This document shows, in pieces, positions 1 to 64,000 of a DNA stretch of 64,000 bases. The DNA comes from Asterochloris sp. CNOR1. Its lineage: Eukaryota > Chlorophyta > Trebouxiophyceae > Trebouxiales > Trebouxiaceae. The notes beneath the pieces are model-generated. The model was not told where the DNA came from. It ran no database searches and saw only the letters and a program-made list of their open reading frames with translations. Position numbers and translations under genes: made by a program. The stretch spans positions 2,232,001 to 2,296,000 of the forward strand of contig OZ017756.1 in NCBI GenBank assembly GCA_963969365.1, read 5' to 3'. The number at the start of each line of letters is the position of its first letter. Position 1 is the first letter of the stretch.

Positions 1-971
1 CTGCTGCCTATGGCGCCTTTCAAGTGAGCAGGCTTAGTTGCTCACCTAGAGGGTCTCCAGGTGGAGCAGTGTACCTGTAGGCAGACGAAAACACCCATGA
101 GACGGTGAGCTGTGCTGAGTGTCTGGAACTGCTGAATGCCTCTGGTGGTCTTCACGGCGTGCCAGCGGTTGAGAGAAGGTGTCTTTAAGCTGGAGGTGGT
201 GGTCTGTTGCCCTCTTGCAAGCGTGCTTTGCATTTGACTGGGCATTGCGAGGGTCCCCTGGCGGTGCAGCACATTGTAGAAGGGCAGTGAGAAGCCCAAC
301 CTTCAGTCTGGCCTGTACTGCGCCCTCTGTGGCCAGGTCTGTGCAGGTGATGAGGCCAGCCCAGTCATGATAGTGAACCTCTGACCCTTCTGCTTGTCCG
401 GCCTCTTGTGCTGGGGGCCACCACTCTCCCACTACTGCTCCCAGCTGTGTACTTGGTCCTCTCATCCACTGACATGCTGTCTGCAGGTGACTCTTTGGTA
501 TCTGATTGCCAGCTGGCAGGTAGCCTGGCAGGCATCGAACCCCCCACGCCTCGTACACATCTCTAGAACGACGCGAATACAACAGCTTTGGGCGCCTTTG
601 TCACATTGTGTCCTTTGCATTTGAGCCCGGCGTGAATATTGACTGCCTGACAGCTTTGAGTCAGACGTGATGAGGTTGCATCTACAGACCGGGCCCCAGC
701 ATATGCTTGCATGGTTCACACTTAACGCTGGAACAGGGTCTAACAAAGGCCTCCAACATGCTTGCAGCTGGTATCTTTGCTGCAACCACAGGACACACCC
801 TTCAGTGCACCCGCCATCAAACTGGTGGTTTGCAAGGATTGATCTGCAGATCTGCAGTTGTGAGGCAGGCAAATCTCTTATGGCTGATGAGGCAAATCTC
901 CTCATCCAAGAGTACACAGTGACTTTAAGACAAATAAGAAAACGTCGACTTCTACGCCAGAAGGTCTCGAG
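1..971. other. No supported gene
   Basis: Open frames longer than 100 codons occur on both strands here, including a 178-codon one on the minus strand at 46-582. None shows a recognisable domain, and I could not place convincing splice sites that join them. The stretch probably holds the upstream region of the MORN gene and perhaps the edge of a gene outside the window. I see no tRNA, array or terminal repeat in it. Confidence 0.4.
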
Positions 972-1004
972 ATGTCACAGCGAAGATGGCCGCCATCTTC
1001 ATAA
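972..1004 (+). promoter_or_regulatory. Overlapping upstream ORF before the MORN start
   Basis: An ATG at 972 opens a 10-residue frame that stops at 1004. It lies 14 bases upstream of, and runs over, the MORN start codon at 986 in another frame. If both lie in the leader, a scanning ribosome meets the short frame first, which would lower translation of the main product. The effect is inferred from general scanning behaviour. The transcript start is unknown, so the short frame may not be transcribed. Confidence 0.35.
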
Positions 1005-1956
1005 TGAAGTCAGACCAGAAGAGTTCTGACGCAGGCAGAGTAGTTCACACCCACCCAAATGGTATGGGTGCTGTCGTGATTGCTTTGCAACTTAGCGCCG
1101 GGCCCGGCTCAAGGTTCATGCACTCTGCCCCTGGGGCAGGTGACAGATATGAAGGTGAATTCAGCGAGGGCATGGTGAACAGCAGAGGCATTTATACCTG
1201 GGCCAATGGTATGTCTCGTGGTTCCTTTGGGACTGAATGCTGGTCCTGACTCAGTGTCCATGCACCCTGCAGGGCAGCTGCCCTGCAGGAGGCAGGTATG
1301 AGGGCGACTTTAAAGAGGGTAAAGAGAGCGGCAGAGGAGTCAAAACCTGGGCCAATGGTATGTGCCATGTGGTGCCTTTGAACTGAGCGCTGGCCTTGCC
1401 TCAGTGTCCTTGCACTCTTTCCTGTTAGGAAACAAGTATGATGGCGAGTACAAAGATGGTAAAAAGCATGGCAGAGGCGTTTTCACCTGGACTGAGGGTA
1501 TGTGCCTCATGCTTCTTTTGGTACTGAGTGCTGGCCCTGACTGAGCTTGACAGTGTCCATGCACTCTGCTCTACAGAAGGCAGGGTCGGCCCTTACTTGA
1601 GGTATGCAACCGTATGCATGCCTCCTATGAGGGTAGCCTCATATGAGGGCGAGTACAAGAATGGCACCATGGATGGCAGATGTGTTTTCTATGGCGTTGA
1701 CGGTGCGTGCGTGCCATGTGGTTGCTCTAGGACTGAGCGCTAGCCCTTACTCTGTGTCCATGCACTCTGCCCTGACAGGGACTAAGTATGAGGGCGAGTC
1801 CAGAGAGGGCAGAGGAGTATTCACTTGGGCTGATGGTAAGTGCCACGTTGAGCCCCTCTGAGTGGTGGCTGGCTATGACCCCACATGCATGTCTTCTCAT
1901 TGTGTACTACAGGAGAACAGTTTGTCATAGTACTGACGGAGAAAAAGACGGGGTAG
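986..1956 (+). CDS. MORN-repeat protein, five repeats, one per exon
   Basis: Seven exons (986-1061, 1140-1208, 1289-1357, 1429-1497, 1577-1702, 1779-1835, 1913-1956) give 169 residues. Exons 2-6 each carry one MORN repeat of the form [R/K/S]Y(E/D)GE...G...GRG(V/I)(F/Y/K)TW(A/T)(N/E/D)G; the fourth is degenerate (GRCVFYGVDG) and is preceded by about 20 extra residues, and the fifth is shortened. Every intron falls in the same phase, after the first base of a Gly or Glu codon, so exons could be added or lost without breaking frame. MORN repeats bind membranes or act as scaffolds in phosphoinositide, ciliary and junction proteins. No kinase, SET or other catalytic domain is joined, so the role is unknown. 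The start ATG opens a short leader beginning MAAIFIMK. The last exon encodes only 14 residues. Confidence is high for the family and moderate for the first exon. Confidence 0.85.
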
Positions 1957-3096
1957 AGCAAGCAGCTCTGCTCGTCCAAGCGTGAAGGCTGCCCACAGGT
2001 AGGGTTCTCCTGTTTGCCTGTGCACACACGTGTGTCCAGGTTGGACGGGCGCTTACCATCTTTGATGCCAAAAAGGAGCTGCCAAGTGCGTATCTTGTGA
2101 GTGGAATTTGGACAGCCTGCCTGTGCTGGAAGGTACACTGTATCTGCTTTGGTGAGGAGATGGCTGATCAGCATCTTCATGTCATGACAGCAACAGACTT
2201 GTGGCGGTGCAGGGCACCTTTGTGAGGCCTCGTTGCTTCTTAAGCAAAGTGGTCATTGCCAACATCAGGCGGCACTGAATTTGATGGGTCAATATTGTAC
2301 ATGTAGATTTCCAAGCGATTTAGCTGGATTGCAGTGGCTTCTTATGTTCAAAATCTGGTGGATGTTGTCGCACAAGGTTGTAGACCTCTCTAGATTGTTG
2401 CACTTGCTGGCGCATGGCTGCATTCAGTACTGAATGAACTAGTTCAAACTGACACAGCTGTTCTGTGCACACGCGAGCTACGACAGAAATGTGCCTTGCA
2501 TTCCAGTGTGTACACATGTGCAACTGTGGTGTTCTGCATAGCTATTCCCTATAGGGAACTATGTTCCTGTAAAGTGTGTCAGATGATTTCTGTGGACAAC
2601 TTCGAATAGCATCAGGTCACAGGGGCCAATTACAAGCGTGCAAGACGTGAAGTGACATATGCAATGCATGTGGCAGTAAGTGGTGGCCTGCAAGTCACTG
2701 GCCAGCTACTTGGAGAAGAAAACCTTGTCGTAGTGTAAGGGTTTTTGACTGCCTGGCTTGAAACGCAGACACTCATGAGTGATCACTGCCTAGTCCTGGC
2801 GCAAGATACCTCAACTTCTGCTGCTGTGAAACATCAAAGTTTGTAATGGCGGTTTCTTGGCAAGCAACAACATGAAACTTCAGAGGGAGACGCAGTCAGA
2901 CTCATAAAACAGAGGTTCAGTTGCCAGAGGTGCTTCATCAGCTAGCAGCTGACTGTCATGACGAAGGCAAGTGTGGAGTGAGCACTGGCTCACGGCTCTT
3001 GCAGTGCAATGCAAGTGTGCGGGGTCTAGCACCTGTGTTCATGAGGGGATTCTATCCCGAAGCAATTTGACGGACAATAAGGACCCTGCTGAACTT
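1957..3096. other. Convergent intergenic stretch
   Basis: This lies between the convergent ends of the MORN and ketoacyl-CoA synthase genes and should hold both 3' untranslated regions. Candidate TGTAA polyadenylation motifs, the usual chlorophyte signal, lie at 2568-2572 (+) and 2640-2644 (-). I saw no domain-bearing frame and no repeat. Confidence 0.4.
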
Positions 3097-6000
3097 CTAG
3101 CCTCGGGTATCTGCCACTAGCTTCTGGCCATTCCTGGGGGTCTGCATATGAGATTGCTTCTCCGCCTCCAAGTGCCGTGCAGCGCCCTCCTCTGAGGGCA
3201 CAGTCTGGCACTTGACAGAGCCATTTGTGGGCACCCTGCCATTGATGCCTTTTAGGGTAGTGCCGTTCTTCAGAGGCGACCCCACAGCATGGCCACCGGT
3301 GCCATTCAACCCTTGATGGTGGCCGTTTGCCACTGGGGCAGTGCCCTTTGCGGTGGGCTTGGCGCCTGACTTTGCTGCGGCAGGAGCAGCCTCCTGACCT
3401 GTCTGCTGCTGCTGCTGCAGAATGTTTGCTGCCTCAGCAACTGCTGCAGTGGGAACGGCTGCAGCAGCTGCTGCTTCGGCATTGCGGATGTCCGATATCT
3501 CCCAGGCTGGGTGGTCCGTCCTGATGGGACGCAGCGCCTTCCACACCATGCTGTTGCACTTGAAGCCGCTGCCAAAGCCCACCTGCGGGCAACCGAGCGC
3601 CAGATAGGCAGAATGGCAGACTGTTGAGCCCAGCAGAGCTTTGTGGAGCCAGGCAGCTTGGCCCACTGTGCTGATGAAGCTGGGGTCTCAGAAAGTCTTT
3701 AGGCTCAATGGCAAGTGGTGCTCCACACTGGGCAGGACAACACAGAAGCAACTGTTCCTGCTGGCTCTGGATGGACCAGGCAGCAGTCTTATGCGTGCAA
3801 TCTTCTTGAATCATTGAGGACCTTGCCTGTCTGCCACATCCCAGCATGCCAAGCCCACCTCTGACAGAGCTGTCTGCCCTTCTGCATGCCCAACTCTGAC
3901 AGAGCTTCTCGCCTTTCGGCATTGCCCTCCTCCCAGCCAATGCAGCAGTGTCCACAGAGGCAGCCAGCCAGCCTCACCTGCCAGACTGCATCGCCCTTCT
4001 GCACGCCCTGCACGTGCTCAATGTAGCCCAGGCTGTACCAGATGCTGCTGCTGCTGGTGTTGCCAAAGTACCACAACGCATTGGCGGAAGGCTCCACCTG
4101 CTGGGGGCTGAGGCGCAGCTGACGCCCCAAGCCCTCAATCACTGCTCGCCCACCTGCAAGGAGAGGCAAGGAAGGGCTTGGTCATCTGATTCAAGCAAGC
4201 CGTCAGCAACCTCTGAGTTCAGGGGTAGCCTCCAAACGGCTGGGACTGCAAACCCCACTGCTGCATGCCCAGCTAGCGGGAGGCAAGAATCCTCAAGTAG
4301 GGTGGACAGCACCCACAAGTTCAGGGCAGAGGGGTGCCAGGCGTGGCTGGCAGGCAGTGCGCAGCTGATGCCTGACTGGCTGGGTCTTCAAATCCTTGAG
4401 CTGCCAGCTCCCATGGCCAGGCATGCAAATGCTTGCTGCTGAACATGTTGATAGCACAAGGGCTGCTGTATATGCCGGCGGCATCAATGCAGTCCTGTTT
4501 GACACATGAGTCAAGTTGACCAGGTAAGAGGAACAAAAGCAAACACCCTTGTAGCAGGCTCGACCCTGATTACTGGACCACACAGTGGCCTGCCCAGCTC
4601 CCTGCACTTTGCACACCATGCCAGACACCACTGTGTACCTGCATGTAGGCAAAAGTGCTGGAAGGCCTGCGTGAAGTCTGGCTGGTACAGCGGCCAGGCA
4701 GGCTCCCGCCCCAGCAGCCGTGGCACTTGGCGCAACACCCAGTTGGCTGAAAACAACACTTTCTCGCTCCAAGGAAGCACGCGGGGTCCCAGGCGAGCTA
4801 GGTTTTTCGTCAGGGCCTGCCCCGCAATACGCGGGAGGTCGCGGTTCAGGGTCACGCCGATGATCCCGTCTTTGTCAGGCTTCTGGAAGACGCAGCTGCA
4901 GGCAGGGGCATAAGGAATGTGGTGAGCTGCAGATTTGAGCTAAAACAACAACTGTCAGGGACCTTAGTGATACACAGCAAAAAGCAGCCCAGGCAGGGCA
5001 CAAGGTGAGTGCCACTTGCTGCAAGCAAGAAAGAGGGGGCCACAAGTCGGCCGAGAGTCACTGATGGTAATGCTTCAGGATGCGGCATTGGACACTGTAG
5101 CTCCAAGCACATCCTCAGCAGAGGGGGTCCAATCACTCCAGTCACTGCACAAGCGACTTTGGGCAGAGCAGAGACTAGGGTAGCGCCCTCTGCCCTGCCG
5201 GCACTGCAGTTTCAAGCGACACCCTTCAAGGGGGTATGAGTGTGACAGCACTACTGCAGCAGCACAGCCAGCACTGCCCAGCAGCACCCATCACACGTCC
5301 AGACCTGCCACAGGCGTTGTGTGTGGCCAATGGGCCAGATTGCAGCCACAACTTCACATGTGCACTTTGTTGTGAAACCCAGCTGCATGCGTACAGTGTG
5401 CTGCCCCTTCCATGGCAGCGTTTGAAGCTGAGCTGCCCTTATGAACCCGGGCCAGCAGCATCTCTACAGGCCTGCTGGAATGCTGCCCATCACAAGCCAG
5501 CCCCAACACAGCAGCACCACTGCTCACTTGTACGCTTCATTGTCCGCGCCAAGCTGCACCCTCACAACGTGCTGCAGCTTGTACTTGGCCCGGCGCGACT
5601 CCCAGAGGCAGTTGGTCAGCACCATGGCTGCCCCACCCATGCGGAACAACGTGTTTGGGATCTGCATGCTGCGGTCAGCACCATGATACCTGCAGGGCAG
5701 GCGGCTTCAGGTGAGCCACAAAAGACTCAAACAAGTGTCAGCCAGGTCATTGTTGGGATCAGCACCATGGCTGCCCGTCCCATGCAGTACAGGGGGAGCT
5801 GATGATCTACATGCTGCAGTCAGAGCTGTGGTGTCAGCAGAGAAGGGTGCCTGCGCCTGAGCCTGTGACCTCGATGAGTGTCAGCCAGAGCATGACTGGG
5901 GCACAACAGGGAATGCTAGATTGCTGCATAAAGGAGCTGTTTCTGGGATGAGCGCCGGCATGGCCAAGCCCAAGGCAGGTCACAGGGGTCCCGTATCATG

Positions 6001-9000
6001 CAAAGTGACTGTTGTTCACAGCTATGGGCTGTGCTGCTTGTGGTCCCCTTGTGTGGAGCAAGACATGTCTTAAAGGCAAGGGGGTGATCAGCAGACCAGT
6101 GGGAGACATGCTGACAAAGAGTGCTGGCCCCAGCATCCAGCATTACAGGTATGTCGGCATCTGTCAGCTACCATTTGGCTCGTGCAAAAGTTGCTTACCA
6201 ATTCTGTGTGACGGTTTCGAGGGAGATGACAAGAGCGTAGCTCTTGGGCTGGGTTGCCAGCAGCTTCTGCGCCAGACCAATGGCAATCACACCAGCCGAG
6301 CAGCCCATGCCTGCAAGACATAATGTTTATGGGGGTGCATTGCAGTTAAGGTGGGTGATCAGATGTTTGACAGGGCTGTCAGGGACTGCACAGTGATACA
6401 GTAAAGGAGCAACCCAAGTCTGCAGAACAGGGCTAACTTAGATAGTCTGGAGGCCAATTGAGATGAGAAGTCTGTTGCAAGGGACGATCAGACCCTGTGC
6501 AGCACCCACAATGTTCAGAAACAATGCTGCAGTGGCTGCACTGGTTTTTGCAGCAGTACATTGTACCCGCCAACAAAGTGCAGAGGCTGGGCTGGAAAAG
6601 CCAGGCAGCAGCTTCAGACACAAGGTACAGTTGGCCTCTAGCAGGGATAAGGCGAGTGTCTGCCCTTGCCACGTGCAGGTACAAGTGCACACTGCTGTCA
6701 GACAGGGGCTGAGTGCTCCTGACAAAGCTAGTGCACAAAGCACAGCGTATGCCAACACTGCATGTGCCCATCTCCCAGGATGTACACGAGGACTGTCTCC
6801 AGAAGAGTGAACATGCTCAACAGAAGATGCTTGGCGTCCCAGAGGTCATCAGTAGGAGAGCCTACCTGCCAGATTATAAGAGAGGAGGTCTGAGCGCATC
6901 TTGAAGTGGTTGACGACCATGGCTGCCAGGGATGGGGTGGGGTTGAACAGGCTGCAGTTGACCACCAGAATGTCAATCTGGCTGGCCTTCAGCCCTGCAG
7001 CAAAGGAGACACTGGTTGAGCTGGTGATTTACACAACACAGTGTGGCATAAGAAAGGCTGCAGCACTTAGCCTGTGATCAGCTGGCCTACGCTGGAGCAG
7101 GGTGGCTCCTCGCGATGCACCTTCCTGGCCCTGCCATTCCAGCTCACTGGTCTTCTGTTTGCCCAATCAGACCAAACAGCACCAATCCAGACAGCGCCAT
7201 CACTGCTTCCGCATATCAGGGGCTCCACCCGACCGCTGCACAGGCAGGTATCATGTAGCGCTGCCAGCCCCTTGCCACAAGCCACCAGCATGGCAGCCAT
7301 GACATGCCCACAGGGCTGCCCCAGCCCTTGCATCACAGCTCACTTGTCTGCTAAAAGGCCTCTGCCATAGCCCCGCGCAGCACTACTTCCCAGCATACAA
7401 GGGACCATATGCAGTGCCCTTTCTCATGCAGTACCCCACCCCTCCTGCACACCTTACCACTAGTAAGGCTGCAGCCTCCCCGTCAAGCCTCCATACCAGC
7501 GCTGCCACACCTCTCACCTGCTTGAGGCAATGCCTTCCCCCCTCGCCCCAAGCAGCGCCATTGCCACCTGTGCCCACATGCGTGTGCGGCAACAGAACTG
7601 ATTTTGGCGGCAGCCAGCAGCCGACCAGCCCATCTCGTTTATTCCCTGAGCCCTGTCCCAGTGCTGTAACATCCACACAGTGCCCCTCCCCTGTCTCCTG
7701 CAGCCCTCCTCCACTGCTGCAAAGCGCTCCAGGAAGTGTTACCCGCAAGGTGAAGAAGTCAGCCACAAGGCCCCAAGCAGGTGCTTGCCAAGCAGCCTGG
7801 CAGCAGGGTCGGTCCACTGCTGCAGCTCCCAGGCCCACCAAGGTCCCTCACCGGTCTTCTGCAGCGCCTCGCCGACTGCCCCAAACAGCACCATCTCTGC
7901 TTCCGCGCGAGAGGTGTTGTGGTTGATCACAGGGGGCACCGCGTGCATGTGCATGGGGATGCTGGTATCGTCCCCCAGCCCATTGCGCTGGGAGATGCGC
8001 TTCTGGAAGTCGATTGACTCCTGGCTGAACAGCTGCACGGCAAGGCCAACTTGTTTGGGGTATGGTTCTGTGGGGCGCGCACAGACAGCCTTGGTATGCT
8101 GGGCAGCACAGAGCCTCCCCTGGCTGGACCGGCTGCAGGCTAGAGCCAGTGGATGCCACAGGCCTGCCTGCTGCCTAATGGCCTACTCCCAGGTCATAGT
8201 GGTTGCTGAATGACACAAGCGTCAGAACAGGCGGCACTCTTTCCTGGCTGCCATGATTGCTGCTGCAAGTGTGCAAAGCCACATCAAGGCCTGCACATCT
8301 GGTCTGCACCCCGCCATATGCTGCTGCACGACATGCAGCCTCACAGTCCTGTGCAAATCAGCAGCACTCTTGCCACAGCCACTCATTGCCATGCCACAAG
8401 CTCCTGCCTCCACCTTGCAGGTCTACAGTACACCCTGTAGTCTTGTGGTCCTGCAATCCCCATCAAAGGATCCACACAGCTGTCGTGCGCGGCAGGCCAG
8501 CTGACCAGCCACGAATAGCCTGCCAGCTTAGACAGTGGCGTCCCTGGTGGGGTATCCCAGACCATGTCTGCATTCAGCCATCCATGCCTGCTACAGAGCT
8601 GCTACATGCATGGTTTGCCTCACCTTGTAGTCCTCCAGGCCCTGGTAATAGCGCTCCCAGGTGGCCCTGCACTCCTCTGGCGCCTTGTACAACGCAAAGT
8701 CCAGCAGCAGGGTGCGGCGCTGCGCCCTGTTGTACATCAGGAGGGCCAGGAGGGAAAGGGCGACTACCAGAATGCAGGGGACCTGCAGGGGCAGTCAGCA
8801 GGGTGGTCTTCAGTCTTGACACCTGTGCAAGTACCCCAGTGTATGGCAACAGGCACACAGGAGAGCTCTGATGCAGCAGCAGCTGCCAATGCCAAGGTGG
8901 AACTGTGAGAAGGAGATGCCTGAAGGCGACAGACAGCAAGGGCAGGAGCTTCTCCAGGTACAAGCCTGCATGCTGTGATGCAGCAAGGAGGCAGGGCGCA

Positions 9001-9588
9001 CCAGCTGGACTTCTATTCTGGTGTTGCTCATGCTCACTGAGAGCTGATCTATGCTAGATATTCCTGATGCTTGCTGAATGATCACCTGCAGGCAGCAAGG
9101 TTGCGACACTGTGCCCTGTCTGCATCTGCACACACACCTCTGAGCTCCCTGTTCAGGGTGCACGCAACCTCTGATGCGCTGCTTGTCTGCAGCTGAGATG
9201 CAGTTGCCTTGACCAGCAGGCCCAGATGTCAAGGATGGAGTGGTCTGCCATGCCCTGACAGCCATCTTGCAGCAGCATTATTGCCTCTGACCAGGCTGCT
9301 CCAAGACGGCTGTCAGGAGCAAGGATCTGACCATGCTGCCAGCCGGCCTGCAGCTCTGCAGGCACAGAGCTCACCAGGGCCTTCCAGCTCGCCAAGATTC
9401 CCCCAACCCAGGCTCCACGCTTGGCAGTGGCGAAGGCCAGGCGGTATCTTTGCATCGCCTTGCTCACAGTGGGTGGCTCTGCAGCCAGCAAGCAATGACA
9501 CCACTTAAGGGGTAGAGAGAAGGCTCCCAGGCCTCCAGGAACCTCAGTGGGAGGCGCCCATACGATGGCGCGCTTGACAAGCATCCAT
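3097..9588 (-). CDS. KCS: 3-ketoacyl-CoA synthase (KCS/FAE1 family)
   Basis: Ten exons (9564-9588, 9375-9478, 8624-8782, 7852-8032, 6866-6994, 6199-6310, 5528-5689, 4639-4895, 3978-4153, 3097-3582) read in phase to 596 residues. The family condenses malonyl-CoA with long acyl-CoA, the first step of very-long-chain fatty acid elongation at the ER. A hydrophobic N-terminal segment (about 38-65) is followed by the family signature [11 protein letters not shown]. The catalytic triad is present: Cys203 in GMGCSAG, His375 in FCLHAGG and Asn408 in FGNTSSSS. The His-Asn spacing of 33 equals that of plant FAE1. Other family blocks are [12 protein letters not shown] and [16 protein letters not shown]. 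The enzyme core ends near residue 463. An extra tail of about 130 residues, rich in Ala, Gln, Gly and Asn, follows and is absent from typical plant enzymes of about 500 residues. The first two exons are short and less certain; the rest is secure. Confidence 0.93.
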
Positions 9589-10178
9589 GATCGGTCAAAC
9601 TGCCAGCGCAGTGCATCTGGGTGTGCGCAGCAGAGACCATGACCAGGGCCTCACCAGGGACACAAGCCTTGGGCCGCACTGGCTTCTGGCTCCCTTCATG
9701 CGTCTTTTGGCACATGCTGTGCTGGCCCTCCAGCGCAGCAGTCCCGGCAGCAGCAGCTGATGTAGCACTATGTGGTGGGGGTGAATCAGCCTAACTTCAA
9801 GAGAGCAGCCACTGGGGGATACAGGTGCAATTTGCCTGATTCAGCTGCTTGACCAACTTAAATGGCCTAAGCACAATACTGCAACAACGAGCTGCATGAG
9901 ACTGGGAGGCAATAAGGCTAGTTCAAGCTCCCCCGCACATCAAGGTGGATGGCTGCTGCCAGGGGGGGCAGCTATCAAATCAAGCCTCGAAGTACAAGCA
10001 GGCGAGGTGTCATGAAATAACAACGTATGCAGCACCAGGCGAGCCGCTCAGACAAGTGTTTGAAGATCAACGCCTTAGTCATGTTTACAGATGCCTCAAG
10101 GACAGTGCTTCATGCTGAGCCAGTCCGTGACCATCATGCAACGCAGATGCACTGATGGGGCAAAGACTTAGCGAGGCT
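9589..10178. other. Intergenic, start of the tandem duplication
   Basis: The first 300 bases should hold the promoter of the ketoacyl-CoA synthase gene, which reads leftward from 9588; no motif stands out. From about 9885 the sequence resembles 16887 onwards, so the duplicated unit begins in what would be the 3' flank of the F-box gene. Confidence 0.5.
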
Positions 10179-13100
10179 TCATTGGACACCTGCTGGCAGC
10201 TGGATGAGCCTGCCACGCAGCGCTATGTAGTTTACATACATGTTGGGCGCATCTTGATCATCGTGGAGGTTTTCCTGGTCTATGAGCTTTACTGCCAGCA
10301 CATTGCCGGTGTGCCGCTCGCGCAGCGTCATGTTGATCTGACTGCAGGTTCGTCAAGCTGTGGTGATGTGACAGCACAGGGGCAGCACATTGGCCTATGA
10401 TGTCCGCAACAGGACAGGTAGCAGTGGCTGTGTGCAGCCAAGCACGACACCGCAGCAAACAAGCACAACAGAGAATGAGCGGTGTGTCCCACTCAAGCTG
10501 TCAATGGACTTGGGGCCTCCAAACATGCCCAAACAACAGGCAGGTCATGACTGCGCCAAGCGGGCAACCACATGTGGTTGCATCCATGTCCTTGTGCCAC
10601 AGACAGCACTGTACCTAGCCCAGCAGTCAGCAGACTTCTGTGTGGCAGTCTGCGCCGACTGCAGCTCACGATGCAGCAGTTTGCCAGCACTGCATGCCAT
10701 ATGCCAGCAAACAGCGGGCCCTGTGTCAACCCAGGTATCAACAGGCCCCAGGTATCAAGAGCCCCCACTGTCAGGTGACAAGCACCGCCCCACACCCTGA
10801 CCCTGCAGTCAGTAGGTTCGATGGCAGCCTTGTCAGGCAACGGCTAGCCGCCATTCTGCGCCCGACCCAGCAGTGAAAATCTTCACTGCACCCCACCCCA
10901 CCTGCGCTCCCCATACTTTATCAGCTGCTGCGAGGGGATCTGGAAAGTGAAGGCGTCCTCGGGTGTCTGCATGCAGTGCAAGCAAGACGCAGGGTCAGCT
11001 GGGGCCTCAGGGAGCCTGCAGATTGCCTGCTGCCAGGCTGGCAGAGGCGTACTGTTGCAGCTGTCGCAGATGGCACAGGGGAGTGCCTGAGGTGTTGGCT
11101 CAGGCAGAGAGTGCGGCGTCCCATCAGCTTCAGCCAGCAGACTGCTTTGCACATGGGCTGCTGCATTAACTGGGAGGCCACAGGGAGCTTTTCAATTGAT
11201 ACATTGGTGCTGGCAGCCCACCTCCTCAGACAGATCGTCTTCCCATTCCATGAAATCTCCTGTCAGTTTATGATGTGCAGCTCTGTGGCAACGAAATTCT
11301 ACCACGTAGCTGGCGCACTGCCTCATCTCCTCCTTTTGCACTGCAGATGGGCGATGTGTCGCAAAATTGGATCTAGAGCATGTTTTTGCTTTACCTCAAA
11401 GAGGTTCGTGCAAATTACCCAGAGCACAAGCAAATCTCCATCCTTGCTTTTGCGCAGGCTAATGATGCTGCTGCCCTCCTGGTCGTGTGAGGCGCATCTG
11501 AAAGCTGCAGCTGGCAGGGCTGCTGCAGGAGGCACGGTGCCCAGAAGGCGGCGAATAGCATCCCTCGCTTCACGCCCTCACATCTCACCAGTGTCGAGCG
11601 TGCCAAGAAGGATATCCTCATCCCACCCGTCCATCGTCTGCTTGATCTGCCATAACACGTTATTGAAAACCAGCTCCCGCCATGATGCTGGCAACTCAGC
11701 TTTCTGCAAAAAGGGACATTAGGCTGGTAGCATCTGTTGAGCATGTTGTGAACCTGCCACATAAAAGTTGGGGGCAGGGCACAGCCTGGGCATTGTACCG
11801 CAAGGTGCCCATGAGACGCCAGTGGGGCAGGATGTGAGCCGTGCTGCTGGGAGGCACAGCATGGCAGCCCTCACCCAGCTGCACCTTTGCAAAACCCCAG
11901 GTGAGCCCAGACTCTGGCAAACAGTAGAGGGCTGCCGCGCTGACCTGCAGCTCAATGTCGGCAAGGCGCGGGATGAGGAGGCTCCCCAGCTCGTCCCACG
12001 CTAAGAGCATAAAGCTGATTGGAACTTGAAACCTCTCTCGCTGTTGCACCTGCCTGATGTGCTCCCGCTTGAGAGCGCGCCACCCCTCATGGTTGCTGCC
12101 TGTCAGGCACTCCCAATGCTCCACAACCAGGTCCAGCAGCTCTTCAGAATCCAGTTCATGGTTCTTCTGCGGTCAGGTAGGCATTGGAGGCAGTTAACAG
12201 TGGGCACATCAAGCAGCTCTGCGTGGCTGGGGCAGGATCTCACCCAGACCACCAAGGGAGGGGCAAGTTTGCGTGTTCAGCACACAGATCAGCCTCGCAT
12301 ACCGCCAAGTCACAAGGCAAGAGCCTCTCCTTGTGTTGGCTCCCGTGAGGCAGTGATGCTATTCATCCACCCTCAGCGCAACTTAACGAGCACCCACCTG
12401 ACTTGCTCTGTGGACCTGATTTGCCCCCTGGCTCTAGAACCTTTTCGCGCTAACCTGAGTGTCAATCTCTGCCTGCAGCGCGCAGCACACAGGTGGCCAC
12501 ATGGAGCCGGGTAGGTGAGCCTCTCTGCGGGCTTCCTCAAATGCCTGCAACACAGCGCCAGACACTACGAGGCCATCTATTACCATGACAGGCCCGGAAG
12601 GCAGGCAGAGCTTGGCTGTTTGGTGATCAGCTGTTTGGTGTGTTCAACGATTTGAACGTCCAGCTTTTGGTCCCGGATTGGTCTAGAGAGTGGCAGGCTC
12701 AGAGCTCAGCACCACTAAGCCACTTCTACATATGCAGAGCAAAGGTGCCATTATCTGGGCAAGCCTAGGTGATGCGCACTGCGCTGCCATCCAGAATCAA
12801 GCAGACGGTGTATGATGCACCTTGGCCCGCACTTGATGCGCTTATGCTGGCAAGTGACCCACCTTTGCCTCTGCCTGTGTGAAGAACTTGAGCCACACCA
12901 GAGGATGCAGCACCGGCAGGATGTCGCTGTTGCTGCTGGAAGGCACTGCTGCAGGGCAATGCACTGCAGCAGGTTCCGCAACCTCAGAGCTCTGGGACTG
13001 CGTGTGTTCCTGCACGTCGCCCTCTCGTTGTCCGGACAAAGACCCTTTGGGGTCAAACTCCACCCAGCAGCCGCAGGACCATACATGGATTTTGACGATG

Positions 13101-16100
13101 CGTGGCAGCACGCCTGCAGACATAGAGAGCTGCTGAGCCTGTGCTGAGAGACCTCAGCTAGGGAAGGACCCAGTGCTGTGGGCACGCAAACTAGGTGCCT
13201 CCCGCCAGGAGGTTGCCAGTGTATCCCTGGGCATGCAGGTCATCAGCATAATCTGAGGCCTGCTACTGCAGGCATGACAGGCTACTGTCAGTTTGGTGCA
13301 TGCCATGACAGCATTGCAGCTCAGCATCCGCCCACCTGAATGGTGACAACTTCGACAGATTGGGCACCTCAATGGTGACAACTTAGAAGAGGTGGGCAAA
13401 GGATCTAGTGGGGCGCCTTGAGCGCGTGCTGAAAGGCAGGCAACACTGACGCTTGAGGAGCGAGACGAGGCCGATGGCACGCCTGAGAGTCCTCTGAAGG
13501 GCCACCCTGTGTGTGAGTGCGAGCCATTTGCCCAGGCCTGTGTCAGCAAGCAAGCTGGAGACCTGAGTGAGCGTCACAAAAGCTGGCGACACAGGCATGC
13601 CATGCTCCCCCTGGAGGAGAGGCGCATCACATCCCCCAGCTGAGTAAGGTCGTTGAACGCATGCAGGCCAACCTGCTGTGACAAGGCCTGCAGGCAGCAG
13701 TGATCTCAATCTGTTGGACTGTTGGACCATTGTCTGTGACAGGGCTTTCATGCAGCAGTGGTCTCAAGCTGTTGGAGGGTTGGGCCATTGTCTGTGGCAA
13801 AGCCTGCATGCAGCGATGGCTCCGAGCTGTCAAGATAGGACGTTGGACCACCTTTACCATGGCCACATGGTGAGGTACATTCCTTGAGTCAGCCAGTGGC
13901 CAGGAATGCTCGCACCTGGCATCATACACCCCCCTCATGCTATGGGCTGTTCAAAACATCCTGTGCAAAATGCGCAGACACATGCCTGCAGAAGAGAGGT
14001 CTTAAAATCATGCTGCTGCTCTGGGCCCACCAGCAGATGTCATTCTTGCACCTATTAGCATTGCAATGAGTGTTAGCATTGCTCACCGTCAGGGTGGCAT
14101 TGCCCGCCTGAAAGTCTGGAGCGGGCAGCTGAAGTAGTTGCCTTGCCTGCTCACTGACACACTGTCTATGACGCCTGCAGCCGCAGCAGCGACCAGTCAG
14201 GCTGGCTGTCACACTTGTGACTCCGGCAAGAGAGTCAGCAATGGTTGTGATTGCACCAGCCGCCTTTTGAGTGTCAGCAGTGGCTCTGGGGGTCTGGAGC
14301 AGGCTCCATTCTACAGGGAGTCCCCCTGACATGGCCAGGCAGGCAGCTGTGCTAGCACCAAACACCTGGAGGGCAAAGCTTGCCAGCAGCCTGTCGCCTC
14401 AAGGGCTCAGCGCAGCAGCAATGTCAATCATGTCAGGCGTCTGTCTGGAAGGGCTGGCAGGCAGATGAGCTCACCCAGGGTATTGAGGGCTGCAGGCTGC
14501 TGGATGGCCCCCCACACATTAGCATCGAGCAACACATTTCGGTCAACCTTGCTGGGGGCCCTCTTGCTGTCCAGCGCCAACTTCAGTATTCCATGCTCGG
14601 GCAGGCCCTCGCCCTGCATGTGCTGGACACTGGCGCTCTTGCGCAGTGTCTCTGCTGCATAAGTTTCTTGACCCTGCAGATGCAGAAAAGGTGTAGCGCA
14701 TCAGCCATGTGCTTATGAGCAGGTAGCGAGTTTACTTCTCGATGTCCTCGCTGCTGCATATTGCAGATGGTCAGCTGAGACGACAGCCAGGTGTGGCCAC
14801 ATGAACATCAGTGACTGCCCCCTGCAGATGATGACAAAGCAAAGGACGCTCATGCTGCAACTCCGCACAGATCCGCTTGCGGAGCTACGGCCTCTAGGAA
14901 TGTCTTCATACTGCCCACCAAAGGCACCAACAATCTTGTGTACTTTGCCAGCCGACAGTCTGGGACACTTGTCTTGAGCCGACAAAGCGGATCTCAGAAG
15001 AGGTCAGGCTCCCCAGTAGAATCAAGTGAAAGCCACAGTAGCACCAGTCATTTGCAGTGGCTCTGCCGGCACGGCAATGCCCAGTCGCCAGGAGGAACCC
15101 AATCACATCCCTAACCTGTGCCATGCAGTGTCTTGCCCAGCGCATGCGACTCACGCACTGCCTCACGCAGAGCCCAGCCCAGGCTGGGAGGTCACATGTG
15201 AGGCCAGAAGCCTCCAAGCTCACCAGCAGGCATTTCAACTTCTGCATGACCACCCTGGGCCAAGCAATGGCTTCCACAACGCATGGCAGTCATAATCATG
15301 CCTCAAGCAGAGCCACAGCCAAGGCAGGGAGTCAGCATGTGGCGCGATTTGAGGCCAGAGACATGCAAGTTCATCAGCAGCAATCCCAGAAGCTGATGAT
15401 GCGCCCCAGCTCTGTGCAGTGACTCTGCCAGCGCATGCCCACACTTGGCATGTGGCATCATGTGAGGGCAACCTTCCACCTCACCAGCAGGAACCCAATG
15501 AGATCCACATTCCGCCCCAGCGCTGTGCTGTGGCTATTTAAGCGCGTGGGGGTCAGCATGTTGTCCATGCTGTAGCTGGGCAGGTCCTCGTCCACTCCTC
15601 CATTTGTCCAGGCAGCTCTGAAGCGCAACAACTGGCGCTGCCCGGTTGCGATGGCTCTGTACAGGTGCTGCAGATTGGGGTGCTGGCCTTGCTCTACCTG
15701 CCGTGCAGTGGTGTCAGCATTGTTGCAGGGGCAGGCGGGTTGGAGAGCGGAGACATGTACAGGTGCTGCAGGTGGAGAGGCTAGCTCTGCTCCACCCACC
15801 CGGCAGGGCTTGGCTGGAACCAGCATTGCTGCAGGAGCAGGTTTAGCAGGCAACGCATGTGCTGCAGGTGGTGATGTTGCCAATAGTCCACCTGATGCAG
15901 GACACAGTTGGTGTCAGAGCTGGCACTGCTGTGTTGAAGGCGTGGTTGAAAAGGCCTTGGGGGTGCAGAAGAGATGCAGGCACTGGCCCTGCTGCAGGAT
16001 TGCAATGACAGAGGCAGCAATATCAAGGCAACTTCGGTGGATGAAGTCATCATAGGGTGCAAACAGAGGCTTGATGCAGCTTGCTGGATCAGCACAAGAA

Positions 16101-16418
16101 GATATACCCAACCTGCTGACATTGCTCGCAAATGCATTTGATGGCAACTGCTGCTGAGCAGAACAGTGTCAAGCAAAGAGGAGGCGTGACAGGGGCATGC
16201 CTGATGCAAATGCACTGTGCTTGCCTGCAGAGGCAGACGCCAGACTCTCGACAGCTCCAGCCAGACACTCGGGCTCCTGCTGACTGCAACAGCTGCGGGA
16301 TCGCTACCTGGAATCTTAGCAGGCTTTCGACATCCAGGAACTTCAAGATGTGTATCAGACAATCAGGATCTAGACCTGGCAGCAGGCGTGCAGGGTGTGG
16401 CTGCGATCCAGGCGCCAT
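10179..16418 (-). CDS. Long F-box protein, tandem copy A
   Basis: The likely start is the ATG at 16418 (MAPGSQPH); the stop ends at 10179 after LIQLPAGVQ. An N-terminal F-box helix is visible (LDPDCLIHILKFLDVESLL). F-box proteins recruit substrates to SCF ubiquitin ligases through Skp1. The rest is divided among many exons matching copy B: YDDFIHRSCLDIAAS (16.0 kb), AAWTNGGVDEDLP (15.6), NVLLDANVWGAIQQP (14.5), LHPLVWLKFFTQAEA (12.9), MWPPVCCALQAE (12.5), LVVEHWECLTG (12.1) and TLRERHTGNVLAVK (10.3). I do not recognise the C-terminal region. The first intron begins GCAAG, not GT, as in copy B. The second half of the F-box (SPSVWLEL) is in a different frame from the first half, unlike copy B, so this copy may use another splice or be decaying. 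I could not thread a complete model. Confidence 0.55.
13679..13850. repeat. Intronic minisatellite, about 56-base unit, three copies
   Basis: Three diverged copies start near 13679, 13737 and 13793. Each holds a GCATGCAG- or GCAGGCAG-like core, then a CTGTTGGA-like block and a CATTGTC end. They lie in a probable intron of F-box copy A. A related four-unit set occupies the matching intron of copy B. Confidence 0.7.
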
Positions 16419-17167
16419 CGGCCTCCACGACGTTATCTGTGCCAAGCGCGAAGGGTTCTGTTCTTTTGCTCCTTTTTTCAAGGGTTTGACTGGAGAGGGG
16501 CAGGGCTTGACTGCATCGTTCTCTCTTGTGAGGGTGGAAGGTAGGACATCCCTGCATCGCCAGGAGGCTGCTCGATCAGAGGTGGTCGTGCCAGGACCCA
16601 GGATGCCAAGGCCCCACTCAGTGGCAGCTGCCTTGATAGCGCACCCAGCTATTACATGCTGTACGTACAAGCAAGACGATGCTTTCCAGGGTCGCTACCA
16701 CGCTTCAGGCTGTTCAGCCACTGAGGCACTCAGCCACATGCTGGACACAGCATAGGCTGTGTTTTTTTTTTGCCTGGCGGCAGCTGAATACACAGGGTAC
16801 GATGGGCTTCCAACAGGACAGTACGGCTGTCTGCCCTTCTGGCTGCCAGTTGCTGATGCATGCTGCTGTCAGACAGAGAATGATGCAACAACGACTGCAT
16901 GAGACTGGGTGGGAATAAGGCAAATCCAAGCTTCCCGACATCAAGCTGGATGGCTGCTGCCAGAGGGTGCAGCTTGCCAATGAAGCCTCAGAGTACAAGC
17001 AGGCAGAGTGTCATAAGATGACAACTTATGCAGCACCAGCGAGCCGCTCAGACGAAGGTGAACATCAACGCCTAGTCATGTTTACACTTGCTTCAAGGAC
17101 ACACAAAGGTCGGGGTGGGCAGATCCGTTACCATCATGAAACACAAATGCACTGATAGGGCTGAGAC

Positions 17168-20100
17168 TCATTGAGGTTTTACTTTGACACCTGCTGGCAG
17201 CTGAATGAGCCTGCCACCCAGCGCTATGTAGTTCACATCAATGTTGGGCGCATCGTGATCATCCTGGTGCTCCTCCATGAGATTTTCCTGGTCTATGAGC
17301 TTTACTGCCAGCACATTGCCAGTGTGCCGCTCACGCAGCGTCATGTTGATCTGACTGCAGGCATTGTAGAGATGTGGTGACTGGACAGCGCAAGGCAGCA
17401 GGTGTTCTCATGGCGTCCACAAAAGGACAGGTAGCAGTGGCTGTGTCCAATAAGGCATGACACCACAGCAGACAAGCACAACAGGAATGCGCAGCGCACT
17501 CAAGCTATTGACAGATTAGAGGTCAGCAAACATGCCCAGACATCAGGCAGGTCACTACTGCACCGATTGGCAATCACATGTGGCTGCAATCTATGTCGTT
17601 GTGCCAAAGGCAGCACTGTACCCAAGCCCAGCAGTCTGCAGATTTCTCCGTGGCAGTCTGCAAACCCGACTGCATTTCAGGGAGGCAGCAGGTTGCCAGC
17701 ACTGCATGCAATCTGCCAGCAGCAGCAGGCCCTGCAATCAACCCAGGCATCAACAGCCCCCAGCATCAGGTATCAAGAAGCCGTCCTCCGCCTCAACTCA
17801 GCAGCGAGTAGCCCCGACGGCTCCCTCGCCAGGCAGCAAGTAGCCACCATTCTGCACCCAACCCACAGTCAGAATCTGCACTGCACCCCACCTTACCTGC
17901 GCTCCCCACCATCTTCAGTCGCATTCTGCAGCGAGGGGATCTGGAAAATGAAGGCATCCTTAGGTGCCTGCATGCAAAACAAGCAGGAAGCGGTTTCAGC
18001 TGGAGCCTCATGGAGCCTGCACATTGCCTGCTGCACAGGCTGGCAGAGGCGCATCTTTTGCAGCTGCCGCAGATGGCGCAGGGAATGGACTGCCATGACG
18101 GCCCAGGCAGAGAGTCTCATCAGCTTTAGCCAGCAGGCAGCCTTTGTGTTAGTGCTTGTGATCGGGACCAGCAGAGGTGCCTGTGCACACCACAGCTTGA
18201 GGAACTCCATTTTGCACCTGGACTGCTGCATCAACTGGGCAGCCATGTTGAAGTAGCCTTTTGAGACATTTGTGGCAGCCCACCTCCTCAAACACCTCGC
18301 GATCCCTCTCCATGAACTGTCCTGTGTCATTGTCATGTGCTGCTCTGTCGCGAACATGGTCTGCCACATGCCAGGCGCAATACAGCGTCTCCTGTTCTGG
18401 CACTGCAGACAGGCAATGTGTCCGGGGACTTCTTTTGTCTGACAGCATGCCTTCACTTCTCATTCTACGAGGTCCATGCAAGTACATCAGAACACAAGCG
18501 AATACTCGTCTGTTTTCACGCAGCTGGTGATGCTGCTGCCCTCCTGACTGCTTTGAGGCGCACCGCAGATAGCTGCAGCCGGCAGGGTTGCTGCAACAGG
18601 CACAGTCTGCACAAGGCTGCGCATAGCATCTCTCGCTTCACGCCCCCACAACTCACCCGTGTTGTCCACGGTGAGGTCATCAACCCACGGCTCCTCCTCT
18701 TCATCCATGCCCATTATCAGCTGGACGTGGTGGACGACCAGCCGCAGTGATGCTGCCGATTCAATGTCCTGCAAAGCGGACAATTGGGCCAGTGGCATTT
18801 GTCAAGCACTTTGTGAACCCAGTACACGACATCTAGGGGCAGGGGCTGCACCAGCAGCAGCCTGCAAAGCGCAGGGCACAGCCTGCGCACTGCACCACAA
18901 GGTGCTCATGAGACGCTAGTGGGGCAGGTTGTGGGGCTTGCTGCTGTGAGGCGCGGCATGTCAGCCAGCACCCAGCCTGCACCTTTGCAAAACCTAGGTG
19001 AGGCAAGGCTCTGGCAAACAGGAGAGGGCTACAGCGCTGACCTGCAGGATCTCCTCAGCAAGGCACTGGAGGAGGGGTTTCCCCAGATGTAACCCTGCTA
19101 ACTGCGCCAAGCTCATTGGACTTCCGAGTCTTTGCTGCTGCTGCACCGGCCTGATGTGGTCCCGCTTGAGAGCACGCCACAGCTCCTGGTGGTTTTCGCC
19201 AGTCAGGCAGTCCCAATGCTCCACAACCAGGTCCAGCAGCTCTTCATTTTTCAGGTCAGGGTTCTCCTGCAGTCAGGTGGGCTTTGGAGGAGATTGCGGT
19301 GGGCATCTGAAAAAGCTCTGCATTTGCTGGGGCAAACTGCACCTAGGCCAGCTATGCTTTTGGATGAGTTGCCTGTCCAGCACACAGGAAGGCTCTGCAT
19401 ACTGCCAGGCTACAAAGCAGAGCTCGCCTTAAGGTTGACTCCTGAGTGGCAGTAGTGTTGTCCCTCAATGGGCGCCAGCCTGCCTTGCCTGCGGACGTGT
19501 TCAACCTCGAGACTTCCAGGGAACTTGTTTGCGCTCACCTGGCTGCCAAGTTCTGCCTCCAGCGCGCAGCACACAGGAGGACGCATGCTGCGAAGCAGGT
19601 GAGCCCCTTTGCGTGCTTCCTCATATACCTGCGACACAACGCCAAAAAGGTCACACGTTACTGTGATGGGCGCAGAAGGCAGCCAGAGCTTGGCTGTCTG
19701 GTGACCAGCTGTTTGGGGTATCCACCTGCTTGATCAATCAGCTCTTTGTCCTGAGGCGGTCAAATTCGTGGCAAGATGAAGAGCTCAGCCCAACAAAGCC
19801 TCTTCTATGATCGCAGAGCAATGGCAATTAAATTGTGGCAAGCCGGTGTGACCTGCACAGCAGTGCCGTCCGGAATCAAGCAGACAGTATCTGGTGCACT
19901 CCAGCTGGTTGATGCGCTGATGCTGCCGAGAGACTCACATCTGCCTCTGCCTCTGTGAAGAACTTGAACCACACCAGAGGATGCAGCACCGGCAGGAGGT
20001 CGCTGGTGCTGCTCGTAGGCGCTGCTGCAGGGCACTGCACCGCAGCAGGTTTTGCAACCTCAGAGGTCTGCGGCTGTGTGTGCCCCTGCTGGGCGGGTGA

Positions 20101-23100
20101 GGGCTGCACGACGCCGTCTCGCCGTTGGGACGAAGACCCTCTGGGGTCGAACTCCACCCAACAGCCGCACCTCCACACATGGATCTGAACAATACGCGGG
20201 AGCACGCCTGCAGACACAGAGAGCTGCTGAGCCTTTGCTGAGAGACGACAGCTCAGGGAATTCCATTTTCTGTGGGCAGATAAGCTAGATGGTCCCTGCC
20301 AGGAGGCTGCCAGTGTGTCTCTGGACAAGCAGGTCATCAGCAGAACTCCTGGGGGAGGGAGGGGGGGACCACCACTGCAGGCATGACTGGCTGCTGTCCA
20401 TGTGATGCATGCAGTGACAGAATGGCAGCTCAGCAGTCTACCCACCACAGTGGTGGCCATTTTGAAAGGTTGGGCAAGGCATCTGGTGGGGTTTCTTGAG
20501 CGCAAAATGGAAGGCAGACCTCAGTTGTGGGTACCCTAATGAGCAAGACAAGGCCAAAGGCAGGCCTGAGATTTCCCTGTGTGGGTGCCAGCTATCTGCC
20601 TAGGCCCATGTCAGCAAGCACGATGCAGACCTGAGGGGGGACCACAAAAGCTGGCTTCACAGGCATGCCATGCTCACCCCTGGAGGAGAGGCGCATCACA
20701 TCCCCAAGCTGGGTAAGGTCATTGAATGCTTGCAGACCCGGCTGCTGTGACAAGGCCTGCAGGCAGCAATGGTCTCTTTCTGTTGGACTGTTACATCACT
20801 GTCTGTAGTTGGAAACTGGTCTGTGACAAGGCATTCATGCAGCAGGAGTCTCAAGCTGCTGGAGCATTAGGCCATTGTCCATGCCATCAAAGCCTGCATG
20901 CAGCAATGACTTTAAGGCTGCCGGAGCGTTGGGCCATGGTCTTGGCAAGGTTTGGATGCAGCAACAGCTTCAAGCCGTCAGGACAGGACACTGGACATGG
21001 CCTCAGGCTGAAGTTTAGACCCGGCAACATACATCTCCCTTGTGCTGTGGGCTGTTCAGTACAGGCTGTGCAGATGGGCAAACATATGCCTGCAGAAGAG
21101 GGATCATCAAATCATGCTGTTGCTCTTGGGCCACCAGCAGGTATCATTTCTACACCTACAGTAAGTGTTTGCTCACTGTCAAGGTGGCATTGCCTGCCTG
21201 GAAGTCTGGCGCCCCTGAAGGAGCCTCTCTGACAGGAACTTGCTGACCCAGCGCAACAACTGCTGCATGCACTGGGCAGCTGAAGTTGCCTTGCCTGTCC
21301 ACTGAAAGACTGTCTATGACGCCTGCAGCCACAGCAGCGGCCAGTCAGGCTTACAATCACACTTGAGTCCTGTCAAACAGGCAGGAGGGCTAGCGGAGTA
21401 CCCGCCTCAGGAGGTGCAGCTGCTGTGCACTGATATGCGCCTACAATTTAGATGCACCCGTCGCCCTTGAGTGCTAGCAGTGGTCTTAGTGAGGCAGGGC
21501 ATGCCTGTAGGTGCAGCTGAAGCATGCTGCTTGGCGCCAACATTTCTGATCATACTAGCCGCATTTGAGTGCCGGCAGTGGCCTTGGCGGAGAGGAGTGG
21601 ATTCTCCCTCACAGAGAACCACCCTGCAGCCTCTGCTGGCCCGGCCAGGAGGCCCTGACATTGCCAAGCAGGCTGCTGTGCCAGCTTGGGAAATATGTTG
21701 GGGCCAAAGCTTGCCAGCAGCTCGCCACTTGCGGGCTCAGCGCTCGCAGCAGTCACGGTCAGGCGCCTGTCCTCAGGGCTGGCAGGCAGATCAGCTCACC
21801 CAGGGTGTTAAGCGCTGCAGGCTGCTGGATGGCCTCCCACACCTTGGAATCCAGCAGCACATTTGGGTCGGCCTTGCCGGGGCCCCACTTGCTGTCCCGG
21901 GCTAACTTCAATATCCCCCTTTCGGGCAGACGCTCCCTCTGCATGTGCTGGACAAAGAGGCTGAGGTGATGTGCCTCTGCTGCACGCTGCGCCCTTGGCA
22001 CATGGGCCAGCAGCATGCGACCAAGTGCATGCCCCTGCAGGCAGTGACATAAGTGACAATGGGACTTCTCACGGCAGAACGTCACATTCAATACATTTCT
22101 GCAGCAATGGCAGCAGGGGCCTTAGCGCCTGTCATCACGGAGGTTGACAACACAATCAAAGCTGTTGATGCAGAGATGAGCACAAGTGCTTGGACGTCTG
22201 CTGCCCAGTATATTTTGTGATGGGCCCACATGCTGTGGCCTAGTGACAGATTTTCACTGATATGTGGCACAGTGATAGGGCCAAGCACCAGAGACCTGCC
22301 TGGTGCAGTAACATGCGCATGCTCTGCCGACAGTGTGGGGGCTTGCACTTGGCTGGGACTGCTCTCGAAGAGCCTCCAGGTACAACCCCCAAGCACACTC
22401 CCAGGCAGCAATGCAGGCAGCAAGCCCGCGGCAGAGCTGCTGCATACACGCCACCAGCAATCAAATATCACTGCAGCTGACAGGCAGTTCACCATTTCAA
22501 GCTCCATGACGAGCTCGGTAAAGAACAACTCCAGCTCTGCTGTAGACCAACCCTCCAGGCGCTTCTCATGCTCCTGGACAAGCTCACTGTTCACGGTCTC
22601 ACTGTTCACATCCAGCTGCACAGCACCAGCACAAGTGTGGAACACAGTGAACACTGCTTCACAACCGCGCGCTTGGGCACTATGAGCAGCCCAGAAGGCA
22701 CGGCATCCCTGGGTGATTCGCGTTCAGCTGAACACGGTCAGCAGCCGTCTAACACGTCAAGCAGCAGGCACAGCAGGCTACTAAAAGCAGAACCATACAA
22801 GACCCTCAGATAAATGGGCGCCATGTGAGAAGGCAGCAGGGCACTGCCTGCAGGCAACTCACTGACTGAAGCGCCGCGCTATTCCCAAACAAGACCTGCA
22901 GGCAGACATGCATGTCTGAAGTACTGTTAAGAAAGGGACAGAGACGCCCTCAGGGCCAGCACCAGGCAGAGGTCAAGGCTGAGTCGAGTCATACACCACG
23001 TGCCTGATTGCTAGCGTCCACTGCAACGCCACACCAAGCATAACCATCAGCACCGGATGCAGGCCTCCAACATGCATGCCCCAGGCAGGGACGACTACAG

Positions 23101-24783
23101 ACTGCTGCAGGCCGGTTGTGGGCCCCCTGCGGGCTTTACAAAAGGTACTACCAGGGCAGGCAGCTCACAGGCCCCCATTTGTGACACCAAGTGCAAATAC
23201 TTGTACGCTTGACAGCTGCAGGGATCTCACTGCTGCTGGCAGGCTGCAGGCTCTGATCATGTAACGCCTTGACTCCAGGTGCTCCAGATCAATCTCGTGC
23301 GCATCAGTGCCTGGCCCCTGCAGATGCAGGAATGACATAGAGTGTCGGGGTAATGTCGTTGAGCAGGCATAGCAATTAGAATTCTGCATGTCCACGTTGC
23401 CACTTGCATATTGCGCATCGCACATGCTCTGGTGAAATGACAGTCAGGTCTGGCCACGTGAACGTCAGTGACTTGCCCCTGCAGATGGTGACACAGCAGA
23501 GGGCCTTGGGGCTCAGCAGGCCCATGATGTCGTCATGCTGCGACTCTGCAGAGGACAATGTATGACACTCCCCTTGCGCTGATACACGCAAGGTCATGAG
23601 AGGGCCAGGCTCGCCAGCAGAAGTATGTCAAAGCGACACTAGCCCTGGTGGAATGCAGTGGCTCTCCCTGCACACCAACGCCCATTGCCAGCCGGAACCC
23701 AGATCCATTCCCCCCGCCACACCGCTACGCAGCGGCTCACCCAGTGCATGGCCTTTCACAAACTGCCTCACGCTGAGCCCCGGGCCAGGCTGGGAGGCAC
23801 TCATGGCAGGCCAGAAGCCTCCAAGCTCACCAGCAGGAACCCAATGACGTCCACATTCCGCCCCAGCGCTGTGCAGTGGCTTTCCCAGCGCGTGGGGGTC
23901 AGCATGTTGTCCATCCTGTAGCGGGGCAGGTCTTCGTCCACTCCACCATTTGTCCAGGCAGCTCTGAAGCGCAGCAACTGGCGCTGCCCTGTTGCGGCAG
24001 CTCTGTACACGTGCTGCAGGTTGGGTTGCTGGCCATGCTCCACCTGCCGTGCAGGAAGAGGGCTGGTGTCAGCGTTGTTGCAGCAGCAGGTCTAGCAGGC
24101 GGCAGATGTGCTGCAGGTGGGGTTGCTGGTGCTGTTCCACCTTCCGCGGCAGGTGCTGTTCCACCTCCCGGGGGGATGGCAGGTGTCAGAGCTAGCACTG
24201 GCTGTGGTCGCAGAGGCCTTGGCAGGGTACAGGTGATGCAGGAGATGCAGGTGCTGGCAATGCTGCTTCTGCTGTGTCTGCTGCAGAACTACAATGACAC
24301 AGGCAGCAGGACCACGGCAGACTTGGCAGGTTTGAACAATGTCATCATAGGTGCGGACGGAGGCTTGATGCAGCGTCTTGGAGCAGCACAGGAAGGTACA
24401 TGCAAAAATGCTGGAATTGCTTGCGAATGCAGTTGACGGCAGTGCTTTCACTGCTGAGCAGACCGGTGTCAAGGAAAGAGGGGCACGACAGGGGCATGCT
24501 GGGGCAGATGTGGGGCGCTTGCCTGCAAACGCACAAGCCAGTCTCTCCACAGCTGCTCCAGCCAAACACTTGGGCTCCTACTGGCTGCTGTCAGGTCTTT
24601 ATTGAACACTGCCTGCACTGAGAGCAGGCTTTTGACATCCAGGTGAGCCAAGATGTTGGTGAGGCTTGCTGGATCTATATCTGACAGCTGACAATGGGAT
24701 CCAGACGCCATCGCGTCCGAGATACTGTGTGGGCTTCGATAGGTTTTTGAGGACTTCATGTCTGCCTGAGGGATTTTACTCAT
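17168..24783 (-). CDS. Long F-box protein, tandem copy B
   Basis: The first exon is 24523-24783 (ATG at 24783, with an alternative at 24711 that matches the start of copy A). It carries a complete F-box: LTNILAHLDVKSLL, then SRSPSVWLEQLWRDW. Its donor is AG|GCAAGC, the same GC-type donor as copy A. Later coding blocks are LPSTAFASNSS (24.4 kb), AAWTNGGVDEDLP (23.95), LTFTWPDLTVISPEHV (23.45), the B-only WSTAELELFFTELV (22.5), NVLLDSKVWEAIQQP (21.85), LHPLVWFKFFTEAEA (19.95), MRPPVCCALEAELG (19.6), LVVEHWDCLTGENHQ (19.2), APKDAFIFQIPSL (17.95) and TLRERHTGNVLAVK (17.3). The stop ends at 17168. This copy looks more likely to be active than copy A, but I could not join every exon by eye. Its role is presumed to be a ubiquitin-ligase substrate adaptor; the target is unknown. 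Confidence 0.6.
20747..20995. repeat. Intronic minisatellite, about 60-base unit, four copies
   Basis: Four diverged copies start near 20747, 20822, 20879 and 20941, related to the three-unit set at 13679-13850. The extra unit here shows that the array has changed length since the gene duplicated. Confidence 0.65.
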
Positions 24784-24850
24784 GCCAGGAGGGGGAGCAG
24801 AGCTCAATCAAGTCGCTGTCTCGTGGAGGGAGGGAAAGCAGGGATGTCAG

Positions 24851-25263
24851 TCCATGGCCAGGAGGCGGCAAAAATTCGGGATACTCGTGCTAGGGTGCTC
24901 AACCAGTTGCAGGATCTGCTGGTGGTGGTGAGGCCTGCTCCTGCATGCCACCGTGGTAGCTGCAGTCACATGTGATTGTGACTGTGGGCTGCTGCTGGGC
25001 GTCCACTGAAACGGCCACATGTTCGCTCCTGCAGAAGGTGAAGCCGCCATGTGACAGGGGGCTCATGCTGCCTGTCTGAGTGGCTTTGAAGCCACAGGAA
25101 GCTTTGCATGCGACTTGCAGGCAAAGCACAATCAAGCGCTCACCCGTCCGGTTGCTGCACTGTGACAGCTGTCAGCACTGCCACCTCTTTTGTTCGTCTG
25201 ATCTCGCTGCCCTGCAGTCCACAGACAGCATGTCAGCTCAGCCTGTCAGCTCTCACAGCTAAG
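24851..25263. other. Unassigned stretch between F-box copy B and the membrane-protein gene
   Basis: A minus-strand open frame at 24899-25135 looks exon-like. It has TGCAG acceptor-type sites and a Cys-containing stretch (TVTITCDCSYHGG). I found no partner exons in phase and no known domain. Some of this stretch should be the promoter of F-box copy B. Confidence 0.3.
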
Positions 25264-26140
25264 TCACTTGACAGCAGGCACTGCCGCCGCCGCCGCCTGA
25301 CAGAAGGCAGGCAACTCAGCCTGTTGCTGAAGCTCACCCACCACCTGTAGATCCTGCTGTGCGGCTCTAGGCCCAACCAGGGCCCAGGCTCGCCTGGGCG
25401 CAGAGCATGGCAGGCAGGCAGGCATGCAGCTGAATAGGCAGCCTATCAAGTACCCACAGCGCAGAGCGTCGGCCCACCTTCTGTGCCACAGGGGCTTGGG
25501 TGTGCTGCCGCGACTTAAGGCAAGCCATGCTTGCGAAGAGGGCTGTGATGAGGGCCACCACCAGCATGACCCCGACCAGCGCATATATGGCGCGGTTGTG
25601 CCCAGTGGCGCCAATGCCGCTGGGCTGGCCAGCTGGGGCTGCCCCCAATCCATGGCTGGGAGGACTGATGTTGAGGCTGGCCTGGAGGAGGGCGCGCATG
25701 GTGCTGGGGGCGTCCTGTGGCCAGGGAATCTGTGGCGAGCTCAGATGCTGTGGCGGCCGGGACCTGCTTCTGGTGCTCAGCAGCGTGCTGCGGCGCAGAT
25801 CAGAGGACCTCTGCGCGCCTTCTGGTGTGAGGGCTTGCGATTGTGAAGTGTGAGAAGCTCTGAGCCCACATGCCAGCTTCCCTCCATAGTATAGTGACAG
25901 TTGCTCCAAGGGGAGCACACACAGAACCTTCTGCAACCACATGGTTGACCATCTTGGGGACGCCCGGCATCCAGCTTGGAGGTCGCACCCGTTGCATCGT
26001 CAGGCCAGCCATCCAGCCAGCAAGCATTGCAGCTGCACACTTCTGTGCTGTGGTCAACCCTCCAGGTTTGACTGCCACCTGTCAGGCGCATGCCCAGCGC
26101 TGCCTGGAGGCACAGAAGGGGCAGCAGCAGCAGCAGCCAT
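25264..26140 (-). CDS. Small single-pass membrane protein, unknown function
   Basis: The last exon (25264-25344) encodes the tail VVGELQQQAELPAFCQ plus a short Ala run. The exon before it, ending at 25478, holds a clear transmembrane segment (AIYALVGVMLVVALITALF) followed by a Cys and basic residues. The two join in phase. Upstream lies a Ser/Arg/Pro-rich stretch (LSTRSRSRPPQ), and the ATG at 26140 opens a poly-Ala leader; these join through a GT donor after HAPD. A different frame over the same bases encodes a signal-peptide-like run (SWLLLLLPLLCLQ) but has no ATG, so the N-terminus is uncertain. No family is recognised. The cytoplasmic side is probably the short C-terminal tail, judging by the basic residues after the segment. 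Confidence 0.45.
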
Positions 26141-26782
26141 GAGGTCTGCAGTCCAGGACAGCAGCAGCAGCTTGATGGAGGCACGCAGACAGCGCTTGGC
26201 TGACAGGCTACGCCAGACCACCACCAGAGGTGGCGAATCCCAGCGGCATGGCAGCGGCGGGATGCAGTCAGTCAGCTCAGCGGTGTGCCCCCTGCAGCCT
26301 TGTGTGCGCTGCATCATGTATATGCCTGGAGTGTGCCTCGGCGCAGTTCGGGCTGAGGGGTCTTTGGGGCAGTCAATGCAGAGTGAGAAGAGCTGCTTGG
26401 GAGCAGGCAGTGTCAGCCAGTCGGCGACTGCCCAATTGTGCGTAATGTGTTGGTGCTGACAAGGCAGCCAGCTCAGATTCTTCTGTCTCTCCAAGCAGAC
26501 TCTAAATCTAGAGCCTGCTTTGAGAGACACGAGAGCCTGCGCAAGGCGCCTCCAGTTCAGAGGCTCCTCCAGTCCAGAGGCTCCTCCAGTGCCGGGCAGG
26601 CCAACCCATCAAACTCCTTCAGCTGCATCAAAATCCCGCCTGACCACCCCGACGCTGCCTGTTTGTCCAGGCCTGTGGTCCACGCAAGCTGATCAAGCAT
26701 AGTGTTGCTACATGTGCAGGCTCCCTCTGGCTGGAGTCCCAGCTCAGGGCCACAAGTCGTCCCGGCTTCGGTCACCCGCTCC
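26141..26782. other. Divergent intergenic stretch
   Basis: This separates the leftward membrane-protein gene from the rightward coiled-coil gene and should hold both promoters. A direct repeat of about 17 bases (an AGAGGCTCCTCCAGT core) occurs twice near 26555-26590. I see no gene in it. Confidence 0.4.
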
Positions 26783-29700
26783 ATGGCTGCCGCAGATCCC
26801 TGGGGCCAGGCCGGGGGCAGGGCGACAACCACAGGACCCCTGACGACGGCCAGTTCCGCCCCAGGCTTCAGGCAGGGGCCCATGCAGGTGCGAGGGGGCA
26901 CCAGGGTTTCATTGCTAGCAGTGCCCGGCAACGCCGCGTGCCCTGTAACCCTACAGAGCCACAGCCCACAAGCCTGGCTCATTGCAGGGTGTCTAATGTC
27001 ATCAGGCTCCAATCTGGTCGGCATGGTCCCCACACAGCTCGCCCTCCTGCAGGGTGCAAGAACCCGCAGCCATCAGCAGATGCTGATGTTTGACACCAAG
27101 TGATTTGATAGTTGTTCCCCTGCAGGTGCGGACATCCATTCCAGGTCTGTCACTTCTGCAGTCCCTCCTGCCCCTGCAGGCGCGCACTACCATGTTGCAG
27201 TTGCCAGCCTGCTCTCTAATGGTACCATGCCACACAGCAGACATGTGCGCACAGTCTTGCCCTTGCAGGTGCAGGCAGCCCCCTCGCAGACCCCACCCTG
27301 CACTCCACTGATGGCAAGCCCCACACAGATCCACACACACCAGCGGCCCTCACTTGCGCCCCTGCAGGTGCGCACCATGACCTAGCACTCCCCCATCTTG
27401 CCCTGTGAACATACCAAGCTCGCAAAGACCAGTAGCCCCTCCTCCTGCCCCTGCAGATGCGCACCGCCACCTTGCAGTCCCCCATGCTGCCCTCCACCCC
27501 AGTGACCCCCCAGAGCCGCGTTCTGGGGCCCCCCACAGCTGGCCCAGGTCTTGCGCAGTGGGGAAGCGGGCCCCTCTCGCCCATGCGGGGCATGACTCCC
27601 CAGCAGGCCGCCTCGCAGGCGCAGCAGGCTGAGCGGCAGGTGGAGGCGCAGCAGCGCCTGCTGGCAGGTGGGCCCTCAAGCCTGTGCTGCCTGCAACACG
27701 CGAGACGCTATGTCGGCATTGGGTGGAGCGGCACAGTGACCTCTGAAGCAGCGCCTGGCCTCTAGTGGGTCCTGCGGCTTGTGCTGTGTGCGGCATGCTA
27801 GGCATGAGGGGTGTGGTGCGTGTCAGTGCCAGCCTGTGGACAAAACCTGCGGGGTCACCCCAAGTCCACCCAGTCCTCCATCACCAGATAGATAAAACGG
27901 CCAGGCTTTTGCACGTCGGTGACAGCCACATTGTGCAGGAGAGCAGAGCTATGTTGTAGAGAGATGCCTGACCCTGCTATGCTGCGAAGAGGCGCAACAG
28001 TGATCACTCATGATCACTCAAGGGTGTTATGGCTGCTGCGCTTGCTGTTCCTGCGAGCAGAAGGCACAGCAGTGGTGCCTGCTAGCAGATGGGAATTCCA
28101 CTGTGCTTGCCAGGAGAGAGCACCTCGGCAGCCAGGCCTGACGAGATGCAGGCTCAGCAGCTTTTGGATTTGCTGGGCACCTCTTTGGAAGCGCCATGTC
28201 CCTAGTCACTGAGGATTGCACTCCTGGGCCTGCAGAGCAGCGTGCCTACATGTCTGCCAAGTGCGACGAGCTGGTGCGTGCAGAGCAGAGGCTGGAGGCT
28301 GCAGAGCAGGTGGGTGCAAGGCGGCTCCCATGCGCCATCCAGCAACATGGCATGGGCGGGATGCAGCAACCTCCTGGAGGGGCAGCTGTAACGTTGGTGG
28401 CTTCTTGCCAACTTTCAGCAGCTAGTGGCGGCTCTCGGGCTGGCTTGCTTATCGCATCTGCACCAGATGCTGCCCTTGCTGCCAGGAGGCAAGGGCTGCT
28501 GCTCCACATCCCCCACTGCAGGCAGCACTCTGTCAACTCAGGCATCTGCCACATGCAGGACCCTTCTCTCAACCACACAAGAGATCTGGCTGCGCCTGTC
28601 AGAACTCTGCCCCGTCTGCCCTGTCTGCCTGCAGGCGACATCCAACAGATTGAGACAGACATCTATGTGCCTGCACTCGTCACATGCAGCCATTCAGTAT
28701 GACCTTCACCCTGCCTGTTGGCAATGCTGAAGAGGCTCCGCTGGGCGGCCTGGTGCCAACACCAGCCACCGGCAGCACTTGAATCCAGCCTGCCACGGTC
28801 AATTGCAGGCAGGCCAACCTGGCAGGGCCAAGAGTGGGGCGCCCTGCTGCCATCACCAGCGACCTGCAGCTGTCCAACCCAGCCTGCATCCTGCCTGCTG
28901 CAGGCTGGGATCGCCTGGAAGGCTGAGACGGGCTGTCTGGTGCCTCTGTTGGAGCGCTCTGCTGCAATAAGACCAGCATGCCTTCTGCTGAGTGCAGTCA
29001 GGCAGTGCACGTGAGGCTGAGGTAGGGCGCTATGACACAGCGGAGCTGTCCTTTACTTTGTCCCACCTGCGGGCTGATGTGGCCCACAAGGCCGAGCAGC
29101 TGCAGCAGAGGATGGCGGACGCAGACATGCTGAGGGCACGCGCTCAGGCTGCAGGTGCAGATGCATGGTGTGGTGCTTCAAATGCATGTAGCTCATGGCA
29201 GCCCCGCAAAGCTCCTTGTCCCATCTACTTCAGCCACAGCTGCAAGGGCAGGCTCTTTCTTCTCACATTGCTGGAGCAGCAAGCTCTGTCTGGCACCTCT
29301 CCTTGGCCACCCCACCTCTCTGTTGATGCTTCCATCACTGAGCGTGCCCCTGAGACCACTTCAGGGGTCACCATTCCTCACAATGAACCTGACCCTGCAG
29401 GTGCCCTGACGCCCTCGACCCCTGAGTGTGCCCCTGCCACCAGTCCAGGAGCCAGTCCAGCAAGGAGGAGCATCCTGGACAAGCTGGGGGTCCGACGGGA
29501 CGCCCCTGCTGTGGTGACCATCTGGGATGACGAAGGCCAGGAGCCTGGTGAGCTGGTGGCAGCCATCATTTGAGGACACATGCGCTGCGCATGTGACATT
29601 GCGCATGCAATATGCTCTTGTGCATGCGGCTGCTGCTGCGTGGACCAGGCGGTTGCTTGCTGGGGGAGAGAGGCGTGTAGACCAAGGGCTTTACAACTCG

Positions 29701-29997
29701 AGTGTCTCAGCGTCAGCGCAGGCTTTCAGATGCAAGCACAACCTCGCCACCTGACCTTGTCTCCTGTGCTGTACAGAGGTGCACCTGCCGCCCGTGTTCC
29801 GTGCCGCTGTCGAGCACTATGAAGCCCCTGAAGTGCAGTCCAAGACGCTGAGCGCCCTGATGGACGACCAGCGCCACAGTGTTGACACAATGCAGCGAAA
29901 CGCTATGGATAGAGACAAGACGCTGTATATCACCAAAGCCATACAGCTGGTTGGGAACATCATGAACTGGTTTGCCATTTCGCTGAGCCTGTTCTAG
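26783..29997 (+). CDS. Coiled-coil protein with hydrophobic C-terminus, unrecognised family
   Basis: Six exons (26783-26887, 27457-27667, 28236-28309, 28998-29154, 29401-29547, 29777-29997) join in phase to 304 residues. Residues 1-75 are Pro/Gly/Ser/Thr-rich and look disordered. About 85-185 form a long coiled coil rich in Gln, Glu and Ala (AERQVEAQQRLLAEQRAY, then HLRADVAHKAEQLQQ). A Pro-rich linker contains SILDKLGV and an acidic WDDEGQE. The last 70 residues are compact (LPPVFRAAVEHYEAP) and end in a hydrophobic segment (IQLVGNIMNWFAISLSLF) directly before the stop. That could be a tail anchor or an amphipathic packing helix. I cannot name the family. Intron 1 holds an array of decayed exon-like units (separate entry). 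Confidence 0.65.
26875..27500. repeat. Array of exon-like units ending in CCCCTGCAG
   Basis: Units near 26880, 27119, 27172, 27260, 27360 and 27450 each start with a strong acceptor-like CCCCTGCAG (or close variant), then (G/A)TGCGCACC-like sequence. The last unit is the real second exon at 27457, which stays open. At least one of the others meets a stop almost at once (27360). They look like repeated copies of an exon start and its acceptor, left inside intron 1. Confidence 0.6.
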
Positions 29998-30441
29998 CTA
30001 CATCAAGTTACAGTACATAAGTCTAGTCTAGTGAAGCCATCTCCTGCAAGAACGTAAGTACATGGCAATAGGACACAATAAGTGACAGGGTACATGCCAC
30101 CAAGCTGGTGCTTGAAAACAATGTGGTGTTGAAGGTCTTCATCCTCCTGAATCAGAAAAGTGATGGGGTGCAAATTTCGGGGCGTGCTACTTCAGTGTCA
30201 AGGTTGCCGCCTGTTAAATCTTCTCTTGGGCCTGTCCTGTGCAGCAGGGCAAGGGGTGCACAAGGGGAGGTGGGATTGAATGGGACCCAGACCATTCTGA
30301 TAAAGCCTGCTGGAGCTGGTGCACCATAAGCAGGCCTATTCCCAGCTCGCATCAGGGCATTTAATTGTCAGCCACAGGAGCTGGAGTGGGTGTATCTGTG
30401 TGTGAGAGTTGAGCCAAATCGCTGCCTATTGTCTTCTTCTG
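29998..30441. other. Convergent intergenic stretch
   Basis: This lies between the ends of the coiled-coil and bZIP genes, presumably as 3' untranslated regions. A minus-strand TGTAA motif at 30008-30012 could serve the bZIP gene. No coding signal is visible. Confidence 0.4.
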
Positions 30442-33400
30442 TCACCCAACCCCCGCAGACTTCATGTGCTGCGTGAGGGAGACGTGCTTGTCCAGGTGGT
30501 GCTGCTGCAGCTGGTCCACATACGACACCACCCCCTCCCACTCAGCCTCGATCACAGCATCGTCCAGCTGCTCTGAGACCACCTGGGCCGCTGGGGGCAG
30601 GCCGGCCTGCTCAGCGATCAGGTTGAGCAGCTGCAGCCCGTCAGAGCAGTAGGGGTAGCTCTGCACAAAGCCCACAGCGCTCTGGTGAGTGGTTCGGACC
30701 TGCAGGGCGGGAGGACAAGGTGTCAGCATGAGCTGTTGTGGGACATCACCCCAGAACCCAGCCCCTCTGTCACTGCACTAGAACCTGAGGCATCACCTTT
30801 GAAAGGAGATATGGGCAACCCACAGCTCGCCCGCTGGAAGACTGGCAGCTGCCAGCTTCAGGGTGCACATCACTAAGCTCCACCTGGATTGTGTATACTG
30901 CAAGCTTCCACCCCTACTGCAGCCAATGCAGAAAGCACACCACTAAGCCATCACACCCATCCAGCCAGTCTGCAGGGCTCACCCCCTGGACGCTGGCAGC
31001 CACCAGCTGCAGGAAGCAGCGGTGCTCCTCCCGGATGTTGGCCTGCAGGGCCTTGACCACCTGGGAGGCGGTCACATACTTGTGGCGCAGCTCCATCTGG
31101 CTGCAGAGCAGGGTTGGACAGCACGGTCAGACCTTGCCAGTTAAAACCCAGGGTCAAGTCTGTGCTGGGAACCTGTTGATGGTGCAGGGATACCTGTCGG
31201 TACCTGCCAAGACCAGAAGCAACAGACTGAAGGCGCTTAAGCAGCGCCAGAAGATGTGTTGTCAAACAGAAGGCATGCAGGAACTTCCTTGCAGCATAGG
31301 CAGGGCTTGACAGTGGTCAGGAAGAGTGCCCATCAGCTGCTCAGTGTCAGGCGTTGCTGGGCAGCAGAAGGTGCCACAAGCCCTTCCTTGGACACTGAAC
31401 TCGGTCGTAGGCTTCCCCTGCTGCCGCAAGGCAGGCGCTGCCAGGCAGCAGGCGACGGCACAAGCAACCTGCTGAGAGATGTCTCAGATTATGTGCCCAC
31501 CTGCTGCCACTGGGCAGGGCCCCCGTGAGCTGTGCCGTCTGGCGCTGTCGTGTGCGCATCAGCTGCCCGATCTTGTGCAGGTAGGCCTGGCGCACCAAGA
31601 TGTTGTCCTGCTTCTGCTCGTCGCTGAAGTTCATGACACGCTGCAGCAGACAGGGAACCCTGGCTCAAGAGGACACCGGTGGCACCCAGTGCAGGATGGG
31701 ATGCCACTGCAGGTCTGTGCAATCTCTCCAGGACGTGTTCCCAGCAAACTAGACTGGGCAAGTAGCAACCCATGCAGCAGGTGGTCGAGTGCACGCATGA
31801 CAGCCCAGCACAGCCCGTCTCAGGCAGAGCTGACCTGCTGACAAGATGCAGCAGCAGTTGCAGGCTCACCACCACGTTCTCCCAGAAGCCTGGCTCTGGG
31901 GGGCTGCAGTCGAAGGGCTCCACCAGGCGCACGCTTTGCAGCCATCGGATGTCCTCCGGGGACCCTGCGTGCACAGAGCGGTGAGCTGTCAGATGGGCTG
32001 TGGTGGGGTGGCGAGACCGGGAGAGGCGTGACTGGAGCGTACCAGGCTTGGCCGAGCAGCACGCATGTGCATCTGTGTGCCAGCCATGTCTGCACTGCAA
32101 ACAACCTGCCTTGCTGCAGGGAGCCAACAGCTGCCTATGCAGCTCACAGGCTCAAGTGAGCCAAGCCGCAATGTGAAGGGTGGCATGTTGTTTTCTATGT
32201 GATTATAGCATCTGTAGTGGCTACACGCTGTGTTTTGATCAAAGGGGCTGTGCATGGACACCCCACAGCAAGCTTGCAGCTAACAAGGCAAGCATCAGAA
32301 CTGCAGACGGCTGGCTGTTGGGAGGATGGCTGTTCCGTTTCAGGTCCAATACATGACAGGTTAGCAAAGCCTTTGGGGTTAAGTGCTTGCCTGTGGCCAC
32401 AATGGCATAGAGGGAGCAGATCTCCACGTCCAGCTGGTGCACGCGCTTGAAGGCCTCGGACTCCTCATCCTCCCCAGCCTCCACCAGGTTGGCGGCCAGC
32501 GCATTCACGTACTCCTGCAGGGCCAATTCACGAGATGTTCAGGAGTGAGGTTGTGTGGAGGACACTTAGTTGAAGCAGCAGCACAAAGGCCTGCTGTCAT
32601 GCACATTGTGTACCGCCTTGGGTATGGGCGCTGTGATGCCTTATCGTACTAGCTACCTGCAGCAAAACTGGCAATGGCCTGCCACTACCACACAGGCAGC
32701 CACCCTCCCTGGCGTGTGCTGCAGCTTGGCAACAGATTCCCCTTTATGGCCAGCAACCGAGGCCATTTGGCCAATAAGCCGGTTGCTGCCACCTAAGGCC
32801 CTGGACTGGGCATCAAACCTGACAGAAAGGCTGAAGCCAGAAGCTTAAGAGCAGCAGGGAGCTTCACCTTCCACAGCGCTTCTGGCTGCCTCCAGCAATC
32901 ACAGGCAGCACCAAGGCACCTCCAGGCACATGTCAGGACACAGCATGGTCCTTTAGAGGCTCCTCAGCATGCCCTCAGGACCAAGGCAGTACCAAACATT
33001 TATAAGAACAAAGGTGTTTCACCTTCCACAGCGCCACAAATTCGCATCTGGGCATCTTGCGGATCTGGTCCAAGGTCATGGTGACGGCTGGCTCCTTCAC
33101 AGTCAGGGTCACCGTCGAGCCAAAGATGCCCCACCCAGAAGTGAGCACCTGCATTGCGCAGATGGGCCTCAGTTGCCAAGGCAGGGGCTGCTTTTCACAG
33201 CAGACTGATGCTTTTGCCAGCTGATGAGACAGATTGCAGGACTCTGTGCTGTGCTGCTGGAAGTTAATGGCAGTCAGCACTGAGCTGGGCCTGCACCTGT
33301 GAGTGGCAGACTGAAGCAGCTCAGTCTCCCATGCACGATGAACTGCCGCATCCGCAGCACCCTGAGCCCTGCTTACCAGGCATGACCTGATCCAGGGGCC

Positions 33401-35134
33401 CCTGCAGTCACCTCCCTATCAAAGACCATAATCTGCAGTGTGCCTGCAGCCTGCATGCATGCTCCCCAGGCATGTCCAGTCCTCCTGTGGGCCCATGCAG
33501 TTCCTGCTGTTTCCCCCAGCCCTCTTTGACACATTATGTGCAGGCTGCCCTCAGCCTGCGTGACTCATGTTGATGCTAGGCTTGCTCACCAGGCGTGTCT
33601 CCTCCTCCAGGGGGCTCTCGCAGGTCAAGTGCTGGGGCTTAGCGTCAGGGGACTGCTTCAGGCGGGCCACCTTCTCCAGGATCTCGTTGCGAGCCTGGCG
33701 GGCAACAAGTACATGTGGGAGGCAGAGCAGGTTGACAATGCGGTGCTGCTCCAAAACAACTCTGCCTTACGGATCACCCAAAGAAGCAGATGTCAACAGA
33801 GAAGCAGCCAGCACAGGGCGCTTGACCAGATGCCCGCTGTCTGGTCGCAGTGATAACCCTGTCAGCAACCAGCCTGGCGGCTGCTGTGCTCAGGGAGTGC
33901 CGCATTAGAGCTGCTGCAGATGGCGCTGCCTCTTGCAGAGCTGTCAAGAGCTGTCAAGACTGGAGGAGGCCACAGCCCCGCACATTGCCTGCAGTAGACA
34001 AGGCAGCAGCCCGCTGCTTCCTGCAGCAGCACATGCGAGGTAGGCAGGTGCCCACCTGCAGGCGCTTGTGCTCCGACTGCAGCCTCTCCAGCGCAGCTGT
34101 GACATCTGCCAGCTGCATCTCAGCTGTCTCCAGGCGACTCTGCAGGGGCAACAATATTGCCTGAGGACGTCCCATGTGGGTAGTGAAGTGCAATTGTTGA
34201 GACCCTGCCACATGCGGGCATTGAAGTGCCAACTCTTGTGCTCTTGCCACGTCGAGCAGTATCCAGCTGCCCAAGGTTGCCATCACTCTGACTGTGACCC
34301 TGCTGACTCTGAAGACATGCTGAGGCATCAGAGCCCATATGCAAGGCCTCCTGGTGCTCAGATCGCTTGTCCCTGCTCAGCCTGCAGCCCCCATGCCTTT
34401 GCATCCACATAAGGTAAGGTCCTCACCTTCTGCCTCTCCCGATACCGCTTCTGGGCCCGCTTGTGGCTGTCGCTGCTGCCCCCAGTGGCCCGCTTGGCCA
34501 CGGTGGGAGTGGGAGTGACTGAGGCCTGGCCGCGGGTACGGGGGGCCTTGCGCTTTGGTGCGGCGCCCCCGTTCATGTTCAGGGCACTCACTGTGTCAGT
34601 GCTGCCGTGGGAGGCCGTGCCTGCAGCAGTGGCATACCAGGGTGGTGCAGGGCATTGCGGCGTGGCTAGATTGTAACCCCCAGACCTTTTACTCATGAGT
34701 AGCTGGTGGGCTCATTGCCTCTTCACGTGCTGGGACTCTGGCTTCACGTGTATGGACTATGAACTCGTGCAGGACTTCCCAGAGTCAGCAAGCGGCAAAT
34801 GCCTGCAGGATTGCAGGGGTAGCCAATGAGCCGACCAGGTGGTCACATAAGCAAGCGCCAGGCACTGGGGCCTGCACCATGCAGCTGACCTGAGGGAGAG
34901 CCAGCGTCACCGCCTGCGTGCTGGAGATCACCGCCTGAGCCTTCAAGCATGCAGCATGAGCAAGGAAGCCCCACGAAAGCCCCCGCTTGGGCTTCCCAAC
35001 AGCCCACCTGAGGGGGAGTCGTCGCCGCCAAAGTACTCGAGCAGGGGGTCGCCGCCCAGGCCAACCATGCAGGGGTTGCCGACATCTAGGAGGTCGGGCA
35101 GCCCCTCGTACATGTTGAAGTCAGGGTCCTGCAT
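30442..35134 (-). CDS. bZIP transcription factor with atypical basic region
   Basis: Ten exons (35008-35134, 34427-34710, 34056-34139, 33590-33694, 33023-33148, 32391-32514, 31870-31964, 31501-31640, 30983-31100, 30442-30699) give 486 residues. The N-terminal exon is short and acidic (GLPDLLDVG, LLEYFGGDDSP), like an activation segment. A basic, Pro-rich stretch with PKRKAPRTRG (a likely nuclear signal) precedes the basic region HKRAQKRYRERQK near residues 125-137. The zipper follows with canonical spacing: d positions Ala, Val, Leu, Leu, Leu, with Asn and His at a positions. The consensus Asn of N-x7-R is His here. The C-terminal 300 residues are helical and resemble the long tails of some algal bZIPs; I know no domain for them. 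One intron starts GCAAG. The splice into the second exon uses a weak acceptor chosen by phase, so the N-terminus is less certain. Confidence 0.82.
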
Positions 35135-36166
35135 GATCTGGTTGGCTGTGGACACGCAGGGATGTTGACAGTGGCTGTTGGCGATGGACCCGAGCAGGAC
35201 CTGCACCAAGGGGAGCATGAGTGAGAGGAAGGGAGGCTTGGCAGAGAGAGGGGGCGGCAATGGCTGCTGGCGGTGGACCCACAAAGAGCACCTACAGTAC
35301 AGGGGCTGAGTGAGAGGGGGCCTGACATGCAGGCACAGCTGCCAGACAAGATGCAAGGGGTTGATGAGGCCATTTGATGGCAGAACTGAGCAGAGGAGGT
35401 GAGCTTGACATGGGGAAGGGTGGAACAGACAAGAGGGGGCCGGCAGAGGCTATCAGATATGGAATAATGGGGCCAATTAACGTTCACAGGAAAACAACAA
35501 AGGAAGAAGCAGCACCACAACAGGATAACCCCTGGGCGGGGTTTTGACGGGCGGCCACTGGCAGGCCTGCAGCTTTGGGCATGACGGGGTCACGTGCGCA
35601 AGCAAAGCAACTACAGCCATTGAACGGAGTGAAAGGGCGCAGCTGCGATACTTTTGTGTTGAAGCTGCCCGAAGCTGCCTCAGAACCTGCACTGAAAACT
35701 TGCACAGATGCCACGGAGGTGCTGTAGGGGATCATGTACTCCAGAGGGCAACCAGACATGCTGCATGAGGCATGCAGAACTCCATTTGACAGAGTCTCAA
35801 AACCAGATCTGCTCAGGTACATGCCGTGCGACAACAGACAAGCCAGATGGCAAGCCAATGACGCTGCCCTCCTGCAGGCTGCTGTGTCCTCACAATCTGC
35901 ATGAGCAGCCAGCCCACCTGCAGGAAGTCTTCATCTTGGCTGGGTTGGCGGGGAGGGACGGGATGCTGGATGATGGCCATGGCTGTGGGACTACTGTTAC
36001 GACTCCATGACGGCTGTTACAGGGCAGCCAATGTCACGAGACACCAAAGAAGGAAAGCGGGATATGGACAAACCTATCTGGAGCTGCATCCAAGGTTTGC
36101 TGGCAATGTTCCCGCTGCCCACCGCATCAACAGCCAACAGAGTCTGCGTCCTTTCCTTGCTCCAAC
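35135..36166. other. Divergent intergenic stretch
   Basis: This lies between the leftward bZIP gene and the rightward F-box/LRR gene and probably carries both promoters and the bZIP leader; a CCACAG acceptor lies just upstream of the bZIP ATG. No domain-bearing frame is seen. Confidence 0.4.
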
Positions 36167-37432
36167 ATGGCAGATCTCAAATCAGACCTTATGGCAGACA
36201 TAGAGGCAACTTATATGCAGCTTGCTCACAACGGGAACAGCTTACAAACCACAATATTAGGCTCCTCCTGTAAAGTCACAGGGATAATGAGGAAGCAACC
36301 ACATACGGTCTCTGCAAGCAGGGTGCTCCGTGATCACCACCCTGTTGGTCAGTGGGCTCATGCTCTGATTGAAAAGGCTGGAAGGCGGGGACCATTCCTT
36401 GAGCAGGCTCAGCCTCCCTCAGCAAGCCCACAGCTGTGGCAACACGACTAGGGCTTCATCATTGAGTCCAGGGTTGCCTTGAGTTGCCCCACGCCTCTGC
36501 AGGCATGTTGACTGAGGAGCTGCTGATCATGATCTTCACCTTCCTGCCTAACTGTAGGGCCATAGCAGCCTGTGCCTATGTATCGAGGTTGTGGAGACAG
36601 GCAGCAGACCAGGCAGTGCCTCGCTATGTGATCATGGACGATGACCTCCCTGACAATGGCAGTGAGGCACTGACAAGGATCCTCAAGAAGCAGTTTGGCC
36701 CTGTGGAAGCAGTGGGGAGTGAGACTTACGACGCCGAATCCAGAAACAGCTTCTCTCAGAAAGATCTACTTCTTGCCCTCATGTGCATCCAGGCAAAGGC
36801 GCTCAGTGACATCACCCTGTGAGTCTTGCTGGGGTTCACGTTATGCCTGGCATGCACCATGCTGCTGCTGCAGCTGTCAAGCAGCTCAAGCCATTCTCAC
36901 CTTCGCTTGCAGGCACAGAGTTCAATTTGAAGTGGTGGGTACACTGCTGCCAGCCACTCTCAGGAGGCTCAACTGCGAGGATTGTGGTCTCCTGCCAGGA
37001 CCCCGACACATAGACATCGCTCCGCTGAGCAGATTGATGCAGCTCGAGGAACTCTCTCTGCCGTCATTTCTGCAGCCACTCCCGCAGCTGCCTGCCCTTA
37101 GGAAATTTCACAGCAATATCTCAGACCTCCAGCTGCTGTCCTCTGTCATGGCAACGCTCAAGGAACTCACACTGGAAGGAGACAGCTGTGACTTCCAATT
37201 ACTCACTCGCTTCACACGTCTGAACTTCTTGGATGTCAGCTTTGATCACTATGACAACTTGATTGCTTCTTGTCTCCCTCGCACCCTGCGTAAGATATGC
37301 CTGCGCATCCCAACCCCCTCCTCTACTGAGCTGCAGTTCCCTGCTGGTGGCCAGGTCTGCTTACTGAATCACACCCTCTGGTGGACCCGCACTAAAAAGG
37401 CTCTCAGACCCATAGCACAGCAAACTGCATAA
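36167..37432 (+). CDS. F-box protein with LRR-like C-terminus
   Basis: Three exons (36167-36269, 36503-36818, 36913-37432) join in phase to 312 residues. A 34-residue leader (MADLKSDLMADIEATY) precedes an F-box at about 37-75 (MLTEELLIMIFTFLP, then VSRLWRQAADQ). From about 155, Leu-spaced segments recur (LPATLRRLNCEDCGL, LMQLEELSLPSFL, MATLKELTLEGD, FTRLNFLDVSFD), consistent with a few irregular leucine-rich repeats. Such proteins select substrates for SCF ubiquitin ligases. The gene is short for its class and unrelated in sequence to the two tandem F-box genes. The second exon could also start translation at its own ATG (36505). The first exon was chosen because it splices in phase and has a good GTAAAG donor. 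Confidence 0.75.
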
Positions 37433-37594
37433 GTTTTCAAGGCCATGGGTTGCCTGGAGCCAGCAACCACTGATGGACATTGAGGTTGCTCTAGAGCCAG
37501 AGCTTTCTGCTTCATGCCTTTCACCAATGTCGGGTCATAGCCTTGCCTTATGAGATCAGCTGGCAGCCATCCCAAGAAGTCCATACAGTTTCAC

Positions 37595-37736
37595 TTACAA
37601 TCTTCACACCCAAGCTTGGCCCCTGAGGAGCTTTTGCAAGATCATTTGCACATAATATCCCCATTGAGGCATCCGTGCTTGCATTGCTTGACACGACTCC
37701 AACTGCGTCTCGTCACTGCTTGTAGACGCCCTGTAA
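37595..37736. terminator. Overlapping polyadenylation motifs of two convergent genes
   Basis: A plus-strand TGTAA at 37732-37736 lies 300 bases after the F-box/LRR stop. A minus-strand TGTAA at 37595-37599 lies 280 bases after the stop of the axis-protein gene. If both are used, the two transcripts overlap by more than 100 bases at their 3' ends. TGTAA is the usual chlorophyte signal, but it occurs often by chance. Confidence 0.35.
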
Positions 37737-37879
37737 TTATGAGGAAGACACACTGTGTTTGAGCTTGACACCCGAGAATGTGCACAGGTGACTGCCTTGA
37801 ATTTGTATCAGGAGCTCATCATCAGTGAACAACACAGTCTGTGAAGTACTGGCCAAAGCTGGACATCTCAAAGCTAGAA

Positions 37880-40800
37880 TCATACAGGCTTTAACACATC
37901 TTCAAACAGGGCCATCTGCTGCATTCTGGCACTTTCCGCCTTTTCAATTTCTTGTAGCTCCCTACAGCCACAAACATCAAGTCAGCATGCCACATTGACA
38001 GCTCGCTCAGTCTGGCATGTGAAGCGGCCTGATGGCCTGGGTTGCAGGCATTGGCATCATGCTCACACGGGAGGCTCTTCGGTCAAGCCCAGCACATGTC
38101 CTCCACACTCTGCCCCACTCAATGCATCAGTCAGCAATCAACCACAGCATGCATGCCCAAGATGGCCAGCACTCACCTCTCCCTGCAGGCCACTGCCGCC
38201 GTCACACGCTGCTCCAAATCCTGCAGTTTGCGCTTGGCCGCCTTGGCGTGCTCTGCCCGCGCACACTCCAGCTTGGCCTGCAGAGGCTTCAGCTGCGCGT
38301 GGTCCGCCCGGTAGTGCCCCCACCGCTCCTGCACAGCCTGAGCAGGCAAGGCATGTGCATCAGTCGACAAGTTGCGCTGCATGGCAGAGCACAATGGCAG
38401 TCATAAGCCCTCCTTCCGCAGTGCCCTCAAAGCCTGACTGTAGCATAACTCCCTGAGCATACAGCCACATGTAAGCCTCTCACGCAGCACTGCTGCTGAT
38501 GCACATCAGGAGCGTCATGCGCTGCCTCCCATCATAGGCAACACCAGCAGCGCACACATGCCAGGCAGGAACAGACTCTGATGATGCTGGTCACAGTCCA
38601 CCAAGGAAAGGGTTTACCTCAGGTGTCTTCCATGATGCCTCACCTTCTGGTAGGCCTCCGTCTGCGCCTGGATGGCCTTCTGGTGCGCCTGCAGCCTGTG
38701 CAGCAGCGCATTCATCTGCTGCTGAGCCTGGATGTGGGCATCCTCCTCCTGTGCAGCCAGCTCAGCCTTTAGAGCCTCCACCTCACCCGCCACAGTGTCA
38801 CGCAGCTCCTGCAGATGGCACCAGCAGGGAACCTAGGTGTCAAAAGCACCTGCCCATTTGCCAAACCAGGGAACATTGTGGTGTCACCTCCAGACACCCA
38901 ACACAGCTGCTTGAGCACTGGCAGCACAGCAGCAGCAGACCAGGCAGGTCCGGTCCAGGGTGTGCTGAGCAGCAGACAAACAGCAGACAATATGTGGTTT
39001 GCTGGGTCTCCATAGCATGGAGTGTACAACTGCAAAAGCTACGCCATCAGCTGAGCCTGCAGGTGGGCCTGGGGAACAGCATGCACAGTGGGTTGTTAGC
39101 TCCAGTGCACAGCTTTGTGCTGGTTTCAGGCCGCAGAGCCTACAGCTTGTCTCTGCAGCTTTGGCAATTTGTAAGCCAGCCGGGACAGCCAGCAATGTTG
39201 ATGTTGTACACGCCATCCACCAACCGTCAGCAAGGAGCGCCCCCCTCCAGCACGTCAGCATGCAGCTACTGCGCAGCTGAGCAGCCCAGGCCCCACCTGT
39301 ACCATCTGGGTCTGCTTGCGCTTGGCCTGCAGGGCTCTCTGCTTGAACAGCTGCGTGATGGCGTTGCGGGCAGCCCTCTCCTGAGCCGCCAGCTGGGCAT
39401 CAATGTCGTCTCCCTCCTCCATGGATCTGTGGGGACAGACGGGGCAGAGTCAGCAGGCAACAGACATGATGCATCAGGCGCTCTTGTGGTGTCATCCAGG
39501 AGCCCTCTTGTGGGCAGCACTCAGGGAGCTCTCGGAAAGAAGGATAGAAGCAGATGGCTGGCATGGCGAGGCTGGCCTTGAAGCTTGTGCAGGCTGACGC
39601 AGAATACCTGACCAGGGTGCTTAGTCTAATCAGCTGGGGTGGTCACTCAGCCGTTGACGTTGCTGCAATTGTGGACCTGCATGAAGGCTGCAGGTGCCCC
39701 ATCGCAGACGCCTGCAGGTACATGCAGCACAGCAGTACTCACCCTCCCAGGCCCTCGACGTCATCTGCCACCTGCTGCAGGCGCGCCAGGTGGGGGTCTG
39801 GCTCTGCGCTCATGCCCCCGCCTGCAGCAGGGGCCTTGCCCTTGTGCTTGACGGCGCCAGCCCCACCTGCAGGGACATGGAGGGATGTGAGATGCGACAT
39901 GACTGACCCAGTTGGAGACAGTGAGGCAGACAGAAATGCGCCTGGGGATCCTCCTGCAGACAAGATAGCAGTACCACATAGGAACCGCTGTGGACTATTC
40001 ACGAAATTGAAGTTAAGTCCCAGGCAGGGCAGCCCCCTCCAGCCAGCTCTGGCAGCGCCACAGGTGTATTTGCATTTTGCTTAAACTCTGATGATATACA
40101 GTCTGCTCCAGGCAGAATGGTTTACCTTGCGCAGGCCTGCAAGGGGGAACCTGGAGAGCACCAGGTTGCTGTGTGTAGGTGCTGTGGCTGTGTAATGGCC
40201 TGACAAGGGTCCACCTCAGCAGCTGTAGAGCCAGCCTCAACATGCAACAAGGCCCCCTCACCTGCGCCTTGCCTGCCAGAGGTGCCTGCCAGCGCGTTTG
40301 TGTCCACAGGCTCCAGTGCTGGCAGCTCTGACAGGCTGTCAGCTGGCCTGTGGGGCCTGGCTGCTGCCAGAGATGGCAGCTGCAGATCCTCCGGTAACAG
40401 CTCATCCTGCAGGCAGACACACAAGGTGTAGGGCTGTTGCAGCACCCTTCCTGTTAGGAGCTGGGCGGAGCCTGGCAAGGCAGCACGCAAGCATGCTGCA
40501 CAGCAGCGGTGGCACCTTGCGCAGACCACCTGAGAGACAGCCTTGCCTTGAGAAGCAGCTGTGGTCCCTCAGCAGGCGATATGCAAATTGTGGAGGAGTG
40601 CCCACTATCTACTTGCTGCCGTGCCCAGCAGGACACAAAGCAGGCAGACTGGCATCTGGCAACACCTGAATGCGGGGTTGCCACAGTGCCAGACCAGTGC
40701 CAGCAGGGCAGCCAGGAGACGGAGGATGACCCTTGAACGGGGCAGCTTGTCGGCGAGCAGACCCTAAGGCCCTGCACTGCAGCCGTGAGCACCAAGCACC

Positions 40801-43800
40801 AAGCCTGCCCTTCACGCAGATGGCTCCCCTGCATGTGTATGCAGACATGCTCCCGCCTGCATGCTGCTGCAACCAGCAGGCCAGAGGGAGCTGGGGAGGA
40901 TTGTCGTCGGCACATGCATGGATTCCACCTGTTTGTAAAACCAGGACCAGAGAGCTGCATGCTTTGTCTGGCATCCTGGGGACAACAAGCCCTCCATAGT
41001 GCTCAAGCCTACAGCCATATACCAGCAGCGTCTAGATCCCTAGAGGGCCTCCCCATCTGTTGATGCTCTGTTCTGAGACCTGCAACTGCATCTTGCCAGA
41101 ACTGACGGGGTGCAGCAGCAAGCCGCGAAGGCTCACCTCCTCTGCAGGCGCGATGCCCTGCTTGTCGGTGTCTGCCAGCGTGTCCAGGCGCCGCTGTGCA
41201 GGCGGGCGTGCAGGCGGGGAGGCCCCCGCGGGTGGTCCCTGCCCTGCCCGCTGACGCTTGGGGCTGCCTCCCTCCCTGCCACCTGCAGCACGACCACAGC
41301 CGGCTAGGGCTCTCCTTACTCAGGAAAGAAGGCAGATAGTCAGAGCAGCCGCACAGGCTCCAATTCGTGGCCGACTCCTATGGACACTTCAGCGACACGT
41401 TTGAGCATGCACCCCAAGAAAGTGTGACTGCTACCTGCAGCCTCAGAAGTGGCGTGAAATTTGGCAGCAGCACGAGGCAGCAGAGTTGGCGGCTAAGAGG
41501 GCGTCAGGCTGCACAGGACCTGCGCGTGACTTGGCCTGGCTGAAATGGCATCCCATGGTATAAGAATGGCCTGGACCTGTTGGCGTGTTTTTAGTAATCT
41601 TGCACCCAACTGCCCAAAGCCATGTGAGGCGGGCACCCAGTTTGCAACATCTAGGGACGGGCACAGGCCACACAAGCTGCAATCTCCTTACCGCTCATGT
41701 GGGCCAGGCGCTTGGAAGGGGTCAGGCGCTCCTTGTGGCCAGTCCCAGGCATCGCGGGCGTGGGCTGCTCATGCTCAGACGCTGGGCCGCCCAGAGACAG
41801 GTCTGCACCCTGATCTGCCTCGTCTGCAGTGGCAGGAAGGAGCAGAGCAGTGATCAGCACCCCTTGGAGCACAGAGCTGGCTTCAAGGCAGCTTCCCTTG
41901 GCTAGTGAAGTGGTTCAATGGCACTGTGCCAGGGCTGCCTGCTGCGTCTCAGGCATGAACTGCAGCACTGTTGAAGCCAATGGTGCTGACCATGCGGTGA
42001 ATGAGGTGAAGACAGTTGATGCTGACCCTGGATGCTGGGCGCCCGAGTCGGGCCTGGGTCCTGCATTACATCTGTGGCAGGCACTGGCTGGCTGCTGAGC
42101 CGCTCTGCTAAGCGGCTTGACAGCTGCTTCAGTGTTTATGCTGAGGTCAGCATGCTAAGTCTGAGAGTGTTGTCAAACCCTGTGCCCATCTGGGACAGGC
42201 CAAAAAGGTATTAGTTTTCCCCTGGCAGCCTTAAACATGCAGGGCCCATGGGCTTGCCGGCCCTGCTGTCTCATGCTCGGCAACCCACCAGCACCCCAAT
42301 CTGCAGACAGCTGCACCTGCAGGCCGCTGCAGGTGAGCAGTCTTGCCTTGCCAGCCCCAGGGAACACGGGCCCACACCACGTTGTCTCGTGCTCAGTCGC
42401 CAACGGCATCCCGCGCAGCACAGAGCCAAATTCACTCACCAACCCCCGCATCGCTGTCCAGGCCTCCCAGCACCTCCAGGTGCCTGACTTTGCCACTCCC
42501 TGCCAGGTCTGTTGACTCCAGAGGCATCAGGTCAATCCCCATGTCGCCTTCCAGCTCCAGGCTGCCAGCCCTGTCCCTCAGCACCTCTGTCTGCTCCACC
42601 ACAGCCGTCCTCTTATGCACTGTCAGCACCTGCGGGCGACTGGTGCTGGGGGAACGGTGCTGCTTTGGCCGGTGCCTGGGTGGGGGCCATGAGTGCTCAG
42701 CAGCATCTGCTGTGATTCCCTCTTCCTCCTCTTCCAGCAGACTGGGCAGCTGCTCAAAGGCAGCGTTGGCCTGCAGGGCAGGCGCAAGAGGCAGGGGTGA
42801 GCAACGTTTAAGGCCGGAAGTCTATGTGTTCTGACATCTGGCCCAGTGTGCAGCTTCTCGATGCAGCGGCGGCCTGCAGGCATGGACAGCACAAGAAGGT
42901 CTGTCAGAGGAATGTGAGCAGAAGGCAGGAGACAGAGGCCGGACCTCAGAAGATAGACTGGGCATGCGAGGAGGGCAGGCAAAAACTCTGAGTGCAGGGA
43001 CATCAGGCCAATGCCCTACACTGTATCCGTTGAGACTGACTGGGGAGCCTGGCGCAGTGCAGAAGCCAGAAAGCAAGTGAAATCCAGAGGGTTGACTGGC
43101 AATGCTGAGACGCAAGGTCAGCTCTGCCTGGTCCAAGGCTGACAGCAGCACCATGGCAGCCTGCAAGATCTCAAGCAAACTGCGGCTGCACTACACCTTA
43201 GCGCAGAGGGGCAAGAGCTGAGGTATGTGTGCAGCCTGCACATGTGTCAATTATCTTACCCAAAGTCCAATTGGACCACCCAGCTGAGAAGTGCAGTTGG
43301 CAGAACGCAGCCGGCTCATAACCCCAAGCACTTATGCAGCTGCAGTGCCTCACCTCGCCATCCCGCCTGCTGCGCACTCTGCGGCTGCCCTCCTGCTCCC
43401 CGGCATCTCGTGCCCGCCTGGTGCCGCCAGCAGCAGCCCCTCCCTGCCTGCCCTTGCCAGCATCTGTGGCTACAGCAGCAGCTTTCTGCTTGCCCCTGCC
43501 AGCGTCTGTGGCTGCAGCTGTAGGTGCTATCTGCCTGCGCTCCATGGCAGAAGCCTTGCGCCTGATGCCATTAGGTTTTGGACTGCGGCCTCTGCCGCGG
43601 GTGCCGCCGTGCTTCTTGGGGCGCTCGTTGTCAGTTGAAGGCTCGTAGGCATTGCTGTACATGCTGGCAGGCTGCTGCTTGCCCTTCTGGCCCCGTGCGG
43701 CTGGCTGCTGCTGCTTGGCTTTGGCCTTGACGGCAGGTGGGCTCTTCGTGCGGGGCTGCTGCTTCTTCTTTGGCTGTTTTGGCGGCTTGTGGGCTTTGGC

Positions 43801-46800
43801 CCTGGCTGGGGAGGCCTTGGCAGGGACCCTTGCCTTCTTGGTTGCCGGAACATACTCCTGCAGAAGGGACACATGTAAGAAGAGGTTTGCAGAAATGAGA
43901 GCAGCGCTGTCTCGTAAGACACTGTAAGATATATGGCAAGGAGGGGTTCAGGGCAGCTGCTTGCGACACAGCCATCCGTGGGGCTGCTGCACTTCACAAG
44001 TAGCATGACAGCAGCCATGAAGTGAGTTGGAATGGCCCTTCAGGAAAGCTTCGGCTGGCGGCAGTCCAGCATAGCTAATTTGCATGGCCTCATGGAACAA
44101 GCTCTGCCACACGGGCTTGGTCAGTGCCAAGAGCGGGGATCCCCACTCTTGGCATTCGTGTGCGCATCTGGGCGGGCATTGGGCGCTCTGCTTGTGCCTA
44201 CCTTGCTGGTGTTATTGACTTGCCCTGGGGCACCTGACACCCTCACAGGGCTGCTAGCCCTTCAGTGACCAGAGCATCACGTCAGACTGTAGTGACGCAA
44301 GGCGCCATAGCCCATGGACAAGCTGGAGCTCTGACCCCGCTCGCAGCCTGAAGTATGTATTTACAAAGGCACCAGCGCCCACCCACCTCTCTGTCGCTCT
44401 CCTTGTCAGCCGTACCCTGCTGGCTGCTGTCTGGGCTGTCCTCCTCCATCTGGCTGCTCTCAGGCCCTGTGGCTGCCTCATCCTGCAGCACAAGCATCAG
44501 CCCTCAGAGGTGCAGGCAACATGGCAATTTAGCTTGCGCACCGTACCACAGAGCAGCCATTGCCACCTTCAGGGGTCCATGTTGACAAGTCGTCAGACCT
44601 GTGGGTGTCTGCTGCCACCACACAGTGCCGTGCAAGCCAGCAGTGGTGGTTGCTGCATGCATCACCTGACATTGTGCACGCCCCAGCGAGACAGCCACTC
44701 AGCTCCACCCAGCTCCTACAGCGGATTGTTTTGGAAGCTCTCTCTTCCACAAGGCCAGCTCCTTGTTGCAATTAGCGCTTACCTCAGAGCCTGTTGAGTC
44801 CTCGTTTTGCCCGCTGTCCTCCCCTTCTTCCTCCTCTGGGAGCTGCAGCTTATGCTTGGCCTTCTTGACAACCGGCTTCCTGCCATGCTTTGCTGCACTG
44901 GGCGCCTTCGCTGTCTTCTGAGCAGCCGCAGCAGCAGCTGGGCGGCTCTTGGGAGCCTTGCCTGCCTTGCCAGCATGCTTTGCAGGTGCAGGTGCAGCAG
45001 ATGCAGTTGGCTTGGAGCGCTGCCGAGCCGGCGCCTTGGCTGGGGCAGGCTGTGCTGCTTCCGCACCAGAGTCCTCTGTCTCAGACTCTGCCTGGAGGGC
45101 CTGCAGTAAAGAAGGTGCTTTTGTGTGCTATGAGGAGGCTAAGTCCTGGTGCTGCAGCCCACTGGGTCCCCAGCAGGACTGGCTGAGTGTGGCAACTATT
45201 GGAACAAGATTTGTAGCATCCTAACTTGCAACTGTGAGACACACAGAACTGGCAGCTGATTGGTGCCATTTGTGAACCTCTGGCGCTTGCATGGGATTGG
45301 CTGTCATGAGCAATCTAGGGAGCCAGCAATCCAATGAGGCCCACCAGTAAAGCAACAAGACCAAGACATTGCATGTCGGGGTCATGGGCTACAGACTGAC
45401 AAGCTTGTCTGGGCAGCCTTGAGATCAGAGAGCGATGGAGTCACAGCATGCAGGCGCACCTTGTGCGCTCCTGCAGCCTTGCCATGCTGCCCACTCTGTA
45501 GCAGCTGGCGACCGAATTCATGCTTGCCCATTCCTGCAGCAGCGCAGCTCACAGTTTGCAGCTGGCAGGGTGTAGCTCATGTGCCAAATTTTCAAACATG
45601 CACTGAGGTGGCAGCTTTTGTGCCACGCAGGTGTCAATGGGTGGCCCTGGTGCAGCTTGAGATTGTGAAGCAGCTCAACACTTCCCTGCCTCAGAAACTG
45701 ATTGCTTGCACTACACTGCAGTCGCCACTTTTCTGTCTGCCTGCGGCTCAAGGTATGGTGCACGTCAAAGAACTTCCCTTGCCTCAGGCAGTGCACAGCA
45801 GAACGCACTTTGCACAAAATCTCTCCTTCAAAACTCTGAACCTACCTGCTGGTGGTTGCTGCTGCTGCACCCAGGGAGGCTCCTTATCAGCCTGCCTTGC
45901 AGCGCCCTGCTCCAGGTCAGGGTCAGGCTCTGGCATGGTAGTGGCCTTTTTATGTGCACTTGCCGCTGGCCGAGACAGCGCTGCAGCACTTGAGTCAGCA
46001 CCTTTGGCTGCTCCGCCCTGCAGCACGGGGCTGCACTGTGTGTGCCAGCCAAGCTGACACAGACAGTGTACTCAGCTTTGCAGCTGTACCATTTGGCAAG
46101 CAGCAAGCTGATCAGCACACAGCCCAGCAGCTGCACCGCAGCAGCACTCCCCATGCTGACAGCAGCCTGCGCTCCAGCATTGCAAAAGTGCCAACACCCA
46201 TTTCAGCTGAAACAGATTTTGAGGTGGAGCCACTGAACCTGTTGAGAGGTGCAGCCAGCCTCTCAAAAGGCATCCAGAGCCAATGGGTATGGCAAGGTCT
46301 CAAGTTGACAGCACTGCGGCCTAGCAGCTCAGCTGTCACTGCTGGATTTCAGGTGGTTGTGGCCACCTTTCAAAATAGGTTGAGCCCTCTCCTGTAAGCG
46401 GCGCAGCCCACCCAGGGCCCAGCCTAAGGGAATCAAGAATTACCACCCCTGCCACCAGGCCTGACCTCAATTGGGTCACAAACACCCCAGTCTCAGTCCC
46501 CCGCTGCCACCAGTCCTCACCGGTGCATCCCGGTGGCCCCGGGCCTCAAGCTGCCGGTGACGTTGCTTGGCTGCCTGTGCCGGGCTGGGCGGGGAAGGAG
46601 GCGCCTCTAGCTCCCCTGCTGGCAGGCTGCTCAGCTCCCTCATGGCCACTTGGGCAGCCGCAGCCTGGTCTCGCCTGCTGCGCCGCTCCTGCTGCATGGG
46701 CCTGCAGCCATGCAAGGGAGCAGGTGAGGATGGAGCTTGACCTTCTGCTTCAGGAGCGGCTCCAGGGAGCATTGCTGGCCCCATGCTGCTGTTCTGTCTG

Positions 46801-49800
46801 GGCAGCGCAGAAGCATGATGTGGGTGTGAGCTGACTGCAAGGGCTGACGGTCAGGTGCATGGACCTCCAGGCAGGGTGCAAGCAGGAATAAAATGGGGCC
46901 AAGTCAGCAACAGAGGACAAGACAGCGGTGTTGGTCATGCTGTGAATGGTCATGCTGGTGAAGTTGGTCAGGGTGAGCTAGCTGAAGGCCAAAAGCCAGC
47001 TGTCATCTGTGGCCCTCCCTCCTGCTGATGCTCATGAGGCACCTGACAAAGTGTGAAAGGCAGTTTGCAACACATTGTCTGAGTGATGACCAGGTCACAA
47101 CCAAAGCTGACGGGGATTGCCCAAAGCTGGGGCAGCACAGACATGCACGGCAGCGTTGACTCCAGACCTGCCGAAGAGTCTCTTCGATCATTCCTGTGCA
47201 AGCAACTATTGTGGACCACACAAATTCAGAGGCCAGCCATCCCCAGCAGGCCGCCACTCACTGCTGAGTCAGTTGGTGGTGGGTGGAGCTGTCCAGGTGG
47301 TCCCCTTCTGCCTCGGCACTGGACTCGGGGGCGCTCAGAGATATCTGGGGCTCTGCCGGCTGGGCGTGGTGCTGCGGTCTGGCAGGCTGGTGTGCAGGTT
47401 GCTCCACTGGTGGAGGCTGCCGCTGTGGGGCCTCAGGTGGCGCAGCAGACGCCTGCAGCAGGTGCACAGCGTCAGACCATGTTGGCTGATCCACAGATGA
47501 GAGACCCTGTCTTGCAGCTTTTGCTGCTGTCTGAGCCTATGGTGTGGACATAACACGGGCATCCCTGACAACATGGAGAAGCAGGGGCTGCCATCTGACA
47601 GTCGCGCACTTGACAGCTGACTGCAGGGCCTACAGGCACTGCCTACTTCCAAGACCATCACTGTATTGCCTGTAACAGAGAATGAGAGCAGCCACCCACG
47701 TGCTGCTCGCCAACGGGTTCCGGGCGCGCTGCATGGCGGGCAGGTGGCTCTGCGCTGGCCACGCTGGGCCTGAGGGGCAGAGGCGTCCGCATTGAGGGAG
47801 CAGGGGTGGCCTCGCTTGGCTGCAGGTTCAGGCGGGCGCGCGGCAGAGCCCTGCAGGGGAGATAACCAACATTGGGTGCTGCACAACTGGCAACAAGCCT
47901 AGAAGGCCGACAGGCCAGGAGAAGCAGCATGGCAAAGCAGCCAGGACCACACAGCTGCTGCAGTCTGACAGCACGCAAGCTGGATAACGAGTGCCTCACT
48001 GAACAGCAGGAACCCAATGCAACATAAGCGGCTAACTATTGGCAGGAGAGGACGGGATTGCTCAGTGAGAGAATGTCAGAAGTTGCACTCACATGCCCTT
48101 GGAGACCTTGGACTTGTCGCTGGCAGGGGTTTGTGTTGCTGGCGGCTGCTGGGTGGGGCCTTGGATAGCGTCCTCTTGGCTTTCCGTCACACCTGCAAGC
48201 TTCTGCAAGGCACACAGCGCAGCACGTTGTCAACTCGGTAGTGCACATACTTGCAGGTGGCTGACCCTTGCTAGATGCTGCACAAAGCCACAGGGCTGCA
48301 AAGGGTCGAAGGGAACACCTGCAGGGGCCTGGGAGATGCAAGCATGCCTATGTGGTTTTGACACCTGAGTGCCCACACCCCAGCACATGCAAGACCCCTG
48401 GTCAAACCTAGGATTCATGTGCAGGGAACACCACACTTTTCAGGCACAGCCCGCAGCAATCTGCAAGCAGTTCACAGTAACACACTGAACAACCTTGAAA
48501 CTTGACCTCACCAGCAGGCGAATGGCGTGGGGGCTGCGCCGCATCTGCTCCACTGCCGCCCTGGCAAAGGTCAGTACAATCCACTGGTCGCTGCAGGCAC
48601 GCAGCAAGGACTGCCTCAGCACAGACAAATGGGGGACTTGTCATCTAGATGATGCCAGCTGCATCATGCATAGCCCTGCGCCAGCCAGTGCTGGTGGCCG
48701 GGACTCAACAGGGGCAGGGGACAGTGTTGATTACATGACGTTGTGCATTGGGGAGGCTGGTGAAAGACATTCCCTGCACATTGCATATACACTGCTAGGT
48801 TGCTGAAGCAGCCTACCATGCCAGCAACAGCCTGCAGCACAAGCTTGAGACCCCAGTGCAAAGGTGGACCCACAGCGCACTGCAGGCTGGCCCACCTATT
48901 GTCTGCTGCATACACCCCCGTCAGGCCGGCAGGCGTTTTGCACAGCTTGAAGTGCAGTGCCTCCTGGGGCTCTGCCTCACTGGAAGGCACAGCCAGCAGC
49001 TTGGCGCTGTTGATGTCACCTGCAGCATACCGCTGACTCTTTTCATGCTGTCACAGGGCACCAAGAATGAGCTGACGCCATCGATCAACCCTGTATGCCT
49101 GACAAGCTGCATGCAGCCAGCCAGCCTTCGTGTGTATGTCACTGCCAAGGTGGCCAGCACGCTTTCTGCCACTTTGAGTGGACAAGTCTTGCTGTGCACT
49201 CCTCTCAGGCAGCACTGGATGACACCCCTTGCTCAGACGCCTGTGCAGGACGCCTTCATCAGCCAAGAAGAAGCAACCACAGCACCCAACGTGCAGCGCT
49301 CTGGGCTTTAGGCCCCCAAGCACTTGACGCGACTCAAAACTAGCAGACTACTGATGACCAGTTGATACGGCGGTGTATGAGCTGACCCACTGAACTACTC
49401 AGGAAGCACTTGGCGCACACCTGTCAAGGCAGCCCTGGCCCCTACTGGAGCCCTGTCCCCACTCACCGTACTCGATGTGGAGCTCTGATGGAATGTCCTC
49501 CTCATCCACCGCCGGGCTTGGGATGCTTACCAGCATCATGAGGGAGAAGTGGGCTGCCCCAAAGTGCACCCACCCGCCGCGATCAGCCTCCACAGCTGTG
49601 GTCCCACTGATGGCCACAGAGGCTGCCTGGAAGGAGTGCACACTGCAGGCAGACAGGCAACGTAACTTGATTATGGCAGGGGACGAGGTATGCGACACGG
49701 TGGATGGTGAGCAGCTATTACAGAGGCAAGGTGTTGTTAGCTGCTTTCATGAGCAGCCCTCCCGTGCAGGTCAACCTCTGGAATTTTGTGTTGGGCCAGA

Positions 49801-52800
49801 TGGAAAAAGTAATAAGCCAGACAAACACCAGGTCATCTCTTGCTTCCGATCACAATAAGTGGGGTACAGGCATGCGGCAAGCCAGCCAAGACAGCGCAAG
49901 ACACAGCATAGCCAGGCTTGGCACATCTGGAAGCAACGCAGGCAGGCCAGCAGAACAGCAGCTTGAGCAGCCTTATCAGCTGCCACCCGCCACCTGGCAG
50001 CATTGCCCAGCTCATGGTTTAGCTCCAGGGCCATGGCTTGGAGAGCGTCCTCCAGGGATTGAACCTGCAGGGAGGTCTGACTTGGCGGCCTGGGATGCCA
50101 AGACAGGATACCAGATGCTTGTGCAGGCAGCGCTCACGAGTTGGCTGCTTGCTTGCCAGCCCCAACTTGTTAGCCAGCAGCTAAATGGCCGCCAGCCGCT
50201 CAAGCATATGCAGTGTAAGTCTGGGACATGCCTTTCTGCCTGGACAGGCCCCAGAGTGGTAACCCCAAAAACCCCTGGGCATCTGTGGGATGTAAGCAGA
50301 GTGCAGGCAAGCTGCGTCCTGCTGCATGTGCCAGGACCCACCTGGGTGCCTTGTGTGCCCGCCGTCTGCGCCCGTGCCTTGACTGCCCTCTGCAGGCGCT
50401 CTGGCAGCCAAGCCAGACAACTCTTCGGGAAAGCGTCCTTCAGGGACCTGATTCCCCGTACCAGCATCTCCAGCACATACATCTGCAGGGCCAGTGCAGG
50501 GGCAGCTCATCCAGAGTCTGCTGGTGCAAGGGATGGGCAGCAGTGAGAAAGCAGGGGTGGCATGCTTACACACTGCATGGCAGATCACGAGACAGGTCAC
50601 CAGCAGTATACTGCATAGCAGCGCAGCTGCCGGAACCTCCTCTGACTGCGCAGCATGCATAGGTCCTTGGTGCCAGTGAAAGACACCAGACACAGCACAA
50701 ATGCCCTGATTCCTGCAGCACGGACCTGCATATTGAAGTCCCCAATGTTGGCCATCTGGTGCACCAAAAATTCCTGAAAGTAGGAGCTGCAGATGACCCT
50801 CTCTGCAGTGTTGCGCTCCTTGTAGAACATGCCTGGCAGCAGCTGAGCAGCTCGGCGCCTCACCTCCAACGTCAGCCTGCAGCAGGGACAGCGGCTTGGA
50901 CTGACTGATGACTTGACGGCACAACTCAACATGAGTGTTTGTGGCTGCTTGTCTCCAGTCAGGCTTGCACCAACAGCAGAGGATGATTGAGCAGTGTAAC
51001 AAACGTTGCACAAACAAGACCGTGGAGCACACACGCTGCAGACTGAGACCTGCGCTGCCAGTAAGTGGCTCAGCAGCGCTCATGAGGGAACAGCGCTTGG
51101 CACACACTGCCCACCTGTTGTCGGCCAGCATCCGGACACAAGAGTCTGCAAAGAGGGAGCCCAGCGTGCTGCGCAGACCAGGCACAAGATGGCTCAGCTC
51201 TGCAGGGCCAGCATAGCAATCAGTCTTACACCCCAGCATTGCCACAGCCACCACGGAGAATGCAGGGCCATAGTCACTAAACAAGGCACCGTGGTGCACA
51301 ATGCAGGCTGGAAGTCGTCTGCTACAAACTACTGATGTGAAATCAAGCTGCAGCAGGCCGCTAGGGCAACTCGCAGCAACTCTCGGCACAGCTGCAGGAT
51401 GCCTCTCCCAGCTGGTTTAAACGCCAACGTTCAAGCCAAAACCGCACACCCAGCAGGTGCAGGGGCGGATGCCGTGATAGCTCTGGCTGTCCTTACCCAG
51501 CAGGCCCTCTACCACCTTGAGCAGGTTGTTGAGCAGGAGGGCAGCATCGGTGGGCCACACCCCAGTGCCCTGCAGACAGCAGCAGACACATCTTATTGAA
51601 ACACAGGGACAAAGTGCTCCATCCTCAGCGTGATGTTGAGAATGCACAGAGCATGCTGCCGTTCTGCATGGGGTTGTGCCAAACATAGGGAGATTTGCAT
51701 CCTGCAGTGCTCCGTCCAAGGAGGCCAGCTGGCGCTTGCCAGGACGGCATCACGATACCGCAGACATGTCTGGGTTCGACATCTCTTGCACACCCACTAG
51801 GCCTGTCACCCAGACATCTCTTGCGAACCCTCTGGCCTGTCGCTAAAAGAGCAGCATGTGGGGCCCAAGCGTTGTGCATTGCCATGCTTTCCAGGCACCA
51901 CACACAAACCCGCCTTGGCCACCAGGGTATCAGTGCAGCCAGGTGCAGCCAGCAGGGGTGGGCCAGGCTCGCGCCAGTTGAGTGAAATCCAAGCATTCAG
52001 CCTACCTTTGGGTCACCCTCGGCCAGCAGGGTGTCAGCTCCCCTCTTCAGGCTCTCCAGCACACCTTGAGCCACCATTGCCTGTGCCAGCTCCGAGCTGC
52101 AAGGCAGGGGCAGACAGATCAGGCACATAGAGCCATCGAGCTCATGGCTGCTGTCAGCCCCCCCAGCAAATGGCTGCGCAAAAGGCTATTACACTCTGCA
52201 CCCCAAGTGCTCAGTTGCCGCAATTCACAAGTCACCAAGCAAGCTGCACTTGGTGCCAGTTCACCTGCAAGTTTGGCAGTAGCAGCAGCTTGCACAGGTG
52301 TTGTGGCTGTGACTGGGCCACGGCGAGGGACTGCAGCCAGAAGTCACTGTCTTAGTGTACATCCCACCTCAGCGCATTGGCTGGCATGACCTGCACCAGG
52401 TGGTGCGCCAGCACTAGGCGGTCCCCATCCTCCAGCAGCCGCCCGTCCCCAGCAAACACCTGCAGGCACCCACGCCCGCGCTTGAGCACTTGTGAGGCAG
52501 AAACTCTCATAGCCAGCCATGCGCAGGGACTCTGGATCACCCGAGGCGTTATGCAAGTGGGCTGAAGCCACGCTTGCAAGTGCTGCTGTGCTGGGGCTGC
52601 CTGCACAGTCTCTGCCTAAGCAGCAGTAGTGGAGCCCTGCAGAACCTGTGGCTGGCAAGGCTAGGGGGACGCTGCAATCTACACAGCAGCTGGCACCAAG
52701 TGCTTGGGTGTCTGCATTACCCTGACAGCCCTGCTTTTACGGTAGCCGAGGCGCACCATGCCAGCAACAACCCAGCTGCTCATTGCACCCCAGCGCGCGC

Positions 52801-52945
52801 TCACCCTGGTGAGGGCACCTGCCACCGCTGCCAGCTCATTGGTTGAGGTGGCCTCCCTGTCTTGTTCTGGCCCTTGCCACCCCTGCAGCTGCTCAACTGT
52901 GTGCAGGTCTGAGGTGTCACCCGCCAGGATGACCGCCAAGTCCAT
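37880..52945 (-). CDS. Meiotic chromosome axis core protein, SYCP2/Red1-like
   Basis: Twenty-nine exons with phase-matched GT-AG junctions throughout give 1478 residues (human SYCP2 has about 1530). Residues 1-281 (52945-49994) form a helical, armadillo-like domain. Its order of motifs follows SYCP2: MVAQGVLESLKRG, then LLNNLLKVVEGLLE, RRRAAQLLPGM and MANIGDFNMQMYVLEMLVRG (SYCP2: GDYDLQVGIVEALCR). Residues 282-408 (49642-48512) are beta-rich, matching the Spt16M-like domain: GGWVHFGAAHFSL, EDIPSELHIEYG, ALHFKLCKTP, DQWIVLTFARA. A long charged, Pro/Ala/Lys-rich linker follows, with acidic clusters and likely nuclear signals (SPKRQR). From about 1260 a coiled coil runs to the C-terminus (NALLHRLQAHQKAIQAQ, KAAKRKLQDLEQR), ending EDVLKPV. 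Family members build the proteinaceous axis that organises meiotic chromosome loops. An exon upstream of the ATG at 52945 is possible. Family assignment is by eye, from motif order and layout. Confidence 0.75.
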
Positions 52946-53753
52946 GATGCGGCCTCTGGGCTGTACCAAAAACACTAAAGATCAGCTTCTGAGGGCTGGT
53001 CCAAATAATTTTGCACGGCTGCATAGAGCTGCGCACACTGAGCTTGAGATGCATGGTCTGGAGGCTTTGGGCAGCCTTGTCTACGAAATGCTCCAAGGCA
53101 ATACCCACCCGATCCCAGGTCAGTGTCGAGCTGCGATGTCAATGGCTGAAGACGCAGCAATTGATTTCAAGCTGACCGACAAGGTGACCATCCCCGGCCT
53201 TTCTCCATCTTCAGCTGGAGTGAGTTACACTGCAGCGATCAGGCAGTGCTCCTGACCTCATGCTGTGCTGGGGCATCTGTATAGGTCACTATATCACATG
53301 CTATGTGACACCCCGCAACCTGTCATATTTTCACAGGCCATGTGACACCCCGCAATATGTCATATTGTCACAGGCCATGTGACACCTCGCAACATGTCAT
53401 TATAGGTCATATTGTCACAGGCCATGTGACACCTCGCAACATGTCATTATAGGCCATATTATCACAGGCCATGTGACATCTCGCAACATGTAACATGCTC
53501 CCGCATATCACATGAGGCCGTTGATGCCTTTGTGCTACTTTAAACACACAATGTCACTGATGATGTGCAGGCACACCTGCTGCAGACCAGCAGCCAAGTG
53601 TGAAAGCATGTATCATGTGTGCTGCTTCTTGAGAGAGCCTGCTGATGCAATCAGCATGTCAGCGGCATCCAACATTTGATCTCAGTATTCAGCAGACAGT
53701 GGTACTTGCATGAGATGCACCTGATACTTAGCGGCAAAGCCATGGACATTCTT
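52946..53753. other. Intergenic stretch with repeats
   Basis: It should contain the leader and promoter of the axis-protein gene, which reads leftward, and the 3' flank of the NTPase gene. A minus-strand frame at 52917-53108 (MGIALEHFVDKAAQSLQ) could be an upstream exon of the axis gene, but I found no phase-matched donor. The tandem repeat at 53262-53510 fills its middle. Confidence 0.4.
53262..53510. repeat. Short tandem repeat, 37- and 47-base units
   Basis: About five units carry GTGACACC(C/T)CGCAA, then ATGTCAT and TCACAGGCCAT. The first two are about 37 bases long. The next two are 47 bases and contain an added ATTATAGG(T/C)CAT segment; the last is partial. The unit includes short self-complementary pieces (ATGTGACA/TGTCAT). 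It lies upstream of the axis-protein gene. Confidence 0.85.
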
Positions 53754-56700
53754 TCAACCCTGCTTCAGTTGCAAGGTGTTACTGTAGCATGCATCTGCAG
53801 AGCGTACAGTAGCCTTATGAAAGTCATCACTGAAGCTGACATGCCACAGGTTGTCTGCTTGCCGTGTTCTGGGCACTGAGCCGGAGCACCGCAGATCAAT
53901 GACAATGTATGATTTAACATAGCCGTTGTCTAGCAGCATCTTGTAAAGGCCCTTAGTAAACCTGCAATCACAAAGCATGGTCAGAAGTGAGGTTTCTGCT
54001 GCCCATGTTCTTGAGGGTAACAGGGAGGAGGTACCTTTCTTGATGCGCCTGAAGGTCCTTGCCCTCCCGCAACAGCTCAAAGCCATACCGTGGCGGCATG
54101 AGCACAAAATCTAGCATGCCCTTGCAGCCAAGAATGGGGCCCACATCTGGTGAGAGCCAGTGGTCAGGCAGGAGTTCCAGCATGGCCCTGCAACAATCAA
54201 CAATGACTCTAGAGACAGCACTTGAACAAACAGCACACTGTATGAACTAATGTGCTTGCCCTAATCACACCTGTAGAACTCCATTTGGTAGTGCCGCTCA
54301 CACAACCTGAGTTGCCTGTCTGTGTTGAGTGACTGTTGTAGCTGTAGTGGCTGCATGCGCTCAATAGTGAGCTCCAGCAGCTGATGAAGGGGAATCCCAG
54401 GCAATAGTTCTCTCGCAGGGGTGGCCTTGTGATGCTGATATCTGCACAGCACATGTGATGATGGTACCTGTTCTCACATCCCCCAAACATATGCATGCAT
54501 ACCGATTCTGAAGCGAAATACCCGTGGCAGCAGACAGCAGCTTGCCTGAAGTACTCTGCATGCAATGTGGAGGGAAACTCAAGCAAGGTTCCAAGCACAT
54601 CTTCGACTTCCACAAGGCTACCGCGCCGTACCAGCCCTTTGGCCAGATCTGAGGGCACAGTATCCACAGATACCTGCACCGTAGTGACGATGGTGGTGAG
54701 TACATGCGAGTTGCTGAAGCAGAAGTGGCTGCATAAGCAAGTGCAGACCTGTCCTTCAGCAAGGATGCGCCTGAAGACGCTCAGTGCATCTTGGTTCGCC
54801 AATACCTCATCGTACCTGCTTCAAACATACAAACTTTCAGCAGCGATGCTGTTGAGCTCAAGAATCGCTTGGCAGAGGATCACTTACCGCTGAAGGCTGC
54901 GCAAGGTTCTCATTGTATGATAGAGGTCCCTTGTCAGCACATACTCAAACATGCGTTCCTGGAGCTCTTTCATCCGTCCAGTGAAGTTTGCAGGGTTGAA
55001 CTGCAGCAAGAAAACTTGCGATTGGGGCAAGCAACGATTTAGCAGCAGCAATGGTGGCCGCTCCAGAGGCGAGTGACAGTCGGACCAACCTGAGCAATCT
55101 TGTCCAATAATATGACAAAGGGACCAGGCTGATTCTTGGTCAAGTTGCTGCAGTAGTCCAGAAGTGGCGCGATTGCCTCAGCATCTGCGCCCGTCAGGTT
55201 GCAATGGCTGAGGAAGGACTTGCGCAACTCCTCGACCTCCAGGTCAGTGAGTTGCATTGCTGGGCTCCCTACCGCTGTAGGCCTGCAAGCATGCGCCACA
55301 TCTTGGTGGCTACCAGGCCCTGGCAGGCAGGGGCCAGCATCTTAGTCCAATGCACCATGCATGGGTGCCCAACGCCACGGTGCCCAACACCATGGTGCAA
55401 GCCTCCATAATCTTGCAGGTCGATTCTACAGGATGTACCTGAGCAGAAGCTCCATGGCTTGAGAGTGCACACATGTAGCAGCCTTGAGCTTACCAGGGAT
55501 TGACACACATCAAGCCCTTGAAGTCTGTCGGGGTGGGGGTGCCGTCCACCAGGCCCTGCACCTCGCTGCCATAAGCTGCAGCCATCACAATGCAGATGTT
55601 GCGCCGTCCCTGCAGGACGTTCTTCAATGCCTCCCAGAAGCCGCTGCTCTGGCTCAAGGTACTGTCCCACAGCAGCTGACCCTCATCGATGAGCACCAAG
55701 GTATGGTCTGTTACACCAGCAGCGTCATCATCCATGTCAGACGTGCTACGAGGCGATGTTGTGAGCTGCGACCACTCGACACCGGTCTCGCTCTCCCACA
55801 GGCTGTCAAAGCCCTTCTTTCGCACTCCAGCCATTGAGGCATAGTATACTGGGCTGCCCTGGAAGCTGGAGTGTGACACTGCAGTCAAGTTACACTTCTG
55901 GTCAGAGGATGTCCGATGTGCACACACTTCCTCAGAGCTGTCTCGGATGAGTCTGTAGGAAGCAGGGTGCTCTTAGGATCTGACTAGCTCATGAGACTGC
56001 CTCACGGCATTGGGCCGCGCCTGTGACAGACACTCATATAAAGTCACGCACCTGCCGCCTGCTCCAACAGCTGAAGTAGCGCAGTCTTGCCGCTGTGTGG
56101 TGGTGCCTTTATGAGCAGCACCTTCTGCTTAGCCACCAAGGCCAAAATTGCATTGCAGGTCTCTCTGCGAGGGGTGTGGTATGTTGTCTGACGGGCAACC
56201 AAGCCTTCATAGGGGCTGCCAGCACCAGGTGTCCTGGTGAGCTCTTGCCCTGCATAGCAGGACGATGCTGACATGACAGCTGGCTGTCGAGCACTCACGG
56301 AATGACAGGCTTGCTTACAAGCAATCACACTGCAATGGTGGAGCCATGCATGATCACACCTGTGCGAGGCCCCTGTCTGAGCAAAATTGTGCTGCCGCTT
56401 TGGTTGCCAACCTCACGGCGTCGCTGGCCTGCACATTTAGGACCTTGTTTGGAAGAAGGAGACGACGCTTAACCCTCTAGCACCCATCTTCATACAAACC
56501 CAGCAAGGAGGCCCAGTACGTCTACACACTTCTCATGCTGCCCTCAGGTCCTGCTACTGCAGACCGGCCCAACAGGTCATTCAGAGCACCAGCACATGAA
56601 AAAAGCGGGCGAGTATCTGAAAACACTGCTAGCAGGAACTTGAAGAGCACCTCCCACACATCACTCGCTGCGTACAGCAAACCTTGCACCCTGCATGGGG

Positions 56701-58312
56701 TCTTCACCTCCAGCCACCTGTTGCCTTTGGAATCTGAGTCTAGCAAGGCAGTCACCCTGAAGTGCCTCCCTAGGTGCACTGCATGCTGTTGACAGTTCCT
56801 GCAGCCCTAGTGCACAAGCCCGCCTCCAGAGGCTGCTCAAGCAGCAGGCACCCCATTGCCCTCAGGTGATGCAGACAAGTGCAGCTAAGCATCAGAGCAT
56901 CTCATCTGTAGGCTCAAGAGCGTTTACCAGCCGGGGTGACGGGAACCAGAGCAGGGCCTTACCTGGGCCATGTCACCTGCAAGCTTGTCACTCACCACCA
57001 AGGATCATCCCAACTCAGCCCAGTCTCCAGAGCCACAAACCACGCGCCCTAGGCTGGGGTACCAACAACATACCCAGACAGCAGGCAAATCAAATCGCAG
57101 CACGTCGAGCCCAGCCAGTCAAGCATCCAGGGTGTTTGAAGTGACCAGCAGGCCCATCAGCTAAAGCATCATTGTGGCCCAAGTGGGCTGCTTCTTACCA
57201 GAGTGGGCCTGACTACTATGAGATGACGCCACAACTGCAATGATTGGCTGCCACTGGCAAGTTGCCTTCAAAACCTGAGTCTAGCCCTGAAGAGTGCCTC
57301 CCTAGGTGGGCTGCATGGTGTTAAAGCCTCCTGTAGCCCTGGTGCACATGCTCACCTCCAGAGACCGTGCAGCATGCTGACCTCTGCTGCTGACGACAGG
57401 CCACAAGGAGGACGACAGCACGCACCAGCCCCACTTGCAGGCCCGCGTCTGAGTGCAGTCACCCTGGACAGCGCCTCCCGCCAGGCACACGACCTGCTGC
57501 CGCACGCCATGCAGGTCAAATTTGGCAGCCCTGTTGGGATCCTCACCTCCAGCCACCTGTGTCATTGCGAACCTGAGTCTAGCAAGGCAGTCACCCTGAA
57601 CAGCGCCTCCCTACATGCGCTGCATGCTGTCAACAACTCAGGCTGCCACGGTGCACAAGCTTACCTCCAGAGGCTGCTCAAGCAGTAGGCACCCCATTGC
57701 CCTCAGCTGCGGTGATGCAGACAAGTGCAGCAAAGCACCAGAGCATCTCATCTGCGGGCTCAGAGCATTCAGCAGCCACGGGTTCAGCAACCAGAGCAGG
57801 GCCTCACCTGGGGCATGTCGCCTGCAAGCCTGTCACTCACCACAAAGGATCACCCTCAACCCAGCCCGGTCTCTAGAGCCAAAAACCACACGCCCTAGGC
57901 TGGGGACCAACATCATGACTAGACAACAGGGCACACCCGTTGATTGCAGCATGACCCCACCTGTCAAGTCTTCCAGCTCTTGTCGCAGGAGCTGGACATG
58001 CTCCCGATAAGAGCGCGCATCATCAAAGTTCCCCTTTAGCAGCAAATTCTCTGCCTCCTGGGTGAGCTTGTCAATGCGATCCCTCAGTTCCTCAGCAGTA
58101 ACCATCTGCGGGAATCAAGGGAGACCAGAATGAGGGGGCTGTGGGGCATGCAGAGGCAGCTGCACAGGCGCAACTACAGTGAAAAAGTCGTTCCAGCCCT
58201 GCTCAAAATAGTCTGCTGACGTGGAGGTCAAGGTCCTACCTGTCACTGCGAAGTAGCCAGCCTGGCCACCCGCCCTCAGGTTGATATAAGATATGGCTTT
58301 GGCTGCCAACAA
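53754..58312 (-). CDS. P-loop NTPase with nuclease-like C-terminus (Crinkler/RHS-like)
   Basis: Twelve exons join in phase to at least 745 residues; the 5' end lies at or beyond 58312. An N-terminal block (AISYINLRAGGQ, then the charged coil MVTAEELRDRIDKLTQ) leads to a WLEVKTP segment near 56.7 kb. A Walker A loop, KAPPHSGKT, is at about 56.1 kb and Walker B, LVLIDEGQLLW, at about 55.7 kb. After a helical middle comes a restriction-endonuclease-like end near 54.1 kb: GMLDFVLMPPRYGFELLREG, then H-x2-RF and YIVIDLR. This order and the ElLreG...H..RF...viD(F/L)R pattern match the NTPase-nuclease proteins grouped with Crinklers and trypanosome RHS proteins, which are thought to descend from mobile elements. 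One intron starts GCAAGC (after 54546). The gene stands head to head with a recombinase-like gene. Family confidence is moderate; the substrate is unknown. Confidence 0.65.
56700..57970. repeat. Diverged repeat copies within an intron of the NTPase gene
   Basis: About 56708-57080 and 57547-57930 are similar over some 370 bases. They share a GAGTCTAGCAAGGCAGTCAC block, a CAGAGGCTGCTCAAGCAG block and a CACCAGGGCATGT-like block. A third, shorter copy lies at about 57277-57560. One end of the first copy is the exon ending at 56778; the rest is intronic, so an exon and its flanking intron appear to have been duplicated. Confidence 0.7.
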
Positions 58313-58476
58313 CTGAGCAGTGTGCAATTGGTTTAGGTTGATTCAGTAGTTTGCTTGACAGCAGCCAGCAGAGACAGCATTGAGGTGCAGGTCGTTTCTG
58401 GACAAGGGATTGCCTCCCGACCTAATTGCTAGGTCAAATAACCCTAGCGCGCCAAACCAGATCGACCCACCCCTTC
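58313..58476. promoter_or_regulatory. Probable shared promoter of two head-to-head genes
   Basis: At most 164 bases separate the outermost supported exon of the leftward NTPase gene from the ATG of the rightward recombinase-like gene. That is too short for two separate promoters of ordinary size unless one leader lies inside the other gene. No TATA-like box stands out. A possible tiny NTPase first exon (ATG at 58380) would narrow it further. Confidence 0.45.
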
Positions 58477-61457
58477 ATGCAGCACTACCAGGTGCCATCT
58501 GCTGAGTACAGCAGCTACATCAACCATGTCATCAGCCTGGGGCTGGCTGAGGACTACATAGCACAACTGCGTGCCAGCTGCTGCCCAAACAGCCCACATT
58601 CCCTCAGAGCAGCCATTGACCAAGCCTGCAGACACCTGTCTGGACTGGTGGATGATCTCCAGCCAGTGCCGGCTGGTGTGCACAGTTTAGAGACTTGGGG
58701 CCAGCAGAATGGAGCACCAGTCTCAGAAACAGCAGTTGGCATGGCAGCAGCCATGCCTAACACGCCTGAAGAGGAAGCTCGAATCCTATGCATCACCCAG
58801 GGGATCAATGCGCGTCATGCTGCGGCTAAGCCACAGAACACAGTCCAGGCTGAAAAGTCTGCTGCCAAGCTCTGGAAGGTAGGCACCGCATGGCCTTTAC
58901 ACCTGTTCTTATGGCGTCCTTGAGGCTTTCAAGGCCATGTCACTGACACACATGTGGTCCTGCAGAGATACTGTGAGCAGGAGGCGCACCGGTACCCTGA
59001 TGGCGACCTCATGTCTCAGGCCAAGATTCTTGAGTTCTCGGTGTGGCTTGTGGATGAGGCAGTGCAGCATAATGGGGCTCGCTACTCGTTCAGCAGCGTG
59101 GGGTGAGAGGCCACTCCACTGCTGTGTCTGAGCTGCGCTCATATCCTGCCCTCCCCAACTTTGGCCTGGTGCATGCAGTGATTATCTATGCCACCTCAAG
59201 GAAGTCCGCAGAGAGCAGTACGCACAGGGCCGCATCACCTCAGATGTACCTGCACCCCTGGAGATCCAGGCAGTTAGGGACTTGGTCCGTGCACGTGGCA
59301 GGGAGATGCAGGCTGAGAACCTCAATGCGCAAGTGGCAGCTCAGGTGGGTAACGACCTGGTCAGAGCGTCTTGTGCAAACAGAGTGGTGGCGTGTCTGAC
59401 ACCAGCTTGTTGCTTAAATCTGCAGGTGGATGCCGCACTGAGCGCAGGGCAGCTTCGCCAGTCCCTGCAGGCAGCGTTCCAGCAGAAGCAGTGGCAGTGG
59501 GCCTTTCTGCTGAGGATGGCAATGACGTTCATGCCAGCCACATTAGGCCGCTCTGATGATCTGCGCAAGCTTCCCTGGAGCTGCCTGGCACTGCGGACGC
59601 AGGACAGTGTTGGGCCAGCGCCCTCTGTGGCAATTCTCTTTGGCAGCATGCAGGGGAAGACTGTGAAGCCTGGGCAAGTGGATATTCCTGGTGTCGTGAG
59701 GTATGCGCATTCTTGCTGTCAGACGCAGTTGGGCGGTGTGCTGCAGTGTGTATTGTATCACAATGCCTCTTCTGCCACAGGTACCGAGACCATCGCATCT
59801 GTCCTCAGGCAGCGCTGGCCGACCTGGCTGTCGCCACCTTCCACCGGGGCATCAAACTTGAGGATCTGGCCAAGTTCATTGTTGCCGCCCCTAGCATGCA
59901 GGGGAACCAGCCCATGACTGGAGAGACCCTCAACGTTCACCTTCGGCAGGCGTTTGAACTTGCTGGTGAGCCAGTGCGTCAATGCTGCAGCTTTTGGACA
60001 CGGCTGTCGATGAAAATGGTGGCTTGCTACACTGCAGGCGTGCCCTGTGGCAGGCTTGATGGTTACTCCGCCAAAGGCGAAGTCAGCCACAAGTTCAAGA
60101 AGCATGGTGTGGAGGCAGCTAAGAGCGTGGGCATCAACAAAGCGGAGATCAAGATGGCGGCAAGGTGGGCAACTCTGACCATGCTGTGCATTCTGAACAG
60201 AGTTGTCCCCAGCTGACCTGTTCTGTGCCTTGCAGGCATGAGTCTGACACCACAGACCTGTACTGCATTTTTGACCCGGACACAGCCCACAGGCTGGCTG
60301 GTTGGGGACGGGACTGGCACGAGAATCATCGTTTGGGCCAGGCTGATTTTGAGGTAAGGTCATTGCAGTGCCAATGCTTCTCACGCAGATCACCAAGATT
60401 GGGGAAGGGGGGGACTTTTTCACTTGTGTTCTGCAGGCTGAGGAGGATGTGCTGGACCGCATCATCCCAGGCTTGACAGTGCTCCTGCGCCAAGCTGGCA
60501 TGCGATCCCACCCTGCACATCCTTTGCTGGCGCCCTTGAGGGCTATCGCCCACCTGCGGCAAGTGTTTGTGCAGAATGCCAGCTTGAGGATTGACTCATA
60601 TGGGGACCAGTGGCTCCGCACCATCCCGCCAGCCGCCAGTCGCCTTCTGCAGAGCACTGCAGGCAAGCAGCTGCGGCAGGAGACGTGGGACAAACACATT
60701 GCTGCTGAGGCAGTTCTCAACGACAGGAATTTGTTGTTCACCAACCCAACGGTGAGCGCTGCAGCCCCCTAGGTGTTGTAGTTGAACATGCATGCTCTGA
60801 ACCTTTGCCCTTCCATGTCGCAGGCTTTCTTCTTCAAGATGCTGGGTGGAAAGGAGGCCACGCCAATGCCTTTTGCCCCAGTGGTGATGCTGCCTCAGGT
60901 GCCTCTATCTGGCCTTCAGCCCCCGGCAGCAGCCAAACCCATCCCACGTGTGCCACTGGCTTCACAGACCAGCTATGGCATTGCTCTGCCGCCTCAGTCC
61001 CTCAGTGTGCTGAACGCCCCGGATGAGAGGGACTCCTTTCTGGCCGAGAAGCAGGTGTGCAGTCAGTTGCCTTTCAGCTTGAGCAACTGCGTAATGGTCA
61101 GACCCTTCCCCTTGTGAAGTGCAGGTCTGGCGGCTCTCAGATTTTCAAACAGTCCCAGCAGCATTCGAGGTGTTTGCCAAGATCTCAGCGGTGCCTTCAG
61201 ACCTCCGCAGGTGGCATGGCAGCAAGAAAGAAGCAAGGGCCAGCAGCAAGGCCTTCTCAAGATTCAAGAACGGCCTTGCTGCTGAGGTCAGAAACCGGAT
61301 GGCTGCCTTAGGAAGCACCATGGCAGCCGTGGTTGGGGCTTTAGAACTGGAACGTGAACGCATCCCTGCCACCAGGACAGTCAGCTCATTGCAGCAGCTA
61401 TGCAGCAGGTACAACAGTGATTACAAACTGCTTGGCAAGCGTAAGCAGAGCGGCTGA
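58477..61457 (+). CDS. Tyrosine-recombinase-like protein, Crypton-type, intron-rich
   Basis: Ten exons (58477-58878, 58966-59102, 59179-59344, 59426-59700, 59781-59965, 60038-60164, 60236-60353, 60437-60751, 60824-61054, 61125-61457) read in phase to 762 residues. The middle resembles a tyrosine recombinase. The first catalytic Arg sits in LGRSDDLRKLPWS, a Lys in FGSMQGKTV, the H-x-x-R box reads HKFK, and AARHESDTTDLY matches the usual LGH....T..Y block with its nucleophilic Tyr. The second Arg is therefore Lys. An N-terminal helical domain (EYSSYINHVISL) could be the core-binding part. The C-terminus has a basic helical stretch (SKAFSRFKNGLAAEV), perhaps DNA-binding. Cryptons are DNA transposons that encode such recombinases without a transposase or reverse transcriptase. 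Nine introns and an intact frame suggest a resident host gene. It is head to head with the NTPase gene. Confidence 0.7.
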
Positions 61458-62029
61458 GCAAGTCTTTCATTGTGAGCTGACTCTTCGATTGACATTGCCT
61501 ACCGCCATTTACATGAACAGGTCACTCTTTTCTGCTGAAAGTCATGTTCTGAGAGGTTCTGATCATCATTCAGAAAGTGCGGATTCATTCTACAGACACG
61601 CATACCTCCCGCCAGGGCAAGCCCCTTGAGGCCTGCTCTCTTGGTCTACACACCTAGCGTCACATCACCCCTGGCAAGCATCTTGGAGAGTGGACCGAGT
61701 GGCACTCAGCGAAAAATAACAATGTCTAGGCCTAAATATCAGCTTGAAGTGATTTTGAGTGGCAGCCTCAAGGCCAATGCCCTGATCAGGGCCTGTGGGG
61801 CTTTAAGAAGGCTCAGTCAAAAGCAGGTACCTTTCCAGCTACAACACAACACTGTCACTGGGAGGACCAGCAAGATGCTCAAAGGTCAGGAAGGCAACAT
61901 ACTACTTTTCGTCATCACATGCTGCAGCAGTGATGCCCTGGTGCAATGGGCAACGCCAGGTGGCTTTGGCCAGTCCTCCCCCTCTCAGATTGGCATGAGG
62001 CCATCCATGTGCCACCTCCCAATCCATCT

Positions 62030-62640
62030 CCATGCCTCATTGAGACACACAGACACAGAGGACACAGCCTTCCAGGGCTGCAGCTGCTGGCAAACATGCA
62101 GTCTGCTTGGGTGCCTGGTGCAGACTCAGTAGCTTGCTGAGGATGCAAGGGTGATTTCGTTGTGTCCTGTGTGTCCCCTTGTGTGGGTGCACTGATGCCC
62201 TATTTAGAGCTCCTTCATGGCTTCCTTTGCCTTCACCCCACTGGTGGGTGCTCGATTGTATGCAATCATACCTGGTTCTAGGCATTCCATTCTGGTCAGG
62301 TGGCCTATCAATGCTTTCTCTGGCCTTTTCCACAAAACCTCCAAAGTGCATGCACCTGATGCACCAGATCTTCTTGGTGAAAACCTTATGCCAACCTCCC
62401 AAGCCATCTCCACATCTCAATGAGACACACAGACACAAAGGATACAGCCTGCCAAAGCTGTAGCTGCTGGCAAGCATGCAATCTGCCTGGGTGCCTGGAG
62501 CAAACTCATGAGCAGCTGAGTATGCTGGGGTGATGTCCTTGTGTCCTGTGTGTCCGTCGTGTCAGTGCTTTGATGCCTCATTTAGAGCTCTTTCATGGCT
62601 CCCCTTCCACTTGAGCCACTGGCAGGGGCTCAGGTGCTGT
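62030..62640. repeat. Two direct copies of a 230-base repeat
   Basis: Copies begin near 62030 and 62411. Both contain GAGACACACAGACACA, a GCTGCTGGCAA(A/G)CATGCA block, a GTGTCCTGTGTGTCC block and ATTTAGAGCTC(C/T)TTCATGGC. A third, truncated copy occupies 63911-64000 and runs off the window. The presence of several copies nearby suggests a dispersed family or the edges of a larger element. Confidence 0.75.
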
Positions 62641-62694
62641 CACAGGGCCTGGTCAACACATATCAGGAAGCTCAAAGATGTCAGTCCTCCCAAG

Positions 62695-62945
62695 CCAGCA
62701 AATGACAAACAACAATCTGCTTACCTTCTGCAGGCCGTGGCTCCCAATGTCGCACATCATTCTGCATCCTGGGGTAGCAAGGTCTCCAGCAGGCCAGCGT
62801 GTTGTATTTATTGCCAAGGGACTGGAAGGTGCGCAGCAGCAGTGTGATGCAAATCTGATGTCCTTCTGCTGGCCTTGGCTCACATTGTCGCACGTTGTTC
62901 TGCACCCTGGGGCAGCAGAACCCTCAGCGAGCCCCCAAGCACAGT
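62695..62945. repeat. Two direct copies of a 75-base repeat
   Basis: About 62715-62800 and 62860-62940 match. Shared blocks are CTTCTGC(A/T)GGCC(G/T)TGGCTC, a TGTCGCAC block and TTCTGCA(T/C)CCTGGGG. They sit directly before the single-exon gene at 63005. Confidence 0.65.
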
Positions 62946-63004
62946 TCTCTGTGTTGAAGTGAACGGCTTATAGACAAGGGTTTTGCTTGTCTTGGCAAAA
63001 CGTC

Positions 63005-63562
63005 ATGGTGCCTGAGACTCCCAATGCAGCTTTTGTCACCATGTGCATGGACCGCATGCTGGACCTGGAGAAGCAGGTTGACAGCCTTCAAAGGTCAGTG
63101 AGGCACCTTCAACAGACATCATGCAAGCTGGCTCTGGGCAGGGACATGTGCACATTCAATGACGGCAGTGGCTTCAATTTTTGCATGAACGATGACACCT
63201 TCAGAGTGAGGGATCGCGTCACAATGGACCCATTGGACGAGGCACACTTCAATGTGCTCGTGGCTGAACACCCGCTGAGCATCACTTGGGATCTAACCCC
63301 ATATGGCCACGGCCGGTTCACGAAGTCCATTGGCGCTTCAGGCATGCCTTTAACAGTCAAGGAGCTGATGGAAGGCATTTTCGAGATTTACAATGCCAAG
63401 TTGCCAACAATTCCAGAGAGCGGCATTTCCCCTGAAACAAGGCTTTGCGACCTGGGTCCATGCTGTGCGTGGTTCGGCGGCCTCACTCCTACACATTCCC
63501 GTGGCACAATTAGCAGCCTCACTGTGGTCATCAGGCGGTCTGCTCCTCTTCCTTTTGAGTGA
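63005..63562 (+). CDS. Single-exon orphan protein, unknown function
   Basis: The ATG at 63005 opens 185 residues (MVPETPNAAF) to a stop at 63562. Unlike every other gene here it has no intron. A short coiled coil comes first (RMLDLEKQVDSLQRSV). A compact domain with mixed beta and helical character follows: FNDGSGFNFCMNDD, HPLSITWDLTPYGHGRF, MPLTVKELMEGIFEIYN, then LTVVIRRSAPLPFE at the end. I do not recognise the family. It sits between repeat copies and could belong to a repeated or mobile unit, or be a retrocopy. Coding status rests on the length of the frame and its protein-like composition. Confidence 0.55.
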   Translation: MVPETPNAAFVTMCMDRMLDLEKQVDSLQRSVRHLQQTSCKLALGRDMCTFNDGSGFNFCMNDDTFRVRDRVTMDPLDEAHFNVLVAEHPLSITWDLTPYGHGRFTKSIGASGMPLTVKELMEGIFEIYNAKLPTIPESGISPETRLCDLGPCCAWFGGLTPTHSRGTISSLTVVIRRSAPLPFE

Positions 63563-63910
63563 TTGCGGTATGTCATATGAAGACTGAAGTGGCTCCATGA
63601 TTCAAGTGATATACAAGTGAACAATTAGGCATTTCGCCACCTAGAGGATAGGAATGTGCCAGTGTGCCACTTTCTGCCATGAGGAGTAGGTGCCATACCG
63701 CTGCCCTGCCTGCCAGCACCCAGTGAGCAGCGAGGACACTTTGTGGCGCACACCAAGGTCCCATGTGCTTAGGTGTGGGAGCTCTGCCATCTAGCCCGCC
63801 AGCAGAACGCCAGCCTGAACTGCATGAGCATGGTGGGGCTCACAGCCTGGCAGGGCTGTTTAGACTGTTGCCATTGAGGATAATGCTGCCAGCGGGCAGA
63901 TCTGTGATTG
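63563..63910. other. No gene seen
   Basis: This follows the orphan gene and precedes the third repeat copy. No domain-bearing frame or splice pair was found. Confidence 0.4.
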
Positions 63911-64000
63911 ACAGACTCCCAGACACACAGACACAAAGGACACAGCCTGCCAGGGCTGCAGCTGCTGGCAAGCATGCAGTCTGCTCGGGTGCCTGGAGCA
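63911..64000. repeat. Truncated third copy of the 62.0/62.4 kb repeat
   Basis: It holds the CAGACACACAGACACAAAGG block and the GCTGCTGGCAAGCATGCA block in the same order and orientation as the copies near 62030 and 62411. The window ends inside it. Confidence 0.75.

Follow-up and report, generated by a model that had tools for sequence, protein, structure and literature searches.

The 64-kb window, by which the whole stretch of DNA analysed here is meant, carries a 29-exon gene on its minus strand (Table 1). The reading frame starts with an ATG at 52945 and closes with a TGA ending at 37880, comprising 1510 codons plus the stop without an internal stop, and the preliminary description was exact at both ends. 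All 28 introns follow the GT..AG rule, the longest being 730 bp. The exons were placed by eye from splice sites and phase, at a time when the SYCP2 hypothesis was known and the ASY3 comparison had yet to come. Other GT and AG sites are present in the gene, for example a second acceptor for exon 28 located 39 bp upstream, and the acceptor chosen for this exon yields the ungapped alignment of the tail with ASY3 described below. Codon use was examined by training preferences on one half of the gene and scoring the other half in six frames. The claimed frame ranked first in 27 of the 29 exons, the two misses being exons 4 and 5 (both shorter than 90 bp), where it ranked second and third. The scores of the best intron frames (n = 28) spanned -0.65 to -0.16; 28 of the 29 exons scored higher, while exon 5 (-0.21) falls within the intron range. 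GC at codon positions 1, 2, and 3 amounts to 0.725, 0.511, and 0.699. The 29-exon model looks real and is well supported.

Within the window, tblastn (E up to 10) revealed no second copy of the gene, although short exons could escape such a search, and the best match to the tail outside the gene had an E of 0.15. When ten individual ORFs from the gene region were scanned against Pfam, a single weak match (Pmp3, E 0.32) of no bearing came up, and a search for relatives of the protein produced 94 pattern matches in genome contigs and six in viral contigs, none of them confirmed, in collections that are not expected to contain algal genes.

Table 1. Coordinates of the predicted axis gene and its regions in the window.
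Feature	Position	Strand	Remarks
Whole axis gene	37880..52945	minus	29 exons, 1510 aa; very probably an ASY3/SYCP2-type axis core protein
Exons 1-8 (aa 1-281), armadillo-like region	49994..52945	minus	aa 83-220 match mouse SYCP2 89-225
Exons 9-11 (aa 282-408), place of the Spt16M/PH-like domain	48512..49642	minus	in the position of the SLD in mouse SYCP2
Exons 12-25 (aa 409-1331), linker	39743..48202	minus	disordered by composition and folding index
Exons 26-29 (aa 1332-1510), C-terminal coiled coil	37880..39426	minus	ungapped match to Arabidopsis ASY3 and ASY4

Several other features were observed in the window. Two ORFs at 4517-8182 (minus strand) hit PF08392, the FAE1/type III polyketide synthase-like family (E 9e-16 and 8.1e-12). 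They cover different parts of the profile and probably belong to a single intron-rich fatty acid elongase gene; taken with the ASY3/ASY4-like tail of the axis gene, they would suit a green alga as the source. Also on the minus strand, the stretch from 12038 to 21965 contains two protein motifs in duplicate (19272-19135 and 12169-12038, 73% identical; 21965-21819 and 14637-14494, 71% identical), which looks like a locally duplicated gene. An F-box domain (PF12937, E 6.3e-07) is encoded on the plus strand, opposite to the axis gene and past its 3' end (36466-36816). Just upstream of the start of the axis gene (53294-53491), units of 37 bp and of 47 bp are arrayed in tandem, each in about three copies. 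Within exon 20, in the linker, a 42-bp unit is repeated in tandem about twice (43431-43518).

The C-terminal tail (aa 1331-1510 in all comparisons) was aligned to the coiled-coil regions of ASY3 (793 aa) and ASY4 (212 aa) from Arabidopsis (PMC6349405), the letters of which were taken from PMC9957857, and significance was estimated from 2000 shuffles that kept the residues of each heptad position. The best ungapped diagonal with ASY3 scored 48 over 180 residues, with 23 identical and 72 positive, and stopped one residue before the ASY3 C-terminus; the runner-up of the 150 diagonals scored -2, and none of the 2000 shuffles reached 48, the highest being 36. With ASY4, the best diagonal scored 28 (next, -11), a value reached by one shuffle in 2000. 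The register offsets of the three pairs agree (alga-ASY3 +8, ASY3-ASY4 +14, alga-ASY4 +22; 8 + 14 = 22), and the joint register score of the tail with ASY3 and ASY4 was reached by none of the 2000 shuffles. ZYP1B, an unrelated coiled coil serving as a control, scored at best -18 among 444 diagonals, and the reversed tail gave -7 against ASY3 and 5 against ASY4. The ASY3 signal peaks at aa 1361-1390 and is weak but positive in the other five 30-aa blocks; against ASY4, three of the six blocks are negative. When gaps were allowed, the local scores were 68 for ASY3 (4/500 heptad shuffles as high) and 71 for ASY4 (2/500), and 21 overlapping windows of ZYP1B scored slightly lower, from 37 to 61. 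Because the ZYP1B windows come this near, the ungapped test is the discriminating one. SYCP3 showed no clear register with the tail (best -3 for human and 9 for mouse), and likewise none with ASY3 or ASY4 (best 0 and 2).

Other measures of the tail were less distinctive. No clean heptad period was found in it, the hydrophobic period ranging from 3.05 to 4.15 over 13 windows, and Arabidopsis ASY4 as a tblastn query (E up to 10, within the window) did not pick up the tail exons. Despite the unclean period, the C-terminal coiled coil of the preliminary description is accepted, since the tail matches ASY3 and ASY4. Judged from the alignments, homology of the tail with the coiled coils of these two proteins can be regarded as firm, and a homologous C-terminal coiled coil is the criterion of the ASY3/ASY4 family. 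The ungapped register match had not been part of the preliminary description.

For the N-terminal half, the letters of PDB 5IWZ served as the mouse SYCP2 reference. A BLOSUM62 local alignment of aa 1-423 scored 62, with 28 identities in 122 aligned residues, a score reached by 4 of 5000 shuffles; smaller runs gave 1/500 and 0/500, and 2/500 when residues were shuffled inside windows of 20. Seven aligned blocks, spanning mouse 89-225 and alga 83-220, occupy the same position within 10 residues, and the controls, namely the rest of the algal protein, taken in windows that start at aa 424, and ZYP1B, scored 29 to 47. The single phmmer comparison of the N-terminal half with mouse SYCP2 returned an E of 0.0027, and BLASTP with composition correction aligned mouse 89-373 to alga 83-364 at 20% identity (E 0.19). 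Profile and database searches were less favorable. Up to an E of 10, the Pfam models SYCP2_ARLD (PF18581) and SYCP2_SLD (PF18584) found no match in the spliced N-terminal half, whereas the mouse SYCP2 control matched them at 1.3e-68 and 1.3e-45, and by the curated cut-off the algal protein lies outside both families. A phmmer search against PDB (E up to 10) yielded two matches, SYCP2 not among them, and tblastn of the mouse SYCP2 region against the window (E up to 10) found five places, none in the axis gene. Single-sequence hhalign of the N-terminal half against SYCP2 was not significant (14/200 shuffles as high, 10/100 with window shuffling) but nonetheless selected the same positions, 143-226 against 140-221. 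The armadillo-like first domain of the preliminary description thus keeps its collinear similarity to mouse SYCP2 and lacks a match to SYCP2_ARLD, and on the alignments it is probably homologous to SYCP2.

The Spt16M-like beta domain proposed for the following region fared worse. Compared alone with SYCP2 in four settings, aa 282-408 showed weak or absent similarity, with 13, 51, 28, and 35 of 500 full shuffles and 19, 68, 17, and 26 of 500 window shuffles scoring as high, and by hhalign 109 of 200 shuffles did so. An AlphaFold2 model of exon 9 alone (58 aa, without an alignment) contained two helices at low confidence (mean pLDDT 65) and says little, and simple propensity measures did not separate the armadillo from the PH-like region in either the alga or the mouse. 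A PH-like fold of aa 282-408 is plausible from its position and from the family. Under the criteria that Tromer et al. (2021, PMC8131943) set for SYCP2-type proteins, applied here to single sequences, the armadillo part stands on the phmmer and shuffle values above, the PH part is not significant, and the C-terminal coiled coil is contained in the same protein, in one frame and with homology of the tail to ASY3.

The linker (aa 409-1330) is rich in Ala, Pro, Gly, Glu, Ser, Gln, Arg, and Lys, and the folding index is negative in 13 of its 15 60-aa blocks (421 to 1320) and in none of the seven preceding blocks. Its Ala/Pro-rich composition and low folding index bear out the long disordered linker described previously. 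An ASY1-binding motif like that of Arabidopsis ASY3 was not found when the whole protein was compared with the first 40 residues of ASY3, in which that motif lies (100/100 shuffles as high), and another motif is possible.

Taken by regions, the full SYCP2 layout of armadillo domain, PH-like domain, linker, and coiled coil is probable rather than proved, the PH-like domain being plausible. Of the SYCP2/Red1 layout claimed in the preliminary description, the coiled coil, the linker, the armadillo-like similarity, and the order of regions hold, and so does the near-SYCP2 length, with 1510 aa against 1500 aa for mouse SYCP2 (PMC5498334). The layout might be merely apparent if an unrelated helical-repeat N-terminal half were joined to the ASY3-type tail, as could be argued from the Pfam and PDB searches without an SYCP2 match, from the beta domain that the sequence does not reveal, and from exon 9, which alone is modeled as helix at low confidence. 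However, the local similarity to mouse SYCP2 occurs at similar positions and was equaled by very few shuffles, and in Tromer et al. (PMC8131943) Chlamydomonas ASY3 is listed as SYCP2-type and Marchantia lies on the SYCP2-type search path, so that an unrelated N-terminal half is unlikely. Somewhat less likely still is a model that fuses two adjacent genes, an upstream armadillo-repeat protein and a downstream coiled-coil ASY3-like protein: the splice sites were picked by eye from the genomic sequence and alternatives such as the exon 28 acceptor exist, but a single frame passes through 28 GT..AG introns, none longer than 730 bp, the codon model supports the exon frames over the whole span, and the regions follow one another as in the family described by Tromer et al. 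(PMC8131943). A generic, non-meiotic coiled-coil scaffold is very improbable, for although coiled coils look alike and the Pfam and PDB matches of the tail were weak, with apolipoprotein among them, such apolipoprotein matches also came from the SYCP2/3-type profiles of Tromer et al. (PMC8131943), and the one ungapped register in which the tail aligns to ASY3 as well as to ASY4 lies well beyond the heptad-preserving shuffles and is absent with ZYP1B.

The predicted protein is therefore very probably the algal equivalent of ASY3 and a member of the SYCP2/Red1 group of axis core proteins, because its tail stands in an ungapped, consistent register with ASY3 and ASY4 and, less strongly, because of its armadillo-like region. 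Like the algal protein, Arabidopsis ASY3 (AT2G46980) has a long linker before a coiled coil that aligns without gaps over 180 aa to the same end within one residue; unlike it, ASY3 is reported to have no Red1/SYCP2-like N-terminal domain (PMC6349405), whereas the algal protein is preceded at its N-terminal side by some 400 additional residues. Mammalian SYCP2 (mouse, PDB 5IWZ) shares the length of about 1500 aa, the order of regions, and the armadillo-like similarity at similar positions, a likeness below the thresholds of the Pfam and PDB searches. Chlamydomonas ASY3 and a Marchantia homolog, filed as SYCP2-type proteins of the green lineage with an armadillo-PH-coiled-coil layout (PMC8131943), are likened by description, as are yeast Red1 and the RED1 of the brown alga Ectocarpus, for which an armadillo-PH-coiled-coil layout is reported (PMC12678776).

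Tromer et al. (2021, PMC8131943) inferred an ancestral armadillo-PH-coiled-coil gene and counted Chlamydomonas ASY3 among duplicated SYCP2-type genes. Plant ASY3 appears to be without the Red1/SYCP2-like N-terminal domain according to West et al. (2019, PMC6349405), in agreement with the statement in the preliminary description that ASY3 has no clear ordered N-terminal half. The connection drawn there among animal, fungal, and plant axis proteins was already in print, the fuller animal-like layout having been reported for green algae in 2021 (PMC8131943). Its companion proposal, a loss of the N-terminal half in all land plants, is rejected, as the same source places this loss in seed plants.

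In the current view of the axis family (PMC6349405, PMC5498334), placement on chromosomes is ascribed to the N-terminal half, recruitment of a HORMA protein to a closure motif, and filament assembly to coiled-coil tetramers that join together. By analogy with the family, the armadillo-like and PH-like half of the algal protein may dock it on meiotic chromatin or cohesin, a short motif in the disordered linker may capture the HORMA protein HOP1/ASY1, and the coiled-coil tail may form tetramers that are joined end to end into a filament at the base of the chromatin loops. How the second domain folds, that the protein binds a HORMA partner, that it forms filaments, and that it acts in meiosis are all inferred from the family. 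In ASY3:ASY4 filaments, whose coiled coils are roughly 145 and 180 residues long, West et al. (2019, PMC6349405) found a spacing of 23.0 nm, a scale with which the algal tail of about 170 residues would fit.

ASY3 has been reported in chlorophytes and ASY4 in streptophytes only (PMC9957857), and tblastn within the window (E up to 10), which could miss short exons, found no convincing ASY4-like gene, the best ASY4 match having an E of 0.49. The best ungapped scores are 48 for tail-ASY3, 28 for tail-ASY4, and 117 for ASY3-ASY4, which leaves the tail outside the ASY3-ASY4 pair. Since it nevertheless shares one register with both, the tail may predate the ASY3/ASY4 split. A speculative extension, more doubtful than not, is an axis built of one protein, in which such a tail without an ASY4 partner would form homotetrameric, Red1-like filaments and carry an SYCP2-like chromatin-binding half.

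An ASY3-type tail and an SYCP2-like N-terminal region in one protein would directly connect the axis proteins of plants and animals, and the value of the algal gene lies in providing a further, testable example. It offers a place to ask what role the armadillo-PH half plays and what the seed plants lost with it.
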